This document shows, piece after piece, positions 1 to 57,628 of a stretch of DNA of 57,628 nucleotides. Source of the DNA: an uncultured Ignavibacteriota bacterium (GTDB taxonomy: Bacteria; Bacteroidota; Ignavibacteria; UBA10030; UBA8401). The notes under the pieces are model-generated. The model saw nothing but the letters and a program-made list of their open reading frames with translations. It was not told the DNA's origin and searched no databases. The position numbers and the translations under genes were made by a program. The stretch is taken from contig CAIOTF010000048.1 in the NCBI GenBank assembly GCA_903861125.1, positions 1 through 57,628 on the forward strand. The letters run 5' to 3'. The first letter of the stretch is position 1. Every line of letters begins with the position of its first letter.

Positions 1-1
1 C

Positions 2-2344
2 TTTGATTTTGCGACACAGGCATCAGGAACAGCAGCATTGAACCTTGCTTACAACTACAACAAGGTATCTATATTCTTCAACTTCGGAGTGACCGGAGCA
101 ACGGCAGGAGAGAAGACATATTATTTTGATGATGTTAAATTTGGTGCCGCTCCTGTTGTTGTGCAATCACCCGTACTACCGCTGAATTTCGAATCAAGTT
201 CGACCAATTACACTTTTACCAATTTTGACGGCGGAGCTACAACCGCAATAACGAATCCGCACAAAAGCGGTATAGACACCAGTGCGAATGTCGGCAAGAT
301 GGTTAAGAATGCCGGACAAACCTGGGGCGGATCGTGGATCTCGATGATAGCGCCGATGGATTTTTCGGTGAACAAGATCTTCAAAGTAAAAGTGTATATG
401 CCCAAAGTCGGTTCGAAAATGTTGTTGAAAGTGGAGAACCAGACAGATGCCGCGGTCAGTTATGAAAAAGAAGTTGTTGGAACGGTAGCCAACGCATGGG
501 AAGAATTGACGATTGACTATAGTGCCATTGACACCAGCAAGAAGTACCAGAAACTGGTATTAATTTTTGACAACGGCACAATGGGCGACGGATCTGCAAA
601 CTTCACCTATTTGTTTGACGATGTAACGTTAGTTCCTAAACCGCTGGTGTTACCGTTGGATTTTGAGACTGCAATGGTCAATTATACCTTTACCAATTTT
701 GATGGCGGAGCAACAACCAAAATAACGAATCCGCACAAAAGCGGTATCGACACCAGTGCGAATGTCGGCAAGATGGTAAAGAGTGCCGGACAAACCTGGG
801 GCGGATCGTATATCTCGCTGACGTCGCCGATGGATTTCTCCGCGAAAAAAATATTCAAAGTAAAAGTCTATATGCCGAAAGTCGGTTCGAAAATGTTGTT
901 GAAAGTGGAGAACCAGACAGACGGCGCAGTCAGTTATGAAAAAGAAGTTGTCGGAACAGTAGCCAACGCTTGGGAAGAGTTGACCTTTGACTACAGCACG
1001 ATAGACACCAGCAAGAAGTACCAGAAACTGGTCGTGATCTTTGACAACGGAACAATGGGTGACGGATCTGCAAACTTTACGTACCTGTTTGACGATGTTA
1101 CTTTAACGGCTGCAACACCTCCGCCATCGGTTGTACGTATGGGTGTAACGCTTACCACATCGAAGATCCAAACGACCGTGACCAATGTCGGTCACATCGG
1201 TGGTCTTAATGATTTCCAGGATAAAGTCGGTGTTAAATTTGCCGGTATGGAACGGTTATTCGAAGGTTCGTTTATCTTTACGACGGATTCTGCGCATGTT
1301 TCCAATGCATGGCGTAACCGCTTAGGCAATTACAGTCCCGGTTTCAGACCTCTTAAAAATATTACCATATCAACGGTTGGAACCACAATCCGTACAGAAA
1401 CCATGTATGACGATTCGAACCAGGTTCGTCCGCTCGGTATTGCTGTGATCGAAAAAACATTGGTCGATACCAATGCTGCGAAACCCGGATACGTATTTGT
1501 GCAATTGGGTGTTGTAAATAAAACCAGTGCTAAGATTTCAAAACTTCGTGTCGGTGCATTCCTTGATTTTGATATGACGGCAGCAGGCAGCACTGATCGC
1601 GGCGGGATCATCAGAGATTCAACAAACGTGATCACCGGCGTTAACAGCGGCAATCCGTTTAAGATGCATGTTGCATACGAACAGGAAAGCGGAGTCAATA
1701 CTGCATTCTTAGGCATAGTACCGTTAAGCCAGGGTCAATTAAGCGGCGGAAGGATTTCTTCCGGTGCAGCCGAGATCTATCCGACAGGAGTTGCATTCAC
1801 GGATTCGATCAAGAACAATTTCGTTTCAACTTTCCGTACAACGAACATGTTCACCGATAACGGCAAGAGTGACGACCAGAGCATTATTGCAAGCGTCGGA
1901 CCGTATGATATTAATGCGAAGGATACGGCAAAGGCGGCATTTGCAGTGATCAGCGGAACCAGTCTTGGTGATTTAATTGCAACAGCACGTCTGGCTCAGA
2001 AAGATTATTTTGCTCTCGGTAATCCGTTCGGTCCTGTAACAACAGTAGCCCGCACAGAAACACCGTCAGCGTTTACTCTTGAACAGAACTTCCCGAATCC
2101 GTTCAACCCGTCAACAATCATACGGTTTGCATTACCGAACACTTCGAGAGTATTGTTGAAAGTATACGATATGCTCGGTCGGGAAGTACGAACTCTGATC
2201 AGCGGCGACGTAGCGGCAGGTCTGAATTCGGTTGAATGGAATGGCCGGAATAATCTTGGTCAATCCGTTTCAACAGGTGTATACATTTACCGCATTGAGG
2301 CGGAAAAATTCGTCTCAACCAGGAAAATGCTGTTGATGAAATAG
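2..2344 (+). CDS. Secreted repeat protein with C-terminal T9SS sorting domain (5'-truncated by window edge)
   Basis: The reading frame is open to the first base, so the gene begins before the window; the TTG at 38 is only an internal codon. Visible from N to C: the end of one jelly-roll-like module (about residues 1-53), two full, nearly identical modules of 158 residues (DNA period 474 bp, from about 179 and 653, each ending in a 'FDDVTL' strand), a roughly 300-residue module (nt 1130-2040) that recurs in the last gene of the window, and the sorting domain with QNFPNPFNP (nt about 2074-2344). The modules resemble beta-sandwich glycan-binding domains, but I cannot assign a CBM family. A catalytic domain may lie upstream. 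Predicted to be exported by T9SS and anchored or released at the surface. A terminator follows directly. Confidence 0.85.
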   Translation, partial: FDFATQASGTAALNLAYNYNKVSIFFNFGVTGATAGEKTYYFDDVKFGAAPVVVQSPVLPLNFESSSTNYTFTNFDGGATTAITNPHKSGIDTSANVGKMVKNAGQTWGGSWISMIAPMDFSVNKIFKVKVYMPKVGSKMLLKVENQTDAAVSYEKEVVGTVANAWEELTIDYSAIDTSKKYQKLVLIFDNGTMGDGSANFTYLFDDVTLVPKPLVLPLDFETAMVNYTFTNFDGGATTKITNPHKSGIDTSANVGKMVKSAGQTWGGSYISLTSPMDFSAKKIFKVKVYMPKVGSKMLLKVENQTDGAVSYEKEVVGTVANAWEELTFDYSTIDTSKKYQKLVVIFDNGTMGDGSANFTYLFDDVTLTAATPPPSVVRMGVTLTTSKIQTTVTNVGHIGGLNDFQDKVGVKFAGMERLFEGSFIFTTDSAHVSNAWRNRLGNYSPGFRPLKNITISTVGTTIRTETMYDDSNQVRPLGIAVIEKTLVDTNAAKPGYVFVQLGVVNKTSAKISKLRVGAFLDFDMTAAGSTDRGGIIRDSTNVITGVNSGNPFKMHVAYEQESGVNTAFLGIVPLSQGQLSGGRISSGAAEIYPTGVAFTDSIKNNFVSTFRTTNMFTDNGKSDDQSIIASVGPYDINAKDTAKAAFAVISGTSLGDLIATARLAQKDYFALGNPFGPVTTVARTETPSAFTLEQNFPNPFNPSTIIRFALPNTSRVLLKVYDMLGREVRTLISGDVAAGLNSVEWNGRNNLGQSVSTGVYIYRIEAEKFVSTRKMLLMK
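179..1117 (+). repeat. Two tandem 474-bp in-frame repeats encoding 158-residue modules
   Basis: The codons starting at 179 and at 653 open two copies that align without gaps over almost their full length, including long identical DNA stretches (for example around 248-300 and 722-774). Most differences are synonymous or cluster in the middle (SWISMIAPMDFS versus SYISLTSPMDFS). A third, more diverged copy is recognisable at nt 2-160 from its 'YYFDDVKF' end. This is an internal tandem duplication, recent or kept similar by conversion. Confidence 0.9.
1130..2040 (+). repeat. Long direct repeat, copy 1 (shared secreted-protein module)
   Basis: This segment matches 56279-57190 with no obvious gaps at roughly 88% DNA identity by eye. 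It starts at the codons for VVRM and ends at FGPVT. Similarity is mosaic: several blocks of 50-80 identical bases alternate with clearly diverged blocks. It encodes a ~300-residue domain of unknown function, placed just before the sorting domain in both proteins. Confidence 0.9.
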
Positions 2345-2369
2345 TAAGGCTTTCAACATAAGCAGCAAC

Positions 2370-2412
2370 AATAAAAAAGGCAGAACGATAGAACGTTTTG
2401 CCTTTTTTATTG
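2370..2412 (+). terminator. Rho-independent terminator after the first gene
   Basis: The stem GGCAGAACG/CGTTTTGCC (one G-T pair) encloses a short ATAGAA loop. It is flanked by an A-run on the left and a T-run on the right, starts 26 bp after the stop codon and should work in both directions. Confidence 0.8.
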
Positions 2413-2634
2413 TGGTGATAATATAGATAAGGAAGAAGAAATGGAGTAGTATCCGTCGCGCAGTTTTTTCTTCTGTTCAGGATGCAAAGGTGTTGTATTT
2501 TTTACAAAAACGTGCCTGTCAGCCATTATTGAAATAATAATCGCCATAATATCATTTTGATAATTTCCGTCCTCCTTTTTCCCTAATTACCCATTTTTTT
2601 GCAAAAATTCGCCATTTGTTAGTTGGCATATCGT
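2413..2634. other. AT-rich intergenic region, no gene seen
   Basis: About 220 bp between the terminator and the transporter gene. It contains short poly-T and poly-A tracts and presumably the promoter for the transporter, but I find no convincing -35/-10 pair, ribosome-binding site or small reading frame. Confidence 0.4.
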
Positions 2635-4071
2635 ATGCATAGTATATTAGACCAAACTATGCAAACATCGAATTATAATATACTTCTCTATATTTTTGTC
2701 GGAATAGTGGTTTCCTTAAGTATTTATTTGTCGCGTTTATCGGGCGAAGGGGACTCAAATTTTTTCAATGGCGGAAAATCTTCAATGTGGATTGTTCTGG
2801 TGCTGTCGATGATTGCCGGATCTCTCGTGCAGTTTTGGATATTACTGGTGCCGATATTATCTCTTTCACGCTCGGCGATCCTTGTGATACTGTCATTATT
2901 TGTTTCCATCATGCTGCCGGTTATGGTGATTAAGAACAGACAGAATATCGTCAGCCAATTCATGAACGTAGTTCCCGCAAAATTAAAATCAATATTATTC
3001 GTTGTCGTTATTATTTTCTTCGTAATCATTCAGCCGTTCGCGCTGTTGTACCTTGGCGAAAAGATTATTGCACAGCTGATGGGAGGGTCGTATCACTTTC
3101 TTCTGGTATTCCTGATCAGCGCGGCGGGATTGAGCACTGTGATCGGCGGCAGAAAAGTGGTTGTGTATGCAAATGCAATGTTCGGCGTTGCCGTCATAGC
3201 GTCGACGTTTGCAGTCATCTATCTTGGTGGGTCATTCTCCGCGCCGATGATGTTTCTGCAGATGCTCTTTGCAGAAGGGGCGCAATATTTTCAGCGTCAT
3301 AATGTTTTTGAAACAAATTGGATTTTCGGATTTATTGGATTCTCCGTCATCACATGGTGGATGTGGTGGATTGATAACGGCGCGTTTCACCTTCAGGGGA
3401 AACAAAGTGATCGGCAGCATTCCAGCGCAGCAATGTTCGCCTCGTTTCCCTTGATTGTGATCGCGCTCGTTATTTTGCCGGCGCAAAGCGGCGGTGGAAC
3501 GGCATTGCTGAACGAACCAGCCTCTGCAATGGTGCTTGCAAACAATGAACTTTTGGTCTTCTTTTTTATTTTTGGTGTTGTTGCGGTAATGTTCTCCGCT
3601 TTTTCGCTGTCGTTCCATTCTGTTGCAGCCATCACAGCCAATCAGATATTCCACGGCAATATTCAGCAGAATGTCGAGGAAAAACATATTCTTATTGCAC
3701 GGCTTGTTATTGTACTTTCGGCACTCTTGACAATTTTATATATTCCGTTTGCGCAATATTTTGGTCCCGTAACGCTTTTGCTCTATGTGCAGTATCTTGC
3801 ATGTTTTGCCGCATCCATGGTTGGTGCGTTCACCGTATTTGTTCTTCGTAGAAATTTCAGTACCAACGGTCTTACTGCCGGCGTGCTCGGAGGCATGTCT
3901 GCAGGGGCGGTCATTGTTTTGTTAACCTATAGCGGAACAGAGATGCTCACGCCGCTTCTCAAAACTCCGTATGGTGCCGCGACAGGTATTTTCTTTTTTT
4001 CGATGTTGTGTTCGGTGGGAGGGTCCGTTATGACGGAATGGAAGGTTGCAAAAAGTTCGGCTGCAGTATAA
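2635..4071 (+). CDS. Divergent sodium/solute symporter (SSS)-like membrane protein
   Basis: A highly hydrophobic protein of about 478 residues with roughly 12-13 membrane segments. The order of landmarks recalls the SSS (LeuT-fold) family: an early 'FFNGGKSSMWIVLVLSMIAGS' region, like the family's GG+S.PWW...S..A signature; GGRKVVVYANAMFG, like the GG..AV..TD..Q segment; a Trp-rich WWMWWID segment; and a Ser-rich S.FSLSFHS.A helix. Many positions usually conserved around the sodium sites look changed, so the substrate is unknown and transport itself is inferred. The start is uncertain: TTG 2623, ATG 2635 and ATG 2659 are all in frame, none has a good ribosome-binding site, and 2659 would place the first helix nearest the N-terminus. 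It lies just upstream of the carbohydrate genes and could move a breakdown product. Confidence 0.6.
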   Translation: MHSILDQTMQTSNYNILLYIFVGIVVSLSIYLSRLSGEGDSNFFNGGKSSMWIVLVLSMIAGSLVQFWILLVPILSLSRSAILVILSLFVSIMLPVMVIKNRQNIVSQFMNVVPAKLKSILFVVVIIFFVIIQPFALLYLGEKIIAQLMGGSYHFLLVFLISAAGLSTVIGGRKVVVYANAMFGVAVIASTFAVIYLGGSFSAPMMFLQMLFAEGAQYFQRHNVFETNWIFGFIGFSVITWWMWWIDNGAFHLQGKQSDRQHSSAAMFASFPLIVIALVILPAQSGGGTALLNEPASAMVLANNELLVFFFIFGVVAVMFSAFSLSFHSVAAITANQIFHGNIQQNVEEKHILIARLVIVLSALLTILYIPFAQYFGPVTLLLYVQYLACFAASMVGAFTVFVLRRNFSTNGLTAGVLGGMSAGAVIVLLTYSGTEMLTPLLKTPYGAATGIFFFSMLCSVGGSVMTEWKVAKSSAAV

Positions 4072-4089
4072 AAAATAAAGTTGTATTAT

Positions 4090-4137
4090 TAATCCACTAA
4101 TCCATTAATCTTTTAATCCACTAATCAATCCACAATA
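4090..4137 (+). repeat. Cluster of AATCCACTAATC-like short direct repeats
   Basis: The gap before the next gene contains repeated TTAATCCACTAATC / AATCCATTAATC / TTTAATCCACTAATC units, i.e. TAATC about every 8-16 bp. They end roughly 15 bp before the start codon. This could be an operator made of iterated half-sites or a simple low-complexity spacer; no regulator gene is nearby. Confidence 0.5.
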
Positions 4138-4153
4138 AGATAGGAAGAAAAAT

Positions 4154-6874
4154 ATGAAGAAGAATTTTCTACTTCTCCTTGCTGTCATGTTTCTTGCGTT
4201 ACCGCTTTCCGCGCAGTGGGTCTTTAATAGCTTTGAATCATCGATTAAAGATACCATGTTCACCATAACAAAGAACGGCAGCGCATCAAAGTGGTACCTG
4301 CTTCAATATGATACAGCGTATGCGTTACATGGTTCAAAAGCATACAAGACTTCATGGAAATTGCACGCATCCGAAAGCTACGGCGGAAACGACGGCTTCG
4401 AGTTTAAACGTCCGCGTGCAAAAGATTCATCGTACTATGCCAAAAAATATCGCGCCGTCTACAGAGACAGCACGTATATGAATATTGGTACGGCAAAGTA
4501 CATAAGCATCTGGTTCAACAATTTGAAAAAATCCACTAGCGGTGCAGGAACCGTTCAAATGCGGTTGAAACTGCATGATGCCGGCGGAGATTCCAAATAC
4601 TGGGGTAGCGGTTCGGAACAGGTTGAAGACTGGTACTTCCAGACGGATAAAGTGTTCGACGCTGATCCGGGTTGGAAACAGCTCCTCGTTCCTATAAAAG
4701 ATATGGGAGTAGGCGCACCGGTGAACGATCTTGGATTCTATCTTCCGGGATGGAGCGGAACACAGAATGATGGCAAGCTGAATATGGATAAAATTATCGG
4801 CTACACAATTGAGTGGACAGCCAATCAGCTTCCTGCCGGTATGGATTCTGTTTCCAGCGGTGAAATTGTATGGGATAAAATGCAGTTGTTGGATTATGCA
4901 TACACGCCGATCTATATGTTCAATAACTTTGTGAATGATACGACAAACTTCAATAAAGGAATCGGATTCTGGGGCGCAAACGGCGGCCTCACACTTGGGA
5001 AAGAAACTGTTGATACACTTGTTTCCCCCTCTGCATTAAGTGTTGCGTATAAGGTCAATATCTCCGAATCGTGGGGCGGTTATGCAAATATGGTGTATAA
5101 TTTGCCGGCCGGTTCGATCGTTCAGGATCTTTCAGGAAATACACACATCAACATGTGGGTAAAAGTTGTTGACCCGCTCGTGTCTTCGTCCGGTAATGTT
5201 CAAAATGTCATGTCACTCCGTTTTGTACTCCGCGAAGGTAATTTGGCTGATGCTTCAGCCGGCGGCGACGAATGGTATACACGTGCCGATGTACGGCTCG
5301 ACTCAATCGGAAAAACACTTGGATGGCAGATGGTTTCCATGCCGCTAGTCGGATTACCAGGCAGCTGGAGTGAATTTGCCGCAAAACCGTATGCAGGTTT
5401 TTACGCAGTGAACGGTTCCGACAATGTTATGAATTATGATAAAATTAAACAGATTAAAATTGAATTTTCGGCCAGCAAAGATGCAGGTGAACCGAATGCT
5501 GCAGATCTTGTTCACTCCGGCAAAATTTTGTTGAGCACGATCATTCCTTCGGGATTCAGAAATACGGATAAGACACCTCCGGCACCAGTTACCGGTATTC
5601 TGGCAACAAAAGGTACCTATGCAAATCTGGTCACGTGGAACGATGTTGCAAACGAAGCCGGTTCAACGTATGACGTGTATGCAAGCCGTACAACGTTCAC
5701 CAAAACCGATGCAGTCGGTGTGGAACACGTTCCGTATTTTGGATTACCGGTCGGCACACAATTTATGACACACTTATTGCGTGCACCGAACAAAGATCAA
5801 GATGTTACATACTATTATGGTGTAACGGCAACTGATGCGAGCGGCAATACAAATGCTCCGGTCATCGTCGGTCCGTACACAAATAAAGCACAAGGCGTTC
5901 CGACAATTGCATGGGGCAAGCCGTCCACATTAGCGGTTGATGGTGCTTTAGGTGATTGGGCCTCCGTGGTGCCGATCGTTATGAATCCATTCCGCAATCC
6001 TGCAGTTGGCCATATGTCACCGAACGGTCAGTTGAAAGACAGTCTTGACCTTTCCGTGAAAGCATATCTTGCGATGGATGCCAATAATTTATACATCGCA
6101 TTCGATGTTGTTGACGACACGGTGTCTGTTGATACATTGGGAACATCATATCAGCAGGATAGTCCGGATCTTTTCCTTGGATTTTACGATTCGAAAGGTG
6201 ATCGGCACAAAGGATATACGGGCGGAACACGGCCTGATTATCATTTCCGATTCTCGCAGAACGTTCTCTCTATCGATAATAAGGGGGGCGCTATCGTAGA
6301 ATATGCAAAAGGAAGCACAAAGTACGTTTGGAAAAAGAAGACATTGTCTTCAGGGTACATTGTTGAAGCAAGCATTCCATTCTCGCAGATCTCCAAAGCA
6401 GGCGGCGGTGATAGCGTGTTTGTTGCAGCAAAAGGATTGCAGATTCCGATCGACTTCTCGATCAACGACCGTGACGGAAAAGCAGACCGTGATTGCATCA
6501 TGGGATATTCATTCCTGAATGATGATAACTCATGGGCAGATCAATATCGCTGGACGTACACATGGATCGGAGATTATCCGACCGCTGTAAATCCTTCCGA
6601 GATGGTTCCTGCAACCTATGCGCTGGAACAGAACTTCCCGAATCCGTTCAATCCGACAACAACCATCAACTATCGTCTTGCTCAAACAGGACATGTTACG
6701 TTGACGGTGTTCGATGTTCTTGGCCGCGAAGTAATGAAATTGGTCAATGGCGTTGAAGTTGCCGGTAACCATACAGTACAGCTGAATGGAACACATTTGG
6801 CAAGCGGTATGTATATGTATAAGATCGAATCCGGATCGTTCACTTCAGTTAAAAAGATGATGTTCTTAAAGTAA
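4154..6874 (+). CDS. Secreted multi-module carbohydrate-binding protein with CBM9-like domain and T9SS sorting domain
   Basis: 906 residues. A typical signal peptide (MKKNFLLLLAVMFLALPLSAQ) is followed by two related beta-sandwich modules (about residues 22-255 and 256-470, each with an 'ESYGG' or 'ESWGG' motif), an FN3-like domain (about 475-575, ending YYYGVTATDASGN), and a CBM9/DOMON-like domain (about 585-800: 'VDGALGDWAS', 'NNLYIAFDVVDDTV', 'DSPDLFLGFYD'). The sorting domain is last (QNFPNPFNP, ending KKMMFLK). No glycosidase catalytic motif is visible, so a glycan-binding or adhesion role is most likely. It is flanked by TAATC repeats upstream and a strong hairpin downstream, so it is probably its own transcription unit next to the degradation island. 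Confidence 0.85.
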   Translation: MKKNFLLLLAVMFLALPLSAQWVFNSFESSIKDTMFTITKNGSASKWYLLQYDTAYALHGSKAYKTSWKLHASESYGGNDGFEFKRPRAKDSSYYAKKYRAVYRDSTYMNIGTAKYISIWFNNLKKSTSGAGTVQMRLKLHDAGGDSKYWGSGSEQVEDWYFQTDKVFDADPGWKQLLVPIKDMGVGAPVNDLGFYLPGWSGTQNDGKLNMDKIIGYTIEWTANQLPAGMDSVSSGEIVWDKMQLLDYAYTPIYMFNNFVNDTTNFNKGIGFWGANGGLTLGKETVDTLVSPSALSVAYKVNISESWGGYANMVYNLPAGSIVQDLSGNTHINMWVKVVDPLVSSSGNVQNVMSLRFVLREGNLADASAGGDEWYTRADVRLDSIGKTLGWQMVSMPLVGLPGSWSEFAAKPYAGFYAVNGSDNVMNYDKIKQIKIEFSASKDAGEPNAADLVHSGKILLSTIIPSGFRNTDKTPPAPVTGILATKGTYANLVTWNDVANEAGSTYDVYASRTTFTKTDAVGVEHVPYFGLPVGTQFMTHLLRAPNKDQDVTYYYGVTATDASGNTNAPVIVGPYTNKAQGVPTIAWGKPSTLAVDGALGDWASVVPIVMNPFRNPAVGHMSPNGQLKDSLDLSVKAYLAMDANNLYIAFDVVDDTVSVDTLGTSYQQDSPDLFLGFYDSKGDRHKGYTGGTRPDYHFRFSQNVLSIDNKGGAIVEYAKGSTKYVWKKKTLSSGYIVEASIPFSQISKAGGGDSVFVAAKGLQIPIDFSINDRDGKADRDCIMGYSFLNDDNSWADQYRWTYTWIGDYPTAVNPSEMVPATYALEQNFPNPFNPTTTINYRLAQTGHVTLTVFDVLGREVMKLVNGVEVAGNHTVQLNGTHLASGMYMYKIESGSFTSVKKMMFLK

Positions 6875-6883
6875 CATTTTCAT

Positions 6884-6913
6884 CAACGCGGGGGGCGCTT
6901 AAGCCCCCCGTTG
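6884..6913 (+). terminator. GC-rich hairpin terminator
   Basis: An 8-bp stem CGGGGGGC/GCCCCCCG with a 6-base loop, extended by CAA/TTG across a two-base bulge, followed by TTGTTATT. It starts 10 bp after the stop codon and separates this gene from the TonB receptor. The T-tract is modest, so some read-through is possible. Confidence 0.75.
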
Positions 6914-6937
6914 TTATTCATAAAAAAAGATATTCGT

Positions 6938-9712
6938 ATGAACTCTTCTCTCATGTTTCACACCTCATCCCTGAAAAAAATAATTTTAGTATGCTGTGCT
7001 TTCTTGGTCTTTGTTCTGCCAATGAATGCCGGTCAAACAGGAAAAATTTCGGGAAAAGTCACCGATGAAAAGACCGGTGAATCACTTGTCGGCGCAACAC
7101 TCATGATTCAGGGAACAAAAATGGGTGCGGCTTCCGATTTTCAAGGTGATTATTATATTACCAACATAACGCCCGGTACGTATAACCTTACCGTTAGCAT
7201 TATCGGTTATAAAAATACAGTGATAAAAAATATCATTGTGAAGATCGACCTTACCACGCAGGTGAATGTTAAACTCTCTTCAACAGAAATTATCGGACAG
7301 GAAGTTGTCGTTCAGGCGGAACGCTCGCTCGTTCAGCGCGATCTTACCTCGTCCTCGGTAACAGTATCGTCGGAAGAGATTAAAGTAATGCCGGTGGAAA
7401 ATATCAACCAAATCATCAACCTTCAGGCTGGTGTTGTTGGTGGGCATTTTCGCGGCGGAAGATCAGGAGAAGTGGCATACCTGATAGACGGAATGCCGAT
7501 CAACAATCCGGCAAACGGATACGCAGGTTTTACTCCCGAAAATTCATCCATTCGTGAAATGGAAGTGATCAGCGGAACGTTCAATGCTGAATACGGACAG
7601 GCAATGTCCGGCGTTGTTAATATAGTAACACAGGATGGGAGCAGCAATTTTGCGGGCTCGTTCTCTTCATATTTCGGCGACTACTATACGCCGCATACAG
7701 ACACCTATTTGAATCTCGATAAATTTAACGTTACCCGTTCGAAGAACCTGCAGATGAGTCTCAGCGGACCGACCGGGATTGATGATCGGTTAACATTTTT
7801 CTTCACCGGCAGATACATCAATGACCAGGGCTTTTTATTCGGCAAACGGGTATTTAATATCGGCGATAATATTCTGCCGGTACGGACACCCGATGGACTT
7901 CAGGTGAGATTGGATCCCGGAACAATTTTAACCAACCCGAATTACGTTACGGACGGATCGGGGAACTTATATGAGATGCTCATGACGGGGGACGGTTCGT
8001 ATGTGCCCATGAATCCTTCCCGCAAATATTCGTTGAACGGAAAACTGACATACGGTCTGTCCGATCTCAAGTTCACATACGGATACTTCTGGGAAGATAA
8101 CTTCAATAAATATTATGACCACGGTTATCGACTGACACCGGACGGGATTATGAGTCATTATTCCCGCAATATGATTAACTCGTTCCAGATCAGTTATGTG
8201 CCGTCGCAAAGTACGTTCCAGACACTGAAATTCTCCGTCAACAATTTCCGCCAGCACGGATATGTATTTGAAAATCCGGATGATCCGCGTTATGTGAATC
8301 CGACGCAGGGAAGTCCGGTGACCAACTATACGTTCCGAAGCGGCGGCATGAACAGCAGCCGGTACGAGGCGAACAGTCAATCGGTAATTGGTCAATGGGC
8401 TATTACGTCGCAGCTGTCCAAAGAACATAAAATTGGCATCGGCGTTGAAGGACGGGTACATCAAATATTCAATCATGGAATGAATATCACAACGGAAGAT
8501 AGGGACAGTTCAGGAATTACGATCACAAAATTATTTTACCCTCAGCTTGGATCCGTAGGCAACCAGATGTACGACAAACGGCCGCGCGAAGCTTCGGCCT
8601 ACGTGCAGGATAAGATGGAATACGGTGATATGATTATCAACGCCGGTGTGCGTATGGATTACTTCGATCCGAACGGAAAATATCTTGTTGATCTAACGAA
8701 TCCTCCCGAAAAAGCAACAACAGATTCTATCAGAAACCTGTATCCGCTGCGCAGCGCAACAGCAAAGATCCAGGTGAGTCCGCGTTTAGGTGTTTCATTC
8801 CCCATCACGGATCAGGGGATCATCCATTTTTCGTACGGTCATTTTTTCCAGATCCCCACATTTCAGAATCTTTATTCCAATTCGGACTATCTGGTGCAGA
8901 GCGGCAACACATCCACAGCTTCGGCGCAGATGGGAAATCCGAATTTAGATGCACAGCGGACCACAACGTATGAACTTGGTCTTCAGCAGGCGCTGTTTGA
9001 GAATATCGGCGTAGACTTTACGGTCTATTACCGCGACATCCGCAATCTGCTCGGTATGGAGATTATCAATACGACACAGGGAGTAAAATACGCGCGGTTC
9101 ATCAACCGTGACTACGGCAGTATCCGCGGTCTGATACTTTCCTTCGACCGGCGCTTTGCAGATTATTTCAGCCTGCGTGCCGATTACACATATCAGATCG
9201 CCGAAGGTGATGCTTCCGATCCGCTTTCGGTCTTCTATAATAACCAAACTGTTCCGCCGGTTGAAACGAACAAACAACTTGTGCCGCTGAGCTGGGATCA
9301 ACGTTCTACACTGAACCTGAACCTGACGGTCGGTGAAATGGGAAATTGGACTGCCGGACTTATTTTCCAGTATGGAACAGGATTCCCATACACCGAAGAT
9401 GAACGTGCTTCATTGGTCCGCTTCGAGAATGGTGCTATTAAACCATCAACATACAATCTTGATCTGCGTGCCGAAAAGAATTTCAGTATTGCGTCGGTCA
9501 ATGTTTCGGTCTTCATGCTGGTCTATAACCTTCTTGATGTTAAAAATGAGAACAATGTTGATGCGTGGAGCGGAAGAGCAAATATCGATCTGGCCACATC
9601 GCAGAATGCACAAAAGATCGTCGGGGTGAATACTATTGCAGAATACCAAAACAACCCGGGAAGTTTTTCGAATCCGCGCCAGGTACGGTTCGGTTTAAAT
9701 CTAGGATTTTAG
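6938..9712 (+). CDS. TonB-dependent outer-membrane receptor with carboxypeptidase-regulatory-like N-terminal domain
   Basis: About 924 residues. I chose ATG 6938 because the longer in-frame TTG at 6911 lies inside the terminator stem, and 6938 gives a clean signal sequence (KKIILVCCAFLVFVLPMNAG). A CNA-B/CarboxypepD_reg-like beta-sandwich covers about 33-114 (GKISGKVTDEKTGESLVGATL). The plug follows (about 130-240: 'VAYLIDGMPINNP', 'EMEVISGTFNAEYGQAMSGVVNIVTQDG'), then a long barrel ending in QVRFGLNLGF with a terminal Phe typical of outer-membrane barrels. In this family TonB energy drives uptake of glycans or siderophores. Here it opens a 39-kb glycan-degradation cluster, so oligosaccharide import is the likely role. 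No SusD lipoprotein follows; two other outer-membrane or secreted proteins do. Confidence 0.9.
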   Translation: MNSSLMFHTSSLKKIILVCCAFLVFVLPMNAGQTGKISGKVTDEKTGESLVGATLMIQGTKMGAASDFQGDYYITNITPGTYNLTVSIIGYKNTVIKNIIVKIDLTTQVNVKLSSTEIIGQEVVVQAERSLVQRDLTSSSVTVSSEEIKVMPVENINQIINLQAGVVGGHFRGGRSGEVAYLIDGMPINNPANGYAGFTPENSSIREMEVISGTFNAEYGQAMSGVVNIVTQDGSSNFAGSFSSYFGDYYTPHTDTYLNLDKFNVTRSKNLQMSLSGPTGIDDRLTFFFTGRYINDQGFLFGKRVFNIGDNILPVRTPDGLQVRLDPGTILTNPNYVTDGSGNLYEMLMTGDGSYVPMNPSRKYSLNGKLTYGLSDLKFTYGYFWEDNFNKYYDHGYRLTPDGIMSHYSRNMINSFQISYVPSQSTFQTLKFSVNNFRQHGYVFENPDDPRYVNPTQGSPVTNYTFRSGGMNSSRYEANSQSVIGQWAITSQLSKEHKIGIGVEGRVHQIFNHGMNITTEDRDSSGITITKLFYPQLGSVGNQMYDKRPREASAYVQDKMEYGDMIINAGVRMDYFDPNGKYLVDLTNPPEKATTDSIRNLYPLRSATAKIQVSPRLGVSFPITDQGIIHFSYGHFFQIPTFQNLYSNSDYLVQSGNTSTASAQMGNPNLDAQRTTTYELGLQQALFENIGVDFTVYYRDIRNLLGMEIINTTQGVKYARFINRDYGSIRGLILSFDRRFADYFSLRADYTYQIAEGDASDPLSVFYNNQTVPPVETNKQLVPLSWDQRSTLNLNLTVGEMGNWTAGLIFQYGTGFPYTEDERASLVRFENGAIKPSTYNLDLRAEKNFSIASVNVSVFMLVYNLLDVKNENNVDAWSGRANIDLATSQNAQKIVGVNTIAEYQNNPGSFSNPRQVRFGLNLGF

Positions 9713-9734
9713 TTAATACGTTGAGGAGCGTACA

Positions 9735-12700
9735 ATGAAGGTTAAATTTTCCGCTGTATCATTATTTTTCATGGTCTGTTTTTCATCAATTCCATTGTTC
9801 GGGCAGGTAAGTCCACAAATTCAAGGCTACCGTAATGATGAGAAGGGTGCTTACGTCAACCGGCGTGAAGGGACCATGGATGGGAATAACGTGCGAACGT
9901 TGTATTACAACAATGGCGAAGTCGGACAATGGCCGTATTCGCCGTCGCTTGAGTGGCCCGCTCAGTCCGGTCACCAATATCTGGACGGTGTATGCGTTCT
10001 TGTATCTGCCCAGGTAAGGGCCCCCGGCAATGGTCAATTAATACATCCTTTGGAAACGTCGTATCGTGAAGAAATGCCGAAAGATCCTGTTGACGGATTG
10101 ATCTGGGGATTTGAACCCGTTCCCGGATATATGAATATGAATAAAAACGTTGCAAAGACTCCGGCCATCAACAGGGATTCGATGTCATTCCCCGTAACCT
10201 GGCCGACGGCACTTGGGAAAACGCCGGAGTGGAATGGATATTGGTACGGATATTTCGGACGCGGAGTGAACAATGCCGATTTTGAAACATTCTTTGTGAT
10301 GGATGATTCGAAGGATGGAAAATATAAACGTGCGCCGTACAATTATTATCCGATAGCGGCTGATTCAGCACGGGGCGGTCTTGGTTTGCGCGTTGAGGTC
10401 CGTGGATTTCAATGGTCGCACGTTCTCGCGGAAGATGTTATTTTCTGGCATTATGATATCGTTAATTTGTCCGATACCAAATACGACAGCGCATGTTTTG
10501 GATTCTATTCGGATCCCGGTGTGGGCGGTCCTTCCAGCGGAAATGATGATGCCAATTTCAGCACGGTTCTCGATCTGTGCTACGCGTGGGATCATATGGG
10601 GAAAGGCGAACCGAAATACGGCAACTGGGCCACGGGATACTACGGATATGCATATTTGGAAAGTCCGGGTAACTCCGAAAACCATATCGATGATGATGAA
10701 GACGGTTTGATCGATGAAAAACGCGATGATGGTATTGATAACAATCATAACTGGGTAGGATATGAAGATGTAAATAAAAATGGCAAATGGGATAAAGGCG
10801 AACCACTGAACGACGATCTCGGTGCAGACGGTGTCGGTCCGTTCGATCAGCAATACTTTGGTGCTGATGCAGGCGAAGCCGATGGAATACCGACGCATGG
10901 CGAACCGAATTTTGATGAGACTGATAAAGATGAATCGGACCAGATCGGTTTGACAGCCGTTTCGTTAACGCCCCTGGCAGACAAGGGACCGAACGGCGTA
11001 TGGCCGAAGAATAACGAAGTTGTCTGGAGAAAGATGATGGGAGGATTTGTTGATACAGGAATTGTGAATTCGAACATCAGTATTGTTTTCTCTTCGGGAC
11101 CATTTCCGCTGAACAAAGGTGCGCGTGAACGTTTCTCGATGGCACTGATTATGGGCAACGATCTCGATCAGGTTGTATTCAATAAGACGACTGTTCAGGC
11201 GATCTATAATGCATACTATAACTTCTCAGCACCGCCGCTCACGCCGCATTTAACCGCAGTTGCCGGCGACAAACAAGTGTTTCTGTATTGGGACAACGGT
11301 GCAGAAAATTCGTATGACAGATTTTTACGCAGAAAAGATTTTGAAGGGTATATGATCCTGCGAAGCCAGGAATCGAAATTCACGGATGTGAAAACGATCA
11401 CCGATTCGAAAGGTCAGCCTAAATACTGGAAACCGATCGCGCAATTTGATGTGATCGATACGATCCAAGGTCCCGATCCCATCGGCATCAACGGCGCCCA
11501 TTTCTGGCGAGGAGACAACAGCGGATTGCAGCATTCGTATGTTGATAAAGATGTTAAGAATGGAGTGAAATATTTTTATGCTGTCGTTTCCTACGATCAG
11601 GGCGATCCGTACTATGGGAAAACAGGATTACAGCCGACAGAGTCTCCGAAAATCATGATCGAGGATGTCAGCGGAAAGCTGAAGTTTGTTGATATCAACT
11701 GTGCCGCGGTTGTTCCGAATGCCGCCGCTGCCGGATATGTTCCTCCGCAGATCGATGGATCGCTCACCCGTGTCAGTTCGGGTATCGGTACCGGTTCGAT
11801 CTCGATCCAGATCGTCAATCCTAATACGATTGCTACCGGAGCGGAATATAAAGTACGATTTGATTCGAGCGGAAAATTTCCGGAGTACTCAACGAAGTCG
11901 CTTAACGTTCTCCGTACAATCGGGAGCACAGTCGATACGGTGATGCGCAATGTGAGTCTTGCGGATGTTGCGGGGGATAAATCGAGCTTACCGTTCGACG
12001 GCATGACCCTTTCCGTTAAGAATGATACGAAGATCGTTCTCGATACAATGGGCTGGATAGTCGGTAAACCTTCCGTGTTCATGTTCGTTGTGCCTGACAG
12101 TTCCGCTCCGTCTCTGAATAAATTATGGCCGAGCGATTATGAAATAAAATTCTTTGCGTCAACTGTTGATACCTCCAACGGAGATCTGGATCCGGTCGTT
12201 TACCCGGCGATACCGGTTAACTTCACCATCACCAATACGACATTCGGATACCGGAGTAAGTTCATCATTCAGGATAACGACGGTAACGGTAGATTCACTT
12301 CGGGAGACCTGATAAAACCGCTGGAGTTTACGAACAACAACGCAAACTTGTGGCTCCCGTGGAAAATTTCTTATTTCTATATGGATACACTTTCGCTGCC
12401 GAAAGCCGGCGATAAATATATCTTTAAAACGAAGCGGCCATTCTTTACCGGAGATTATTTTTCATTCAAAACAAAATCTTCGCGGACGGATCTTGATCTA
12501 ACAAAGAGTCAAATGAGCAATATCAGTGTTGTTCCGAATCCTTATGTTGGGTACTCATCGTGGGAACCGAAGAATACCTATGCGTCGGGACGCGGCGACA
12601 GGAAAATTGATTTTATCAATCTTCCGCAGCAATGCACGATACGTATTTACACCGTTTCCGGTTCGCTGGTAAAAACTCTGATTAAAGAATCCGGCGCTAC

Positions 12701-12827
12701 CAATGGAGCGCTTTCGTGGAATCTTATTTCCGAAGACGGAACCGATGTGGCATATGGTTTGTACATCTACCATGTTGATGCTCCGACTGCCGGAACGTAT
12801 ATCGGAAAATTTGCACTTATCAAATAA
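9735..12827 (+). CDS. Large secreted protein with calcium-loop-like motifs and variant C-terminal sorting domain
   Basis: 1030 residues, with a good Shine-Dalgarno (TTGAGGAG) before the ATG and a signal peptide ending about FGQ. The first 300 residues are rich in Trp, Tyr and Gly. An acidic stretch (about 315-400) carries EF-hand/dockerin-like loops such as 'DDDEDGLIDEKRDD' and 'DVNKNGKWDKGE', and another, DNDGNGRFTSGD, lies near residue 848. The middle (about 500-640) looks FN3-like ('VKNGVKYFYAVVSYDQGDP'). The C-terminus is a variant sorting domain (VVPNPYVG..., ending YIGKFALIK). I recognise no enzyme motif. It sits 22 bp behind the TonB receptor and 18 bp before the PorV/PorQ gene, so it may be the receptor's surface partner where SusD is missing (inference). 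Confidence 0.75.
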   Translation: MKVKFSAVSLFFMVCFSSIPLFGQVSPQIQGYRNDEKGAYVNRREGTMDGNNVRTLYYNNGEVGQWPYSPSLEWPAQSGHQYLDGVCVLVSAQVRAPGNGQLIHPLETSYREEMPKDPVDGLIWGFEPVPGYMNMNKNVAKTPAINRDSMSFPVTWPTALGKTPEWNGYWYGYFGRGVNNADFETFFVMDDSKDGKYKRAPYNYYPIAADSARGGLGLRVEVRGFQWSHVLAEDVIFWHYDIVNLSDTKYDSACFGFYSDPGVGGPSSGNDDANFSTVLDLCYAWDHMGKGEPKYGNWATGYYGYAYLESPGNSENHIDDDEDGLIDEKRDDGIDNNHNWVGYEDVNKNGKWDKGEPLNDDLGADGVGPFDQQYFGADAGEADGIPTHGEPNFDETDKDESDQIGLTAVSLTPLADKGPNGVWPKNNEVVWRKMMGGFVDTGIVNSNISIVFSSGPFPLNKGARERFSMALIMGNDLDQVVFNKTTVQAIYNAYYNFSAPPLTPHLTAVAGDKQVFLYWDNGAENSYDRFLRRKDFEGYMILRSQESKFTDVKTITDSKGQPKYWKPIAQFDVIDTIQGPDPIGINGAHFWRGDNSGLQHSYVDKDVKNGVKYFYAVVSYDQGDPYYGKTGLQPTESPKIMIEDVSGKLKFVDINCAAVVPNAAAAGYVPPQIDGSLTRVSSGIGTGSISIQIVNPNTIATGAEYKVRFDSSGKFPEYSTKSLNVLRTIGSTVDTVMRNVSLADVAGDKSSLPFDGMTLSVKNDTKIVLDTMGWIVGKPSVFMFVVPDSSAPSLNKLWPSDYEIKFFASTVDTSNGDLDPVVYPAIPVNFTITNTTFGYRSKFIIQDNDGNGRFTSGDLIKPLEFTNNNANLWLPWKISYFYMDTLSLPKAGDKYIFKTKRPFFTGDYFSFKTKSSRTDLDLTKSQMSNISVVPNPYVGYSSWEPKNTYASGRGDRKIDFINLPQQCTIRIYTVSGSLVKTLIKESGATNGALSWNLISEDGTDVAYGLYIYHVDAPTAGTYIGKFALIK

Positions 12828-12845
12828 CTTTAAACGATAGTCATT

Positions 12846-13877
12846 ATGAAATCGAAGATCACAGCAATTATCAGCGCACTATTCTTACTCATCGCTGCGC
12901 TTCCGGCGCAAAGTTTTGTGTCGGATGTTTCGAAACGGGGCACAACAGCAGCTCCATTCCTTTCCATCCCTCAGGGAGCACGTGCTCTGGGAATGGGAAC
13001 GGCATATGTTGCTGTTGCGGATGACCAAAGCGCCATGTATTGGAATCCGGCAGGAATCGCAAACCTTTCTGGATTCCGGGTGGTTGTTGATTACACGCAA
13101 TGGCTGGCCGACATTAAATATAATTACCTCGGTGCGACCATCAATCTTGGAAATCTGGGCGTTATTGGCTTGAACATGACATCGTCGAGCATTCCGGAAA
13201 TGCGTGTAACAACCGTTGATAATCCTTCGGGAACGGGAGAGATGTTCGGCGTTATGGATGCTGCTGTCGGTGTGACCTATGCGCTGAAACTGACAGATAA
13301 ATTTGCAATCGGATTCAATCCCAAATTTGTCTATCAGAAAATCTGGAAAATGAGTGCCTCGGCGATCGCCATTGATATCGGTGTAAAATATCTTACGCCA
13401 TTCGACGGTATCACGCTGGGTATGTCCATATCAAACTTTGGATCTAAAATGCGGTTATCCGGAAACAATACGATCGTTCTGTACGATCCGGATCCGTTTA
13501 CGTCGGGAAATAATGGTCACATTCCTGCGGATGCGCGGACGGATGAGTGGACGCTGCCGCTGAACTTCAAAGTCGGTATAGCGTACAATGTTTTTGCGGT
13601 CGAAGGCAACCGCCTTGTGCTTGCAATGGATGCATCGCATCCGAGCGATAATTATGAAAGTATTGATCTTGGTGGAGAATACTCATTCAATGATTTTATT
13701 TTCCTCCGCGGCGGTTATAAGTCTTTGTTCCTGCAAAATGCTGAAGAACGGTTCACGCTCGGTTTCGGAATACAACAGGCACTGATCGGCAGCACGCAGC
13801 TGGCGATTGATTATGCGTATCAGGATTATCAACGTCTTAAGAATGTCCAGAAATTTTCCGTAGGTATCATATTCTAA
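12846..13877 (+). CDS. PorV/PorQ-family outer-membrane protein
   Basis: 343 residues with a signal peptide (ALPAQ) and then the family hallmark 'GARALGMGTAYVAVADDQSAMYWNPAGIANL', followed by alternating beta strands typical of a FadL-like barrel ending in a strand with terminal Phe (KFSVGIIF). In T9SS, PorV/LptO shuttles cargo from the translocon to the attachment complex, and related proteins occur as paralogues. This copy could be a dedicated carrier for the sorting-domain enzymes that follow, or a general porin; sequence alone does not decide. It is tightly linked with both neighbours: 18 bp from the upstream gene and 4 bp from the GH9 gene. Confidence 0.85.
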   Translation: MKSKITAIISALFLLIAALPAQSFVSDVSKRGTTAAPFLSIPQGARALGMGTAYVAVADDQSAMYWNPAGIANLSGFRVVVDYTQWLADIKYNYLGATINLGNLGVIGLNMTSSSIPEMRVTTVDNPSGTGEMFGVMDAAVGVTYALKLTDKFAIGFNPKFVYQKIWKMSASAIAIDIGVKYLTPFDGITLGMSISNFGSKMRLSGNNTIVLYDPDPFTSGNNGHIPADARTDEWTLPLNFKVGIAYNVFAVEGNRLVLAMDASHPSDNYESIDLGGEYSFNDFIFLRGGYKSLFLQNAEERFTLGFGIQQALIGSTQLAIDYAYQDYQRLKNVQKFSVGIIF

Positions 13878-13881
13878 TTGT

Positions 13882-15879
13882 ATGATGCGAAGATGGCGGT
13901 TGACGATTATAGCGCTTTGGTGTGTTTGGATATCATCCGCAGCAGCAACGGTGATGGTAAATCAGGCGGGATATCTTCCCAATGCTCAAAAAATATTCTT
14001 TACCACTGCGCTTGCCGACAGCTTTCGGGTAATCGACAAGAACAGCGGCGCTGTCTCTTACGCCGGTAAAATTTCACTGGCCAGAGCAAACGATCCCGCA
14101 ACCGGATTGAATGTATACCGGGGGGATTTTTCCTCTCTGACTCGCCCCGGCACGTATTACATTTCCATTTCTCTCTCCGAACAATCATTTGATTTTTCCA
14201 TCTCCGACACGGTCTTTCATACACTCTTCAATGCTTCCTTAAAGGGTTTCTATTTTCAGCGGTGCGGTCAGTCGCTGAGTGCTTACTTTGCCGGTGTGTA
14301 TGCCCGCGCCGGATGCCACGGGAATGATGGCACGTACCACTCGACCTCTGATTCTTCCGGATTCAGATCCGTGAACGGCGGCTGGCATGATGCGGGTGAT
14401 TTTGGGAAATATATCGTGAATGCCGGGATCACTGTCGGAACATTATTGATGGCATATGAAATGTTTCCCTCGCGATTTAAGGATGATGCTACCGGACTTT
14501 TAGAAAGCGGAAATTCTGTTCCCGACATTCTTGATGAAGTGAAATATGAACTGAAGTGGATGCTGCGTATGCAGCACTCGAGCGGCGGAGTATATTTCAA
14601 AGTGACCCGCGAACAGTTTGAAGGATTCGTTATGCCGTCGGCGGATAACGGCACGCGGTACATCTATCAGATCTCGTCAACCGCAACGGGCGATTTTGCA
14701 GCAGTCTTTGCCCGCGCGGCCCGTGTCTATAAACCGTTCGATCAGACTTTCTCCGATTCATGTCTGGCTGTGTCACGCCGTGCCTGGGCATATTTGCAAA
14801 GTCATACGTCCATTGTCCCTGCAGGAGGGTTCAAGAATCCTTCCGGCACGGCGACCGGTGAATACGGTGACGGCAATGATTCCGACGAACGGCTCTGGGC
14901 GGCAGCGGAACTTTTCTCTGCAACAGGCGAAGCGGAATTCAATACCTACTATACTACCCGATATGCAACAGGCGGACTTATCACGCAGCCGATGAGCTGG
15001 CCGAATGTGCGGACGATGGCTCACCTTGCGTATCTCTACACGCAGCAGGCTTCGGCAAGTACATTAAATAAGATGGCACTACGGCAATCGCTGCTGGATT
15101 ATGCGGCATCGCTTGTCAGCTCAATCAGCACCGACGGATTTTCCGTTTCACTTGCAACCGGTGAATATTACTGGGGGAGCAATTCCGGAGTATTGAACAA
15201 AGCGATACTGCTGATTCTTGCATCACGCGAAAATAAGGATGCATCGATGCTGAATGCAGCATTGGCGCAGCTCAATTATATTTTGGGAAACAACGCGCAT
15301 AACATTTCGTTTGTCACCGGTATCGGCGCTCACCACGTATTGCATCCGCACCACCGCCCGTCGTCATCCGACGGCATTGCTGAACCTGTGCCCGGATTGC
15401 TTGCCGGCGGTCCTGAACAGGGAAGAAGCGATGCCGTGCTGCTTGCTAAATTTTCTTCCTCCACGCCTCCCGCATTAATCTATGCTGACGAAGAAGGAAG
15501 CTACGCATCGAACGAGATTGCTATCAACTGGAACGCGCCGTTGGTATTTGTGGCCGGATATTTTGCTTCGGAAGGATCGAGCACCGGAATTGGAAAAGAA
15601 GAGGGAAAAGGACCGGATGAATTTCAACTGCGGCAGAATTTTCCGAATCCGTTTAATCCTAATACCACCATCAGTTACCGGCTGCCGGAGAACGACCATG
15701 TTTCATTGACCGTGTATGATATGCTCGGGAAGAGGATATCAACGCTTGTAAATCAGCAGCAATCTGCCGGAACGCACTCCGTTGAATTTGACGCTACGGA
15801 ACTTTCAAGCGGTCTCTATATCTACAATGTTCAAACCGGAAAATTTGTCGAATCAAAAAAAATGGTGTTGATCAAATAA
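13882..15879 (+). CDS. Glycoside hydrolase family 9 endoglucanase with T9SS sorting domain
   Basis: 665 residues: signal peptide (to about 22), an N-terminal Ig-like CelD_N domain (about 23-110, 'VNQAGYLPNAQK'), and a GH9 (alpha/alpha)6 domain (about 115-560). Catalytic landmarks are complete: NGGWHDAGDFGKY (167-177, with D170 and D173 as base/water-positioning residues), HPHHRPS (488-494) and SNEIAINWNAPLV with the acid E545. The sorting domain follows (QNFPNPFNPNTT, ending KKMVLIK). GH9 enzymes cut beta-1,4-glucosidic bonds in cellulose or mixed-linkage glucans by inversion. Two possible ATGs (13882, 13885) lie 4-7 bp after the PorV/PorQ stop. Secreted or surface-attached endo-acting enzyme of the island. 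Confidence 0.93.
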   Translation: MMRRWRLTIIALWCVWISSAAATVMVNQAGYLPNAQKIFFTTALADSFRVIDKNSGAVSYAGKISLARANDPATGLNVYRGDFSSLTRPGTYYISISLSEQSFDFSISDTVFHTLFNASLKGFYFQRCGQSLSAYFAGVYARAGCHGNDGTYHSTSDSSGFRSVNGGWHDAGDFGKYIVNAGITVGTLLMAYEMFPSRFKDDATGLLESGNSVPDILDEVKYELKWMLRMQHSSGGVYFKVTREQFEGFVMPSADNGTRYIYQISSTATGDFAAVFARAARVYKPFDQTFSDSCLAVSRRAWAYLQSHTSIVPAGGFKNPSGTATGEYGDGNDSDERLWAAAELFSATGEAEFNTYYTTRYATGGLITQPMSWPNVRTMAHLAYLYTQQASASTLNKMALRQSLLDYAASLVSSISTDGFSVSLATGEYYWGSNSGVLNKAILLILASRENKDASMLNAALAQLNYILGNNAHNISFVTGIGAHHVLHPHHRPSSSDGIAEPVPGLLAGGPEQGRSDAVLLAKFSSSTPPALIYADEEGSYASNEIAINWNAPLVFVAGYFASEGSSTGIGKEEGKGPDEFQLRQNFPNPFNPNTTISYRLPENDHVSLTVYDMLGKRISTLVNQQQSAGTHSVEFDATELSSGLYIYNVQTGKFVESKKMVLIK

Positions 15880-15898
15880 GTATCAGGTGAAAAGGACT

Positions 15899-18217
15899 AT
15901 GACGGCAAAAAGAATAACACGGGTAAGCATGATGATCTTTGTTGCATGTCTTACTTCGTTGGCGCAATATCCAACGCTCGACTCAACATTGCTGATGACG
16001 CAAGTGGGCGGCAGATCCGTTCCATATCAGAATGGAATTCCCCTTCCGTCATTCGAAAAACAACTTCGGCCCACCATTACGCTTAACGGGATTTGGAAAA
16101 AACTCCGCTTTGCCGCAAATCATACGGTCTCCATGTATAACCGCGCCAACAACGGTCTTGCGCTTGTTACCAACGAAGCAGCAAACCGTTTTGCAGTGAA
16201 CTACGATGATACCGGATGGGAATATAAAACGCTTCCCGGCGTGGAGAACAAACTGAATGCGAACGAAAAGACTCCGGAATACTACCAGGATGGCGTTTGG
16301 TACCGGCGTACATTCAGTGTTGGTGATTCGTTGAAAAATAAAAAAGCTACGTTGAATTTTTATTCGGTTAATTACATCTGCGATGTATGGCTGAATGGAC
16401 AATATCTGGGATATCATGAAGGCGGATATACGCCGTTTGCATTTGATGTAACAAAGATCCTCCGGACCGATACCGCTAATGTGATCGCCGTCCGTATCGA
16501 CAATCTTCCATGGGGAAAGCGCAACGATATCGTTCCATTCTATACGTGCGACTGGTTTAATTATACGGGAATCATACACGATGTCTATCTGGAGTTTTCG
16601 CATCCTGTTTCCGTTGTCCGGGCCGATGTGGTACCCAAAGCGGTCAGCGGACTTGTGCAGACGAACATTATTGTTGCCAACAGACTCTCCGTTCCATCCG
16701 ATGTTACCGTTACGTACCGTGTCTTTAAAGCAAAGACAGATTCGGTATCATTAACGAAAGAAGTTTCTGCGGAATTGATTGATCAGGAAGTTTCCATTAC
16801 CGGAACAACAAATCAAACATTGTCGATGCCGAAAGATTCCATCGGAGTTCTTTCGGCGCTCTTTACGGTGCCGAATCCGTCGCTATGGTCTCCCAAAAAA
16901 CCGAATCTCTATATCCTTACGGTGACAGTGAAACTGAATGGAATTGTCGTTGACGAATTTTCCACGCAATTCGGTATTCGCACGGTGAAGACCGACGGGA
17001 CCAAATTTCTGTTGAACGAAAAGCAGGCATTTCTGCATGGTATCGCGCGTCATGAGGACCATCCGAATTACGGAAGAAGCGTTCCGAAGAACATAATCTT
17101 TTCCGATCTGAGCATCATCAAATCGATGAATGCAAATTATGTGCGAACCGGACATTACCCGAATCATCCGTATACATATCTCGTAGCCGATCGGTTGGGT
17201 CTTATCGTTATGGAAGAAATTCCTGTGTGGTGGTTTGATGACGCAACATCGTGGGACATTCAGAACAATCAACGGCACATTCATCACCAGATGTTCCGCG
17301 AAATGGTTTTCCGCGATTACAACCGTCCTTCCATTGCAATGTGGAGCACATCGAATGAATGTAAAGAGGTGGCCGGAAGAGCAGTCTTTAACCGCGCTGT
17401 CCGCACTGAATTGAAGCAGGATTATCCTGATGGGCGTTTGATCACCCAGTCTGCCGCTGCGGACCGGCCGGGTCCGGCAGATCTTTCGCAGGAAGAGTGT
17501 GATGTGCGGGGGTGGACGATGTATTTCGGAATTTTCCACGGCAGTTCATTATTTGGCGGCACAAAAAAATTTATTGAGGATGCTGTGACGGCAAATCCGA
17601 ACAAACCGGTGATGGATACGGAATACGGTTACTGGTCGAGTGAAAGCGGTGCATCGCAGCAGGAGCAGGTAAAGACATTCGATTCAACTTTCGCGGCCTT
17701 TTCGCTGTTTACGCCGATAGATCAGAACGGTGTTGCGCGTGCTACTGCGCCGCTTATGGGTGTCACATGGTGGTGTGCGTTCGACTGGTATACGCATCAG
17801 CAGACGCTCGGGTACCAAAGTATGGGGTTGTTGCGTATGGACCGGACGAATCCAAAACCGGTGTTCACCAATCTAACGACAATGTATAAAAAGTATGTGA
17901 ATGCCAGCGAATACATCAGCGGCATCCGTGCGGAAGAAACTGCTCCGGTGCCGGGGGAGTATATGCTCTGTCAGAATTATCCCAATCCTTTCAATCCAAC
18001 AACGGTGATCAAATATCAATTGCCGGCGCAGAGTTTTGTAACGCTGAAAGTGTACGACGTTCTCGGAAAAGAAATTGCAACATTGGTGCAGTCGCAACAA
18101 GAAGCCGGTGCCCATACAGCGGCATTGTCCGGAAGAGTGCTTTCGAGCGGAGTGTATTTTTACACTTTGACGGCGGGATCTTTTGTTGAAACGAAAAAAA
18201 TGACCGTATTAAAATAA
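15899..18217 (+). CDS. Glycoside hydrolase family 2 enzyme with T9SS sorting domain
   Basis: About 772 residues. I chose ATG 15899 because AAAGG lies just before it; GTG 15887 is the in-frame alternative. Signal peptide ending LAQ, then the GH2 sugar-binding jelly roll (about 55-235, 'VWYRRTF', 'VWLNGQYLGYHEGGYTPF'), an Ig-like domain (about 240-365) and a TIM barrel (from about 366). The acid/base sits in MWSTSNEC (about residue 487) and the nucleophile in MDTEYGYW (about 575). The final Ig domains of the longest beta-galactosidases are absent; the barrel leads straight into the sorting domain (QNYPNPFNPTT, ending KKMTVLK). The family contains beta-galactosidases, beta-glucuronidases and beta-mannosidases; the specificity is not readable here. 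Its stop codon overlaps the next start (TAATG), so the two are probably translated together. Confidence 0.9.
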   Translation: MTAKRITRVSMMIFVACLTSLAQYPTLDSTLLMTQVGGRSVPYQNGIPLPSFEKQLRPTITLNGIWKKLRFAANHTVSMYNRANNGLALVTNEAANRFAVNYDDTGWEYKTLPGVENKLNANEKTPEYYQDGVWYRRTFSVGDSLKNKKATLNFYSVNYICDVWLNGQYLGYHEGGYTPFAFDVTKILRTDTANVIAVRIDNLPWGKRNDIVPFYTCDWFNYTGIIHDVYLEFSHPVSVVRADVVPKAVSGLVQTNIIVANRLSVPSDVTVTYRVFKAKTDSVSLTKEVSAELIDQEVSITGTTNQTLSMPKDSIGVLSALFTVPNPSLWSPKKPNLYILTVTVKLNGIVVDEFSTQFGIRTVKTDGTKFLLNEKQAFLHGIARHEDHPNYGRSVPKNIIFSDLSIIKSMNANYVRTGHYPNHPYTYLVADRLGLIVMEEIPVWWFDDATSWDIQNNQRHIHHQMFREMVFRDYNRPSIAMWSTSNECKEVAGRAVFNRAVRTELKQDYPDGRLITQSAAADRPGPADLSQEECDVRGWTMYFGIFHGSSLFGGTKKFIEDAVTANPNKPVMDTEYGYWSSESGASQQEQVKTFDSTFAAFSLFTPIDQNGVARATAPLMGVTWWCAFDWYTHQQTLGYQSMGLLRMDRTNPKPVFTNLTTMYKKYVNASEYISGIRAEETAPVPGEYMLCQNYPNPFNPTTVIKYQLPAQSFVTLKVYDVLGKEIATLVQSQQEAGAHTAALSGRVLSSGVYFYTLTAGSFVETKKMTVLK

Positions 18218-20016
18218 TGACAAAACGAATTGTAATTATCGTTCTCCTGCTGGTGCCGGCTGTTCTTGCCGCCAAGGTCTATAAAGGGGCGGAGTACCGA
18301 ACAAAGGCATCATATCTCTACGGCCGATTCGAAGTGAGGATGAAATCGGCGCAGCGCGAAGGAATGTTATCCTCATTCTTTACGTACAACGATAATTATC
18401 CGACCACGCCGTGGAACGAGATCGATATTGAAGTGCTCGGACGTTATGCCGACGATATTCAATACAATGCAATCACCCCGGGAACAACCAATCATGTCGG
18501 GCGGCGGCAGACACCGTTCAATCCGAGTTTGGGATTTCATACGTATGCGATTGAGTGGACGCCGACCTACGTTGCATGGTTTATCGATGGTGCTGAATCA
18601 TACCGTCAGACCGGCGCACATATACAAACACTGGTTTATGCGCAAAAGATTATGATGAATGTTTGGATTCAGAATGCGCTGAATTGGTCCGGTCAGTGGA
18701 ACGAAAATTCTCTTCCGGCATTTGCATACTACGACTTTGTCAGTTATTCATCATATACACCGGGCGCAGGAACAAGCGGAACGGATAATAATTTCACCTT
18801 TCAATGGAAAGATGAATTTACTTCGTACGATGCAACCCGCTGGGACCGTGCAACACATACGTGGAGCGACAACCAATGTGATTTCGTGCCGGACAACATA
18901 GTATTCAAAGACGGTATGATGATTCTTTGTCTCACAAAGGATACCAATCTGGGCTATCAGGATATCGTTCCGCCGAATGTTGTCTCAGCCCGTGCTGAAG
19001 CGGACGGTCTGGTGATAAATTTCTTTGAAGAAGTTGACAGCGTTTCTGCAGTAACACTTTCAAATTATCTGGTGCAGAATAATACCGTTATTCAAGCCGA
19101 TCTTTACTCCGATAAAAAGACAGTCCATTTGACCATTGCCGGATACGATACTTCGAATTTAACCAGTGTTATTCTGATGAATATTAAAGACCGGTTTTCT
19201 CCGGCTAATACATTGACGGGGAAGAGTGTAACGATCACAAAACCGAAGCTGCTGACCTTCCCCCTTAAGATCAACTGCGGCGGTCCCGCCGTCAACGATT
19301 TTCTTCCCGATCAGATGTGGAATGCAAATCTGGAATACGGGTATCTGGACGGACAGCAGTTCCAAAATTCCAATACGACCACTGGCTCTACCGATCCGCT
19401 CATCTTCAAGACCGAGCTGAACGGCAGTGCGGAATACCGCGTGCGCGTTCCAAGCGGAACTTATTTTGTTATGCTGATGATGTCGGAAAATTATTTCACG
19501 GCTGCCGGCAAGCGATTGTTTGATATTGCCGTTCAGGGTAATGTTGTGGAAAAGAATCTCGACATATTCGCAAAGATGGGCAAAGCGGTTCAGTATCAGA
19601 AGATCATCCCGAATGTGGTGGTGAAAGAGGGAATATTGGATATACATTTCATGTCGCTGGTCGATAATGCGGTGATCAACGGAATATCGATCATTCAGCT
19701 TTCCACCGGAATGAACGGGACCGGAGAAAAAACACCCGAACGCTGGAACATCGGTCAAAATTATCCTAATCCATTCAACGGTACAACAGTGATCCCATTC
19801 TCGATACCGAACGACGATAATATTTCCATCCAATTTTTTGATACGCTCGGAAGATTGGTCAACGAAAAAAATCTGGGCATGAAGCAGCGCGGCACTCATT
19901 CGGTGGTATGGAATGCCAGGGATACCCGCGGCAATGCGCTTGCATCCGGTGCGTACCTGTATGTTGTTAAAGGCAGCAGCAGCATCTCAACAAAAAAAAT
20001 GTTACTGATACAATGA
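18217..20016 (+). CDS. Circularly permuted GH16 beta-1,3-1,4-glucanase with malectin-like domain and T9SS sorting domain
   Basis: 599 residues with a short signal peptide (to about 19). The GH16 fold is in permuted order. It opens with 'YKGAEYRTKASYLYGRFEVRM', has the catalytic WNEIDIEVLG at 66-75 (nucleophile E68, D70, acid/base E72) and 'FHTYAIEWTPTYVAWFIDG', and only after a short linker (about 182-191, 'GAGTSGTDNN') comes the strand set normally at the N-terminus ('FQWKDEFTSYDATRWDRA', 'NIVFKDGMMILCLT', 193-240). This is the arrangement of the Fibrobacter succinogenes 1,3-1,4-beta-glucanase. It is followed by an SbsA/Ig-like domain (about 252-345), a malectin-like domain (about 349-494, 'LKINCGGPAVNDF') and the sorting domain (QNYPNPFNGTT, ending KKMLLIQ). 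Lichenase activity is the expected function. Confidence 0.92.
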   Translation: MTKRIVIIVLLLVPAVLAAKVYKGAEYRTKASYLYGRFEVRMKSAQREGMLSSFFTYNDNYPTTPWNEIDIEVLGRYADDIQYNAITPGTTNHVGRRQTPFNPSLGFHTYAIEWTPTYVAWFIDGAESYRQTGAHIQTLVYAQKIMMNVWIQNALNWSGQWNENSLPAFAYYDFVSYSSYTPGAGTSGTDNNFTFQWKDEFTSYDATRWDRATHTWSDNQCDFVPDNIVFKDGMMILCLTKDTNLGYQDIVPPNVVSARAEADGLVINFFEEVDSVSAVTLSNYLVQNNTVIQADLYSDKKTVHLTIAGYDTSNLTSVILMNIKDRFSPANTLTGKSVTITKPKLLTFPLKINCGGPAVNDFLPDQMWNANLEYGYLDGQQFQNSNTTTGSTDPLIFKTELNGSAEYRVRVPSGTYFVMLMMSENYFTAAGKRLFDIAVQGNVVEKNLDIFAKMGKAVQYQKIIPNVVVKEGILDIHFMSLVDNAVINGISIIQLSTGMNGTGEKTPERWNIGQNYPNPFNGTTVIPFSIPNDDNISIQFFDTLGRLVNEKNLGMKQRGTHSVVWNARDTRGNALASGAYLYVVKGSSSISTKKMLLIQ

Positions 20017-20065
20017 CTAAATTCATTTTACCTTCATCCCAATTTCTATCATAAAGGATTCCCCT

Positions 20066-21874
20066 ATGAAGCTCGTTCTCGCATTTCTCGCATGCTTCTT
20101 CACACTCACAATATCTCAGCCTAAGGCAAATAAAATTGATGCGCAGGTGCAAGCGCTGCTGAAAAAAATGACCCTGGAAGAAAAGATCGGCCAGATGACG
20201 CAGGTAGATTATACGGCAATCACCAATCACTACGACGACATCGTCACCTACTCGCTTGGATCCATTTTATGGGGCGGAAGTTCGGAAATTCCGGACATCA
20301 CAGCCAAAGGATGGGCGGCTACGTATGATATGCTTCAAAGTTTTTCTCAGAAGACGAAGCTGAAAGTTCCGCTGATTTTTGGTGTTGATGCAGTGCATGG
20401 TCACAATAATGTGGATGGTGCCGTGATCTTTCCGCACAATGTCGCGCTTGGTGCAACCCGTAGTCCGCAGATCGTGGAGAGAATTGGCGGAATCACAGCT
20501 GCCGAAATGAGAGCAACAGGAATCCAGTGGGATTTTGCACCGTGTGTTGCTGTTTCGCGAAATGAACGCTGGGGAAGAACATACGAAAGTTTCGGTGAAG
20601 ATCCGGAACTTGTCAAACAGTTGGGTGCGGCCTTTGTAAAGGGAATGCAGGGGACAGACTTGAGTAATCCGGCATCCGCGCTGGCGTGTGTGAAACATTT
20701 TCTTGGAGACGGCGGAACAACCAACGGAAAAGATCAGGGAAATACCGAAGTCGACGAAGCAACGTTGCGCGCTGTTCATCTGCCGGGATATGTGGAAGCC
20801 ATTAAAGCGGGAGCAATGTCCATGATGCCTTCGTACAGCAGCTGGAACGGCGTAAAAATGCACGGCAATAAATATCTGCTGACCGACGTGCTGAAAAAAG
20901 AATTAGGATTCAACGGTTTTCTGGTATCGGATTGGGCCGCGATTGATCAGCTTGATACGAATTATAGATCAGCCATCGAAAAGTCGGTCAATGCGGGATT
21001 GGATATGGCAATGATCCCCAACGGACATGGTCAGAAGAACAGTTATATCGATTTCATCACCATGCTGAAAGATCTTGTGAAGAAAAAGAAAGTTCCCATG
21101 AGCAGAATCGATGATGCGGTGAAACGCATTCTCACCGTAAAACTTTCCATGAACCTTGCCGGCAATCTGTATGCGAACAAAGAACTTTTAATACAGGTCG
21201 GATCACCGGAACATCGTAACGTAGCCCGCGAAGCTGTGCGTCAGTCGCTTGTGTTGTTAAAGAACAATAACATTCTTCCGCTGTCGAAAACGGGCATCAA
21301 AATCCACGTTGCGGGTAAATGGGCCGACAGCATCGGTGCACAATGCGGCGGTTGGACAATCGGCTGGCAGGGAATCAGCGGAAATGCAATCTCCGGCGGC
21401 ACAACAATCATGCAGGCGATCAAAAACACGGCAGGCAAAGGAACGAAGATCGGATATTCCGTGGATGGCAGCGGCGCCGACAGTTCGGATATCGGCATTG
21501 TTGTTGCAGCAGAACAACCGTACGCGGAAATGGTCGGTGACCGCACCGATCTGAGTCTCTCGAATGATGATCAGGCTGTGATCAATACCATGAAAGCAAA
21601 AGGGATTCCGGTTGTTGTTATTCTTCTTTCCGGACGGCCGATGATCATCAATTCGTCGCTGGAAAAAGCTGATGCATTTGTAGCAGCATGGCTTCCCGGA
21701 ACGGAAGGTCAGGGTGTAGCCGATGTGCTGTTCGGCGATTTCAATTTTACCGGAAAACTTCCGCATTCGTGGCCGAAGAACATGCAGCAGGTGCCGATCA
21801 ATATCGGCGATAAAGTGTATGATCCTCTCTTCCCGTACGGATTCGGATTGACGTACAAAGAACAAGCGAAATAA
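20066..21874 (+). CDS. Glycoside hydrolase family 3 beta-glucosidase / exo-glucanase
   Basis: 602 residues with a signal peptide (to about 18) and no lipobox or sorting domain, so probably periplasmic. The GH3 TIM barrel (about 25-370) carries '[12 protein letters not shown]', [13 protein letters not shown], the paired KH (210-211) and nucleophile D289 in VSDWAAIDQ. The C-terminal alpha/beta sandwich follows (about 400-600, '[11 protein letters not shown]', '[15 protein letters not shown]', 'PYGFGLTY'). The two-domain layout and the GGWT motif resemble barley exo-beta-glucanase ExoI-type and bacterial beta-glucosidases that trim glucose from beta-1,3/1,4 oligosaccharides. AAAGGA precedes the ATG. 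It lies 49 bp after the permuted GH16 and 10 bp before a lipoprotein GH16. Confidence 0.92.
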
Positions 21875-21884
21875 GCACAGTATT

Positions 21885-22955
21885 GTGAAATGTGCTGCGC
21901 TCATACTTGTACCGGTGTTATCGTTCTTGCTGACGGGATGTAAAAATCCCGTCGAAGAACCGGCAGTGAAAACAACGGAACCGAAAAAATATGAGAACTA
22001 CACGCTGGTCTGGAACGATGAATTCGACGGTACCGCACTTGATCTTTCAAAATGGAACTATGAAACAGGAACAGGTGTCAACGGAGATTTCGGTACAGGT
22101 CAGCTTGACCGGGCTACCAACAGAAAAGAAAATGTGACCATCGCTCAGGGTGTACAGAATGCCGAAGGAGGTTGCCTGGCGATTATCACGCGAAAAGAAC
22201 GATACATCGACCGGGACTATACGAGCGGCAGAATCACTACAAGCGGAAAAAGTTCGTGGGGTCCCGGAAATAGAATTGAAGCACGGGTGATGGCGAGCGA
22301 TGTATTGTATAAAGGACAAGGCTTTGCATTTTGGATGATGCCGGCAGAGAAACCGGCGGATCAGAATACCATTATGTGGCCGCAGGGGGGAGAGATCGAT
22401 ATCATGGAATACGTCGGTTCCATCCCGTATCATAATTTAGGAAGCGTGCATTATGCCTGGTCATGGCTCAATAACCAATGGGCCGATTGGAACCATGGGC
22501 ACAAAGGCGCTTATTATTCTTACGGCACACGTGATGTTCCGCTTTCATCCCCTTCCTACGGCGGATACCCGCCGGCAAAAAATGATACTTCGGCGGGAAG
22601 CAGTGCGTTTCACATTTATGGAATAGAATGGTTCACCAACAGAATTGAATTTGCGGTAGACGGCAATACGTACCATGTGCATTATTTCAATGACGGTGAT
22701 GCGTTTGACGGTGGTGTGGGCGACGGACAAGATGAGGATGGAGCGAAGACAATAAACGGAAAGAGAACATTGTTGTCGGAATACTCCAATCATTTTTCGG
22801 AGTGGCATCCGTTCGAACATCCGTTCTTTGCAATTCTGAGTTCCGGCGTTGGAGGGAACGACAACAAAACGTACGGAGGAGCGATTGTTCCTGAAGCAAT
22901 TTTCCCATGCTCGGTGTATGTGGACTGGGTAAGGGTCTATAAGAAAAACGGATGA
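21885..22955 (+). CDS. Lipoprotein GH16 glucanase (laminarinase-type)
   Basis: 356 residues from a GTG start 10 bp after the GH3 gene. The signal ends in a lipobox (LLTGC, Cys19), so it is a lipoprotein. One GH16 domain in normal order covers about 38-352: 'LVWNDEFDGTALDLSKW' first, then the catalytic GEIDIMEYVG (E170 nucleophile, D172, E175 acid/base), and a final 'YVDWVRVYKK'. The extra Met between D and E is the signature of beta-1,3-glucanases and related GH16 members rather than lichenases. An insertion rich in Gly and Asp (about 262-275, 'GVGDGQDEDG') lies near the cleft end. Acts as an endo-glucanase on laminarin-like glucan; exact linkage uncertain. Confidence 0.9.
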   Translation: MKCAALILVPVLSFLLTGCKNPVEEPAVKTTEPKKYENYTLVWNDEFDGTALDLSKWNYETGTGVNGDFGTGQLDRATNRKENVTIAQGVQNAEGGCLAIITRKERYIDRDYTSGRITTSGKSSWGPGNRIEARVMASDVLYKGQGFAFWMMPAEKPADQNTIMWPQGGEIDIMEYVGSIPYHNLGSVHYAWSWLNNQWADWNHGHKGAYYSYGTRDVPLSSPSYGGYPPAKNDTSAGSSAFHIYGIEWFTNRIEFAVDGNTYHVHYFNDGDAFDGGVGDGQDEDGAKTINGKRTLLSEYSNHFSEWHPFEHPFFAILSSGVGGNDNKTYGGAIVPEAIFPCSVYVDWVRVYKKNG

Positions 22956-23020
22956 ATACAATTTTCAGAAATCAATAACACAGAAAGAACACTTCGTCAC
23001 CATTTCATAAAAGGAATCCT

Positions 23021-24262
23021 ATGGCATCCATACCAACAACAGTACAGACACACATCGATCCGTCACAAGGGGGCAACTACAAGATTCCGCTCGCCGTTGT
23101 GACCATGCTCTTTTTTATGTGGGGATTCCTCACATGTCTGAACGATATCCTCATTCCGCACTTAAAGGGAGTGTTCGATCTGAACTACACACAGATCATG
23201 CTCATTCAGTTCACATTTTTTGGTGCATATTTCATCATGTCGATCCCCTCCGGTTCGATCATCGCAAAACTTGGATATCAAAAAGGGATCGTGGTCGGAT
23301 TGCTGACCGCCGGAGTTGGAGCATTATTGTTCTATCCCGCCGCCGCCGCGATATCATACCCGCTCTTTTTAACGGCGCTCTTCGTGCTTGCTTCGGGAAT
23401 CACGCTGCTGCAGGTAGCCGCGAATCCATATGTTGCTGTACTCGGAAGAGCTGATACCGCTTCAAGCCGATTGAATCTTACACAAGCATTCAATTCTCTC
23501 GGGACAACGATCGCACCATACTTCGGCGGTGTACTCATTCTTTCCTCTGTTGCGGGTATGACTCCGCTACAGGAGGCCGAGATGGTGCAAATGCCGTATG
23601 TTGGTCTTGCCGTTGCTCTCGCAGTGCTTGCGGTGGTCATCTGGAGATCGAAATTACCTGTGATCGCTTCGGTGGAGGATCATCATGCAAAAGCAGGAAA
23701 ACTTTCTGATGCGCTGAAATACAGGCATCTCGTCCTCGGCGCTGTCGGTATATTCGTTTATGTCGGCGCTGAAGTATCCATTGGGAGTTTCCTCGTAAAT
23801 TTCCTTGGACAGTCGGACATTGCAGGTCTGCCGGAAGCTACAGCCGCAGGATTTGTGTCGTATTACTGGGGTGGAGCGATGATCGGCAGATTTATCGGTT
23901 CTGCACTTCTGCAAAAAGTGAATGCGGGCAAATTACTTGGTATATTTGCATTGGCTTCATGTGCCTTGGTCTTTACGACCGTGTTCACAACGGGTCATGT
24001 TGCAATGTGGACGATACTGTCCGTCGGGTTATTCAACTCGATTATGTTCCCGACGATCTTCACGTTGGGGATCGACGGGCTCGGTAAATTAACAAGTCAG
24101 GGTTCAAGCGTATTAATCATGGCGATTGTCGGCGGAGCAATTATTCCGCTGGCGCAGGGTGCAATAGCAGATGCGATCGGTATTCATACAGCATTTATTC
24201 TTCCCGCAGTCTGTTACCTCTACATCGTGTTTTACGGATTCATCGGTTCACGCCACTCGTAA
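23021..24262 (+). CDS. gluP: Sugar MFS permease, FucP/GluP (FHS) family
   Basis: 413 residues and about 12 membrane helices. The family signature is clear: '[27 protein letters not shown]' near the N-terminus, '[18 protein letters not shown]' in the middle and [14 protein letters not shown] in the second half. Members import fucose, glucose, galactose or related monosaccharides with protons (or sodium) across the inner membrane. Here it would take up the monosaccharide produced by the GH3 and GH16 enzymes around it; glucose is my guess from the enzymes, not from the protein. AAAGGA before the ATG serves as ribosome-binding site. A perfect hairpin follows the gene. Confidence 0.88.
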
Positions 24263-24282
24263 TCGCCGCATCAATGTTTTGA

Positions 24283-24312
24283 AATGAGGATGGAATTATT
24301 TCCATCCTCATT
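24283..24312 (+). terminator. Perfect 12-bp hairpin between the permease and GH16 genes
   Basis: AATGAGGATGGA and TCCATCCTCATT form an uninterrupted 12-bp stem with an ATTATT loop, 20 bp after the permease stop. The sequence after it (CAAACAAAATT) lacks a T-run, so it may act as a weak terminator, an mRNA-stabilising 3' hairpin or a processing site that sets different expression levels within the island. Confidence 0.6.
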
Positions 24313-24357
24313 CAAACAAAATTCTCAGTGCACAATAACTGCACAAAGAAAATTATT

Positions 24358-25191
24358 ATGAAGAACATTACCGTTACCGCTGCTGCGCTCATCATTGTTT
24401 TTGGAATTCAAATCGGCGGATGCAAAAATGACGGATCGTCAAAAATTGTTGATCCGGTAGTTGTGCAGGATTCTGTTCCCGCAGTACCCGGGTGGACGCT
24501 GGTGTGGAACGATGAATTTAACGGCACTGCGGTTGATTTGAAAAAATGGGAATATGAAGTGAACGGGAATGGCGGCGGGAACAATGAACTTCAATATTAT
24601 ACAGCGCGTCCCGAAAATTCATTCATCGATAGCGGAAAACTTGTCATTCAAGCCAACAAAGAAACCTATTCCGGGAAATCGTACACATCCGCACGCTTGA
24701 GAACACTGTTCAAAGGGGATTGGCTGTACGGACGCTTTGATATCCGCGCCAAACTTCCATACGGACAGGGACTCTGGCCCGCCATCTGGATGCTTCCTTC
24801 GGATTGGGAATACGGCGGTTGGCCTGCGAGCGGAGAGATTGATATTATGGAACTGCTCGGGCACGAAACAACCAAAGTGTATGGAACAATCCATTACGGA
24901 GCTGACGTTCAGCACCATCTCCAAAAAGGGGGATCGTATTCTCTCTCCCAGGGCACCTTTGCCGGCAGTTATCATACGTTCTCCGTTGTGTGGGATTCGA
25001 CAAGTTTTTATTGGTATGTGGACGGTGTTCAATATTATATGACATATTTTATGTCGCCGTTCGACCGTCGTTTTCACATGCTTCTAAACGTTGCAGTGGG
25101 AGGAAATTGGCCCGGAAGTCCGGATGCATTCACAACATTTCCGCAGATGATGTATGTTGATTATGTGAGAGTCTATAAAAAGGCAAACTAA
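24358..25191 (+). CDS. Lipoprotein GH16 beta-glucanase
   Basis: 277 residues. I prefer ATG 24358 to GTG 24328 because it starts right at a lipoprotein signal (lipobox IGGC, Cys22). The GH16 domain (about 45-276) is in the usual order: LVWNDEFNGTAVDLKKW, NNELQYYT, YGRFDIRAKLPYGQGLWPAIWMLP, the catalytic GEIDIMELLG (E160, D162, E165) and 'YVDYVRVYKK' at the end. It lacks the long insertions of the other lipoprotein GH16 and is close to compact laminarinases / endo-beta-1,3-glucanases. The stop codon overlaps the start of the GH5 gene (TAATG), indicating joint translation. Confidence 0.92.
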   Translation: MKNITVTAAALIIVFGIQIGGCKNDGSSKIVDPVVVQDSVPAVPGWTLVWNDEFNGTAVDLKKWEYEVNGNGGGNNELQYYTARPENSFIDSGKLVIQANKETYSGKSYTSARLRTLFKGDWLYGRFDIRAKLPYGQGLWPAIWMLPSDWEYGGWPASGEIDIMELLGHETTKVYGTIHYGADVQHHLQKGGSYSLSQGTFAGSYHTFSVVWDSTSFYWYVDGVQYYMTYFMSPFDRRFHMLLNVAVGGNWPGSPDAFTTFPQMMYVDYVRVYKKAN

Positions 25192-26411
25192 TGAAAACAT
25201 TGTTCTGCAGCATCGCTCTTTTTTTTATTGTCGCGTCGGTATCTTTTTCCCGGCAATCTTCGTTTGTTTCAACGCGCGGCAGCAGCATTATCACACCGGA
25301 CGGAAAACCGATCATGCTTCGCGGTATCAATCTCGGTAACTGGCTGGTGCCGGAAGGATACATGTTTAAGTTCACCAACACGAATTCTCCGCAGCGGATC
25401 AATGAAGCGTTCAACCAGTTGTTGGGACCGGAAGAAACGAAAAAATTCTGGAAACAGTACCGCGACAATTACATTTCCAAAGAGGATATCGCGTTCATTA
25501 AAAAAAGCGGATTGAACTCCGTCCGCGTTCCGTTCAACTATCGTTTATTTGTTTCGGAAGATCACGATACGCGGTTTGCCGGACCCGGATTTGAAATGCT
25601 GGACAGGGTGATTAAATGGTGTAAAGAAGAGAACCTCTATGTTGTGCTGGATATGCATTGCGCACCGGGCGGACAAACCGGCGATAATATTGATGACAGC
25701 TACGGCTATCCGTTTTTATTTGAGAGTGCCGAAGCGCAGCAGCTAACCATTGACCTGTGGAAAGCAATTGCACGGCGATACGCACGCGAACCGATCGTGA
25801 TCGGATATGATTTTCTGAACGAACCGATCGCCACCTATTTTGATTCGTCTCATTTCAACCAGAATCTTGAGCCGTTGTACAAACGGATCGCTGCCGCAGT
25901 ACGCGCGGTCGATAAAAACCATATTATTTTTCTCGGCGGTGCACAATGGAACGGAAATTTCAAGATATTCGGCCCTCCGTTCGATAAAAAAGCGGTCTAT
26001 ACGTATCACAAATACTGGTGCGATACGACACAGCCGATGATGCAGGAATATGCAGATTTTATGAAGAGATATAACGTACCGATCTGGATGGGTGAATCCG
26101 GTGAGAATACCGATCAGTGGGTCGACGCATGGCGCAGATTGAACGAGAAGAATAATTTCGGTTGGTGTTTCTGGCCGTATAAAAAAATGGATGCAGCAAG
26201 CAATATGGTCTCAATAAAAAGAACGGCGGAGTGGGATTCGGTCATAACGTATGCGAATAAACCAAGAACAACGTATAAAGATATCCGTGATGCAAAACCG
26301 TCCAAAGAAGTGATCAAAAAAGCATTTGCCGATTATCTGGAAAACTGCAAGTTCGCTCGTTGCTCCGTGAACGAAGGATATATGAATGCATTGGGCCTGA
26401 AAAAGCAATAG
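25191..26411 (+). CDS. Glycoside hydrolase family 5 glucanase without sorting domain
   Basis: 406 residues with a signal peptide (to about 21) and a GH5 TIM barrel. Motifs: 'LRGINLGNWLVPEGYMF', 'VRVPFNYRLF', 'LDMHCAPGGQTGDN', acid/base E211 in YDFLNEPI, 'YTYHKYW' and nucleophile E302 in WMGESGEN. The LGNWL and APGGQ motifs recall exo-beta-1,3-glucanase / GH5 subfamilies acting on beta-glucans. It lacks the T9SS domain that its paralogue at 36363 has and ends with a helical tail rich in Lys and Cys (about 345-406). Probably periplasmic. Translation is coupled to the GH16 gene through TAATG, so the two likely degrade the same oligosaccharide. Confidence 0.92.
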   Translation: MKTLFCSIALFFIVASVSFSRQSSFVSTRGSSIITPDGKPIMLRGINLGNWLVPEGYMFKFTNTNSPQRINEAFNQLLGPEETKKFWKQYRDNYISKEDIAFIKKSGLNSVRVPFNYRLFVSEDHDTRFAGPGFEMLDRVIKWCKEENLYVVLDMHCAPGGQTGDNIDDSYGYPFLFESAEAQQLTIDLWKAIARRYAREPIVIGYDFLNEPIATYFDSSHFNQNLEPLYKRIAAAVRAVDKNHIIFLGGAQWNGNFKIFGPPFDKKAVYTYHKYWCDTTQPMMQEYADFMKRYNVPIWMGESGENTDQWVDAWRRLNEKNNFGWCFWPYKKMDAASNMVSIKRTAEWDSVITYANKPRTTYKDIRDAKPSKEVIKKAFADYLENCKFARCSVNEGYMNALGLKKQ

Positions 26412-26571
26412 ATACCGCAAACAGTCCCGGACGAAATAGATAGTGCGGGGTTGGCAGACAATAAAAGAAAACAAAACAGATCAAGCAAAGCGTGCAGAGA
26501 TTTGTAGAAGAGTGACTAAAATTAAACGATATACACCGTAATAATACTTAGACAGATGACTGTAAAAATTA

Positions 26572-28737
26572 ATGAAAAATATACTGCTGTTCATATTCAT
26601 TGTCACGATACCATGTTCGATCCTTAGTGCACAATCGATCACAATAAAACCTTCAACATCTTCATTTGTTTTTCCCAATGGTGTTTCAGTTCCGTCGGAT
26701 TACCCGCACGTAAGTATTACTGTAAAGAACAATCCCGATACTGGATATATCTTCATCAACAACTGGGGCGGAACACCGTACATCGCCATTCTTGATAACA
26801 ACGGATCGCCGGTTTTTTACCGGAAGATGCCTGCGTATGCCCGCGACTTTAAATTACAGGCAAACGGTATGCTCTCCTACCGGCTTGCTGATCCGTATTT
26901 CCGTTTCTACGAGATGGATTCATCGTATACGGTGACACGTGAAATTACCGCAAAGAACGGATACGGCACCGATGAACATGAACTGCAGATTCTTCCCAAC
27001 GGTAATGTTCTGCTGATCGCACTCGAAAATAAAACTATCGACATGAGCAAACTGGTGAGCGGCGGAAAAACGAACGCGACAGTTATCGGCAACAACATTC
27101 AGGAGATCGATCCGAGTGGTAAGGTTGTATTCGAATGGAAATGCTGGGACAATCTGAACATAACCGATGCCGTGCATGAAAATCTGACAGCGCAGACGAT
27201 CGACTATATTCACACGAATGCCATATCGGTTGATAATGACAGCAACATTGTTGTTTCGTTCCGGCATCTTTCCGAAGTCATGAAGATCAACCGCAAAACG
27301 GGGAAGACCATGTGGCGTCTTGGAGGCAAGAACAATCAATTCACCTATGTGAACGATCTGTTCAACGGTTCTTCGTATCAGCATGATGTACGCGCGCTGC
27401 CGAACGGCAATTATACAATGATGGACAACGGAAATTTTCATTCGCCGGCAATCTCCCGTGCGGTAGAATATAAAATCGACACCACGGCAAAAACGGCTAC
27501 GCTGGTCTGGCAGTACCGCCACACGCCGGACCGCTACACGTGGTGGATGGGAAATGTTCAGCGTCTGCCGAACGGCAATACGCTGATCGATTGGGCAGAC
27601 GGTTCTCTGCCGAAACTGACCGAAGTGACGCCGGCCGGAACAAAGGCAATGGAACTGGGTTTCGTCAGTTATGCTCACAGTTACAGGGTGTTCCGTTTTC
27701 CGTGGAAAGGAAAGGCGAAAGCCCCTGTTCTGATCCTTGAAGCAGGAACCGACAAAATAAACCTGCTGATTAACAAATTCGATCAAGCACCAAAACACAC
27801 ATTCCTGATTTACGCCGACACCATTCCGAATCCCGTCCGCTTGATCGATACGATATCGCTGGGTGCCGTTGAACTTACGGGATTTATGAACGGCAAACGC
27901 TATTATTTCCGCGTGACGTCGAAAGACAATGCGGGGATTGAAAGTCCTTTCTCGAACGAAGAGAATGCACTCATCAAATTCTTTGCACCGGGAGAGAACC
28001 TGGTGGTCAACAGCGATTTTTCCAACGGAACTCTGCAATGGAGTTATGTGCTCACTTCGCCGGCAACCGGGACACCGTTTGTGACAAGTGCGGGAGAATT
28101 TCTGGCGCAGATCGGCAACGGAGGAACTCAGACGTGGCATGTTCAATTGAAACAGGAAGGCATTCCTCTCATCAATGGACAGAAATACCGACTTGAGTTC
28201 GACGCCTATGCGGCGGGTAGCCGCACCATCGAACCGAAGATTGAAAAGATTGCATCGCCAAATACCAATTACAGCAAGACCAGCACCATTGCGTTAACAA
28301 CAGTGCTGAAACATTTTTCGTATGATTTTACCATGCAGGATGCAACGGATTACAATGCCCGCGTTGTCTTAAACTGCGGTCTCTCCGACATTGATGTTAC
28401 GATCGATAATGTTTCGGTGAAACAGCTTGTTGCGGTAGGTGTTGGACCTGCCGATACACATGTACCGGATGGATTTTCACTTCAGCAGAATTTCCCCAAT
28501 CCGTTCAATCCGGAATCGGTCATTATCTATTCTATCGGTTCGAATCTTCACGTTTCTTTACGGGTGTACGATGTGCTTGGAAGAGAGATCGTTTCTCTTG
28601 TCGATCAATATCAGACTGCCGGGACATATCGTGTGCCATTTTCAATTTCTTCACTACAGTTACCAAGCGGTATCTATTTTTATACACTCACAGCCGGAAC
28701 GTTTCGCGCAACGAAACGAATGGTTGTGTTAAAATAA
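26572..28737 (+). CDS. Arylsulfotransferase-like propeller protein with CBM4_9-like domain and T9SS sorting domain
   Basis: 721 residues. A signal peptide (ILSAQ) is followed by an ASST-type six-bladed propeller (about 40-375) with repeated 'LPNGN' turns and the motifs 'GTDEHELQILPNGNVLL', DYIHTNAI, 'TMWRLGGKNNQF' and SYQHDV. Next come an FN3-like domain (about 385-470), a CBM4_9-like jelly roll (about 475-620, 'NLVVNSDFSNGTLQW' to 'VTIDNVSVKQL') and the sorting domain (QNFPNPFNPES, ending KRMVVLK). Known bacterial ASSTs move sulfate between phenols through a histidine intermediate; His residues sit in the conserved motifs, but sulfotransfer is unproven here and a binding role is equally possible. 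It follows a 160-bp gap, a likely place for an internal promoter. Confidence 0.8.
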   Translation: MKNILLFIFIVTIPCSILSAQSITIKPSTSSFVFPNGVSVPSDYPHVSITVKNNPDTGYIFINNWGGTPYIAILDNNGSPVFYRKMPAYARDFKLQANGMLSYRLADPYFRFYEMDSSYTVTREITAKNGYGTDEHELQILPNGNVLLIALENKTIDMSKLVSGGKTNATVIGNNIQEIDPSGKVVFEWKCWDNLNITDAVHENLTAQTIDYIHTNAISVDNDSNIVVSFRHLSEVMKINRKTGKTMWRLGGKNNQFTYVNDLFNGSSYQHDVRALPNGNYTMMDNGNFHSPAISRAVEYKIDTTAKTATLVWQYRHTPDRYTWWMGNVQRLPNGNTLIDWADGSLPKLTEVTPAGTKAMELGFVSYAHSYRVFRFPWKGKAKAPVLILEAGTDKINLLINKFDQAPKHTFLIYADTIPNPVRLIDTISLGAVELTGFMNGKRYYFRVTSKDNAGIESPFSNEENALIKFFAPGENLVVNSDFSNGTLQWSYVLTSPATGTPFVTSAGEFLAQIGNGGTQTWHVQLKQEGIPLINGQKYRLEFDAYAAGSRTIEPKIEKIASPNTNYSKTSTIALTTVLKHFSYDFTMQDATDYNARVVLNCGLSDIDVTIDNVSVKQLVAVGVGPADTHVPDGFSLQQNFPNPFNPESVIIYSIGSNLHVSLRVYDVLGREIVSLVDQYQTAGTYRVPFSISSLQLPSGIYFYTLTAGTFRATKRMVVLK

Positions 28738-28752
28738 TGAAAGAAAGCTCTC

Positions 28753-31632
28753 ATGAAATCAATTCAATCTCTGTTGCTAATTGCAGTTGTCCTTTGTTCC
28801 TTTGACCTACGGGCACAATCAATAACCTATATTTCCCCGGTCCCCAATTCACAGTTCAATTCACGCGAAACAAATATCATTCTGCGGAGCTCTGAAATTG
28901 TTGAACAGAACACTGTCGGCGCCGGCGATATTCGCGTGACCGGTTCTTTGAGCGGAGTTCATTCGGGTTCATTTACCCTTTCCGACGATCAGCAGACAAT
29001 GCTGTTTCTCCCGAAAGACGCTTTCGATCCGTCCGAAAATGTGACGGTTGAATTTTCCGGTAATGTTACAACGGCATCCGGGAAACAATTGCAAACGAAA
29101 ATATTTTCGTTTGCGGTTACAGCTTTGGCCGAACCATTATCACGTACCTTTGCTGTAACGGAAGAAGGGGATGTTGTTCCCAAGGCAACATTTGCCAAGA
29201 TGAGCGAACAGGTTTTTCCGGCGTCAGTATCAATCGATTCACTTCCGTCCGATTTTCCAAAATTCAAAGTCGATACCATTACCAATCCTGCCCCGGGATA
29301 TTATTTTCTTACAACCTCGGATGACATTGCCGGCGTTGGACATTTTTTATTTTTGGTCGACAATGCAGGGAAAGTGGTCAAGTACATTCGTAAAGCAGGA
29401 CATGTGTACGATTTCAAAGTGCAGCCCAACGGAATGCTTTCGTATGCCGATCCTTTCAGCGATTGGGGATATGCCGGCGGGAGCCGCTGCGTGCATCGCA
29501 TTATGGATTCATCGTTTGCCGTTATCGACAGTTTCAGGGCAGGCAACGGATATGATTCCGATACGCACGAATTTATGATGCTTCCGAACGGTCACGTTCT
29601 TCTTCATGCGTATGATATACAGTATTTCGATCTGAGCAAGATCATTACCGGGGGAAACGCCAATGCGATCGTGGTCGGGTCCATCATTCAGGAATTGGAT
29701 CTGCAGAAGAATGTCGTGTTCCAATGGAGAAGTTGGGACCACGTTGCGATTACGGAAACATACATGGTCTCCACATCGGCTGCATTCGATTACATTCATG
29801 TGAATGCGTATGACCTTGATACCGACGGAAATTTTCTTGTCGGTTTCCGTAACACATGCGAGATCGTAAAGATCAACCGGATCACCGGTGAGTTTATGTG
29901 GCGAATGGGAGGAAGATATAATCAGTTTACGTTCATCGGCGAGAACGAAGCGAACAAACCGAACTATTACACGTTTCAGCATTCGTTCAAAAAATTGCCG
30001 AACGGTAACTTTACTTTGTTCGATAACGGAAATCTTCATCCGCAGGCATTGTCGCGCGCCGTTGAATACAAGATCGATCAGGTCAACAAAACAGCAACAT
30101 TGGTATGGCAATATCGGCATACGCCGGATGTCTATGCTCCGCAGCGCGGTTCCGTTCAGCGGCTTGCAAACGGCAACACGGTTATCGGCTGGGGATCTGC
30201 AAGTTTGACCGGCGTTGGAAGCACCATGATTACGGAGCTGAGTCCAACGGGCGAGGTGCTGTTCGAGATGTCTTCACTGGATAAGATGCCGAGTTATCGC
30301 GCGCAAAAATTTTTGTGGAATGCTCATCTTGTCCCTGCAGGAAATGTTACGATAGCGGAAGTGCTGCCCGGCAACGATTACTCTTTCAATAAAGGGGATA
30401 CCAACCGCACGGGTGTTACGGTGAAACTGTCCGACGCAACATTCGGGTATAATTCTATGACCGTGAAACGATTCAAATATGCTCCGGTGAAAATGGAATT
30501 TCCCGACCGTGCTCCCATGACGTATCCAGTCCGGTTCGTTGTGCTTCAGACAGGGATAACATCGTTTACTGCCGATATCACATTTGACAGTACAGTGCTG
30601 CTTCAAAATCCGTATTTGAATAAAGTGATCGTCTACGCAAGGGAATTTGAAGGAACGGGTATGTTTTTCCCGCAGACATCGGTCTACGATGCAGCGAAGG
30701 GATCGATCACGGTTACAACAACGAAATTCGGCGAATTTATTCTGGGCATTCCGTTCCAGGTTACCGCGCCTGCGCTGCCGCTGCCTGTCTCGCCGCTGCA
30801 AAATGCGCTTGTAAATCAAACAAAACCTGTATTGATCCGGTGGAGTGCTGACGGCCATATAACAGGTTCTCATCTGCAGATTGCAAAAGATTCATTATTT
30901 ACCACAATGGTCTACAATGATTCGTTACTGATGGCATCGTATAAAATCTGGAACGGATATGAAGCGAAAACGAAATATTACTGGCGCGCAAAAGCGGTAA
31001 ATGAGATCGGAAAGAGCGGATGGTCTCAAATTCAGACATTCACAACATCGAACGTGTATCTCTCCGTTCTGTATCCGACGGTAGGACTTAAACTGTTGAC
31101 GAACAGCACCTACGTGCTGAAGTATGAGAACAATTTTGATGAGCGCGTGAACGTCCGGTTATACAAGAATGGTTCACTTATTCTGAAGATCAAAGACAGC
31201 ACCGAAAATACCGGACGGTATGTGTGGAAAATTCCGGTCACGGGGATAACGACCGATTCAACATACATCATCAGGGTCAATTCTGTTCTCGACTCTACGA
31301 TCGTTTCGTCGAGTCCGTTATTTTCGATCGAAAAAGTCGCCGGTGTTGAAACGGAAGAAACGAATGTGACAACGTTTGCATTATCACAAAATTATCCGAA
31401 TCCATTCAATCCCTCGACGACAATCCGGTTTTCTCTTCCGGTGTCCCGTTTTGTGGTTTTGAAAATATACGATGTTCTCGGCAAGGAGATAGCTGTGCTG
31501 ATCAATGAACAACTCTCTGCCGGCGAACACTCTGTACAGTTTAATGCGGCGGATATACCGTCCGGCATCTATTTTTATTCTTTACATGCCGGCACGTTCA
31601 CATCAACCAAGAAACTTGTTCTTATGAAATAG
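28753..31632 (+). CDS. Second arylsulfotransferase-like propeller protein with Ig/FN3 modules and T9SS sorting domain
   Basis: 959 residues, 15 bp after its paralogue. The signal peptide ends LRAQ, followed by an SbsA/Big_5-like domain (about 25-125, 'DIRVTGSLSG'), then the ASST propeller (about 175-525: 'GYDSDTHEFMMLPNGHVLL', 'FDYIHVNAYDLD', 'FMWRMGGRYNQF', 'FQHSFKKLPNGNFTLFDNGN'). A further Ig-like region, an FN3-like domain (about 680-765, 'KTKYYWRAKAVNE') and the sorting domain (QNYPNPFNPSTT, ending KKLVLMK) follow. It shares the propeller with the upstream gene but has a different accessory set (no CBM4_9), consistent with duplication followed by module exchange. Confidence 0.8.
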   Translation: MKSIQSLLLIAVVLCSFDLRAQSITYISPVPNSQFNSRETNIILRSSEIVEQNTVGAGDIRVTGSLSGVHSGSFTLSDDQQTMLFLPKDAFDPSENVTVEFSGNVTTASGKQLQTKIFSFAVTALAEPLSRTFAVTEEGDVVPKATFAKMSEQVFPASVSIDSLPSDFPKFKVDTITNPAPGYYFLTTSDDIAGVGHFLFLVDNAGKVVKYIRKAGHVYDFKVQPNGMLSYADPFSDWGYAGGSRCVHRIMDSSFAVIDSFRAGNGYDSDTHEFMMLPNGHVLLHAYDIQYFDLSKIITGGNANAIVVGSIIQELDLQKNVVFQWRSWDHVAITETYMVSTSAAFDYIHVNAYDLDTDGNFLVGFRNTCEIVKINRITGEFMWRMGGRYNQFTFIGENEANKPNYYTFQHSFKKLPNGNFTLFDNGNLHPQALSRAVEYKIDQVNKTATLVWQYRHTPDVYAPQRGSVQRLANGNTVIGWGSASLTGVGSTMITELSPTGEVLFEMSSLDKMPSYRAQKFLWNAHLVPAGNVTIAEVLPGNDYSFNKGDTNRTGVTVKLSDATFGYNSMTVKRFKYAPVKMEFPDRAPMTYPVRFVVLQTGITSFTADITFDSTVLLQNPYLNKVIVYAREFEGTGMFFPQTSVYDAAKGSITVTTTKFGEFILGIPFQVTAPALPLPVSPLQNALVNQTKPVLIRWSADGHITGSHLQIAKDSLFTTMVYNDSLLMASYKIWNGYEAKTKYYWRAKAVNEIGKSGWSQIQTFTTSNVYLSVLYPTVGLKLLTNSTYVLKYENNFDERVNVRLYKNGSLILKIKDSTENTGRYVWKIPVTGITTDSTYIIRVNSVLDSTIVSSSPLFSIEKVAGVETEETNVTTFALSQNYPNPFNPSTTIRFSLPVSRFVVLKIYDVLGKEIAVLINEQLSAGEHSVQFNAADIPSGIYFYSLHAGTFTSTKKLVLMK

Positions 31633-31750
31633 TACGCTGAGAAGTTGATTCGTGTAAGCACTTCTTTCTGTTGATGTGTGAAATTGCTCTCAATAACTGT
31701 ATTGTTTGAATATCGTCCATTACCAGTTTCTATGAAGGGATACAATTCAT

Positions 31751-33427
31751 ATGAAACCTCTATTAAGAAATTCGTGCATACGGTTTGCGTTCCTGTTCTC
31801 CATTTGTAATATGGCGTTTTTGTTTGCGCAAACATTTACCTCGTCCAATCTACCGATCGTCATTATCAATACGCACGGCCAGACGATCGTGGACGAGCCG
31901 AAGATCACTGCGGATATGGGGATTATTTACAAAGGGGACGGGATCCGCAACAATGTTACCGATTCGATCAATCATTATAACGGAAAGATCGGAATCGAGA
32001 TCAGAGGTTCTTCCTCTCAGATGTTTCCTAAAAAACAGTACGGCGTTGAAACACGTGATGAGGCAGGAAACGATCTCGGCGTTTCATTGCTCGGTATGCC
32101 ATCGGAAAGCGACTGGATTCTTTCCGCACAATACAACGACAAAACGCTGATGCGTGATGTGGTCACGTATACCCTGACAAATTCCATCGGTCGGTACGCC
32201 AGCCGGACAAAATATTTCGAACTGGTGATCAATGGAGAGTATCTGGGGGTGTATGCGCTGTTTGAAAAGATAAAACGGGACAAGAATCGGGTAAATATCT
32301 CGAAATTGGATTCCACGGGGGTATCCGGAGACGATCTTACAGGCGGATATATCTTCAAGATCGATAAAATTGAAGGAACCGATACCCAGGGATGGTATTC
32401 CACATTCGCTCCATATACAGGTGCATGGCAAAAAATATTGTATCAATACCATTATCCGAAGCCGGAAGATATCACAGCCGGGCAAAAAACATACATTAAA
32501 AATTTTATCCTGAACTTTGAAGCAAATATGATGATGCCGGCGTATGCTGACACCGTCACCGGTTATTCAACGATTCTTGATGTGAGTTCGGCGGTCGATT
32601 ATTTTATAATGAACGAATTGACGAAGAATGTCGACGGCTTCCGGCTCAGTTTTTATTTGTATAAGGACAAAGATTCGAAGAACACGAAGCTCTTTCTTGG
32701 TCCGGTGTGGGATTTCAATCACGGCTTCGGCAACAGCGATTACTACGACGGCGCACTACTTGAAGGATGGCAGCTCACCTATTTAACGTCGAACGCTTCT
32801 TTTATGACGATAGATGAGTTTCAAACGCCATTCTGGTGGAAACGGATTCTGCAGGACAAAAATTTCATGAGCAAGGTAACTTCACGCTGGATTGCGCTGC
32901 GGAAGGATAAATTATCGCTGAGCAGGATCAATACAATTGTTGATTCTCTGGTCGTTCATCTATCCGAGTCTCAGCAACGTAATTTTGTGAAATGGCCCAT
33001 CCTGAACGTCTATGTATGGCCGAATCCGTATATCGGCGGCACATACGCAAATGAAATAGCGTATATGAAAAATTGGATCAAACAGCGCATCAACTGGATC
33101 GATAAAGAACTGACCGGAACATCTTTGGGGATTGTGACGATGCGGGCGGCTGCGTCGTTGGAGTTCACGCTGTCGCAGAATTATCCCAATCCATTCAATC
33201 CAACAACGTGCATTCAGTACAGCATTCCGGAAAAAAATAACGTTACGCTGAAAATATACGATATGCTTGGCAGGGAAGTCGCCATGCTGGTCAACGAAGA
33301 ACAGCAAAGCGGTAAGTATGCCGTTACACTTTCTTCCTCTTCGTATAATTTATCCAGTGGTATGTATTTCTATTCGGTTTCATCCGGGTCGCACGCACAG
33401 AGTCGTGCAATGGTCGTTTTGAAATGA
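31751..33427 (+). CDS. CotH kinase-like protein with T9SS sorting domain
   Basis: 558 residues with a signal peptide (to about FAQ, 27). The CotH domain covers about 50-440: 'IEIRGSSSQMFPKKQYGVE', 'DWILSAQYNDKTLMRDVVTY', 'NGEYLGVYALFEKIKRDKNRVN', GGYIFKIDK, NELTKNVDGF and 'LGPVWDFNHGFGNSDY' (D321). Then the sorting domain (QNYPNPFNPTT, ending RAMVVLK). CotH of Bacillus spores is an atypical protein kinase, and related domains occur in secreted proteins of polysaccharide degraders. Surface phosphorylation of exported enzymes is therefore possible but unproven. The stop overlaps the next ATG by 4 bp (ATGA). A 118-bp gap upstream may hold a promoter. Confidence 0.85.
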   Translation: MKPLLRNSCIRFAFLFSICNMAFLFAQTFTSSNLPIVIINTHGQTIVDEPKITADMGIIYKGDGIRNNVTDSINHYNGKIGIEIRGSSSQMFPKKQYGVETRDEAGNDLGVSLLGMPSESDWILSAQYNDKTLMRDVVTYTLTNSIGRYASRTKYFELVINGEYLGVYALFEKIKRDKNRVNISKLDSTGVSGDDLTGGYIFKIDKIEGTDTQGWYSTFAPYTGAWQKILYQYHYPKPEDITAGQKTYIKNFILNFEANMMMPAYADTVTGYSTILDVSSAVDYFIMNELTKNVDGFRLSFYLYKDKDSKNTKLFLGPVWDFNHGFGNSDYYDGALLEGWQLTYLTSNASFMTIDEFQTPFWWKRILQDKNFMSKVTSRWIALRKDKLSLSRINTIVDSLVVHLSESQQRNFVKWPILNVYVWPNPYIGGTYANEIAYMKNWIKQRINWIDKELTGTSLGIVTMRAAASLEFTLSQNYPNPFNPTTCIQYSIPEKNNVTLKIYDMLGREVAMLVNEEQQSGKYAVTLSSSSYNLSSGMYFYSVSSGSHAQSRAMVVLK

Positions 33428-36366
33428 AAAAATTCTCATTATTTATTCTTCTTGTAGTGTTCTCCCGGCAAACGACCGCACAATCGTTTGGCAGCGGATT
33501 CAATTTTTATCTTCCGCCGCAGGATACTTCATTCGGCCTGTTTCTTCCTCAATTTCCCGCAATAAACATCGGCAATCTGGATTATGTCACGGCGGATGCG
33601 AACGGACATTTTTCGGTTCAAGGGAAACCTATCCGTTTCCTCGGAACGAATTTTGTTGCTGCAGGGGCGTTTCCAACGAAAACTAAAGCGTGGTTTATTG
33701 CCGGCCGGCTGCGGAAAATGGGCTTCAACCTTGTGCGATTCCATCATTTGGATAATCCGTGGGATAATCAAAGCCTGTTCGAAGCAGGGAAGGATACGCG
33801 GCATCTGAATCCTGTTACGCTCGACCGTTTGGAGAATATGATCGCCGAGATGAAGAAGAACGGCATTTTTATCAATATGAATCTTCATGTCAGCAGAACA
33901 TTCAATACGTTTGACGGCATTCCGGTATACGATTCACTTCCGGAATTCAGCAAGATCGTTAACTATTTTGATCCTGTGCATATTGCATTACACAAGGAAT
34001 ATGCAAAGCAATTGCTCACACATGTAAATCCCTATACGGGTAAATCGCTGCCGAACGATCCCGTGATGGCAATGATGGAAATTACAAATGAAAATTCTCT
34101 GTACCGTTCCTGGAGAGACGGCGCGCTTCGGATGAAATCGGTCGGCGGACAATTATCATACCATCACACGGTTATTCTCGACAGTTTGTGGAATGTATTC
34201 GTCGCCGCTAAATATCTCTCCACATCCGTTTTAAGTGCAGCGTGGAATAACGGCATGGTCGACCGCTCCTCATCCGATCAGATACGGGAAGGGGGATTTG
34301 AGAACGCCGCGGTCTCTGCAAATTGGACGATGGAAAAAAACGGATCTGCAGTTCAGGCATCGATGGTGAACGACGTAACGAATCCATACAAGGGAAATTT
34401 TTCCGCCAAAGTTACGGTTTCGCAAACGGATGGGACCGACTGGCATCTGCAGTTCAAGCAAACCGGCTTAACGATTCGCAAGGATTCCGTTTATGTGATC
34501 ACATTTGCCGCACGGTCAGACAGCATACGGTCAATACCGGTATTCACCTCAAAAGAAACGAGTCCGTACACCTGGTATGGCGGTATCACCGTGCAGTTGA
34601 CTCCGCAATGGAAGCAATTCAGTTTTACGATCCGCGCATCGGAAACAATGCTGAGCGATGTACGTCTTTCGTTCGTAATCGGCGGACATACCGGAACATA
34701 TTGGTTCGACGATATTTCGTTGAAGCAGCCGAGCACGCAGGGATTGCTTCCGGGCGAATCCGTTGAATTGCGGAATATCAAACGGATTGAATTCAGCGAT
34801 TGCAACGCTTTTTCTCAACAGCGGGTGAAGGATATTTCGGCATTCTACTTCACGGTCGAAACAGATTATTTTACGATGATGCGTTCGTATTTAAAAGATT
34901 CGCTCGGCGTACGGGTACCCATCGTTGGCACAAACTGGAATGTGGGCGTCGCCGATCTTTCCGTGCAGTCAACGCTGGACTATGTTGACAATCATTCGTA
35001 TTGGGACCATCCATCCTTTCCGACTATTCCTTGGTCTTCAACGGATTGGCTTATTAACAATACGCCGATGGTCACGTCGACGTCCGGCGGCACGATTCCC
35101 GATCTGATGGCCGGTGTTGGTATGGTCAATAAGCCTTATACCATCAGCGAATATAATCACGCATTTCCCAATCGTTTTCAGACGGAAGGGGTGCTGTTTC
35201 TTTCGTCGTATGCATCGTTCCACGATGTAGACGGATTGATGTTCTTTGATTATAACGGTTCATCCGATGATTGGGAATCGGATAAACAGAACGGCTATTT
35301 CAATATTTCACGCAATTCGGCAATGATGTCGCTGATGCCCTCCTGCGCATTTGCGTACAGGAATGGATTGATCTCTCGATACAAACAATTATTTTCGCTT
35401 CGGTACACAGCCGATACGCTGAAGTCTCTTCCGCTGATTGATGGCGGTAACTGGCAGGGTCTTACATTCTTCGCAAAAACTCTGGCATTGCAGCACGGTA
35501 TACGGACGGAATCATACACCGCGGAACAGACGACCAATTTTTCCGCGATGCCCGCGCCGCCGGTGAATCCGTTTACCAGCGACACGAAAGAACTTGTGTG
35601 GAACACGAATGGATTGTTCACATCGGTCTCCCCGAAATTTATCGGAATCACCGGTCTGTTGGATCAATTCCCGAATGTATCGGCAGGAGCACTTACCGTT
35701 GCATCAGCCGATGGATTCGGCACTCTTACGTGGCTGTCGCTGACGGATGATTCGCTGGGACGATCCCGGCGTTCACTTATCACGCTTTCCTCGCGCCTTC
35801 AGAATACAAATATGCTGTGGGACGGAACACGGACACTCCACGACAAATGGGGACAGATGCCCACGCAAATGCAGCCATTGAAAGTGCAATGTTCACTGCA
35901 CATTCAGGCGGATTCACTCAGAGTGTATGCATTGGATGCTACCGGAAATCCGACCGCAACGCAAATTATTCGTCCATCATCCCCGAATACATTCCCGGTA
36001 TTGCTCGATCAGCTCTCATCACTGACGTTGTGGTACGGCATCGAAGCGTACGGTGCCGGCACCGTGTCGGTGGGGAAGGAATCGCCGCAGCATCCGGGAA
36101 CGTTTGCGCTTTTTCAGAATTATCCGAATCCGTTCAATCCTTCCACCGTTATCGAATATGAATTAATGGAACAGTGTCATGTCTCTCTTGATTTGTTTGA
36201 TGCACTTGGAAGAAAAGTTGCATCGCTCATCAACAATGAACAGGGCGCAGGATCCCATCGCTATTATTTTTCTACCGGAGAATTTCCGTTGTCAAGCGGT
36301 CTCTATTTCTATCACATGCGTGCGGGAACACTCACCGCACAGCGAAAAATGATCATACTTAAATGA
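33424..36366 (+). CDS. Secreted clan GH-A TIM-barrel hydrolase with CBM inserted between its catalytic halves
   Basis: 980 residues. After the signal peptide (TTAQ, 20), a GH5-like barrel starts with 'IRFLGTNFVAAGAFP' and GFNLVRFHHLDNPW and reaches the acid/base in MEITNENSLY (E223). Residues about 288-440 are a CBM4_9-like jelly roll ('GGFENAAVSANWTM' to 'YWFDDISLKQP'). The barrel then resumes: DYVDNHSYWDHP, nucleophile E576 in TISEYNHAFPNRF, 'GLMFFDYNG'. A beta-sandwich region (about 680-880) precedes the sorting domain (QNYPNPFNPST, ending RKMIILK). I cannot place it in a numbered GH family; it resembles large unclassified cellulase-family hydrolases. ATGA overlaps link it to both neighbours, so translation of the three genes is probably coupled. 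Confidence 0.8.
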   Translation: MKKFSLFILLVVFSRQTTAQSFGSGFNFYLPPQDTSFGLFLPQFPAINIGNLDYVTADANGHFSVQGKPIRFLGTNFVAAGAFPTKTKAWFIAGRLRKMGFNLVRFHHLDNPWDNQSLFEAGKDTRHLNPVTLDRLENMIAEMKKNGIFINMNLHVSRTFNTFDGIPVYDSLPEFSKIVNYFDPVHIALHKEYAKQLLTHVNPYTGKSLPNDPVMAMMEITNENSLYRSWRDGALRMKSVGGQLSYHHTVILDSLWNVFVAAKYLSTSVLSAAWNNGMVDRSSSDQIREGGFENAAVSANWTMEKNGSAVQASMVNDVTNPYKGNFSAKVTVSQTDGTDWHLQFKQTGLTIRKDSVYVITFAARSDSIRSIPVFTSKETSPYTWYGGITVQLTPQWKQFSFTIRASETMLSDVRLSFVIGGHTGTYWFDDISLKQPSTQGLLPGESVELRNIKRIEFSDCNAFSQQRVKDISAFYFTVETDYFTMMRSYLKDSLGVRVPIVGTNWNVGVADLSVQSTLDYVDNHSYWDHPSFPTIPWSSTDWLINNTPMVTSTSGGTIPDLMAGVGMVNKPYTISEYNHAFPNRFQTEGVLFLSSYASFHDVDGLMFFDYNGSSDDWESDKQNGYFNISRNSAMMSLMPSCAFAYRNGLISRYKQLFSLRYTADTLKSLPLIDGGNWQGLTFFAKTLALQHGIRTESYTAEQTTNFSAMPAPPVNPFTSDTKELVWNTNGLFTSVSPKFIGITGLLDQFPNVSAGALTVASADGFGTLTWLSLTDDSLGRSRRSLITLSSRLQNTNMLWDGTRTLHDKWGQMPTQMQPLKVQCSLHIQADSLRVYALDATGNPTATQIIRPSSPNTFPVLLDQLSSLTLWYGIEAYGAGTVSVGKESPQHPGTFALFQNYPNPFNPSTVIEYELMEQCHVSLDLFDALGRKVASLINNEQGAGSHRYYFSTGEFPLSSGLYFYHMRAGTLTAQRKMIILK

Positions 36367-38354
36367 ATAATCGTACACGGTACACTCTTGCTTTGTTATT
36401 ATTTTTATTGAATTCATCTTCCATTTTTGCCGATGGATTTCTGAAAGTGTTCGGCACCAAAATCGTTAACGATAAAAATGAAGAAGTGATCTTGCGTGGA
36501 ATGGGTCTCGGCGGATGGCATGTTCCCGAAGGATACATGTTCGGGATGTCGGGTTTTGCCAACGCTGCGTGGGAAATCCGTAGCAAGATCGTCGAAGTAG
36601 TGGGTGCGCAGAATGCCGATACATTTTTTACGGCATTCAGAGCGAATTTTGTTACGAGAAAGGATATTGAACGGCTGGCACAGTTAGGTTTCAATTCGGT
36701 CCGCATGCCGATGCATTTTCAATTCTTTGTGATGCAAAACCAGCCCAACGTTTGGATAGAGTCCGGCTTTGTTGTTATGGACAGCCTGCTGCGATGGTGC
36801 GGCGACAATAAAATATATCTCATCCTTGATCTTCACGCGGCACCAGGCGGACAAAGCGCGAACAATATCTGTGATTATAACCCTGCCCTTCCGTCGTTAT
36901 GGGATCTTGAAGCGAACAAAACCCTTACCATTGCATTGTGGAAGAAACTTGCTGAGCGGTACGCAAAGGAACCATGGATCGGTGGTTACGACATCCTTAA
37001 CGAACCGGCGTGGAATCTTGGTACTGTCAATGAGCCGTTGCGGACTCTATATCTTTCCATTACGAGCGCAATTCGTCAGGTGGATACGACTCATATAATT
37101 TTTGTTGAAGGAAATTGGTACGCAACGGATTTCAACGGACTTACACCAGCGTGGGACAACAATATGGTGTATAGTTTTCATAAATATTGGAACTCAAACG
37201 ATCTCGGATCGATCAGTTACCTTCTTACGCTCCGGTCATCGGCAAATCGGCCATTATGGCTTGGTGAGTCCGGCGAGAATTCGAATCCCTGGTTCACAGA
37301 CTGCATCTCACTGATGGAAACCAACAAGATCGGCTGGTCGTGGTGGACGCTGAAAAAGTTTGATGCCATTGCCGGACCATTTTCCGTTCCGCACACAACG
37401 GAATACTCAGCGCTTCTAAATTATTGGAGCGGACAAGCATCAAAGCCGACCGTTACTGCAGCGATGAAAGGATTGATGGGGATGGCGGAAGGATTGAAAC
37501 TACAAAATTGCACGTTCCGTCCGGATGTCGTTGATGCGTTGATACGGCAGCCGTTTGAAACAACGAATAAACCGTTTACCGTGAACACCGTTCCGGGAAA
37601 GATCTTCGCCGTGAATTATGATATAGGAAAAAATCTTAGTGCGTATAAAGATAATGATTATCAAAATTTAAATAATCCGTACACAGCATGGAACAGCGGC
37701 TGGTCATATCGTAACGATGGTGTGGATATAGAAAAATGTTCCGATGCGATCACGAACGGATATAATGTCGGGTGGACTGCATCGGGTGAATATTTAACAT
37801 TTACGGTCAACGTTCTGCAGGATGGTAAATACAATATTGCCGCCCGCCTTGCAGCGCCAAATACCGGCGGATCGATAGGAGTGAGCTTTGATAACAACGA
37901 CCTTACTGTTGTCAGTGTTTTGGCAACTGGCGGGTATCAGTCGTGGGGAACGCAAAGCCTTGGAAAATATGACCTTACAGCAGGGACTCATGTGCTAAAA
38001 ACAGTTTTCTTCTTTGGCGGATTCAATGTAAATCTATTCGATTTGGCATATGTCGGCCCCATGTCTTCACCCAATGAAAAAGCATTGCCAATACTATATT
38101 CCCTCGAACAGAATTACCCGAATCCGTTCAACCCGGCTACAGTGATCAGATATTCGGTGCAAACGGCAACGCGGGTAACGCTGAACGTATATGATGTGCT
38201 GGGAAAGCATATTGCAACCTTGGTGGACAAAGAACAGAATCCGGGAAATTTTTCTATAATTTTTGATGCAATCAATATCCCTTCAGGCGTATATTATTAC
38301 CGCCTTAGTGCCGGAAGCTTTGTTGAATCAAAAAAAATGACAGTGATGAAATAA
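36363..38354 (+). CDS. Glycoside hydrolase family 5 glucanase with CBM6-like domain and T9SS sorting domain
   Basis: 663 residues with a signal peptide ending FAD (24). The GH5 barrel (about 25-390) parallels the enzyme at 25191: 'LRGMGLGGWHVPEGYMF', 'LDLHAAPGGQSANN', acid/base E214 in YDILNEPA, 'YSFHKYW', nucleophile E302 in WLGESGEN. A CBM6-like jelly roll follows (about 415-550, 'NNPYTAWNSGWSYRNDGVDI', 'VGWTASGEYLTFTV'), then the sorting domain (QNYPNPFNPAT, ending KKMTVMK). This is the exported, substrate-binding version of the paralogue that lacks these modules. It probably acts on beta-glucan at the surface. The start overlaps the preceding stop (ATGA). Confidence 0.92.
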   Translation: MNNRTRYTLALLLFLLNSSSIFADGFLKVFGTKIVNDKNEEVILRGMGLGGWHVPEGYMFGMSGFANAAWEIRSKIVEVVGAQNADTFFTAFRANFVTRKDIERLAQLGFNSVRMPMHFQFFVMQNQPNVWIESGFVVMDSLLRWCGDNKIYLILDLHAAPGGQSANNICDYNPALPSLWDLEANKTLTIALWKKLAERYAKEPWIGGYDILNEPAWNLGTVNEPLRTLYLSITSAIRQVDTTHIIFVEGNWYATDFNGLTPAWDNNMVYSFHKYWNSNDLGSISYLLTLRSSANRPLWLGESGENSNPWFTDCISLMETNKIGWSWWTLKKFDAIAGPFSVPHTTEYSALLNYWSGQASKPTVTAAMKGLMGMAEGLKLQNCTFRPDVVDALIRQPFETTNKPFTVNTVPGKIFAVNYDIGKNLSAYKDNDYQNLNNPYTAWNSGWSYRNDGVDIEKCSDAITNGYNVGWTASGEYLTFTVNVLQDGKYNIAARLAAPNTGGSIGVSFDNNDLTVVSVLATGGYQSWGTQSLGKYDLTAGTHVLKTVFFFGGFNVNLFDLAYVGPMSSPNEKALPILYSLEQNYPNPFNPATVIRYSVQTATRVTLNVYDVLGKHIATLVDKEQNPGNFSIIFDAINIPSGVYYYRLSAGSFVESKKMTVMK

Positions 38355-38356
38355 CC

Positions 38357-40210
38357 ATGAAAAAAAGATTCCTGACAGTACTACCATTCGCATTATTATG
38401 TTTTCCTCTGTTGGCGCAAAAAACAGCACCGCCGCTTTCCGTGGATACGCTAGCGCTGGTCGGCAGCAGTGTTATCACCGAACGCGATTTGATCGAACGG
38501 ATCGAACTAATGCCGTGGGAAGGGAAAGAGAAGCCGAAGCAATACGATTCATCCAAGATCAAAGCGTTGAATTCTCTTGTTGCCGAGCGCTTGCTGGCGA
38601 TAGAAGGGAAACATATGAATGTCGGTTCGGATGATGTGTCCCAGCTAAAGGTCCGCGGAATGGAAAAAATGTTCGTGCGGGACGAACTGTTCAAGCGTGA
38701 AGTAAAACAAAAAGTGACGGTGTCGGAGTTTGAAATCCGCGACGGACTTGCAAAATTTGCCTGGCAGCTTCATGTTGCCGCCGTTGCCGTGAAGGACCGG
38801 GAAGCGGGAGATTCCGTATTCCGTTTGCTGAAAAAAAATATTAATCTTTCAAAAATACTTTCAACTAACGGATCGGACTACATTACTGCCGTTGAAACGG
38901 TACAAGTCAATTATGGCGGATTGGACACGCTGTTCCAGAATGCTGTTTACGCAATGGGCAGAAAGAATTTTACCAGGCCATTCCTTTCGCAGACATACGG
39001 TTGGACAGTTGCCGTCCTGATTGACCGCGGTACAAATCCCGCCTATGAAAAAATGAACTGGGCGGACCGAAGGACCCGTGTTGACGAGCTGATACGGATG
39101 AAAAGAGAGAATATAGCTGCCGGAAGATATTATGCGAAAATTCTTGCACCGCAGAAAGCGAAAACAGATTCTACCTTATTCTTTATGCTTGCCAAGGAAT
39201 TACGTTCGATACTGATCAAAGATTCCGTGAGGCATTTTACGAAGGGACTTTTTGCGATCAAGTCCGAAGATGTTGATCTTTTGTTGACTGCATTCTTGTC
39301 CGATGTGCAACGGCCGTTTGTCGACCTATCGGAACGTCCGCTCACGTTCGGCGAAGCAATTGAAGCACTCCGCAATCTCCGTTTAGGATTTCCGTCGCTG
39401 GAAGTGAATTCATTCTACCGTGCACTCAATTCTCATCTCCGTATTGTTGTGGAAACGGAACTTGTAGCTCGTGAAGGATACCGTCAGAATCTTCAATACT
39501 CCGAAGATGTGAAAAGAGATCTGCAAACATGGGCGAATTATTGGTCATCACGGTATTTAATGTGGCAGGTCAACGATTCAGTCGGTATTTCAAATGATGA
39601 ATTGATTTCTGCTCTACAGTCGAGCATGCAGGCCATTGGTTCTGCGTATGAAGTGAACATTCAGGAAGTGCTGTGTGATAGTCTTGCCGTCTCCATGCGA
39701 GTGCTGACCGAATATTCCCAAGGCAGTTCGCTGTCGGATCTTGCCAAGAGATATTCCCGGCGTGCCGGATGGAAGGATCGCGGAGGCGTATCACAATTTA
39801 TTCCGCTCAACAGGTATCCCGAAATTACGTGCCGCGCGTTCCTCGTCGATACAGGAACGGTGGTTGGTCCGGTTAAAACGAACGATGGATATTCCATTTT
39901 TAAAGTGCTGGGAAAAAGAAGCATCGGTGGTTCTGAAATGCCGACGGCTGATTCCGTCGCTATTGATATTAGGAACAATCTTCTCGGGAAGAAACGTGGA
40001 CGGCAAATGAACAGTTATGTTGCTAATCTTGCAAAGAATTACTCGGTCGATGTGCGCTATGAAAAACTTTCCGGAGTGAAGATCCAGCATGCAAATATGT
40101 TTACAAATCGCATCATCGGCTTTGGCGGGGTTATTGCTGCGACCCCTGTGTTGTATCCCAACTGGGAATGGATGAAAGAGTATCAATCACGCGGAAAAAT
40201 ATTGCCGTGA
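38357..40210 (+). CDS. SurA/PpiD-like periplasmic parvulin (peptidyl-prolyl isomerase) chaperone
   Basis: 617 residues, 2 bp after the GH5 gene. A signal peptide (FPLLAQ) is followed by a SurA_N-like helical region ('ALVGSSVITERDLIERIE', 'ALNSLVAERLLAIEGK'), a degenerate first parvulin-like segment (about 130-215), a helical middle and a better-kept parvulin domain (about 450-545, 'DLAKRYSRRAGWKDRGGVSQFI', 'GPVKTNDGYSIFKVLGKR'). Such proteins help outer-membrane and exported proteins fold and pass the periplasm. Inside a cluster of large T9SS cargoes a dedicated chaperone role is plausible (inference). Its TGA overlaps the next GTG start. Confidence 0.82.
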   Translation: MKKRFLTVLPFALLCFPLLAQKTAPPLSVDTLALVGSSVITERDLIERIELMPWEGKEKPKQYDSSKIKALNSLVAERLLAIEGKHMNVGSDDVSQLKVRGMEKMFVRDELFKREVKQKVTVSEFEIRDGLAKFAWQLHVAAVAVKDREAGDSVFRLLKKNINLSKILSTNGSDYITAVETVQVNYGGLDTLFQNAVYAMGRKNFTRPFLSQTYGWTVAVLIDRGTNPAYEKMNWADRRTRVDELIRMKRENIAAGRYYAKILAPQKAKTDSTLFFMLAKELRSILIKDSVRHFTKGLFAIKSEDVDLLLTAFLSDVQRPFVDLSERPLTFGEAIEALRNLRLGFPSLEVNSFYRALNSHLRIVVETELVAREGYRQNLQYSEDVKRDLQTWANYWSSRYLMWQVNDSVGISNDELISALQSSMQAIGSAYEVNIQEVLCDSLAVSMRVLTEYSQGSSLSDLAKRYSRRAGWKDRGGVSQFIPLNRYPEITCRAFLVDTGTVVGPVKTNDGYSIFKVLGKRSIGGSEMPTADSVAIDIRNNLLGKKRGRQMNSYVANLAKNYSVDVRYEKLSGVKIQHANMFTNRIIGFGGVIAATPVLYPNWEWMKEYQSRGKILP

Positions 40211-42246
40211 AGCATACCGAAAAAAAAATATCGTCACGTACCCCGGCGGTCCTGACAGGCAGGATGAAACGTACATTCCTGATCGTAACACTTATTCTTC
40301 CGGTTCTGCTTTTCACCGGTCTTGAGATCGGACTTAGAATATTCCGGTACGGTAGCGCATACGATCTGGTAAAAAATATTTCATCCGGCGGGAAGGAATA
40401 TTTTTATATCAATCCCACCGTTGGGAAAAGATATTTCGATCCGGCACGGTATTTCGTCCCGCAGATCTATTCCGGCAATTTTGAAGCGGTGAAGTCAAAA
40501 AATACATTCCGCATTTTTATCCTCGGCGAATCGACCCCCGCCGGATTTCCGTATCAATATAATGCAACCCCCGCACGGATATTACAGAAGCAATTGGAGA
40601 TTCTCTTCCCGGAAAAAAATATCGAAGTCGTTAATGTCGGTTTGACCGGTACGAATAGCTATACCGTGCTTGAATTCGCAGCCGAGTTGACGGAATATCA
40701 GCCCGATGCTTTTATCGTGTATTCCGGACAGAATGAATTTTACGGTGCCCTGGGTGTTTCATCGACCAATTCCGTTGGAAGCGGACGCTGGCTGATACGG
40801 CTCTACCAAACACTGCGGAAAGTGAAGACATTCGTCCTCGTAGAAAACAGCCTCAATGCAATTTCACACAATCTCTTCACGTCACAATCCGCCGCGTATT
40901 CCGGCACGTTAATGCAGCAATTGGCAAGCGATAAAGCCGTTGCAATGAACAGCCAAGCGTACAGAAATGCGCTTGAAGCGTACGAAAAAAATATTTCAGA
41001 AACAGTCCGCATCGCCTCGGAAAAAGGGATACCGGTAATCCTCTCCACGCTTGTCACTAACGAAGGAAGCATGCCGCCGTTTGTTTCGCTTCATGATGCA
41101 TCGGTTCGCGACGGAGAAAAAAAAGAATTGGACTCTCTGCTTGAGTCCGGATATGCGTTACAACAAAACAAAAAATATTCCGAATCTATCGGCTGTTATC
41201 AAAGCATTGCTGCAAAAGATCCGTCATGGGCGATCGCACAATTCCGGCTGGGACAAAGTTACGAACAAATCGGAAACTATGACTCCGCGCTGATTGCTTT
41301 CGGCAGAGCCAGGGATAACGATGGATTACGGTTCAGGGCAAGTTCTGAATTCAACACAGTTATTCGCCGCGTCGCCGCGTTGCAAGGCAGCAGTATTGCC
41401 GATGTTGAGTCTACATTCCGCGCACATTCGCCGAACAGGATCATTGGCGCTTCGTTGTTGTGGGAGCATGTCCATCCGACCTTCACAGGATATGTATTTC
41501 TGGCAAAATCGTGGCTCGAAGGATTAGCACGGTCACCGGTAGTACTTTTTCAGGAAAAAAAATCGTCATATACCATCCCCGACAGTCTGCTGGTGGACAA
41601 ACTTAAGGTGACCGCTCTTGATCTCGAAATCGGCTCGATGACAATGAAGGGACTGCTTCGCCGCTGGCCTTTTACCAACGAACCGTATATTGATGTGGTT
41701 CCGCAAAACAATGTGCAGCAGACAGCGCAGATGTTCATCAAAGGAAAGCTTCGCTGGAATGAAACACATTATGAAATGGCCGAAGTGTATTTACGCGAAA
41801 ATGATGTTGCCAACGCACTGAATGAATACGAATCGGTGTCTGCCATGTATCCTTCGGATCCGTTTCCGCTTACCAGAATTGGGGATCTTTATTCGGCGGT
41901 GCAGGAACATGAAGAGGCAATAAAAGCGTATACCCGTTCGCTTGCGCAGCAGGAAAATCCTTCGGTTCGTCTTAAACTCGGTTTTATCCTTGTAAAAGTG
42001 CAGCTCTATAGTGAAGCGATTGAAGAGCTTGCGAAAGCGATGAACGGCGGCAGTAACTCAGCTTTCCGGCTGACGCCGGAGCAATTTGATGAAGCACAAT
42101 TCTACTCGGCAGTGGCATTGTTCAAATCGGGGAAAGTGGACGAAGCAGCCTCCATCATATCAATAATGCTGCAGCAAGATCCGGACAACGGAAAAGCACA
42201 CCGGCTATTCGAAGAGATCCGGTCCTTCCGCTCTTCCAAAAAATAG
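40207..42246 (+). CDS. Membrane-anchored SGNH-hydrolase-like protein with TPR repeats
   Basis: About 679 residues. GTG 40207 makes a GTGA overlap with the previous stop; ATG 40264 is the alternative and places the membrane helix (TFLIVTLILPVLLFTGLEIGL) right at the start. The SGNH fold shows block I 'FILGESTPAG' and block III 'YSGQNEFYG'; a histidine block, 'LLWEHVHPTFTGY', comes much later, after an inserted TPR-like stretch (about 290-365, ending 'ARDNDGLRFRAS'). More TPR repeats fill the C-terminus (about 515-675). This layout recurs in a broad, functionally uncharacterised family. Esterase or acyltransferase activity on polysaccharide substituents is possible, as is a scaffolding role. 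Confidence 0.75.
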   Translation: MKHTEKKISSRTPAVLTGRMKRTFLIVTLILPVLLFTGLEIGLRIFRYGSAYDLVKNISSGGKEYFYINPTVGKRYFDPARYFVPQIYSGNFEAVKSKNTFRIFILGESTPAGFPYQYNATPARILQKQLEILFPEKNIEVVNVGLTGTNSYTVLEFAAELTEYQPDAFIVYSGQNEFYGALGVSSTNSVGSGRWLIRLYQTLRKVKTFVLVENSLNAISHNLFTSQSAAYSGTLMQQLASDKAVAMNSQAYRNALEAYEKNISETVRIASEKGIPVILSTLVTNEGSMPPFVSLHDASVRDGEKKELDSLLESGYALQQNKKYSESIGCYQSIAAKDPSWAIAQFRLGQSYEQIGNYDSALIAFGRARDNDGLRFRASSEFNTVIRRVAALQGSSIADVESTFRAHSPNRIIGASLLWEHVHPTFTGYVFLAKSWLEGLARSPVVLFQEKKSSYTIPDSLLVDKLKVTALDLEIGSMTMKGLLRRWPFTNEPYIDVVPQNNVQQTAQMFIKGKLRWNETHYEMAEVYLRENDVANALNEYESVSAMYPSDPFPLTRIGDLYSAVQEHEEAIKAYTRSLAQQENPSVRLKLGFILVKVQLYSEAIEELAKAMNGGSNSAFRLTPEQFDEAQFYSAVALFKSGKVDEAASIISIMLQQDPDNGKAHRLFEEIRSFRSSKK

Positions 42247-42418
42247 GATTTTTGCCTATTAATCATAAACAGCATTATCAAAGTAATAAGAAGTATTATT
42301 ATTTCGATAATGGACCAGGTCAATTTCCTGCGGTTTTTAATCTGTTTCCGTATTTAATACTATGGCACATATCTTGAGAAACATTCGGCATTATATTTTT
42401 CCCATCAACAGCTCAACC

Positions 42419-43297
42419 ATGATAAAATCCATAGGACTGTTTATTCTCTTCATCGCAGTAACTTTGTGCGGCGCTCAGACTGCACATGCTATTCTCCCGA
42501 ATGATACGCTCGTGATCTATCTGACGAAAGGAACACCGGTCATCGACGGCAGCGGGAACGACCGTTGCTGGGAAAAGATTCTATGGCAGCCGATCGATCA
42601 GCCGTGGATTCCATATGGCGAAACGGTCGGACATGACGATTTCTCCGGTAAGTATAAGATTATGTGGTCAAAGAAAACAAACCTGCTGTATTTCCTTGTT
42701 ACAATAACCGACGATGTGTATGTCGATGGATATCGGTACGACCGAGATCCTAAAAAAGGGGATTTCTATTATAACTACGATCTGCTTGAAGTCTTTATCG
42801 ACGAGGATCGGTCCGGCGGTATGCATGTTTTTGACGGCGAGAACGGAATAGGAAAAGAATGGGGAACATGCTCGGCGAATGCATTCTCGTATCACATGGT
42901 TATGGATTGTCCGAAAGAGAATGGAACGGCGAAAAAATTTGTTGCGTGCGACCTTGCAGGAAAAAGCTGGGAGAAATATTCTATTGCTAACTATGCAGAT
43001 CATTTCGATGCCTTTGCAATGCATAAACACGGGAGCGAATATATCTGGGAGTTTTCATTGAAGGTCTATAACGATTCGTATACGGACAGCAGTAGGGAAC
43101 AATCCAGGGTAACACTTGCTGCGAACAAAAGTTTGGGAATATCGCTGGCGTATTGCGACAATGATGACCAGCGCGAAGTTCCGAAGACGAGGGATAATTT
43201 TTTCGGATCGGTTACGGTTCCGCAAAGTGCGAACAACGATCACTGGAAGAATGCAGATATGTACCGGATAATTACACTCAGCGGAAAATTCAAATAG
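42419..43297 (+). CDS. Secreted CBM9-like sugar-binding protein
   Basis: About 292 residues from ATG 42419, which begins a standard signal peptide (MIKSIGLFILFIAVTLCGAQTAHA); ATG 42362 in the same frame would add 19 residues and is possible. The rest is one CBM9/DOMON-type beta-sandwich: 'PVIDGSGNDRCWEKI' at the start, 'NLLYFLVTITDDVYVDGY', NYDLLEVFIDEDRSGG, and a closing region with 'SLGISLAYCDNDDQ'. The same fold forms part of the protein at 4154. There is no sorting domain or catalytic motif. Likely binds sugar ends in the periplasm or extracellularly and helps the GH3 encoded 46 bp downstream. Confidence 0.75.
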   Translation: MIKSIGLFILFIAVTLCGAQTAHAILPNDTLVIYLTKGTPVIDGSGNDRCWEKILWQPIDQPWIPYGETVGHDDFSGKYKIMWSKKTNLLYFLVTITDDVYVDGYRYDRDPKKGDFYYNYDLLEVFIDEDRSGGMHVFDGENGIGKEWGTCSANAFSYHMVMDCPKENGTAKKFVACDLAGKSWEKYSIANYADHFDAFAMHKHGSEYIWEFSLKVYNDSYTDSSREQSRVTLAANKSLGISLAYCDNDDQREVPKTRDNFFGSVTVPQSANNDHWKNADMYRIITLSGKFK

Positions 43298-43343
43298 CAA
43301 TACTGCCGGAACCGCCAACACTCAAAGTAAAGGAAACAGAGCC

Positions 43344-45857
43344 ATGAAAAGAATATTTTTACTGATAATCATTCTTGCTGGTTTCACCGTAGTGCAGTCA
43401 CAGAATTATAAAGATCCTGCCGTTCCCGTGGAGCAGCGGGTAGCCGCTCTTCTATCCCTGATGACTCTGGAAGAAAAAGTGGATATGCTCAGCGGCACCG
43501 GTTTCGAATCGAAGCCGCTGGCCCGGCTCGGCATCCCTTCCTTGTATATGACCGATGGACCGGTTGGTGTCCGGTGGGATCCGTCGGTCGCTTTTCCTGC
43601 GTCGATTATGCTTGCGGCAACATTCGATACGTCCTTGGCGAACCGCTATGGCTGGGCTCTTGCACGTGAAACAAAGGCCAAAGGGAGGAATACGATCCTC
43701 GGTCCTTGTGTGAACATCAATCGCGTTCCGCTCGGTGGAAGGAATTTTGAAAGTTACGGCGAGGACCCGTTTCTTACGTCGCGCATTGCTGTTTCGTATA
43801 TCAAAGGTGTGCAGAGCGAAGGGGTTGTTGCAACAACCAAGCATTTTGCTGTAAATAATCAGGAAACGAAACGGACGACTATCAATGCAAAAGTGGATAC
43901 GCGAGCGCTGTATGAGATTTATTTTCCGGCATTCAAAGCTGCCGTCCAGGAGGCGAAAACAGAAGCGATCATGTGCGCCTATAACAAACTGAACGGACCG
44001 TACTGCAGTGAGAATGAAATGCTTCTCAATAATGTGCTGAAAAAAGAATGGAAGTTCGATGGTCTTGTTATGTCCGACTGGGGAGCGGTGCATACCACCG
44101 AAGGTGTGGCAACGTACGGACTCGATCTTGAAATGCCGGGAGGAGATTTCCTGACGAAGGAAAAACTTCTTCCTCTCATTAAAGATGGCAAGGTAAAGGA
44201 ATCGGTAATTGACGACAAAATAAAGCGGATGCTCCGCGTCATGTTCCGTATGGGATATTTTGACAGGCAGCTCGATAAGCCGGTGACGAATGCCCCGGAA
44301 CAACGGGCTGTTGCGCTCGACATTGCGCGAGCAGGGATCGTTTTGCTGAAGAACGAAAAAAATATTCTGCCGTTGCAAGCCGCTTCCGTGAAATCCATTG
44401 CTGTTGTCGGACCGAATGCGGAAGTACTGCGGAGCGGAGGCGGCGGCAGTTCGATGGTAATCCCGGCATCGGTCGAAACACCGTTGGACGCGATCAGAAG
44501 AACATTCCCGAATGCAACGGTATCTTTTGCCGTTGGAGCCAGATTGACGGGAGATGTTCCTGCGATCGAACCGCACTTCTTTTTCCTGCCGGACGATACA
44601 ACAGAAAAGAACATCCGCGTGTATAACGCTATGAATCTTCGCCCGGATGGAAATGGTCTGCTCGGCGAATATTTCGACAACAAGGAATTGAAAGGTGAAC
44701 CGAAGCTCCGGCGTATTGACAAGAACATCGAATTCCGCTGGGGCGGCAATAAACCCGCCGATGGTTTCGGCGTTGATAATTTTTCCGTACGCTGGACCGG
44801 CAGAATAAAACCCGCATTGTCCGGCACGTATGAGATCACTGCGGCAAGCGATGACGGGATCCGTTTATTCATCGATGGCAAACCTGTCATCGATCATTGG
44901 AACGATCACGCCGTTGAAGCACGCATGGCAAAGATTAATTTGGATTCCGGAAAATTCTACGATGTGAAGGTGGAATATTATGAAAACGGCGGCGATGCTG
45001 TTGCCCTGCTCGGCTGGACGAAGCCGAATGAAAATGAATGCAAAGCAGCAATTGATATCGCGGCTAAAAGTGAGATCGCGCTTATCTTCGCGGGTCATTC
45101 GCACTACCAGGAATCCGAAGGGTTCGACGGTCAATCCATCGATCTGCCGGAAAATCAGATCCAACTGATTAATGAAGTATCAAAAGTGAATCGTAATACG
45201 ATCGTTGTCATGAACGCCGGAACCCAGGTGAATCTGCTTCCATGGATCAACAATGTTCGCTCGCTGGTCTGGGCGTTTTTTCCGGGACAGGAAGGTGCGC
45301 AGGCAATGGTCGAAGTCTTGACCGGCGTACAGAATCCGTCCGGCAAGCTCCCGTTCACCATTGCAAAGCGGTGGGAAGAGTATCCTGCGTCTGCGAACTT
45401 TCCGGGCACAGACAGCACAGTGAAATATGAAGAAGGGATCTTGGTCGGCTATCGGTATTTCGATACAAAAAAAATAGAACCGTTGTACCCGTTTGGTTTT
45501 GGTATGTCCTATTCAACGTTTGCACTTTCGAATGCAAAAGTTCAATCCAAAAAGAACGGCGTAGTCGAAATATCTGTTGATGTGCAGAATACCGGTTCTG
45601 TGTCCGGATCGGAAGTGGTTCAGGTATACGTTAAGGACCTTGCGCCGGCAGTTGTCCGTCCGGAAAAAGAACTGAAAGCATTTGCCCGCGTCACGCTCAA
45701 TCCGGATGAACAAAAGAAAATTGTTTTGAAACTGTCCGCTTCATCCCTTCAGTATTATGATGATATTGTTAAGAAATGGGTACGGTCAAAAGGGGAGTAT
45801 CAGATCTTTGTTGGAACGTCCTCAAGGAATGTTGTTTTGGCCGGAACGATTAAATAA
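43344..45857 (+). CDS. Glycoside hydrolase family 3 beta-glucosidase with inserted PA14 domain
   Basis: 837 residues with a signal peptide (VVQSQ, 20). The GH3 barrel (about 22-310) carries 'YMTDGPVGVRW', the paired KH (166-167), and nucleophile D245 in VMSDWGAV. The alpha/beta sandwich (from about 330) is interrupted by a PA14 domain (about 438-558, 'GLLGEYFDN', 'SDDGIRLFIDGKPVIDHW') and resumes with the probable acid/base E592 in YQESEGFDG. An FN3-like domain closes the protein (about 740-830). This architecture matches yeast- and gut-type beta-glucosidases in which PA14 shapes the active site toward short oligosaccharides. No sorting domain: probably periplasmic. It is the last gene of the island and is followed by a terminator. 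Confidence 0.93.
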   Translation: MKRIFLLIIILAGFTVVQSQNYKDPAVPVEQRVAALLSLMTLEEKVDMLSGTGFESKPLARLGIPSLYMTDGPVGVRWDPSVAFPASIMLAATFDTSLANRYGWALARETKAKGRNTILGPCVNINRVPLGGRNFESYGEDPFLTSRIAVSYIKGVQSEGVVATTKHFAVNNQETKRTTINAKVDTRALYEIYFPAFKAAVQEAKTEAIMCAYNKLNGPYCSENEMLLNNVLKKEWKFDGLVMSDWGAVHTTEGVATYGLDLEMPGGDFLTKEKLLPLIKDGKVKESVIDDKIKRMLRVMFRMGYFDRQLDKPVTNAPEQRAVALDIARAGIVLLKNEKNILPLQAASVKSIAVVGPNAEVLRSGGGGSSMVIPASVETPLDAIRRTFPNATVSFAVGARLTGDVPAIEPHFFFLPDDTTEKNIRVYNAMNLRPDGNGLLGEYFDNKELKGEPKLRRIDKNIEFRWGGNKPADGFGVDNFSVRWTGRIKPALSGTYEITAASDDGIRLFIDGKPVIDHWNDHAVEARMAKINLDSGKFYDVKVEYYENGGDAVALLGWTKPNENECKAAIDIAAKSEIALIFAGHSHYQESEGFDGQSIDLPENQIQLINEVSKVNRNTIVVMNAGTQVNLLPWINNVRSLVWAFFPGQEGAQAMVEVLTGVQNPSGKLPFTIAKRWEEYPASANFPGTDSTVKYEEGILVGYRYFDTKKIEPLYPFGFGMSYSTFALSNAKVQSKKNGVVEISVDVQNTGSVSGSEVVQVYVKDLAPAVVRPEKELKAFARVTLNPDEQKKIVLKLSASSLQYYDDIVKKWVRSKGEYQIFVGTSSRNVVLAGTIK

Positions 45858-45879
45858 CGATTAAATGTGAGCCGTTATT

Positions 45880-45912
45880 AAACCCCGACGTGTGCCGGGG
45901 TTTTGTTTTTTA
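45880..45912 (+). terminator. Rho-independent terminator ending the degradation island
   Basis: AAACCCCG and CGGGGTTT form an 8-bp stem with an 8-base loop, followed directly by TTTTGTTTTTTATT. It lies 22 bp after the GH3 stop. Confidence 0.88.
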
Positions 45913-46026
45913 TTCCGACAGACTGCTCTGAATAGCAGTCCGGTTTATCCTTGCTTCGTATTTGCATCCAGTACTCTATCTCACTATCTTTGAATTGTTA
46001 ATCAGCCGTTACGACTATCTTACGAT

Positions 46027-46578
46027 ATGAAAAAAGCATACATAGCTGTCCGCGATTTTGTCCTCCGGTATCCGGCAATTCTTGCGTCATACTTTATCTA
46101 CAGTTATTATTTTATTTCGACGATGGATTTTTACATCAAGTTCAAGCATCGTCATTTGGGAGCGAAGGAAACATTCCAGCATTTCGACACGCTGCTGTGG
46201 ATGTGGGTGTTGGCGTATGCAATGGTGAAAGTGATCGATCTCCGTGAACGGTTGCATGGCCGCGAAAAGGCATATCTTGAGCAGCAGCACCAAATGGATT
46301 TGAAAGAAACACAGATCCAAACGTTGCACGAAGTAATTATGACGCTGAAACATGAGATCAATAATCCGCTTGCCATCATCCTCGGTTACACGCGCCTGCT
46401 GAAGAAACAAGTTCCCGACCCCGAAACCCTGAAAAAGATTGAGGAAATTGAATTTGCTTCACAACGGATCAACCATGCGTTGAAGGAATTTTCCGCTGCC
46501 CAGGTATACGAAGTTGCCAAATCACCGGTGGGAAACCTGGTTGAACTTTCTCCCTATTCTTCCGCTAAAAAACAATGA
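46027..46578 (+). CDS. Membrane protein with HisKA dimerisation domain but no ATPase domain
   Basis: 183 residues. Two hydrophobic segments (about 14-34 and 56-70) are followed by a coiled-coil-like linker (about 72-105) and a histidine-kinase HisKA domain (about 106-160) with the H-box 'TLKHEINNPLAIILGYTRLL'. The protein then stops within about 25 residues, so the usual ~130-residue HATPase_c domain is missing. The stop overlaps the tadA start (ATGA), so no frameshifted remainder exists downstream. It could be a phosphotransfer or dimer-forming partner, a decoy that inhibits a kinase, or a degraded kinase. No response regulator lies nearby. Confidence 0.75.
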   Translation: MKKAYIAVRDFVLRYPAILASYFIYSYYFISTMDFYIKFKHRHLGAKETFQHFDTLLWMWVLAYAMVKVIDLRERLHGREKAYLEQQHQMDLKETQIQTLHEVIMTLKHEINNPLAIILGYTRLLKKQVPDPETLKKIEEIEFASQRINHALKEFSAAQVYEVAKSPVGNLVELSPYSSAKKQ

Positions 46579-47033
46579 CACTCCATGAACGATGGATGAA
46601 GTATGCGCTGCGAGAAGCGGAGCGCGCGCTGGAACAGAATGAAGTTCCCGTTGGTGCAATCGTTATACACAACAATACCATCATCGCAAAAGGATACAAC
46701 CAGGTGGAAATGATGCATGATCCGACCGCGCATGCGGAGATGATCGCATTAACCGCCGCCACGGCTCACCGCGAGAACAAATTCTTAAAGGATTGTGTGC
46801 TGTATGTTACCATGGAGCCCTGCCCGATGTGTGCCGGAGCGATCGTCTTATCGCGGATTCCCACGATTGTGTTTGGCTGTTATGATCCCAAAATGGGGGC
46901 AAGCGGCAGCGTGATGAATGTGACGGAGAATAAAAAACTGAACCACCAGGTGCATGTTGTCGGAGGGGTACTGGATAATGAATGCGGTGCGATCGTAAAA
47001 GAATTTTTTATAAAAAAAAGGATCCAATCATAA
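46575..47033 (+). CDS. tadA: tRNA-specific adenosine deaminase TadA
   Basis: 152 residues, full length for the family. Zinc-site motifs are present: TAHAEM (H53, catalytic E55) and PCPMCAGAI (C83, C86), with 'VGAIVIHNNTIIAKGYN' before them and the FGCYDPKMGA(S)GS loop after. It converts adenosine-34 to inosine in the tRNA-Arg anticodon, an essential step for reading CGN codons in most bacteria. The ATG overlaps the stop of the HisKA gene, so the two are probably co-translated. Confidence 0.93.
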   Translation: MTLHERWMKYALREAERALEQNEVPVGAIVIHNNTIIAKGYNQVEMMHDPTAHAEMIALTAATAHRENKFLKDCVLYVTMEPCPMCAGAIVLSRIPTIVFGCYDPKMGASGSVMNVTENKKLNHQVHVVGGVLDNECGAIVKEFFIKKRIQS

Positions 47034-47092
47034 TAAGATAGGGCGGAGGAACGTTCAAATTGCACAATGTTCCGATGCAGCCCTTGGTGAGA

Positions 47093-48178
47093 TCACACCG
47101 CAATACCTTCTTTCAGTTTCTCCGCTCTGTCTGCCAATCGCAATGCCTCAAGCATCTCGTCAATATCGCCATCGATGAACCGGTCAAGATTATACAAGGT
47201 TAAACCAATGCGGTGATCCGTTACGCGGTTCTGCGGAAAATTATATGTGCGCACTTTATCGCTGCGGTCTCCGCTGCCGACCATCGATTTTCGCGAGGCT
47301 GCCTGTTCGTTCTGCTGTTCCTGTAATTTCATTTCATACAATTTTGAACGGAGCATCTTCATTGCGCGTTCACGGTTCTGGAATTGCGAACGCTCCTGCT
47401 GGCACGCAACAATAATTCCCGACGGTTTGTGTGTGATCCGGACGGCGGTCTCAACCTTATTCACGTTCTGTCCCCCCTTGCCTCCGGAACGATACGTATC
47501 CAGCTGAATATCGGCGGGATTAATTACCACTTCTTCAACATCGTCTACCTGCGGCATGATTGCAACTGTTGCGGCCGAGGTGTGAACGCGTCCCTGTGCT
47601 TCTGTTTCCGGTACACGCTGCACGCGGTGAACGCCGCTTTCAAATTTCAGCACTCCGTACACATCGTCGCCATCAATGCTCATCGTTACTTCTTTGAATC
47701 CCCCTTTGTCCGTTTCGTTCCAGTCCAGCGTATCAACGCGCCATTTTTTCCGTTCGCAAAACCGGACATACATCCGGTAGAGATCCGAGGCGAACAGCGC
47801 TGCCTCTTCGCCCCCGGTTCCTCCGCGGATTTCCACTATCACATTGCGGTTGTCGTTCGGATCTTTGGGAATGAGCAGCGCTTTTACTTCCTCTTCGAGA
47901 ACGACCAATTGCGGTTCCAGTTCGGCGATCTCGGCAAGAGCCATCTCTTTCAACTCCTGTTCGCCGCCGATCGCGAGCATTTCTTTGCTGCTTTCAATAT
48001 TTTTGTAAACGTGCAGGTATTTATCAGATACTCGTACGATCTCGGAGAGTTCCCGAAATTCGCGTCCCAGTTCTTTGCTCTTTTGCTGATTGGAGGCAAC
48101 GTCGGGTGAGGACATCTTCTCCTGTACTTCGGCAAAGCGTCGTTTTATGGATTGTAATTTTTCTACAAGGTTGCTCAT
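47093..48178 (-). CDS. prfA: Peptide chain release factor 1
   Basis: 361 residues, normal length. The catalytic GGQ loop is at 235-237 ('[18 protein letters not shown]'), and the codon-recognition PxT motif reads PET (190-192, in '[21 protein letters not shown]'), which marks RF1 (UAA/UAG) rather than RF2 (SPF). It releases finished peptides at the ribosome. It lies downstream of DUF1385 on the same strand with a 92-bp gap, an order common in many bacteria. The 3' end converges with tadA about 60 bp away, with no strong terminator visible between them. Confidence 0.96.
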
Positions 48179-48270
48179 AGTTCAACAACGAAAGTGGAAC
48201 AAGCGTTCATGCTTGCCCTGAATAAAGTGAAAATAAAATTAGAAAAAGTATTTTTGTCCCGCCGTTTATT

Positions 48271-49227
48271 TTAATCTCTCTGCAATGCTGCCTTTAATGC
48301 CGCAAGAGAAACTTCCATCATCGATTCGTCCGGTTCTTCCGTGGTGATTGTTTGCAGCCACAATCCGGGGGCGACAAACATTTTTCCCGCCGCACTGTTG
48401 CTGTGTTTGGCGGAATATTTAAGGAATTCATACGAGATTCCGCCGAGTACCGGGATGAACGGGATATGCGTTGCCAGACGGATAGGCAGCGTTAATTGGT
48501 CGATGAATTGAAGTAAAATCGTATCCATGATGCTGAAGAGCAGTATTGCGATCAGCATTACCTGAAGCACAAAACTTGTCCCGCATCGCGGATGAAAACG
48601 AGTATACGTTATCGCCGACGGAACAGTGAGCGGAGCATTCTGCTCGAATGCAAAAACAGCCTTGTGTTCCGCACCGTGATATTGAAAGAGACGGTGGACA
48701 TCCTTCATCTTTGAAATAGCATACAGATAACCGAGCAATATGGTGATGCGGATCGCGCCCGAAACGATATTGAATTCGAACGGCTTTTGGGAGACATCAA
48801 AAAACTGTGTTGCCGCAAACAACGGAAGGAAGAAGAAGAGCCCGACTCCCGCAGCCAGCGAAAAGATCAATGTAGCGATCAGCGCAAGTTTGCTCTGCGG
48901 TTTCTTCTCTTTTTTCTCACCCTTATTATTGTTGTTATTTTTCGCTTCCTCGTCTTCCATGGCGATCTCGGCGGAATAATTCAGCGTACTGATGCCGACA
49001 TACATCATTTCAATCAGTCCAATCGCGCCGCGGATGACCGGTTTATTGAGGGATGGATATGTTTCCATCACCGACGTAAACGGCATTTTTTTTACTACGA
49101 TCTCGCCGCTTGCCCTGCGCACCGCCGTTGCGATCATTCCCTTGGCGCGCATCATTACCCCTTCAATCACTGCTTGACCGCCGACCTGGATCGGCTGATT
49201 GATATCAAATTTTTGTTCTTCACTCAT
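48271..49227 (-). CDS. DUF1385 family membrane protein
   Basis: 318 residues from ATG 49227; longer in-frame starts would run back through a hairpin at 49252-49279 and are not favoured. Family landmarks: 'VGGQAVIEGVMMRAKGMIATAVRR', 'PVIRGAIGLIEMMYVG', 'YHGAEHKAVFAFE', 'HPRCGTSFVLQVMLI'. It has about four to five membrane helices and a charged cytoplasm-like loop of poly-Asn/Lys (about 108-125). The molecular function is unknown; it is conserved next to prfA in many Gram-positive and FCB genomes, suggesting a general cellular role. The last residues (48275-48330) are acidic and soluble. Confidence 0.9.
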   Translation of the reverse strand: MSEEQKFDINQPIQVGGQAVIEGVMMRAKGMIATAVRRASGEIVVKKMPFTSVMETYPSLNKPVIRGAIGLIEMMYVGISTLNYSAEIAMEDEEAKNNNNNKGEKKEKKPQSKLALIATLIFSLAAGVGLFFFLPLFAATQFFDVSQKPFEFNIVSGAIRITILLGYLYAISKMKDVHRLFQYHGAEHKAVFAFEQNAPLTVPSAITYTRFHPRCGTSFVLQVMLIAILLFSIMDTILLQFIDQLTLPIRLATHIPFIPVLGGISYEFLKYSAKHSNSAAGKMFVAPGLWLQTITTEEPDESMMEVSLAALKAALQRD

Positions 49228-49251
49228 AGGTGCTTCGTCTTTCAGAAAATA

Positions 49252-49279
49252 AAAACCTGTGAGACAATTCACAGGTTTT
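49252..49279 (-). terminator. Hairpin between ggt and DUF1385 genes
   Basis: AAAACCTGTGA and TCACAGGTTTT form a perfect 11-bp stem with a 6-base loop. Read on the - strand it is followed by TTTATTTTC, the shape of an intrinsic terminator for the upstream ggt gene. It ends only 24 bp from the DUF1385 start, so the DUF1385/prfA promoter must lie upstream of it (then it would attenuate) or overlap it. Confidence 0.7.
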
Positions 49280-49340
49280 GGTGATACAATATACGAAAAA
49301 TTGAAGGAAGAGTAAATCTGCCGGCGCAGTTGACCACGTT

Positions 49341-49385
49341 CATGCCTCGACGCAGTGAATCCTGCTGCAAACAGGATTCGGCATG
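49341..49385. repeat. Intergenic palindromic (REP-like) element
   Basis: An outer CATGCC/GGCATG pair and an inner perfect GAATCCTG/CAGGATTC stem with a 7-base loop form one imperfect cruciform in the ggt-DUF1385 gap. A second short palindrome-rich stretch (CCCGAGCGGAGACGAGGGG) lies at about 49433-49453. There is no T-tract. It looks like a scattered intergenic repeat; other genomic copies are not visible within this window. Confidence 0.5.
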
Positions 49386-49501
49386 ACATCGCACCCTATT
49401 TCAAACACTTTCAATGGCAAATACAATTGTCGTCCCGAGCGGAGACGAGGGGTGACAAACCATAACCTTCATAAATTCTTGACAAGTTCATCTATACCGA
49501 A

Positions 49502-51196
49502 TCAATATCCTATTGCCAGACCGTATCCGCGCGGATCGGAAGCACCAAACAGTACACCATGCGTATTGTCTATCACGATCCCTTCTGCAAGACCGCTGTT
49601 GCCGCGCCGCTCTTTCAGTATATGTCCCATCGATTCAAGTTTTTCAATGGTGTCGACAGAGAGTCCCCGCCGTTCATAATCAGTAACATCAGGAGACCAC
49701 TGATGATGGATGCGAGGAGCATCGATCGCCTGCTGAATGTTCATGTCAAAATCGATAACGTTGCAGATTACCTGCATCACTGTGGTGATGATCGTTGTTC
49801 CGCCCGGTGTGCCGATGACCATAAACGGTTTTCCATCTTTTACCACGATTGTCGGCGTCATGGATGAAAGCATCCGTTTGTTCGGCTGGATCTCGTTGGC
49901 AATGTTACCGAGTGCGCCGTAGATGTTCGGCACGCCTGGCTTCGCGGAAAAATCATCCATTTCATTATTCAATAAAAATCCCGCGCCGTCAACGGCAACG
50001 GAACATCCGAATCCGCCGTTGAGTGTTGTTGTAACGCTCACGCAGTTTCCCCACTTATCCACGACTGAATAGTGTGTTGTCTGCTCGCTCTCGTGAAGCG
50101 GCGGAGTTCCGTGCGAAATATCTTTGCTGGCGCTTGCTTTCATCGTATCGATTGTTTTGCGTCGTTCATCGGCATACTGTTTTGAGATGAGCCAATGAAC
50201 AGGAACTTTATAGAATTCAGGATCGCCGAGATGTTCCGCACGGTCTGCATACACGCGGCGCATCGCTTCAATGTACCGGTGAAGAGTCTTTGCGGAATTA
50301 TGTCCGTATGACCGCAGATCATATCCTTCCAGAATATTCAGTAATTGAATCAGCGCCGTTCCGCCGGAACTGACCGGCGGCTGCGAAATGATCTCGTATC
50401 CCCGGTACATCCCTTTCAGTGGTGTGCGGACAACGGCTTCATAATGTCCCAGATCGGCGAGCGAGATTAATCCTTTTCCCCGTTTCATTTCTGCGGCAAT
50501 AAGTTCGGCGGTTTCCCCTTTATAGAAACCCTCTTTACCTTTATCAATGATCCGTTTCAACGTCTTGCCAAGATCTGTCTGTTTCCAAACATCTCCCTCT
50601 TTATAGAGGGAATCTTTGCTGACAAAATATTTCTTGCTCCCGGAAAATGTAAGGAAGGTATTCCGTCCCGAGTTGAGATCGCTGGCAAGTTCAGACAGGA
50701 GGGGGAATCCGTTTGTTGCAAGTTCATACGCCGGAGTTATAACCTGCGTACGGTTCATTGTTCCGTACCGTTCCAGTCCCGTCAGCATACCCGCCACGGC
50801 TCCCGGAACACCGGCCGCAAGATGACCAAGCGTGCTTTTATCCGAAAGAAATTTTCCTGCACTGTCCAGATACATATCCCGTGTCGCGCTGCCGGGAGCC
50901 TTCTCGCGGTAATCAATCGCGAAACACCGTCCGTCGGCAAAACGGATGTTCATGAATCCACCCCCGCCGATGTTTCCCGCTGCGGGATACGTCACTGCCA
51001 GCGCGAAGCCGACCGCAACCGCGGCATCAACTGCGTTTCCCCCTTTTCGGAGTATTTCCATTCCGGCTTTCGATGCAAGCGGGTCCGCCGAAACAACCAT
51101 GCCGTTTTTTGTTTTCACCGGTTTTCGCGAAGCCGAATACGGGATACTTGTGAAAAGAAAAGAGAGTACCAGCAATGATGTAAAAAATTTTTTCAT
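49502..51196 (-). CDS. ggt: Gamma-glutamyltransferase (glutathione hydrolase)
   Basis: 564 residues with a signal peptide (to about 22), so periplasmic. The precursor is full length: large subunit about 25-372 with substrate-binding R97 (DYREKAPG) and 'GNIGGGGFM'; the small subunit starts at the catalytic Thr, about T373 in TTHYSVVD, the site of self-cleavage, and carries the 'SSMTPTIV' and 'GTPGGTTI' loops. It cleaves the gamma-glutamyl bond of glutathione and related peptides, supplying Glu and Cys-Gly. It is separated from ssb by a terminator and followed by a REP-like element and a hairpin, so probably a single-gene unit. Confidence 0.95.
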   Translation of the reverse strand: MKKFFTSLLVLSFLFTSIPYSASRKPVKTKNGMVVSADPLASKAGMEILRKGGNAVDAAVAVGFALAVTYPAAGNIGGGGFMNIRFADGRCFAIDYREKAPGSATRDMYLDSAGKFLSDKSTLGHLAAGVPGAVAGMLTGLERYGTMNRTQVITPAYELATNGFPLLSELASDLNSGRNTFLTFSGSKKYFVSKDSLYKEGDVWKQTDLGKTLKRIIDKGKEGFYKGETAELIAAEMKRGKGLISLADLGHYEAVVRTPLKGMYRGYEIISQPPVSSGGTALIQLLNILEGYDLRSYGHNSAKTLHRYIEAMRRVYADRAEHLGDPEFYKVPVHWLISKQYADERRKTIDTMKASASKDISHGTPPLHESEQTTHYSVVDKWGNCVSVTTTLNGGFGCSVAVDGAGFLLNNEMDDFSAKPGVPNIYGALGNIANEIQPNKRMLSSMTPTIVVKDGKPFMVIGTPGGTTIITTVMQVICNVIDFDMNIQQAIDAPRIHHQWSPDVTDYERRGLSVDTIEKLESMGHILKERRGNSGLAEGIVIDNTHGVLFGASDPRGYGLAIGY

Positions 51197-51216
51197 GTAA
51201 GGCCTTTAAAAAAAGA

Positions 51217-51241
51217 AGCCCTGTCTGAAGTTGACAGGGCT
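51217..51241 (-). terminator. Rho-independent terminator after ssb
   Basis: AGCCCTGTC/GACAGGGCT, a 9-bp stem with a 7-base loop, followed on the - strand by TCTTTTTTTAAA. It lies 22 bp beyond the ssb stop and just before the ggt start, ending the ssb transcript. Confidence 0.88.
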
Positions 51242-51262
51242 GTTGTGTGAAATGATATTATT

Positions 51263-51688
51263 CTAGAACGGCAGATCCTCATCCTTAGGACCATCGGAAT
51301 GTGCAGGTGCACTTTCTGTTGCGGAACTGCTGCTGGTACCGCCGCTTTTTCCTGCGCCGCCTCCGTCGAGCATAATCAATTGATCGGCAACGATCTCCGT
51401 AACATAACGTTTGATACCGTCTTTTTCATAATTTCGGGTTTGTAATTTTCCTTCAAGGTAAACTTTTTTCCCTTTTTTAAGATACTCGCCGCAAATTTCT
51501 GCCAGTTTCCTCCAGGCAACAATGTTGTGCCATTCGGTTTTTTCCTGTTGATTTCCATCCTGATCCTTCCAACTTTCGCTGGTAGCGATGGAAAATGTTG
51601 CAACGGCTACGCCGCTAGGCGTGTATTTCAATTCGGGGTCTTTACCCAAATTACCGATCAATTGAACCTTGTTTAGACTACGTGACAT
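51263..51688 (-). CDS. ssb: Single-stranded DNA-binding protein
   Basis: 141 residues, a small SSB. The OB fold covers about 1-105 ('[26 protein letters not shown]', '[32 protein letters not shown]'). A Gly/Ser-rich linker follows, then the conserved acidic tip DEDLPF that recruits partner proteins. It coats single-stranded DNA in replication, repair and recombination. The ribosome-binding site is a full AAGGAGG (51692-51699) and a good sigma-70-type promoter lies about 35 bp upstream, so this is a strongly expressed single gene. Confidence 0.96.
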
Positions 51689-51723
51689 AAGACCTCCTTA
51701 AGTATTGGTGTGAATTGTGAAAA

Positions 51724-51752
51724 AACATACGACAAACGATAAAAAATGTCAA
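51724..51752 (-). promoter_or_regulatory. Sigma-70-type promoter of ssb
   Basis: On the - strand, TTGACA (51752-51747), exactly 17 bp of spacer, then TATGTT (51729-51724). The start codon is at 51688, which leaves about 28 bp of leader including the AAGGAGG. It fits the classic -35/-10 pattern, not the Bacteroidetes TTTG/TAnnTTTG type. Confidence 0.7.
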
Positions 51753-51934
51753 GTGTTCTGAACGGTTAATTTATTGTTTATTCAGGGTCTTTTCTCCCTA
51801 TATTCTGACAGGCAGTTTTTTTATATTTCTATGGAACATCGGTTAGGTGCTGCAAAAAAATCTCAATTCTGCGTAATGCACGAATATCCTTCAGTGCACC
51901 GGTGCGAAATGAATACCATGAACGAAAGATTACT

Positions 51935-53728
51935 ATGATTCGATTGAAGATCCTTACAGCACTTATCCTTTTTTCCGCAGCCATATCTTTAGGACAAAAG
52001 ATCAATCCGGTGCAGATTTCGTTTGCCGGCGGACAAATACGCACAAGCCCCGGCGGACAATTCAACGCTGTCCTGACGATGAGTATCGAAAAGCCGTGGC
52101 ATATCAATTCGAATAAACCGCATGATGAGTCGCTGATTGCGTCAATGGTGAAGGCGAAAGGGAAAGGGATCACACTCACGAATATCGCATATCCGAAACC
52201 GCGTGATGTGACATTCTCTTTTTCCGATCAGCCGATTTCCGTTTTTGAAGGGAATGCCGAAATTGTTCTGTCATTCAAAGCAGACCCCGGAGCATCTTCG
52301 GGGAAACACACGGTCGACGTGCAATTGCTGTATCAGGCATGCAACGATCAGTCTTGCCTTGCTCCGGTTACAGTATCGGCGGCACTCGATGTTATTATAG
52401 AGGGAGCGGCATCCGCGCAACCGTCCGGATCCTCAGTCGAAAAAAAAAACGATTCAACTGATTTTTCAACCGAACCACAGAACACTGGATCAGTTCCGCT
52501 GCAAACTTTTCAAGGTGCAGCGCCGGAAGAAAGCACTCTTGCTTCAACACTGGAAACGAGCGGTCTGGCACTCTCCTTATTATTTATCTTCATCGGCGGA
52601 CTTGCATTGAACCTTACTCCGTGCGTCTACCCGCTTATCCCTATCACCATCGGATATTTTGGCGGACAGAGCGAAGGAAAAACGAGCCGACTGTTTTTGT
52701 TGGGTGTTCTCTATATGCTCGGCATGGCGTTGACATATTCCGTGATTGGTGTTGTCACATCGTTAAGCGGCGCTATTTTTGGAACGCTGCTTCAGAATAT
52801 GTACGTGATTATAGGAATTGCCGCGCTGTTTGTTGTGCTTGCCCTGAGTCAATTCGGTGTGTATGAATTTAATCTTCCGAGTTCGTGGATGGCAATGGCC
52901 GGTGGTGCAAAAGGGGGATCATTCGGCGCATTCTTTATGGGACTGACGATGGGAATCGTCGCAGCGCCCTGCATCGGTCCGTTCGTTCTTGGTCTGGTAA
53001 CATTCGTTGCGGCAAAGGGAGATCCGTTTCAGGGATTCCTGATGTTCTTCGTGCTTGCACTTGGGCTTGGCTTCCCGTATTTGATCCTGGCATTATTTTC
53101 CGGAAAGATCAAGAGTCTTCCACGCTCAGGCGAATGGATGGAAGGGGTGAAGCATCTTTTCGGTTTCATTATGCTCGGCATGGCGATCTATTTTCTTGAT
53201 CCGATCCTGCCGAAAGGAATTCAATTATATACGCTTCCTCTGTTTGGCATAATAGCCGCATCAATCCTCATCTTTGCTGACAAGACGGGGAACGGTGTGA
53301 AAGGATTCCGTACCGTTAAGATTGCACTTTCTTGTATTGTTATAGCTGTATCTGCGTATGCGCTGATCCCGGTTCAAAAACAATCTCCCGATTGGCAGAC
53401 GTTTTCGGAAGCGCAGTATGAAACATCGATAACAAAGAATGAGATGATGATCATCGATTTTTATGCGGACTGGTGTATACCGTGCAAGGAATTGGACGCG
53501 ATGACATTTTCCGATTCAAGAGTAATTACGGAATCGCAGAAGTTCAAAATGTATAAAGCAGATCTCACGAAGTCCGGCACGCCGGAAATTGAAGCATTGA
53601 CGAAACGATTCCGTATCAAAGGGGTGCCGACGGTGCTGATCATTGATTCGAAAGGAAATGAGAGGGAGAGGATTACGGGATTTGTCAACGTGCTGGAATT
53701 CATAAAAAAGATAAAAACAATTTATTAA
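51935..53728 (+). CDS. dsbD: Thiol:disulfide interchange protein DsbD
   Basis: 597 residues from ATG 51935, which begins a signal peptide (MIRLKILTALILFSAAISLG); GTG 51902 would add 11 polar residues. All three parts are present: a periplasmic N-terminal domain (about 22-165, with the Cys pair in 'YQACNDQSCLAP'); an eight-helix membrane domain (about 190-480, with cysteines in 'NLTPCVYPLIPI' and 'AAPCIGPFVLG'); and a C-terminal thioredoxin domain (about 487-597, CIPC in 'DFYADWCIPCKELDAM'). It carries electrons from cytoplasmic thioredoxin to periplasmic reductants. A disulfide-rich exported protein load would fit, but it is widespread housekeeping. Confidence 0.93.
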   Translation: MIRLKILTALILFSAAISLGQKINPVQISFAGGQIRTSPGGQFNAVLTMSIEKPWHINSNKPHDESLIASMVKAKGKGITLTNIAYPKPRDVTFSFSDQPISVFEGNAEIVLSFKADPGASSGKHTVDVQLLYQACNDQSCLAPVTVSAALDVIIEGAASAQPSGSSVEKKNDSTDFSTEPQNTGSVPLQTFQGAAPEESTLASTLETSGLALSLLFIFIGGLALNLTPCVYPLIPITIGYFGGQSEGKTSRLFLLGVLYMLGMALTYSVIGVVTSLSGAIFGTLLQNMYVIIGIAALFVVLALSQFGVYEFNLPSSWMAMAGGAKGGSFGAFFMGLTMGIVAAPCIGPFVLGLVTFVAAKGDPFQGFLMFFVLALGLGFPYLILALFSGKIKSLPRSGEWMEGVKHLFGFIMLGMAIYFLDPILPKGIQLYTLPLFGIIAASILIFADKTGNGVKGFRTVKIALSCIVIAVSAYALIPVQKQSPDWQTFSEAQYETSITKNEMMIIDFYADWCIPCKELDAMTFSDSRVITESQKFKMYKADLTKSGTPEIEALTKRFRIKGVPTVLIIDSKGNERERITGFVNVLEFIKKIKTIY

Positions 53729-53941
53729 TAAATGAGTTTTTGATTTGATCTTTCTTCAAGATCGATAACATTTTATTTCAAACGATGTAATCAAACAAAA
53801 ATAAATTTTTTTTCACGCCAAAGATTATTGGAGAAATTAAACAGATTATGAAATTATTATCAAAAAAATGAAGATTGATTCTCGGCGCTTTTATTCGCAT
53901 TTTATACAATCAAAAACTAAATCATCCAAGGGAGAAATAAC
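53729..53941. other. AT-rich leader region before the last gene
   Basis: 213 bp, strongly AT-rich with T- and A-runs (TTTTTTTT near 53807). No gene or hairpin is visible, and I find no -35/-10 pair with acceptable spacing, although TTTATACAAT lies at about 53900-53909. The last bases contain AAGGGAGAAATAAC, the ribosome-binding site of the next gene. Confidence 0.4.
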
Positions 53942-56900
53942 ATGAAAAAAAGCTATACGATTTTAACTGTATTTTTATTAATGATTATTGGTAGTTCTGG
54001 GGCATTTGCTCAAATTCTGATTGAGAATTTCAACTATACAAATAGTGCCACAGATGGCTTAGCTAAACAATCAAGTGGAGCTTGGTTTAATGTTAATAGT
54101 GGAGATAGTGTACTTGTTGATGTAGGAAGTTTAAGTTACACCGGATACCCAACATCAATTGGTAATAAAATAAAATTTGACGGTACGGGTGTTGATCCGC
54201 AGAGAACCTTCACGGCTCAGACCGCCGGAACCGTCTATTATTCATTTCTTCTCAATTGCACTAGCTTAACGGGTGTTACTTCTACTACGGGAAGTTATTT
54301 TACTGGATTTCGCGGAGGATCAACCAGTACATTTGGCGGTTGTATTTGGCTCAAAAATAACGACGGGAATAGTTTCTTTATCGGAGTGAGTCCACGGTCT
54401 TCTGGTGGAACACCCGTGCAGACATTTTCTACCGCTTCGTATCCAATTAATACCACATTACTTATTGTTGTCGCCTATCAAATTGTTAGCGGTACTTCAA
54501 ATGATGTTGTGAAATTATGGGTCAATCCAAGTGTTGGTGGTGTTGAACCTGCGCCAGATTTTACGATTACAAATAATTCTACTAGCGGAGATCTTGCATC
54601 TGTCGACGGGATTTTTATTCGACAGGATGCTATTGTAGGGACTCCTTTTTTACAAGTTGACGAACAACACATTGGAACATCTTGGAATAATAGCGTAAAC
54701 GGAGTTCTTGAACCGAATGCAGTTTTCAATAAAAAAACCGCAAGCTATGGAAAAGTTAACGTAGGGAACTCGGTATTCGATACGGTGACGGTAACAAACA
54801 GCGGAATGGCTACGCTTAACATTTCTGCAGTTACATCGGGAAGCGGACTATTTGTTGTTAATCCATTAAGTGCAACGATTTTAACGGGTGCTTCGCAAAA
54901 ATTCAGCATGAAATTCACCCCAACGGCTACTGCGGTCACAAATTCAGCCGTTGTATTCACAAGTAATGCTCCGTCATCACCGGATTCAGTGACAGTTTCG
55001 GGTGAAGGGGTTCAAGCCGGGTTTACATTATCTAGGTCGTCAATTTCATTCGGCACGATTTGGAAAGATTCTACAGCAACCGATAGTGTTATTATAACAA
55101 ATATCGGCAAGACATCTCATCTTTTGGTAGACTCTGTGAGATCAACAAATTCTCTTTTCACAGTTCTGCCTTCAGGATCAGCGGACCTTGATACTTCGGC
55201 TTCCAAAACATACGTGGTAAAATTTTCTCCAACGTCGAAAGGCGCGCAATCAGGATCGATTGTATTTTTCCATAATGCTCCGAGTTTGAGAGACACTGTG
55301 AAGGTTACCGGGTCAGGAAAGATAAAAGAAGCACTGTTTACCGCAACTCCGGTATCGCTAAACTTTGGCGCTATCCTCAAAGGGAAGACCAAAAAAGACA
55401 GCATTACGATAAAGAACACCGGAAATGATTCGTTGTTCATCACATCGGTTGCATCATCAAACAACCAATTTACGTTGACGCCTTCTTCTGCCCGGTTAGA
55501 TACAAGTGCATCTCAAAAATTTTATGTTACATTTGCACCAACAAGCACCGGAATTCAGGCAACGGCATTAGTTTTTACCACGAACACAGCTGAAGTTACC
55601 GATACGGTAAAAGCAAAAGGGACTTCGGTGCCCGCAGTAACCATTGCCGAAGCGAGAAAAGATACCAATAGTGATTTTATTGCGGATCATTCCGTTTCAA
55701 AGGATACATTGGTGATATACGGCGTTATTACATCGCCCAATTTCCAGTCAACACAGACCTCATATTTTATACAGGATTCATCGGCCGGTATTAATATATT
55801 CTCGTTTACGTTAACATCGACCAATTTTGCAATCGGTGATTCGGTATTTGTTATCGGATACGTTGCTCAGTTCAGAGGTTTAACGGAATTTACACCTTTA
55901 ACTGTTGATTCGGTGAATTTCGGGATTATCAAACACAATGCAATTGTTCCGAAACCGAAGCGTTTAACGCTTCATCAATTTGTTCTAAGCCCGGAAAGTT
56001 ACGAAGGACAGTTGATTGAGGTTGACACACTGTACAAAGCAACAGGCACATGGCCCGCAGCAGGAGCTTATGCAAGCGTCTATGTAACCAATGTTACCAA
56101 GGCAGATACGGCGCAGATGTTCCTTGATAATGATACAAATATTGACGGATCAGTCGAACCGGAATATCCCTTGAATGTGGTCGGTATTGTAAGTCAATAT
56201 TCGTCAGCATCAACGGTCTATAATAACGGTTACGAAATTATGCCGCGCGATACAGCGGACATCAATCCTCCGCAACCGGTAGTTCGCATGGCTTCAACGC
56301 TTACCACATCGAAGATCCAAACGACTGTAACCAATGTCGGACATATCGGCGGTCTTAATGATTTCCAGGATAAAGTCGGTGTTAAATTTGGCGGTATGGA
56401 ACGTATGTTCGAAGGTTCATTTATCTTTACAACGGATTCTGCGCACGTTTCCAATGCATGGCGTAACCGCTTAGGTGCTTACAGTTCCGGTTTCCGTCCG
56501 TTGAAAAATATAAAAATTAGCCCGGTCGGCACCTCGATCCGTACAGAAACCATGTATGACGATTCGAACCAGGTTCGTCCGCTCGGTATTGCTGTGATCG
56601 AAAAAACATTGGTTGACACCAGTGCTGGAAAAGCTGGTTATCTTCTTGTTCAATTAGGTGTTATTAACAAGACAAATGCAAAGATCTCAAAACTTCGTGT
56701 CGGCGCATTCCTTGATTTTGATATGACTGCAGCTGGCACCACCGATCGCGGCGGAATCATCAGAGATTCAACAAACGTGATCACCGGCGTAAACGGCGGC
56801 AATCCGTTTAAGATGCATGTTGCATACGAACAGGAAAGCGGAGTCAACACTGCATTCTTAGGCATAGTACCGTTAAGTCAGGGTCAGTTAAGCGGCGGAA

Positions 56901-57493
56901 GAATTTCTTCCGGTGCAGCTGAGATCTATCCGACTGGAGTAGCATTCACGGATTCAATAAAGAACAATTTCGTTTCAACATTCCGCGCAACGAATATGTT
57001 CACCGATAACGGCAAGAGTGACGATCAGAGCATTATTGCAAGTGTCGGACCGTATGATATTAATGCAAAAGATACGGTACGTGCGGCATTCGCAGTGATC
57101 AGCGGATCCAGTCTTGGCGATTTAATTGCAACAGCACGTCTGGCTCAGAGAGATTATGTCGCAATAGGGAACGCGTTCGGTCCGGTGACGAAAGTTAATC
57201 CGGAAGAAATTCCGCTCACATTCGCGCTCGATCAGAATTTCCCGAATCCGTTCAATCCGACAACGATGATCCGGTTCGCATTACCGAAGGAATCGAAAGT
57301 ATCGTTGAAAGTATACGATGTAATCGGACGTGAAGTGCGCACTTTGGTCAACGGCGATTTAGCAGCCGGAATCAATACAGTGGAATGGAACGGCCGTAAC
57401 AACCTCGGACAATCCGTTGCTTCCGGTATGTATCTGTATAGAATTCAAGCAGGCACTTTCGTGTCTACAAAGAAGATGATGTTGTTGAAATAA
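53942..57493 (+). CDS. Large secreted modular protein with ASH-type Ig repeats, shared C-terminal module and T9SS sorting domain
   Basis: 1183 residues. The signal peptide ends AFAQ (24). Domains in order: a concanavalin-like beta-sandwich (about 25-255); three ASPM-SPD2-Hydin-like Ig repeats of about 100 residues (257-357, 358-459, 460-563; each 'FGxI/V...DSVTxTNxG' and ending in a VSGxG-like strand); an OB-fold-like region similar to DUF5689/YhcR proteins (about 564-775, 'YFIQDSSAGINIF'); the module shared with the first gene (780-1082); and the sorting domain (QNFPNPFNPTT, ending KKMMLLK). No catalytic motif. Likely an adhesin or structural surface protein. The first ~240 bp are more AT-rich than the rest. 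Confidence 0.85.
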   Translation: MKKSYTILTVFLLMIIGSSGAFAQILIENFNYTNSATDGLAKQSSGAWFNVNSGDSVLVDVGSLSYTGYPTSIGNKIKFDGTGVDPQRTFTAQTAGTVYYSFLLNCTSLTGVTSTTGSYFTGFRGGSTSTFGGCIWLKNNDGNSFFIGVSPRSSGGTPVQTFSTASYPINTTLLIVVAYQIVSGTSNDVVKLWVNPSVGGVEPAPDFTITNNSTSGDLASVDGIFIRQDAIVGTPFLQVDEQHIGTSWNNSVNGVLEPNAVFNKKTASYGKVNVGNSVFDTVTVTNSGMATLNISAVTSGSGLFVVNPLSATILTGASQKFSMKFTPTATAVTNSAVVFTSNAPSSPDSVTVSGEGVQAGFTLSRSSISFGTIWKDSTATDSVIITNIGKTSHLLVDSVRSTNSLFTVLPSGSADLDTSASKTYVVKFSPTSKGAQSGSIVFFHNAPSLRDTVKVTGSGKIKEALFTATPVSLNFGAILKGKTKKDSITIKNTGNDSLFITSVASSNNQFTLTPSSARLDTSASQKFYVTFAPTSTGIQATALVFTTNTAEVTDTVKAKGTSVPAVTIAEARKDTNSDFIADHSVSKDTLVIYGVITSPNFQSTQTSYFIQDSSAGINIFSFTLTSTNFAIGDSVFVIGYVAQFRGLTEFTPLTVDSVNFGIIKHNAIVPKPKRLTLHQFVLSPESYEGQLIEVDTLYKATGTWPAAGAYASVYVTNVTKADTAQMFLDNDTNIDGSVEPEYPLNVVGIVSQYSSASTVYNNGYEIMPRDTADINPPQPVVRMASTLTTSKIQTTVTNVGHIGGLNDFQDKVGVKFGGMERMFEGSFIFTTDSAHVSNAWRNRLGAYSSGFRPLKNIKISPVGTSIRTETMYDDSNQVRPLGIAVIEKTLVDTSAGKAGYLLVQLGVINKTNAKISKLRVGAFLDFDMTAAGTTDRGGIIRDSTNVITGVNGGNPFKMHVAYEQESGVNTAFLGIVPLSQGQLSGGRISSGAAEIYPTGVAFTDSIKNNFVSTFRATNMFTDNGKSDDQSIIASVGPYDINAKDTVRAAFAVISGSSLGDLIATARLAQRDYVAIGNAFGPVTKVNPEEIPLTFALDQNFPNPFNPTTMIRFALPKESKVSLKVYDVIGREVRTLVNGDLAAGINTVEWNGRNNLGQSVASGMYLYRIQAGTFVSTKKMMLLK
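56279..57190 (+). repeat. Long direct repeat, copy 2 (shared secreted-protein module)
   Basis: Matches 1130-2040 in the same orientation at roughly 88% DNA identity by eye, with the most similar stretch at about 56700-57090. The reading frame is the same, so the unit is a protein module rather than a mobile element. Confidence 0.9.
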
Positions 57494-57521
57494 CACGAAA
57501 TGTTCAGCGTTAGTATCACAG

Positions 57522-57552
57522 AAGGACGGTCTTTCGACCGTCCTTTTTTTTT
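57522..57552 (+). terminator. Rho-independent terminator after the last gene
   Basis: AAGGACGGTC and GACCGTCCTT form a perfect 10-bp stem with a TTTC loop, followed by a T-run. It lies 28 bp after the stop. The remaining 76 bp of the window contain nothing I can identify. Confidence 0.93.
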
Positions 57553-57628
57553 GCCAGCCCTGTAATCCAGATTATTACTATCGGGAAATTGTAAAGAATC
57601 CCTGCAAAGTGATAGCTCAGGAATGTAA

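Follow-up and report, generated by a model that had tools for sequence, protein, structure and literature searches.

The lichenase of Fibrobacter succinogenes, a 1,3-1,4-beta-D-glucanase, is a classic case of natural circular permutation, and it also has its own C-terminal repeats and a basic domain. Bacillus-type lichenases (GH16_21; 1mac, 1gbg, 3o5s and 3i4i) have the normal order, and their subfamily is marked by an EXDXE rather than an EXDXXE catalytic strand, one that has no beta-bulge. The motif is described as one that separates GH16 subfamilies, and GH16_21 licheninases as strict beta-1,4 cleavers of mixed-linkage glucan (PMC6827312). A permuted Bacillus enzyme has also been engineered, the cut in 1cpm and 1cpn being given as residue 59 of 2AYH (PMC2395249). 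While this kind of enzyme is known already, the reach and genomic setting of its permuted form are absent from the open-access literature that we searched; no report of a permuted GH16 outside Fibrobacter was found there, most subscription papers falling outside that search, and neither 'permut' nor 'Fibrobacter' occurs in the main text of PMC6827312.

The window, the whole stretch of 57,628 nucleotides analysed here, is a contig of an uncultured Ignavibacteriota bacterium. It contains a 599-aa open reading frame at 18217–20016 on the forward strand, as are all features described below, whose product carries a permuted GH16 domain and, after it, Ig-like and malectin domains and a T9SS tail.

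A circularly permuted GH16 domain

The initial annotation had proposed that the two halves of this GH16 domain stand in the reverse of the Bacillus order, with the order and linker position of the Fibrobacter enzyme, and the comparisons bear this out. The permuted domain forms the N-terminal part of the reading frame (aa 19–242). A probable signal peptide (aa 1–18, 18217–18270), recognized by eye from a hydrophobic start that ends in AVLAA, is followed by the C-half of the jelly roll with its catalytic strand (aa 20–180, 18274–18756), then by a linker, TPGAGTSGTDNN (aa 181–192, 18757–18792), that joins the former C- and N-termini, and lastly by the N-half (aa 193–242, 18793–18942), such that GAEYRTK...WNEIDIEVLG...FHTYAIEWTP precedes FTFQWKDEF...GMMILCLT (aa 193–240). 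Both halves are delimited by phmmer and half-profiles, the first also by Pfam GH16 and the second by its packing in the predicted model. With phmmer, residues ~18–242 align without a break in order with the sequences of six Fibrobacter chains (E between 4e-50 and 8e-48), whereas alignment to native-order Bacillus-type lichenases covers only residues ~18–180, stopping at about aa 180. The linker conforms to the pattern YxPGxGxxG, present in 91 of the 138 distinct permuted sequences (102 in a relaxed form, with 36 linkers outside even that), and the Fibrobacter enzyme (1mve) has a linker in the same place with the common pattern YTPGxGxxG.

The AF2 model of aa 19–250 (pLDDT 94.8, pTM 0.91) superposes with VIA-align on Fibrobacter 3h0o (Z 35.7, rmsd 1.3, 229 residues aligned over 1..232) and 1mve (Z 35.0, rmsd 1.4, 230 aligned), and on the engineered permuted Bacillus structures 1cpn (Z 31.2, 204 aligned) and 1cpm (208 aligned). 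Native-order lichenases in general fit only model residues ~1–162 with a Z of about 19.5; 3i4i, for example, has 158 residues aligned over 1..162 (Z 19.6). Because the model fits the Fibrobacter and 1cpn/1cpm structures over nearly its full length, the last segment is predicted to pack within the same jelly roll, and no second N-half was found in the protein. The Fibrobacter enzyme thus resembles the window's protein in permuted order, cut loop, fold and EXDXE motif at 36–37% identity, while Bacillus-type lichenases share the fold and catalytic motif (37–42% identity over the C-half) but not the order; 1cpm and 1cpn are cut in the corresponding place, but are man-made and have neither the natural linker nor the extra domains.

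Half order was scored with two profiles at thresholds of 1e-4 for the C-half and 0.02 for the N-half, at which a weak half could escape. Across 198 loci, 179 ORFs are C→N, 20 are N→C, 13 have the C-half alone and two the N-half alone; the 179 include genes fetched twice, from two collections, and the distinct permuted sequences number 138. No intermediates of permutation by duplication (flanking N-halves or two C-halves) were seen above these thresholds in the ORFs of the 198 loci. The recurrence of the same order in 138 distinct sequences argues against chance or local assembly error.

Accessory domains

The malectin and T9SS domains of the initial annotation are recovered as a malectin domain at aa 350–486 (19264–19674; Pfam PF11721, 83.1 bits against a cut-off of 23), with human malectin 9ikp among its fold matches, and a T9SS type A sorting tail at aa 516–595 (19762–20001; Pfam Por_Secre_tail, 30.5 bits against 27; TIGR04183, 35.3 bits against 23). 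Strands in the full-length model define an additional Ig-like beta domain at about aa 255–341 (18979–19239); Pfam Big_5 matches this domain in 2 of 30 family members, the window's protein not being one of them. These three domains after GH16 distinguish the window's protein from the Fibrobacter enzyme, and the four-domain plan is found in 121 of the 138 distinct sequences, with examples in each of the four phyla that have the permuted form. Glucan binding is the probable role of the malectin domain, and the T9SS tail would direct the protein to type IX secretion. The idea that permutation is needed for C-terminal fusions is unsupported, as the normal-order protein L039 (576 aa, with GH16 at about 76–295) also has a long C-terminal part.

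Distribution of permuted forms

By our own count from the search tables, full-length permuted copies are present in 121 of 666 genomes from four phyla: that of the window (Ignavibacteria and others), KSB1, Calditrichota and Neomarinimicrobiota. The counts in the per-phylum sets are 35/395, 44/149, 25/82 and 17/40 genomes, and ten genomes in one of the four genome searches have two permuted copies each. Among the best 80 of 421 relatives in a search of genome contigs none is from Fibrobacter by title, and as only these 80 were listed the permuted form may occur in further phyla. Three other genomes (G280, G403 and G579) have a lichenase-type normal form and a permuted form on one contig. We have rejected the idea that one gene of such a pair arose from the other by local duplication, since in the tree on both halves the normal forms cluster with further normal forms (L033 with L188/L189, support 92/80).

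Origin, spread and specificity of the permuted form

Trees were constructed on both reordered halves together and on the C-half alone, in each case with 42 of 180 permuted rows kept (mutual identity <66%). The permuted forms, Fibrobacter included, constitute one clade with both halves (support 89/92) and with the C-half alone (98/98), and do so again (100/96) when 18 of 67 rows are left out, nine of these being laminarinases and the other nine long or distant. For the normal order, the eight closest lichenase-like genes were chosen by eye from tables and are a selection rather than a census; among the nearest such forms, which come from the window's phylum and neighbouring ones, the L033 second gene, L039, L040, L041, L188 and L189 all have the N-half before the C-half and lie outside the permuted clade, and five of the six have an ATHTF-like motif. 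The Fibrobacter enzyme itself moves, standing beside L037 with both halves but beside L139 once L037 and the other long rows are dropped. With every permuted form joined in the best trees, the textbook Fibrobacter enzyme appears to be a single branch within a large family.

Several other readings need to be weighed. Pfam GH16 (PF00722; 102.9 bits against a cut-off of 22) spans only aa 17–151, and the NCBIfam equivalog BGlucanaseBglS (NF047856) aligns only aa 18–179, to profile positions 78–236 of 237, with 159.6 bits against a cut-off of 300, and the protein is not filed as BglS. Such coverage of one half only may explain why the permutation is overlooked in annotation, and it could also suggest that the GH16 fold is incomplete, with the C-terminal segment a small domain of its own, or with an apparent order that stems from a faulty assembly or frame. 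We regard this as vanishingly improbable; the superposition of the full domain on both the Fibrobacter and engineered Bacillus enzymes, together with the identical order in open frames of 138 distinct sequences, refutes it at the level of prediction. The GH16 domain is naturally circularly permuted, its order and collinearity being read from sequence and its fold from prediction. Whether this happened more than once is a further matter, as the same loop could have been opened twice, independently, with the Fibrobacter lineage (and the Bacteroidota-type L037) apart from the large clade. AU tests do not reject placing Fibrobacter and L037 with Bacillus-type forms (p 0.423 and 0.344), with FCB normal forms (p 0.273 and 0.268) or with L190/L191 (p 0.432 and 0.479); the DWTF motif of Fibrobacter is also found in L190 and L191, which are normal-order forms of the KSB1 phylum, and L037 does not have the usual linker. 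However, permuted forms are joined in all three best trees, and Fibrobacter has its cut loop and its linker pattern, YTPGxGxxG, in common with 91 of the 138 sequences, so that we find two permutations quite improbable; a single origin is probably correct, being favoured by the best trees though not forced by the AU tests.

The initial annotation had suggested that the permuted form is either older and wider in the FCB group than usually stated or has moved between lineages; wider it is, with four phyla, and some movement or paralogy is likely as well. On a 118-row quick tree (110 of 180 permuted rows, <82% identity and at least 190 letters) there are 19 changes of phylum label where five would suffice, which makes some lateral spread or paralogy likely, whereas the mean after shuffling the labels is 55.9, showing that the sequences do cluster by phylum. 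The excess over five, and the placement of some Calditrichota and KSB1 sequences among others, would fit a recent mobile gene passed between phyla rather than old inheritance, but label changes are also inflated by paralogs (the ten two-copy genomes), and of 185 plasmid records with a match none has a permuted form or reaches 80% coverage of the domain, nor do any of 204 candidate viral stretches encode a relative; together with the clustering by phylum, this leaves recent mobility somewhat unlikely. As to specificity, the catalytic motif E68-I-D70-I-E72 (18418–18432) is the EXDXE strand of CAZy GH16_21, with E, D and E in all 138 distinct sequences and with roles that we take to be those of their counterparts in the Fibrobacter enzyme. 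By homology the enzyme would cleave mixed-linkage (1,3-1,4) beta-glucan at its beta-1,4 bonds, by the retaining double displacement of GH16. The sugar-stacking Trp203 of Fibrobacter is a histidine here (H214), as in 131 of 138 sequences, and Asn44 is an aspartate, 131 of 138 sequences having either Asp or Glu there; these differences suggest that substrate or subsite preference may differ from that of the Fibrobacter enzyme. They could indicate that the enzyme acts mainly on a different polymer, laminarin or xyloglucan for instance, and laminarinase-like enzymes are abundant in the island; but given the EXDXE motif, the lichenases that are the closest solved structures by both sequence and fold, and the nearest normal-order forms, which are likewise closest to lichenases (one query), we consider a substrate other than mixed-linkage glucan unlikely.

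The explanation that we favor, and hold as a whole to be very likely, is a secreted, cell-surface permuted endo-beta-glucanase that acts in a glucan cassette and whose permutation occurred once in an ancestor. The chain would start at a hairpin loop internal to the normal-order enzyme, run past E68, D70 and E72 on the catalytic strand as far as the former C-terminus and cross the Gly/Thr linker, with the old first strands finishing it into a jelly roll as in the Fibrobacter lichenase; the permutation would date to the ancestor of the clade now in the four phyla, with Fibrobacter as one branch. We lean, by a little, towards a broader proposal, that one old permutation gave the standard lichenase-type enzyme of several phyla in the FCB group, four-domain, type-IX-secreted and encoded beside a dedicated PorV-family gene and a GH3, from which Fibrobacter is a somewhat deviant branch. 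If so, what becomes of a permutation over deep time can be tested directly on more than 100 natural permuted sequences, three genomes having close relatives of normal order on the contig of the permuted gene. The family also offers natural material for studies of folding, linkers and enzyme engineering, and a marker for descent versus transfer among FCB phyla.

Gene neighbourhood

The permuted enzyme would act within an operon-like glucan cassette. Upstream lie a TonB-dependent receptor (6911–9712; Pfam TonB_dep_Rec, 95.3 bits, scanned from 6944), a conserved 1030-aa protein without Pfam or NCBIfam match, which we call Ext (9735–12827), a conserved PorV/PorQ-family outer-membrane protein (12846–13877; NF033709, 222.5 bits against a cut-off of 90), and a GH9 (13882–15879) and a GH2 (15887–18217), both assigned by Pfam and both with a T9SS tail. 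Downstream are a GH3 (20066–21874; Pfam), a GH16 (21885–22955; Pfam and comparison), a glucose/galactose-type MFS transporter (23021–24262; TIGR01272, 387.3 bits against a cut-off of 202.55), a second GH16 (24328–25191; 3azx, E 5e-61 over aa 52–287) and a GH5 (25191–26411; Pfam). The coexistence of permuted and normal GH16 forms in this island, as annotated initially, holds for order, since both of these GH16 genes are normal, but they are laminarinase-like and not of lichenase type.

This neighbourhood may be a glucan-uptake cassette that has a PorV-family protein of its own, and parts of it are conserved. A PorV-family gene lies upstream of the permuted gene in 59 of 78 loci, GH3 accompanies it in 47 of 78 and Ext in 39 of 78; at KSB1 loci the PorV neighbour is present in three of eight and GH3 in none of the eight. 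We note also that neighbour genes recur in several phyla, which is compatible with either old descent or transfer of the whole block.

A naturally permuted GH16 domain in a probable glucanase

The 599-residue ORF at 18217-20016 (+) carries the two halves of a GH16 domain in reversed order, as the initial annotation had proposed for 18217-18940; the C-half, with the catalytic strand, comes first (aa 20-180) and the N-half last (aa 193-242). This order is seen both in the ORF itself and in its collinearity with the Fibrobacter succinogenes enzyme, since approximately residues 18-242 match six Fibrobacter chain sequences in a single stretch (phmmer against PDB sequences; best 3axd, E 4e-50), whereas the match to native-order lichenases such as 3i4i, 1mac, and 1gbg is limited to approximately residues 18-180. 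The linker, TPGAGTSGTDNN, lies where the Fibrobacter enzyme has TPGQGEGGSD, again as first described. Pfam matches GH16 at aa 17-151, and the malectin-like and T9SS domains that had been claimed are present at aa 350-486 (Malectin) and aa 516-595 (T9SS-type tails).

An AlphaFold2 model of residues 19-250, built with an alignment of 42 relatives from genome contigs, has a pLDDT of 94.8 and a pTM of 0.91. Nine Fibrobacter chains take the top Foldseek ranks (TM 0.92-0.95 on the query), followed by 1cpm and 1cpn, Bacillus enzymes permuted by engineering. In VIA-align superpositions the model fits Fibrobacter 3h0o over almost its whole length (Z 35.7, rmsd 1.3, 229 residues over 1..232) and engineered 1cpn similarly (Z 31.2, 204 residues), whereas the fit to native 3i4i is partial (Z 19.6, 158 residues, 1..162 covered); the match to 3wvj extends to 1..171. 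In the predicted model, then, the closing segment takes the place of the opening strands within one jelly roll, the arrangement that the initial annotation had named as a test of the permutation. Beyond GH16, the full-length model (pLDDT 89.4, pTM 0.78) contains another beta domain and one resembling malectin, with a tail rich in beta structure, and human malectin appears among its fold matches.

Distribution and domain architecture

Natural permutation of the GH16 fold is known from Fibrobacter (Tsai et al. 2003, as cited in PMC4606783 and PMC2395249), and the title of PDB entry 1mve likewise records it. Neither 'permut' nor 'Fibrobacter' occurs in the main text of the GH16 subfamily paper (PMC6827312), and searches of an open-access library gave no report of a wider permuted family. 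The Fibrobacter-type permutation itself is known; its distribution here is wider and more structured than any we have found reported.

A scan of genome contigs yielded 421 relatives from 475 candidate stretches, and all of the best 80 of these 421 are permuted; titles among these 80 include Ignavibacteria, unplaced Bacteroidetes, KSB1, Calditrichota, and Neomarinimicrobiota, the nearest named locus being 90% identical and titled uncultured Ignavibacteriae bacterium (L045). Counting full-length collinear matches in search tables of whole genomes, the permuted form is present in 35 of 395 genomes in the window's own phylum, and in 44/149, 25/82, and 17/40 genomes in the phyla of a Neomarinimicrobiota, a KSB1, and a Calditrichota genome respectively. 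The suggestion that the form is wider than usually stated is thus borne out, with 121 of 666 genomes across the four phyla. At 198 loci, 179 ORFs place the C-half before the N-half (138 distinct sequences) and 20 follow the normal order; a second N-half, named at the outset as evidence against permutation, was looked for in these ORFs and not seen at the thresholds used, nor was any duplicated C-half. We also note three genomes (G280, G403, G579) in which permuted and normal-order lichenase-like GH16 genes share one contig, approximately 7, 29, and 29 kb apart (L033; L188/L145; L189/L147).

The permuted GH16, Ig-like, malectin, and T9SS tail domains occur together in 121 of the 138 distinct sequences (67/75 in the window's phylum, 19/20 in KSB1, 19/26 in Neomarinimicrobiota, and 16/17 in Calditrichota), and part of the remaining 17 are truncated at contig ends. 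Translation of one Neomarinimicrobiota locus (L127) shows, by eye, a permuted GH16 fused directly to a GH5-like domain, and the same fusion is suggested for L077 and L136, also Neomarinimicrobiota, by their length and missing Ig, malectin, and tail; this domain resembles that of the window gene at 36363-38354. The C-terminus of a permuted GH16 from a Neomarinimicrobiota-phylum genome (L195) resembles dockerin repeats by eye.

Origin of the permutation

The tree of reordered halves that had been proposed, comparing 42 permuted forms with 16 normal lichenase-like forms and nine laminarinases, recovers the permuted forms as a single clade (support 89/92); support is 98/98 for the C-half alone, a stretch that neither order interrupts, and 100/96 with long rows removed. 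Against this, three arrangements that group Fibrobacter and L037, a Bacteroidota-type permuted sequence, with normal-order forms are not rejected by AU tests: p is 0.423 (0.344 on the C-half) for grouping with Bacillus-type forms, 0.273 (0.268) for FCB normal forms, and 0.432 (0.479) for L190 and L191, normal-order KSB1-phylum sequences. The position of Fibrobacter within the clade is unstable, being with L037 on the reordered-halves tree and with L139 once long rows are removed. The linker pattern is fitted strictly by 91 and in relaxed form by 102 of the 138 distinct sequences; 36, including L037, lie outside even the relaxed pattern. We favor a single origin of the permutation, to which the common cut loop and linker pattern would point.

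A quick tree of 118 rows requires 19 changes of phylum label, the minimum being 5 and the mean for shuffled labels 55.9. The sequences cluster mostly by phylum, with some transfers or paralogs likely as well. Searches of plasmids and of viral contigs revealed no permuted form.

Catalytic site

All 138 distinct permuted sequences retain the acidic residues of the EXDXE motif at its three positions, as well as Asn139 and Trp148, and 137 retain Trp141. Where Fibrobacter has Asn44, 91 of the 138 carry Asp and 40 carry Glu. Trp203, which with Phe40 is a named site in PDB titles of the Fibrobacter structure matches, is replaced by His in 131 of 138, H214 of the window protein among them; in normal-order forms this position is His in five of six near ones and Trp in two more distant (L190 and L191).

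Gene neighborhood and proposed role

We compared 78 genome-contig loci together with approximately 3 kb of flank on each side (less where a contig ended). In 59 of them the permuted gene is preceded, on the same strand, by a PorV-family gene; the GH3 occurs in 47 and an unnamed protein, Ext, in 39. The upstream gene is present in 43/54 Ignavibacteria/Bacteroidetes loci, 10/11 Neomarinimicrobiota (including MED-G177), 3/5 Calditrichota, and 3/8 KSB1. The window has the conserved PorV-family/Ext/GH3 series with GH9 and GH2 inserted; its Ext (9735-12827 (+), 1030 aa) has no match in Pfam and NCBIfam scans. The PorV/PorQ-family paralog at 12846-13877 (+) scores 222.5 with the family model (cut-off 90) and falls below the cut-offs of the core PorV, PorQ, and PorV2 models; it is possibly a dedicated partner of the permuted glucanase as cargo.

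Sequence and prediction show the fold and catalytic residues of the product of ORF 18217-20016, which is most likely a surface glucanase. It would be secreted, with a putative role for its malectin domain, and its presumed substrate is mixed-linkage beta-glucan, which once cleaved would be imported and further hydrolysed by the cassette.

The glucan island also contains adjoining arylsulfotransferase-like proteins at 26572-28737 (Pfam ASST, with a CBM and T9SS tail) and 28753-31632 (judged by eye). Proteins at opposite window ends, 38-2344 and 53942-57493, share by eye a near-identical C-terminal stretch; the window corresponds to the entire contig C48, so this end repeat may mark an assembly break point.
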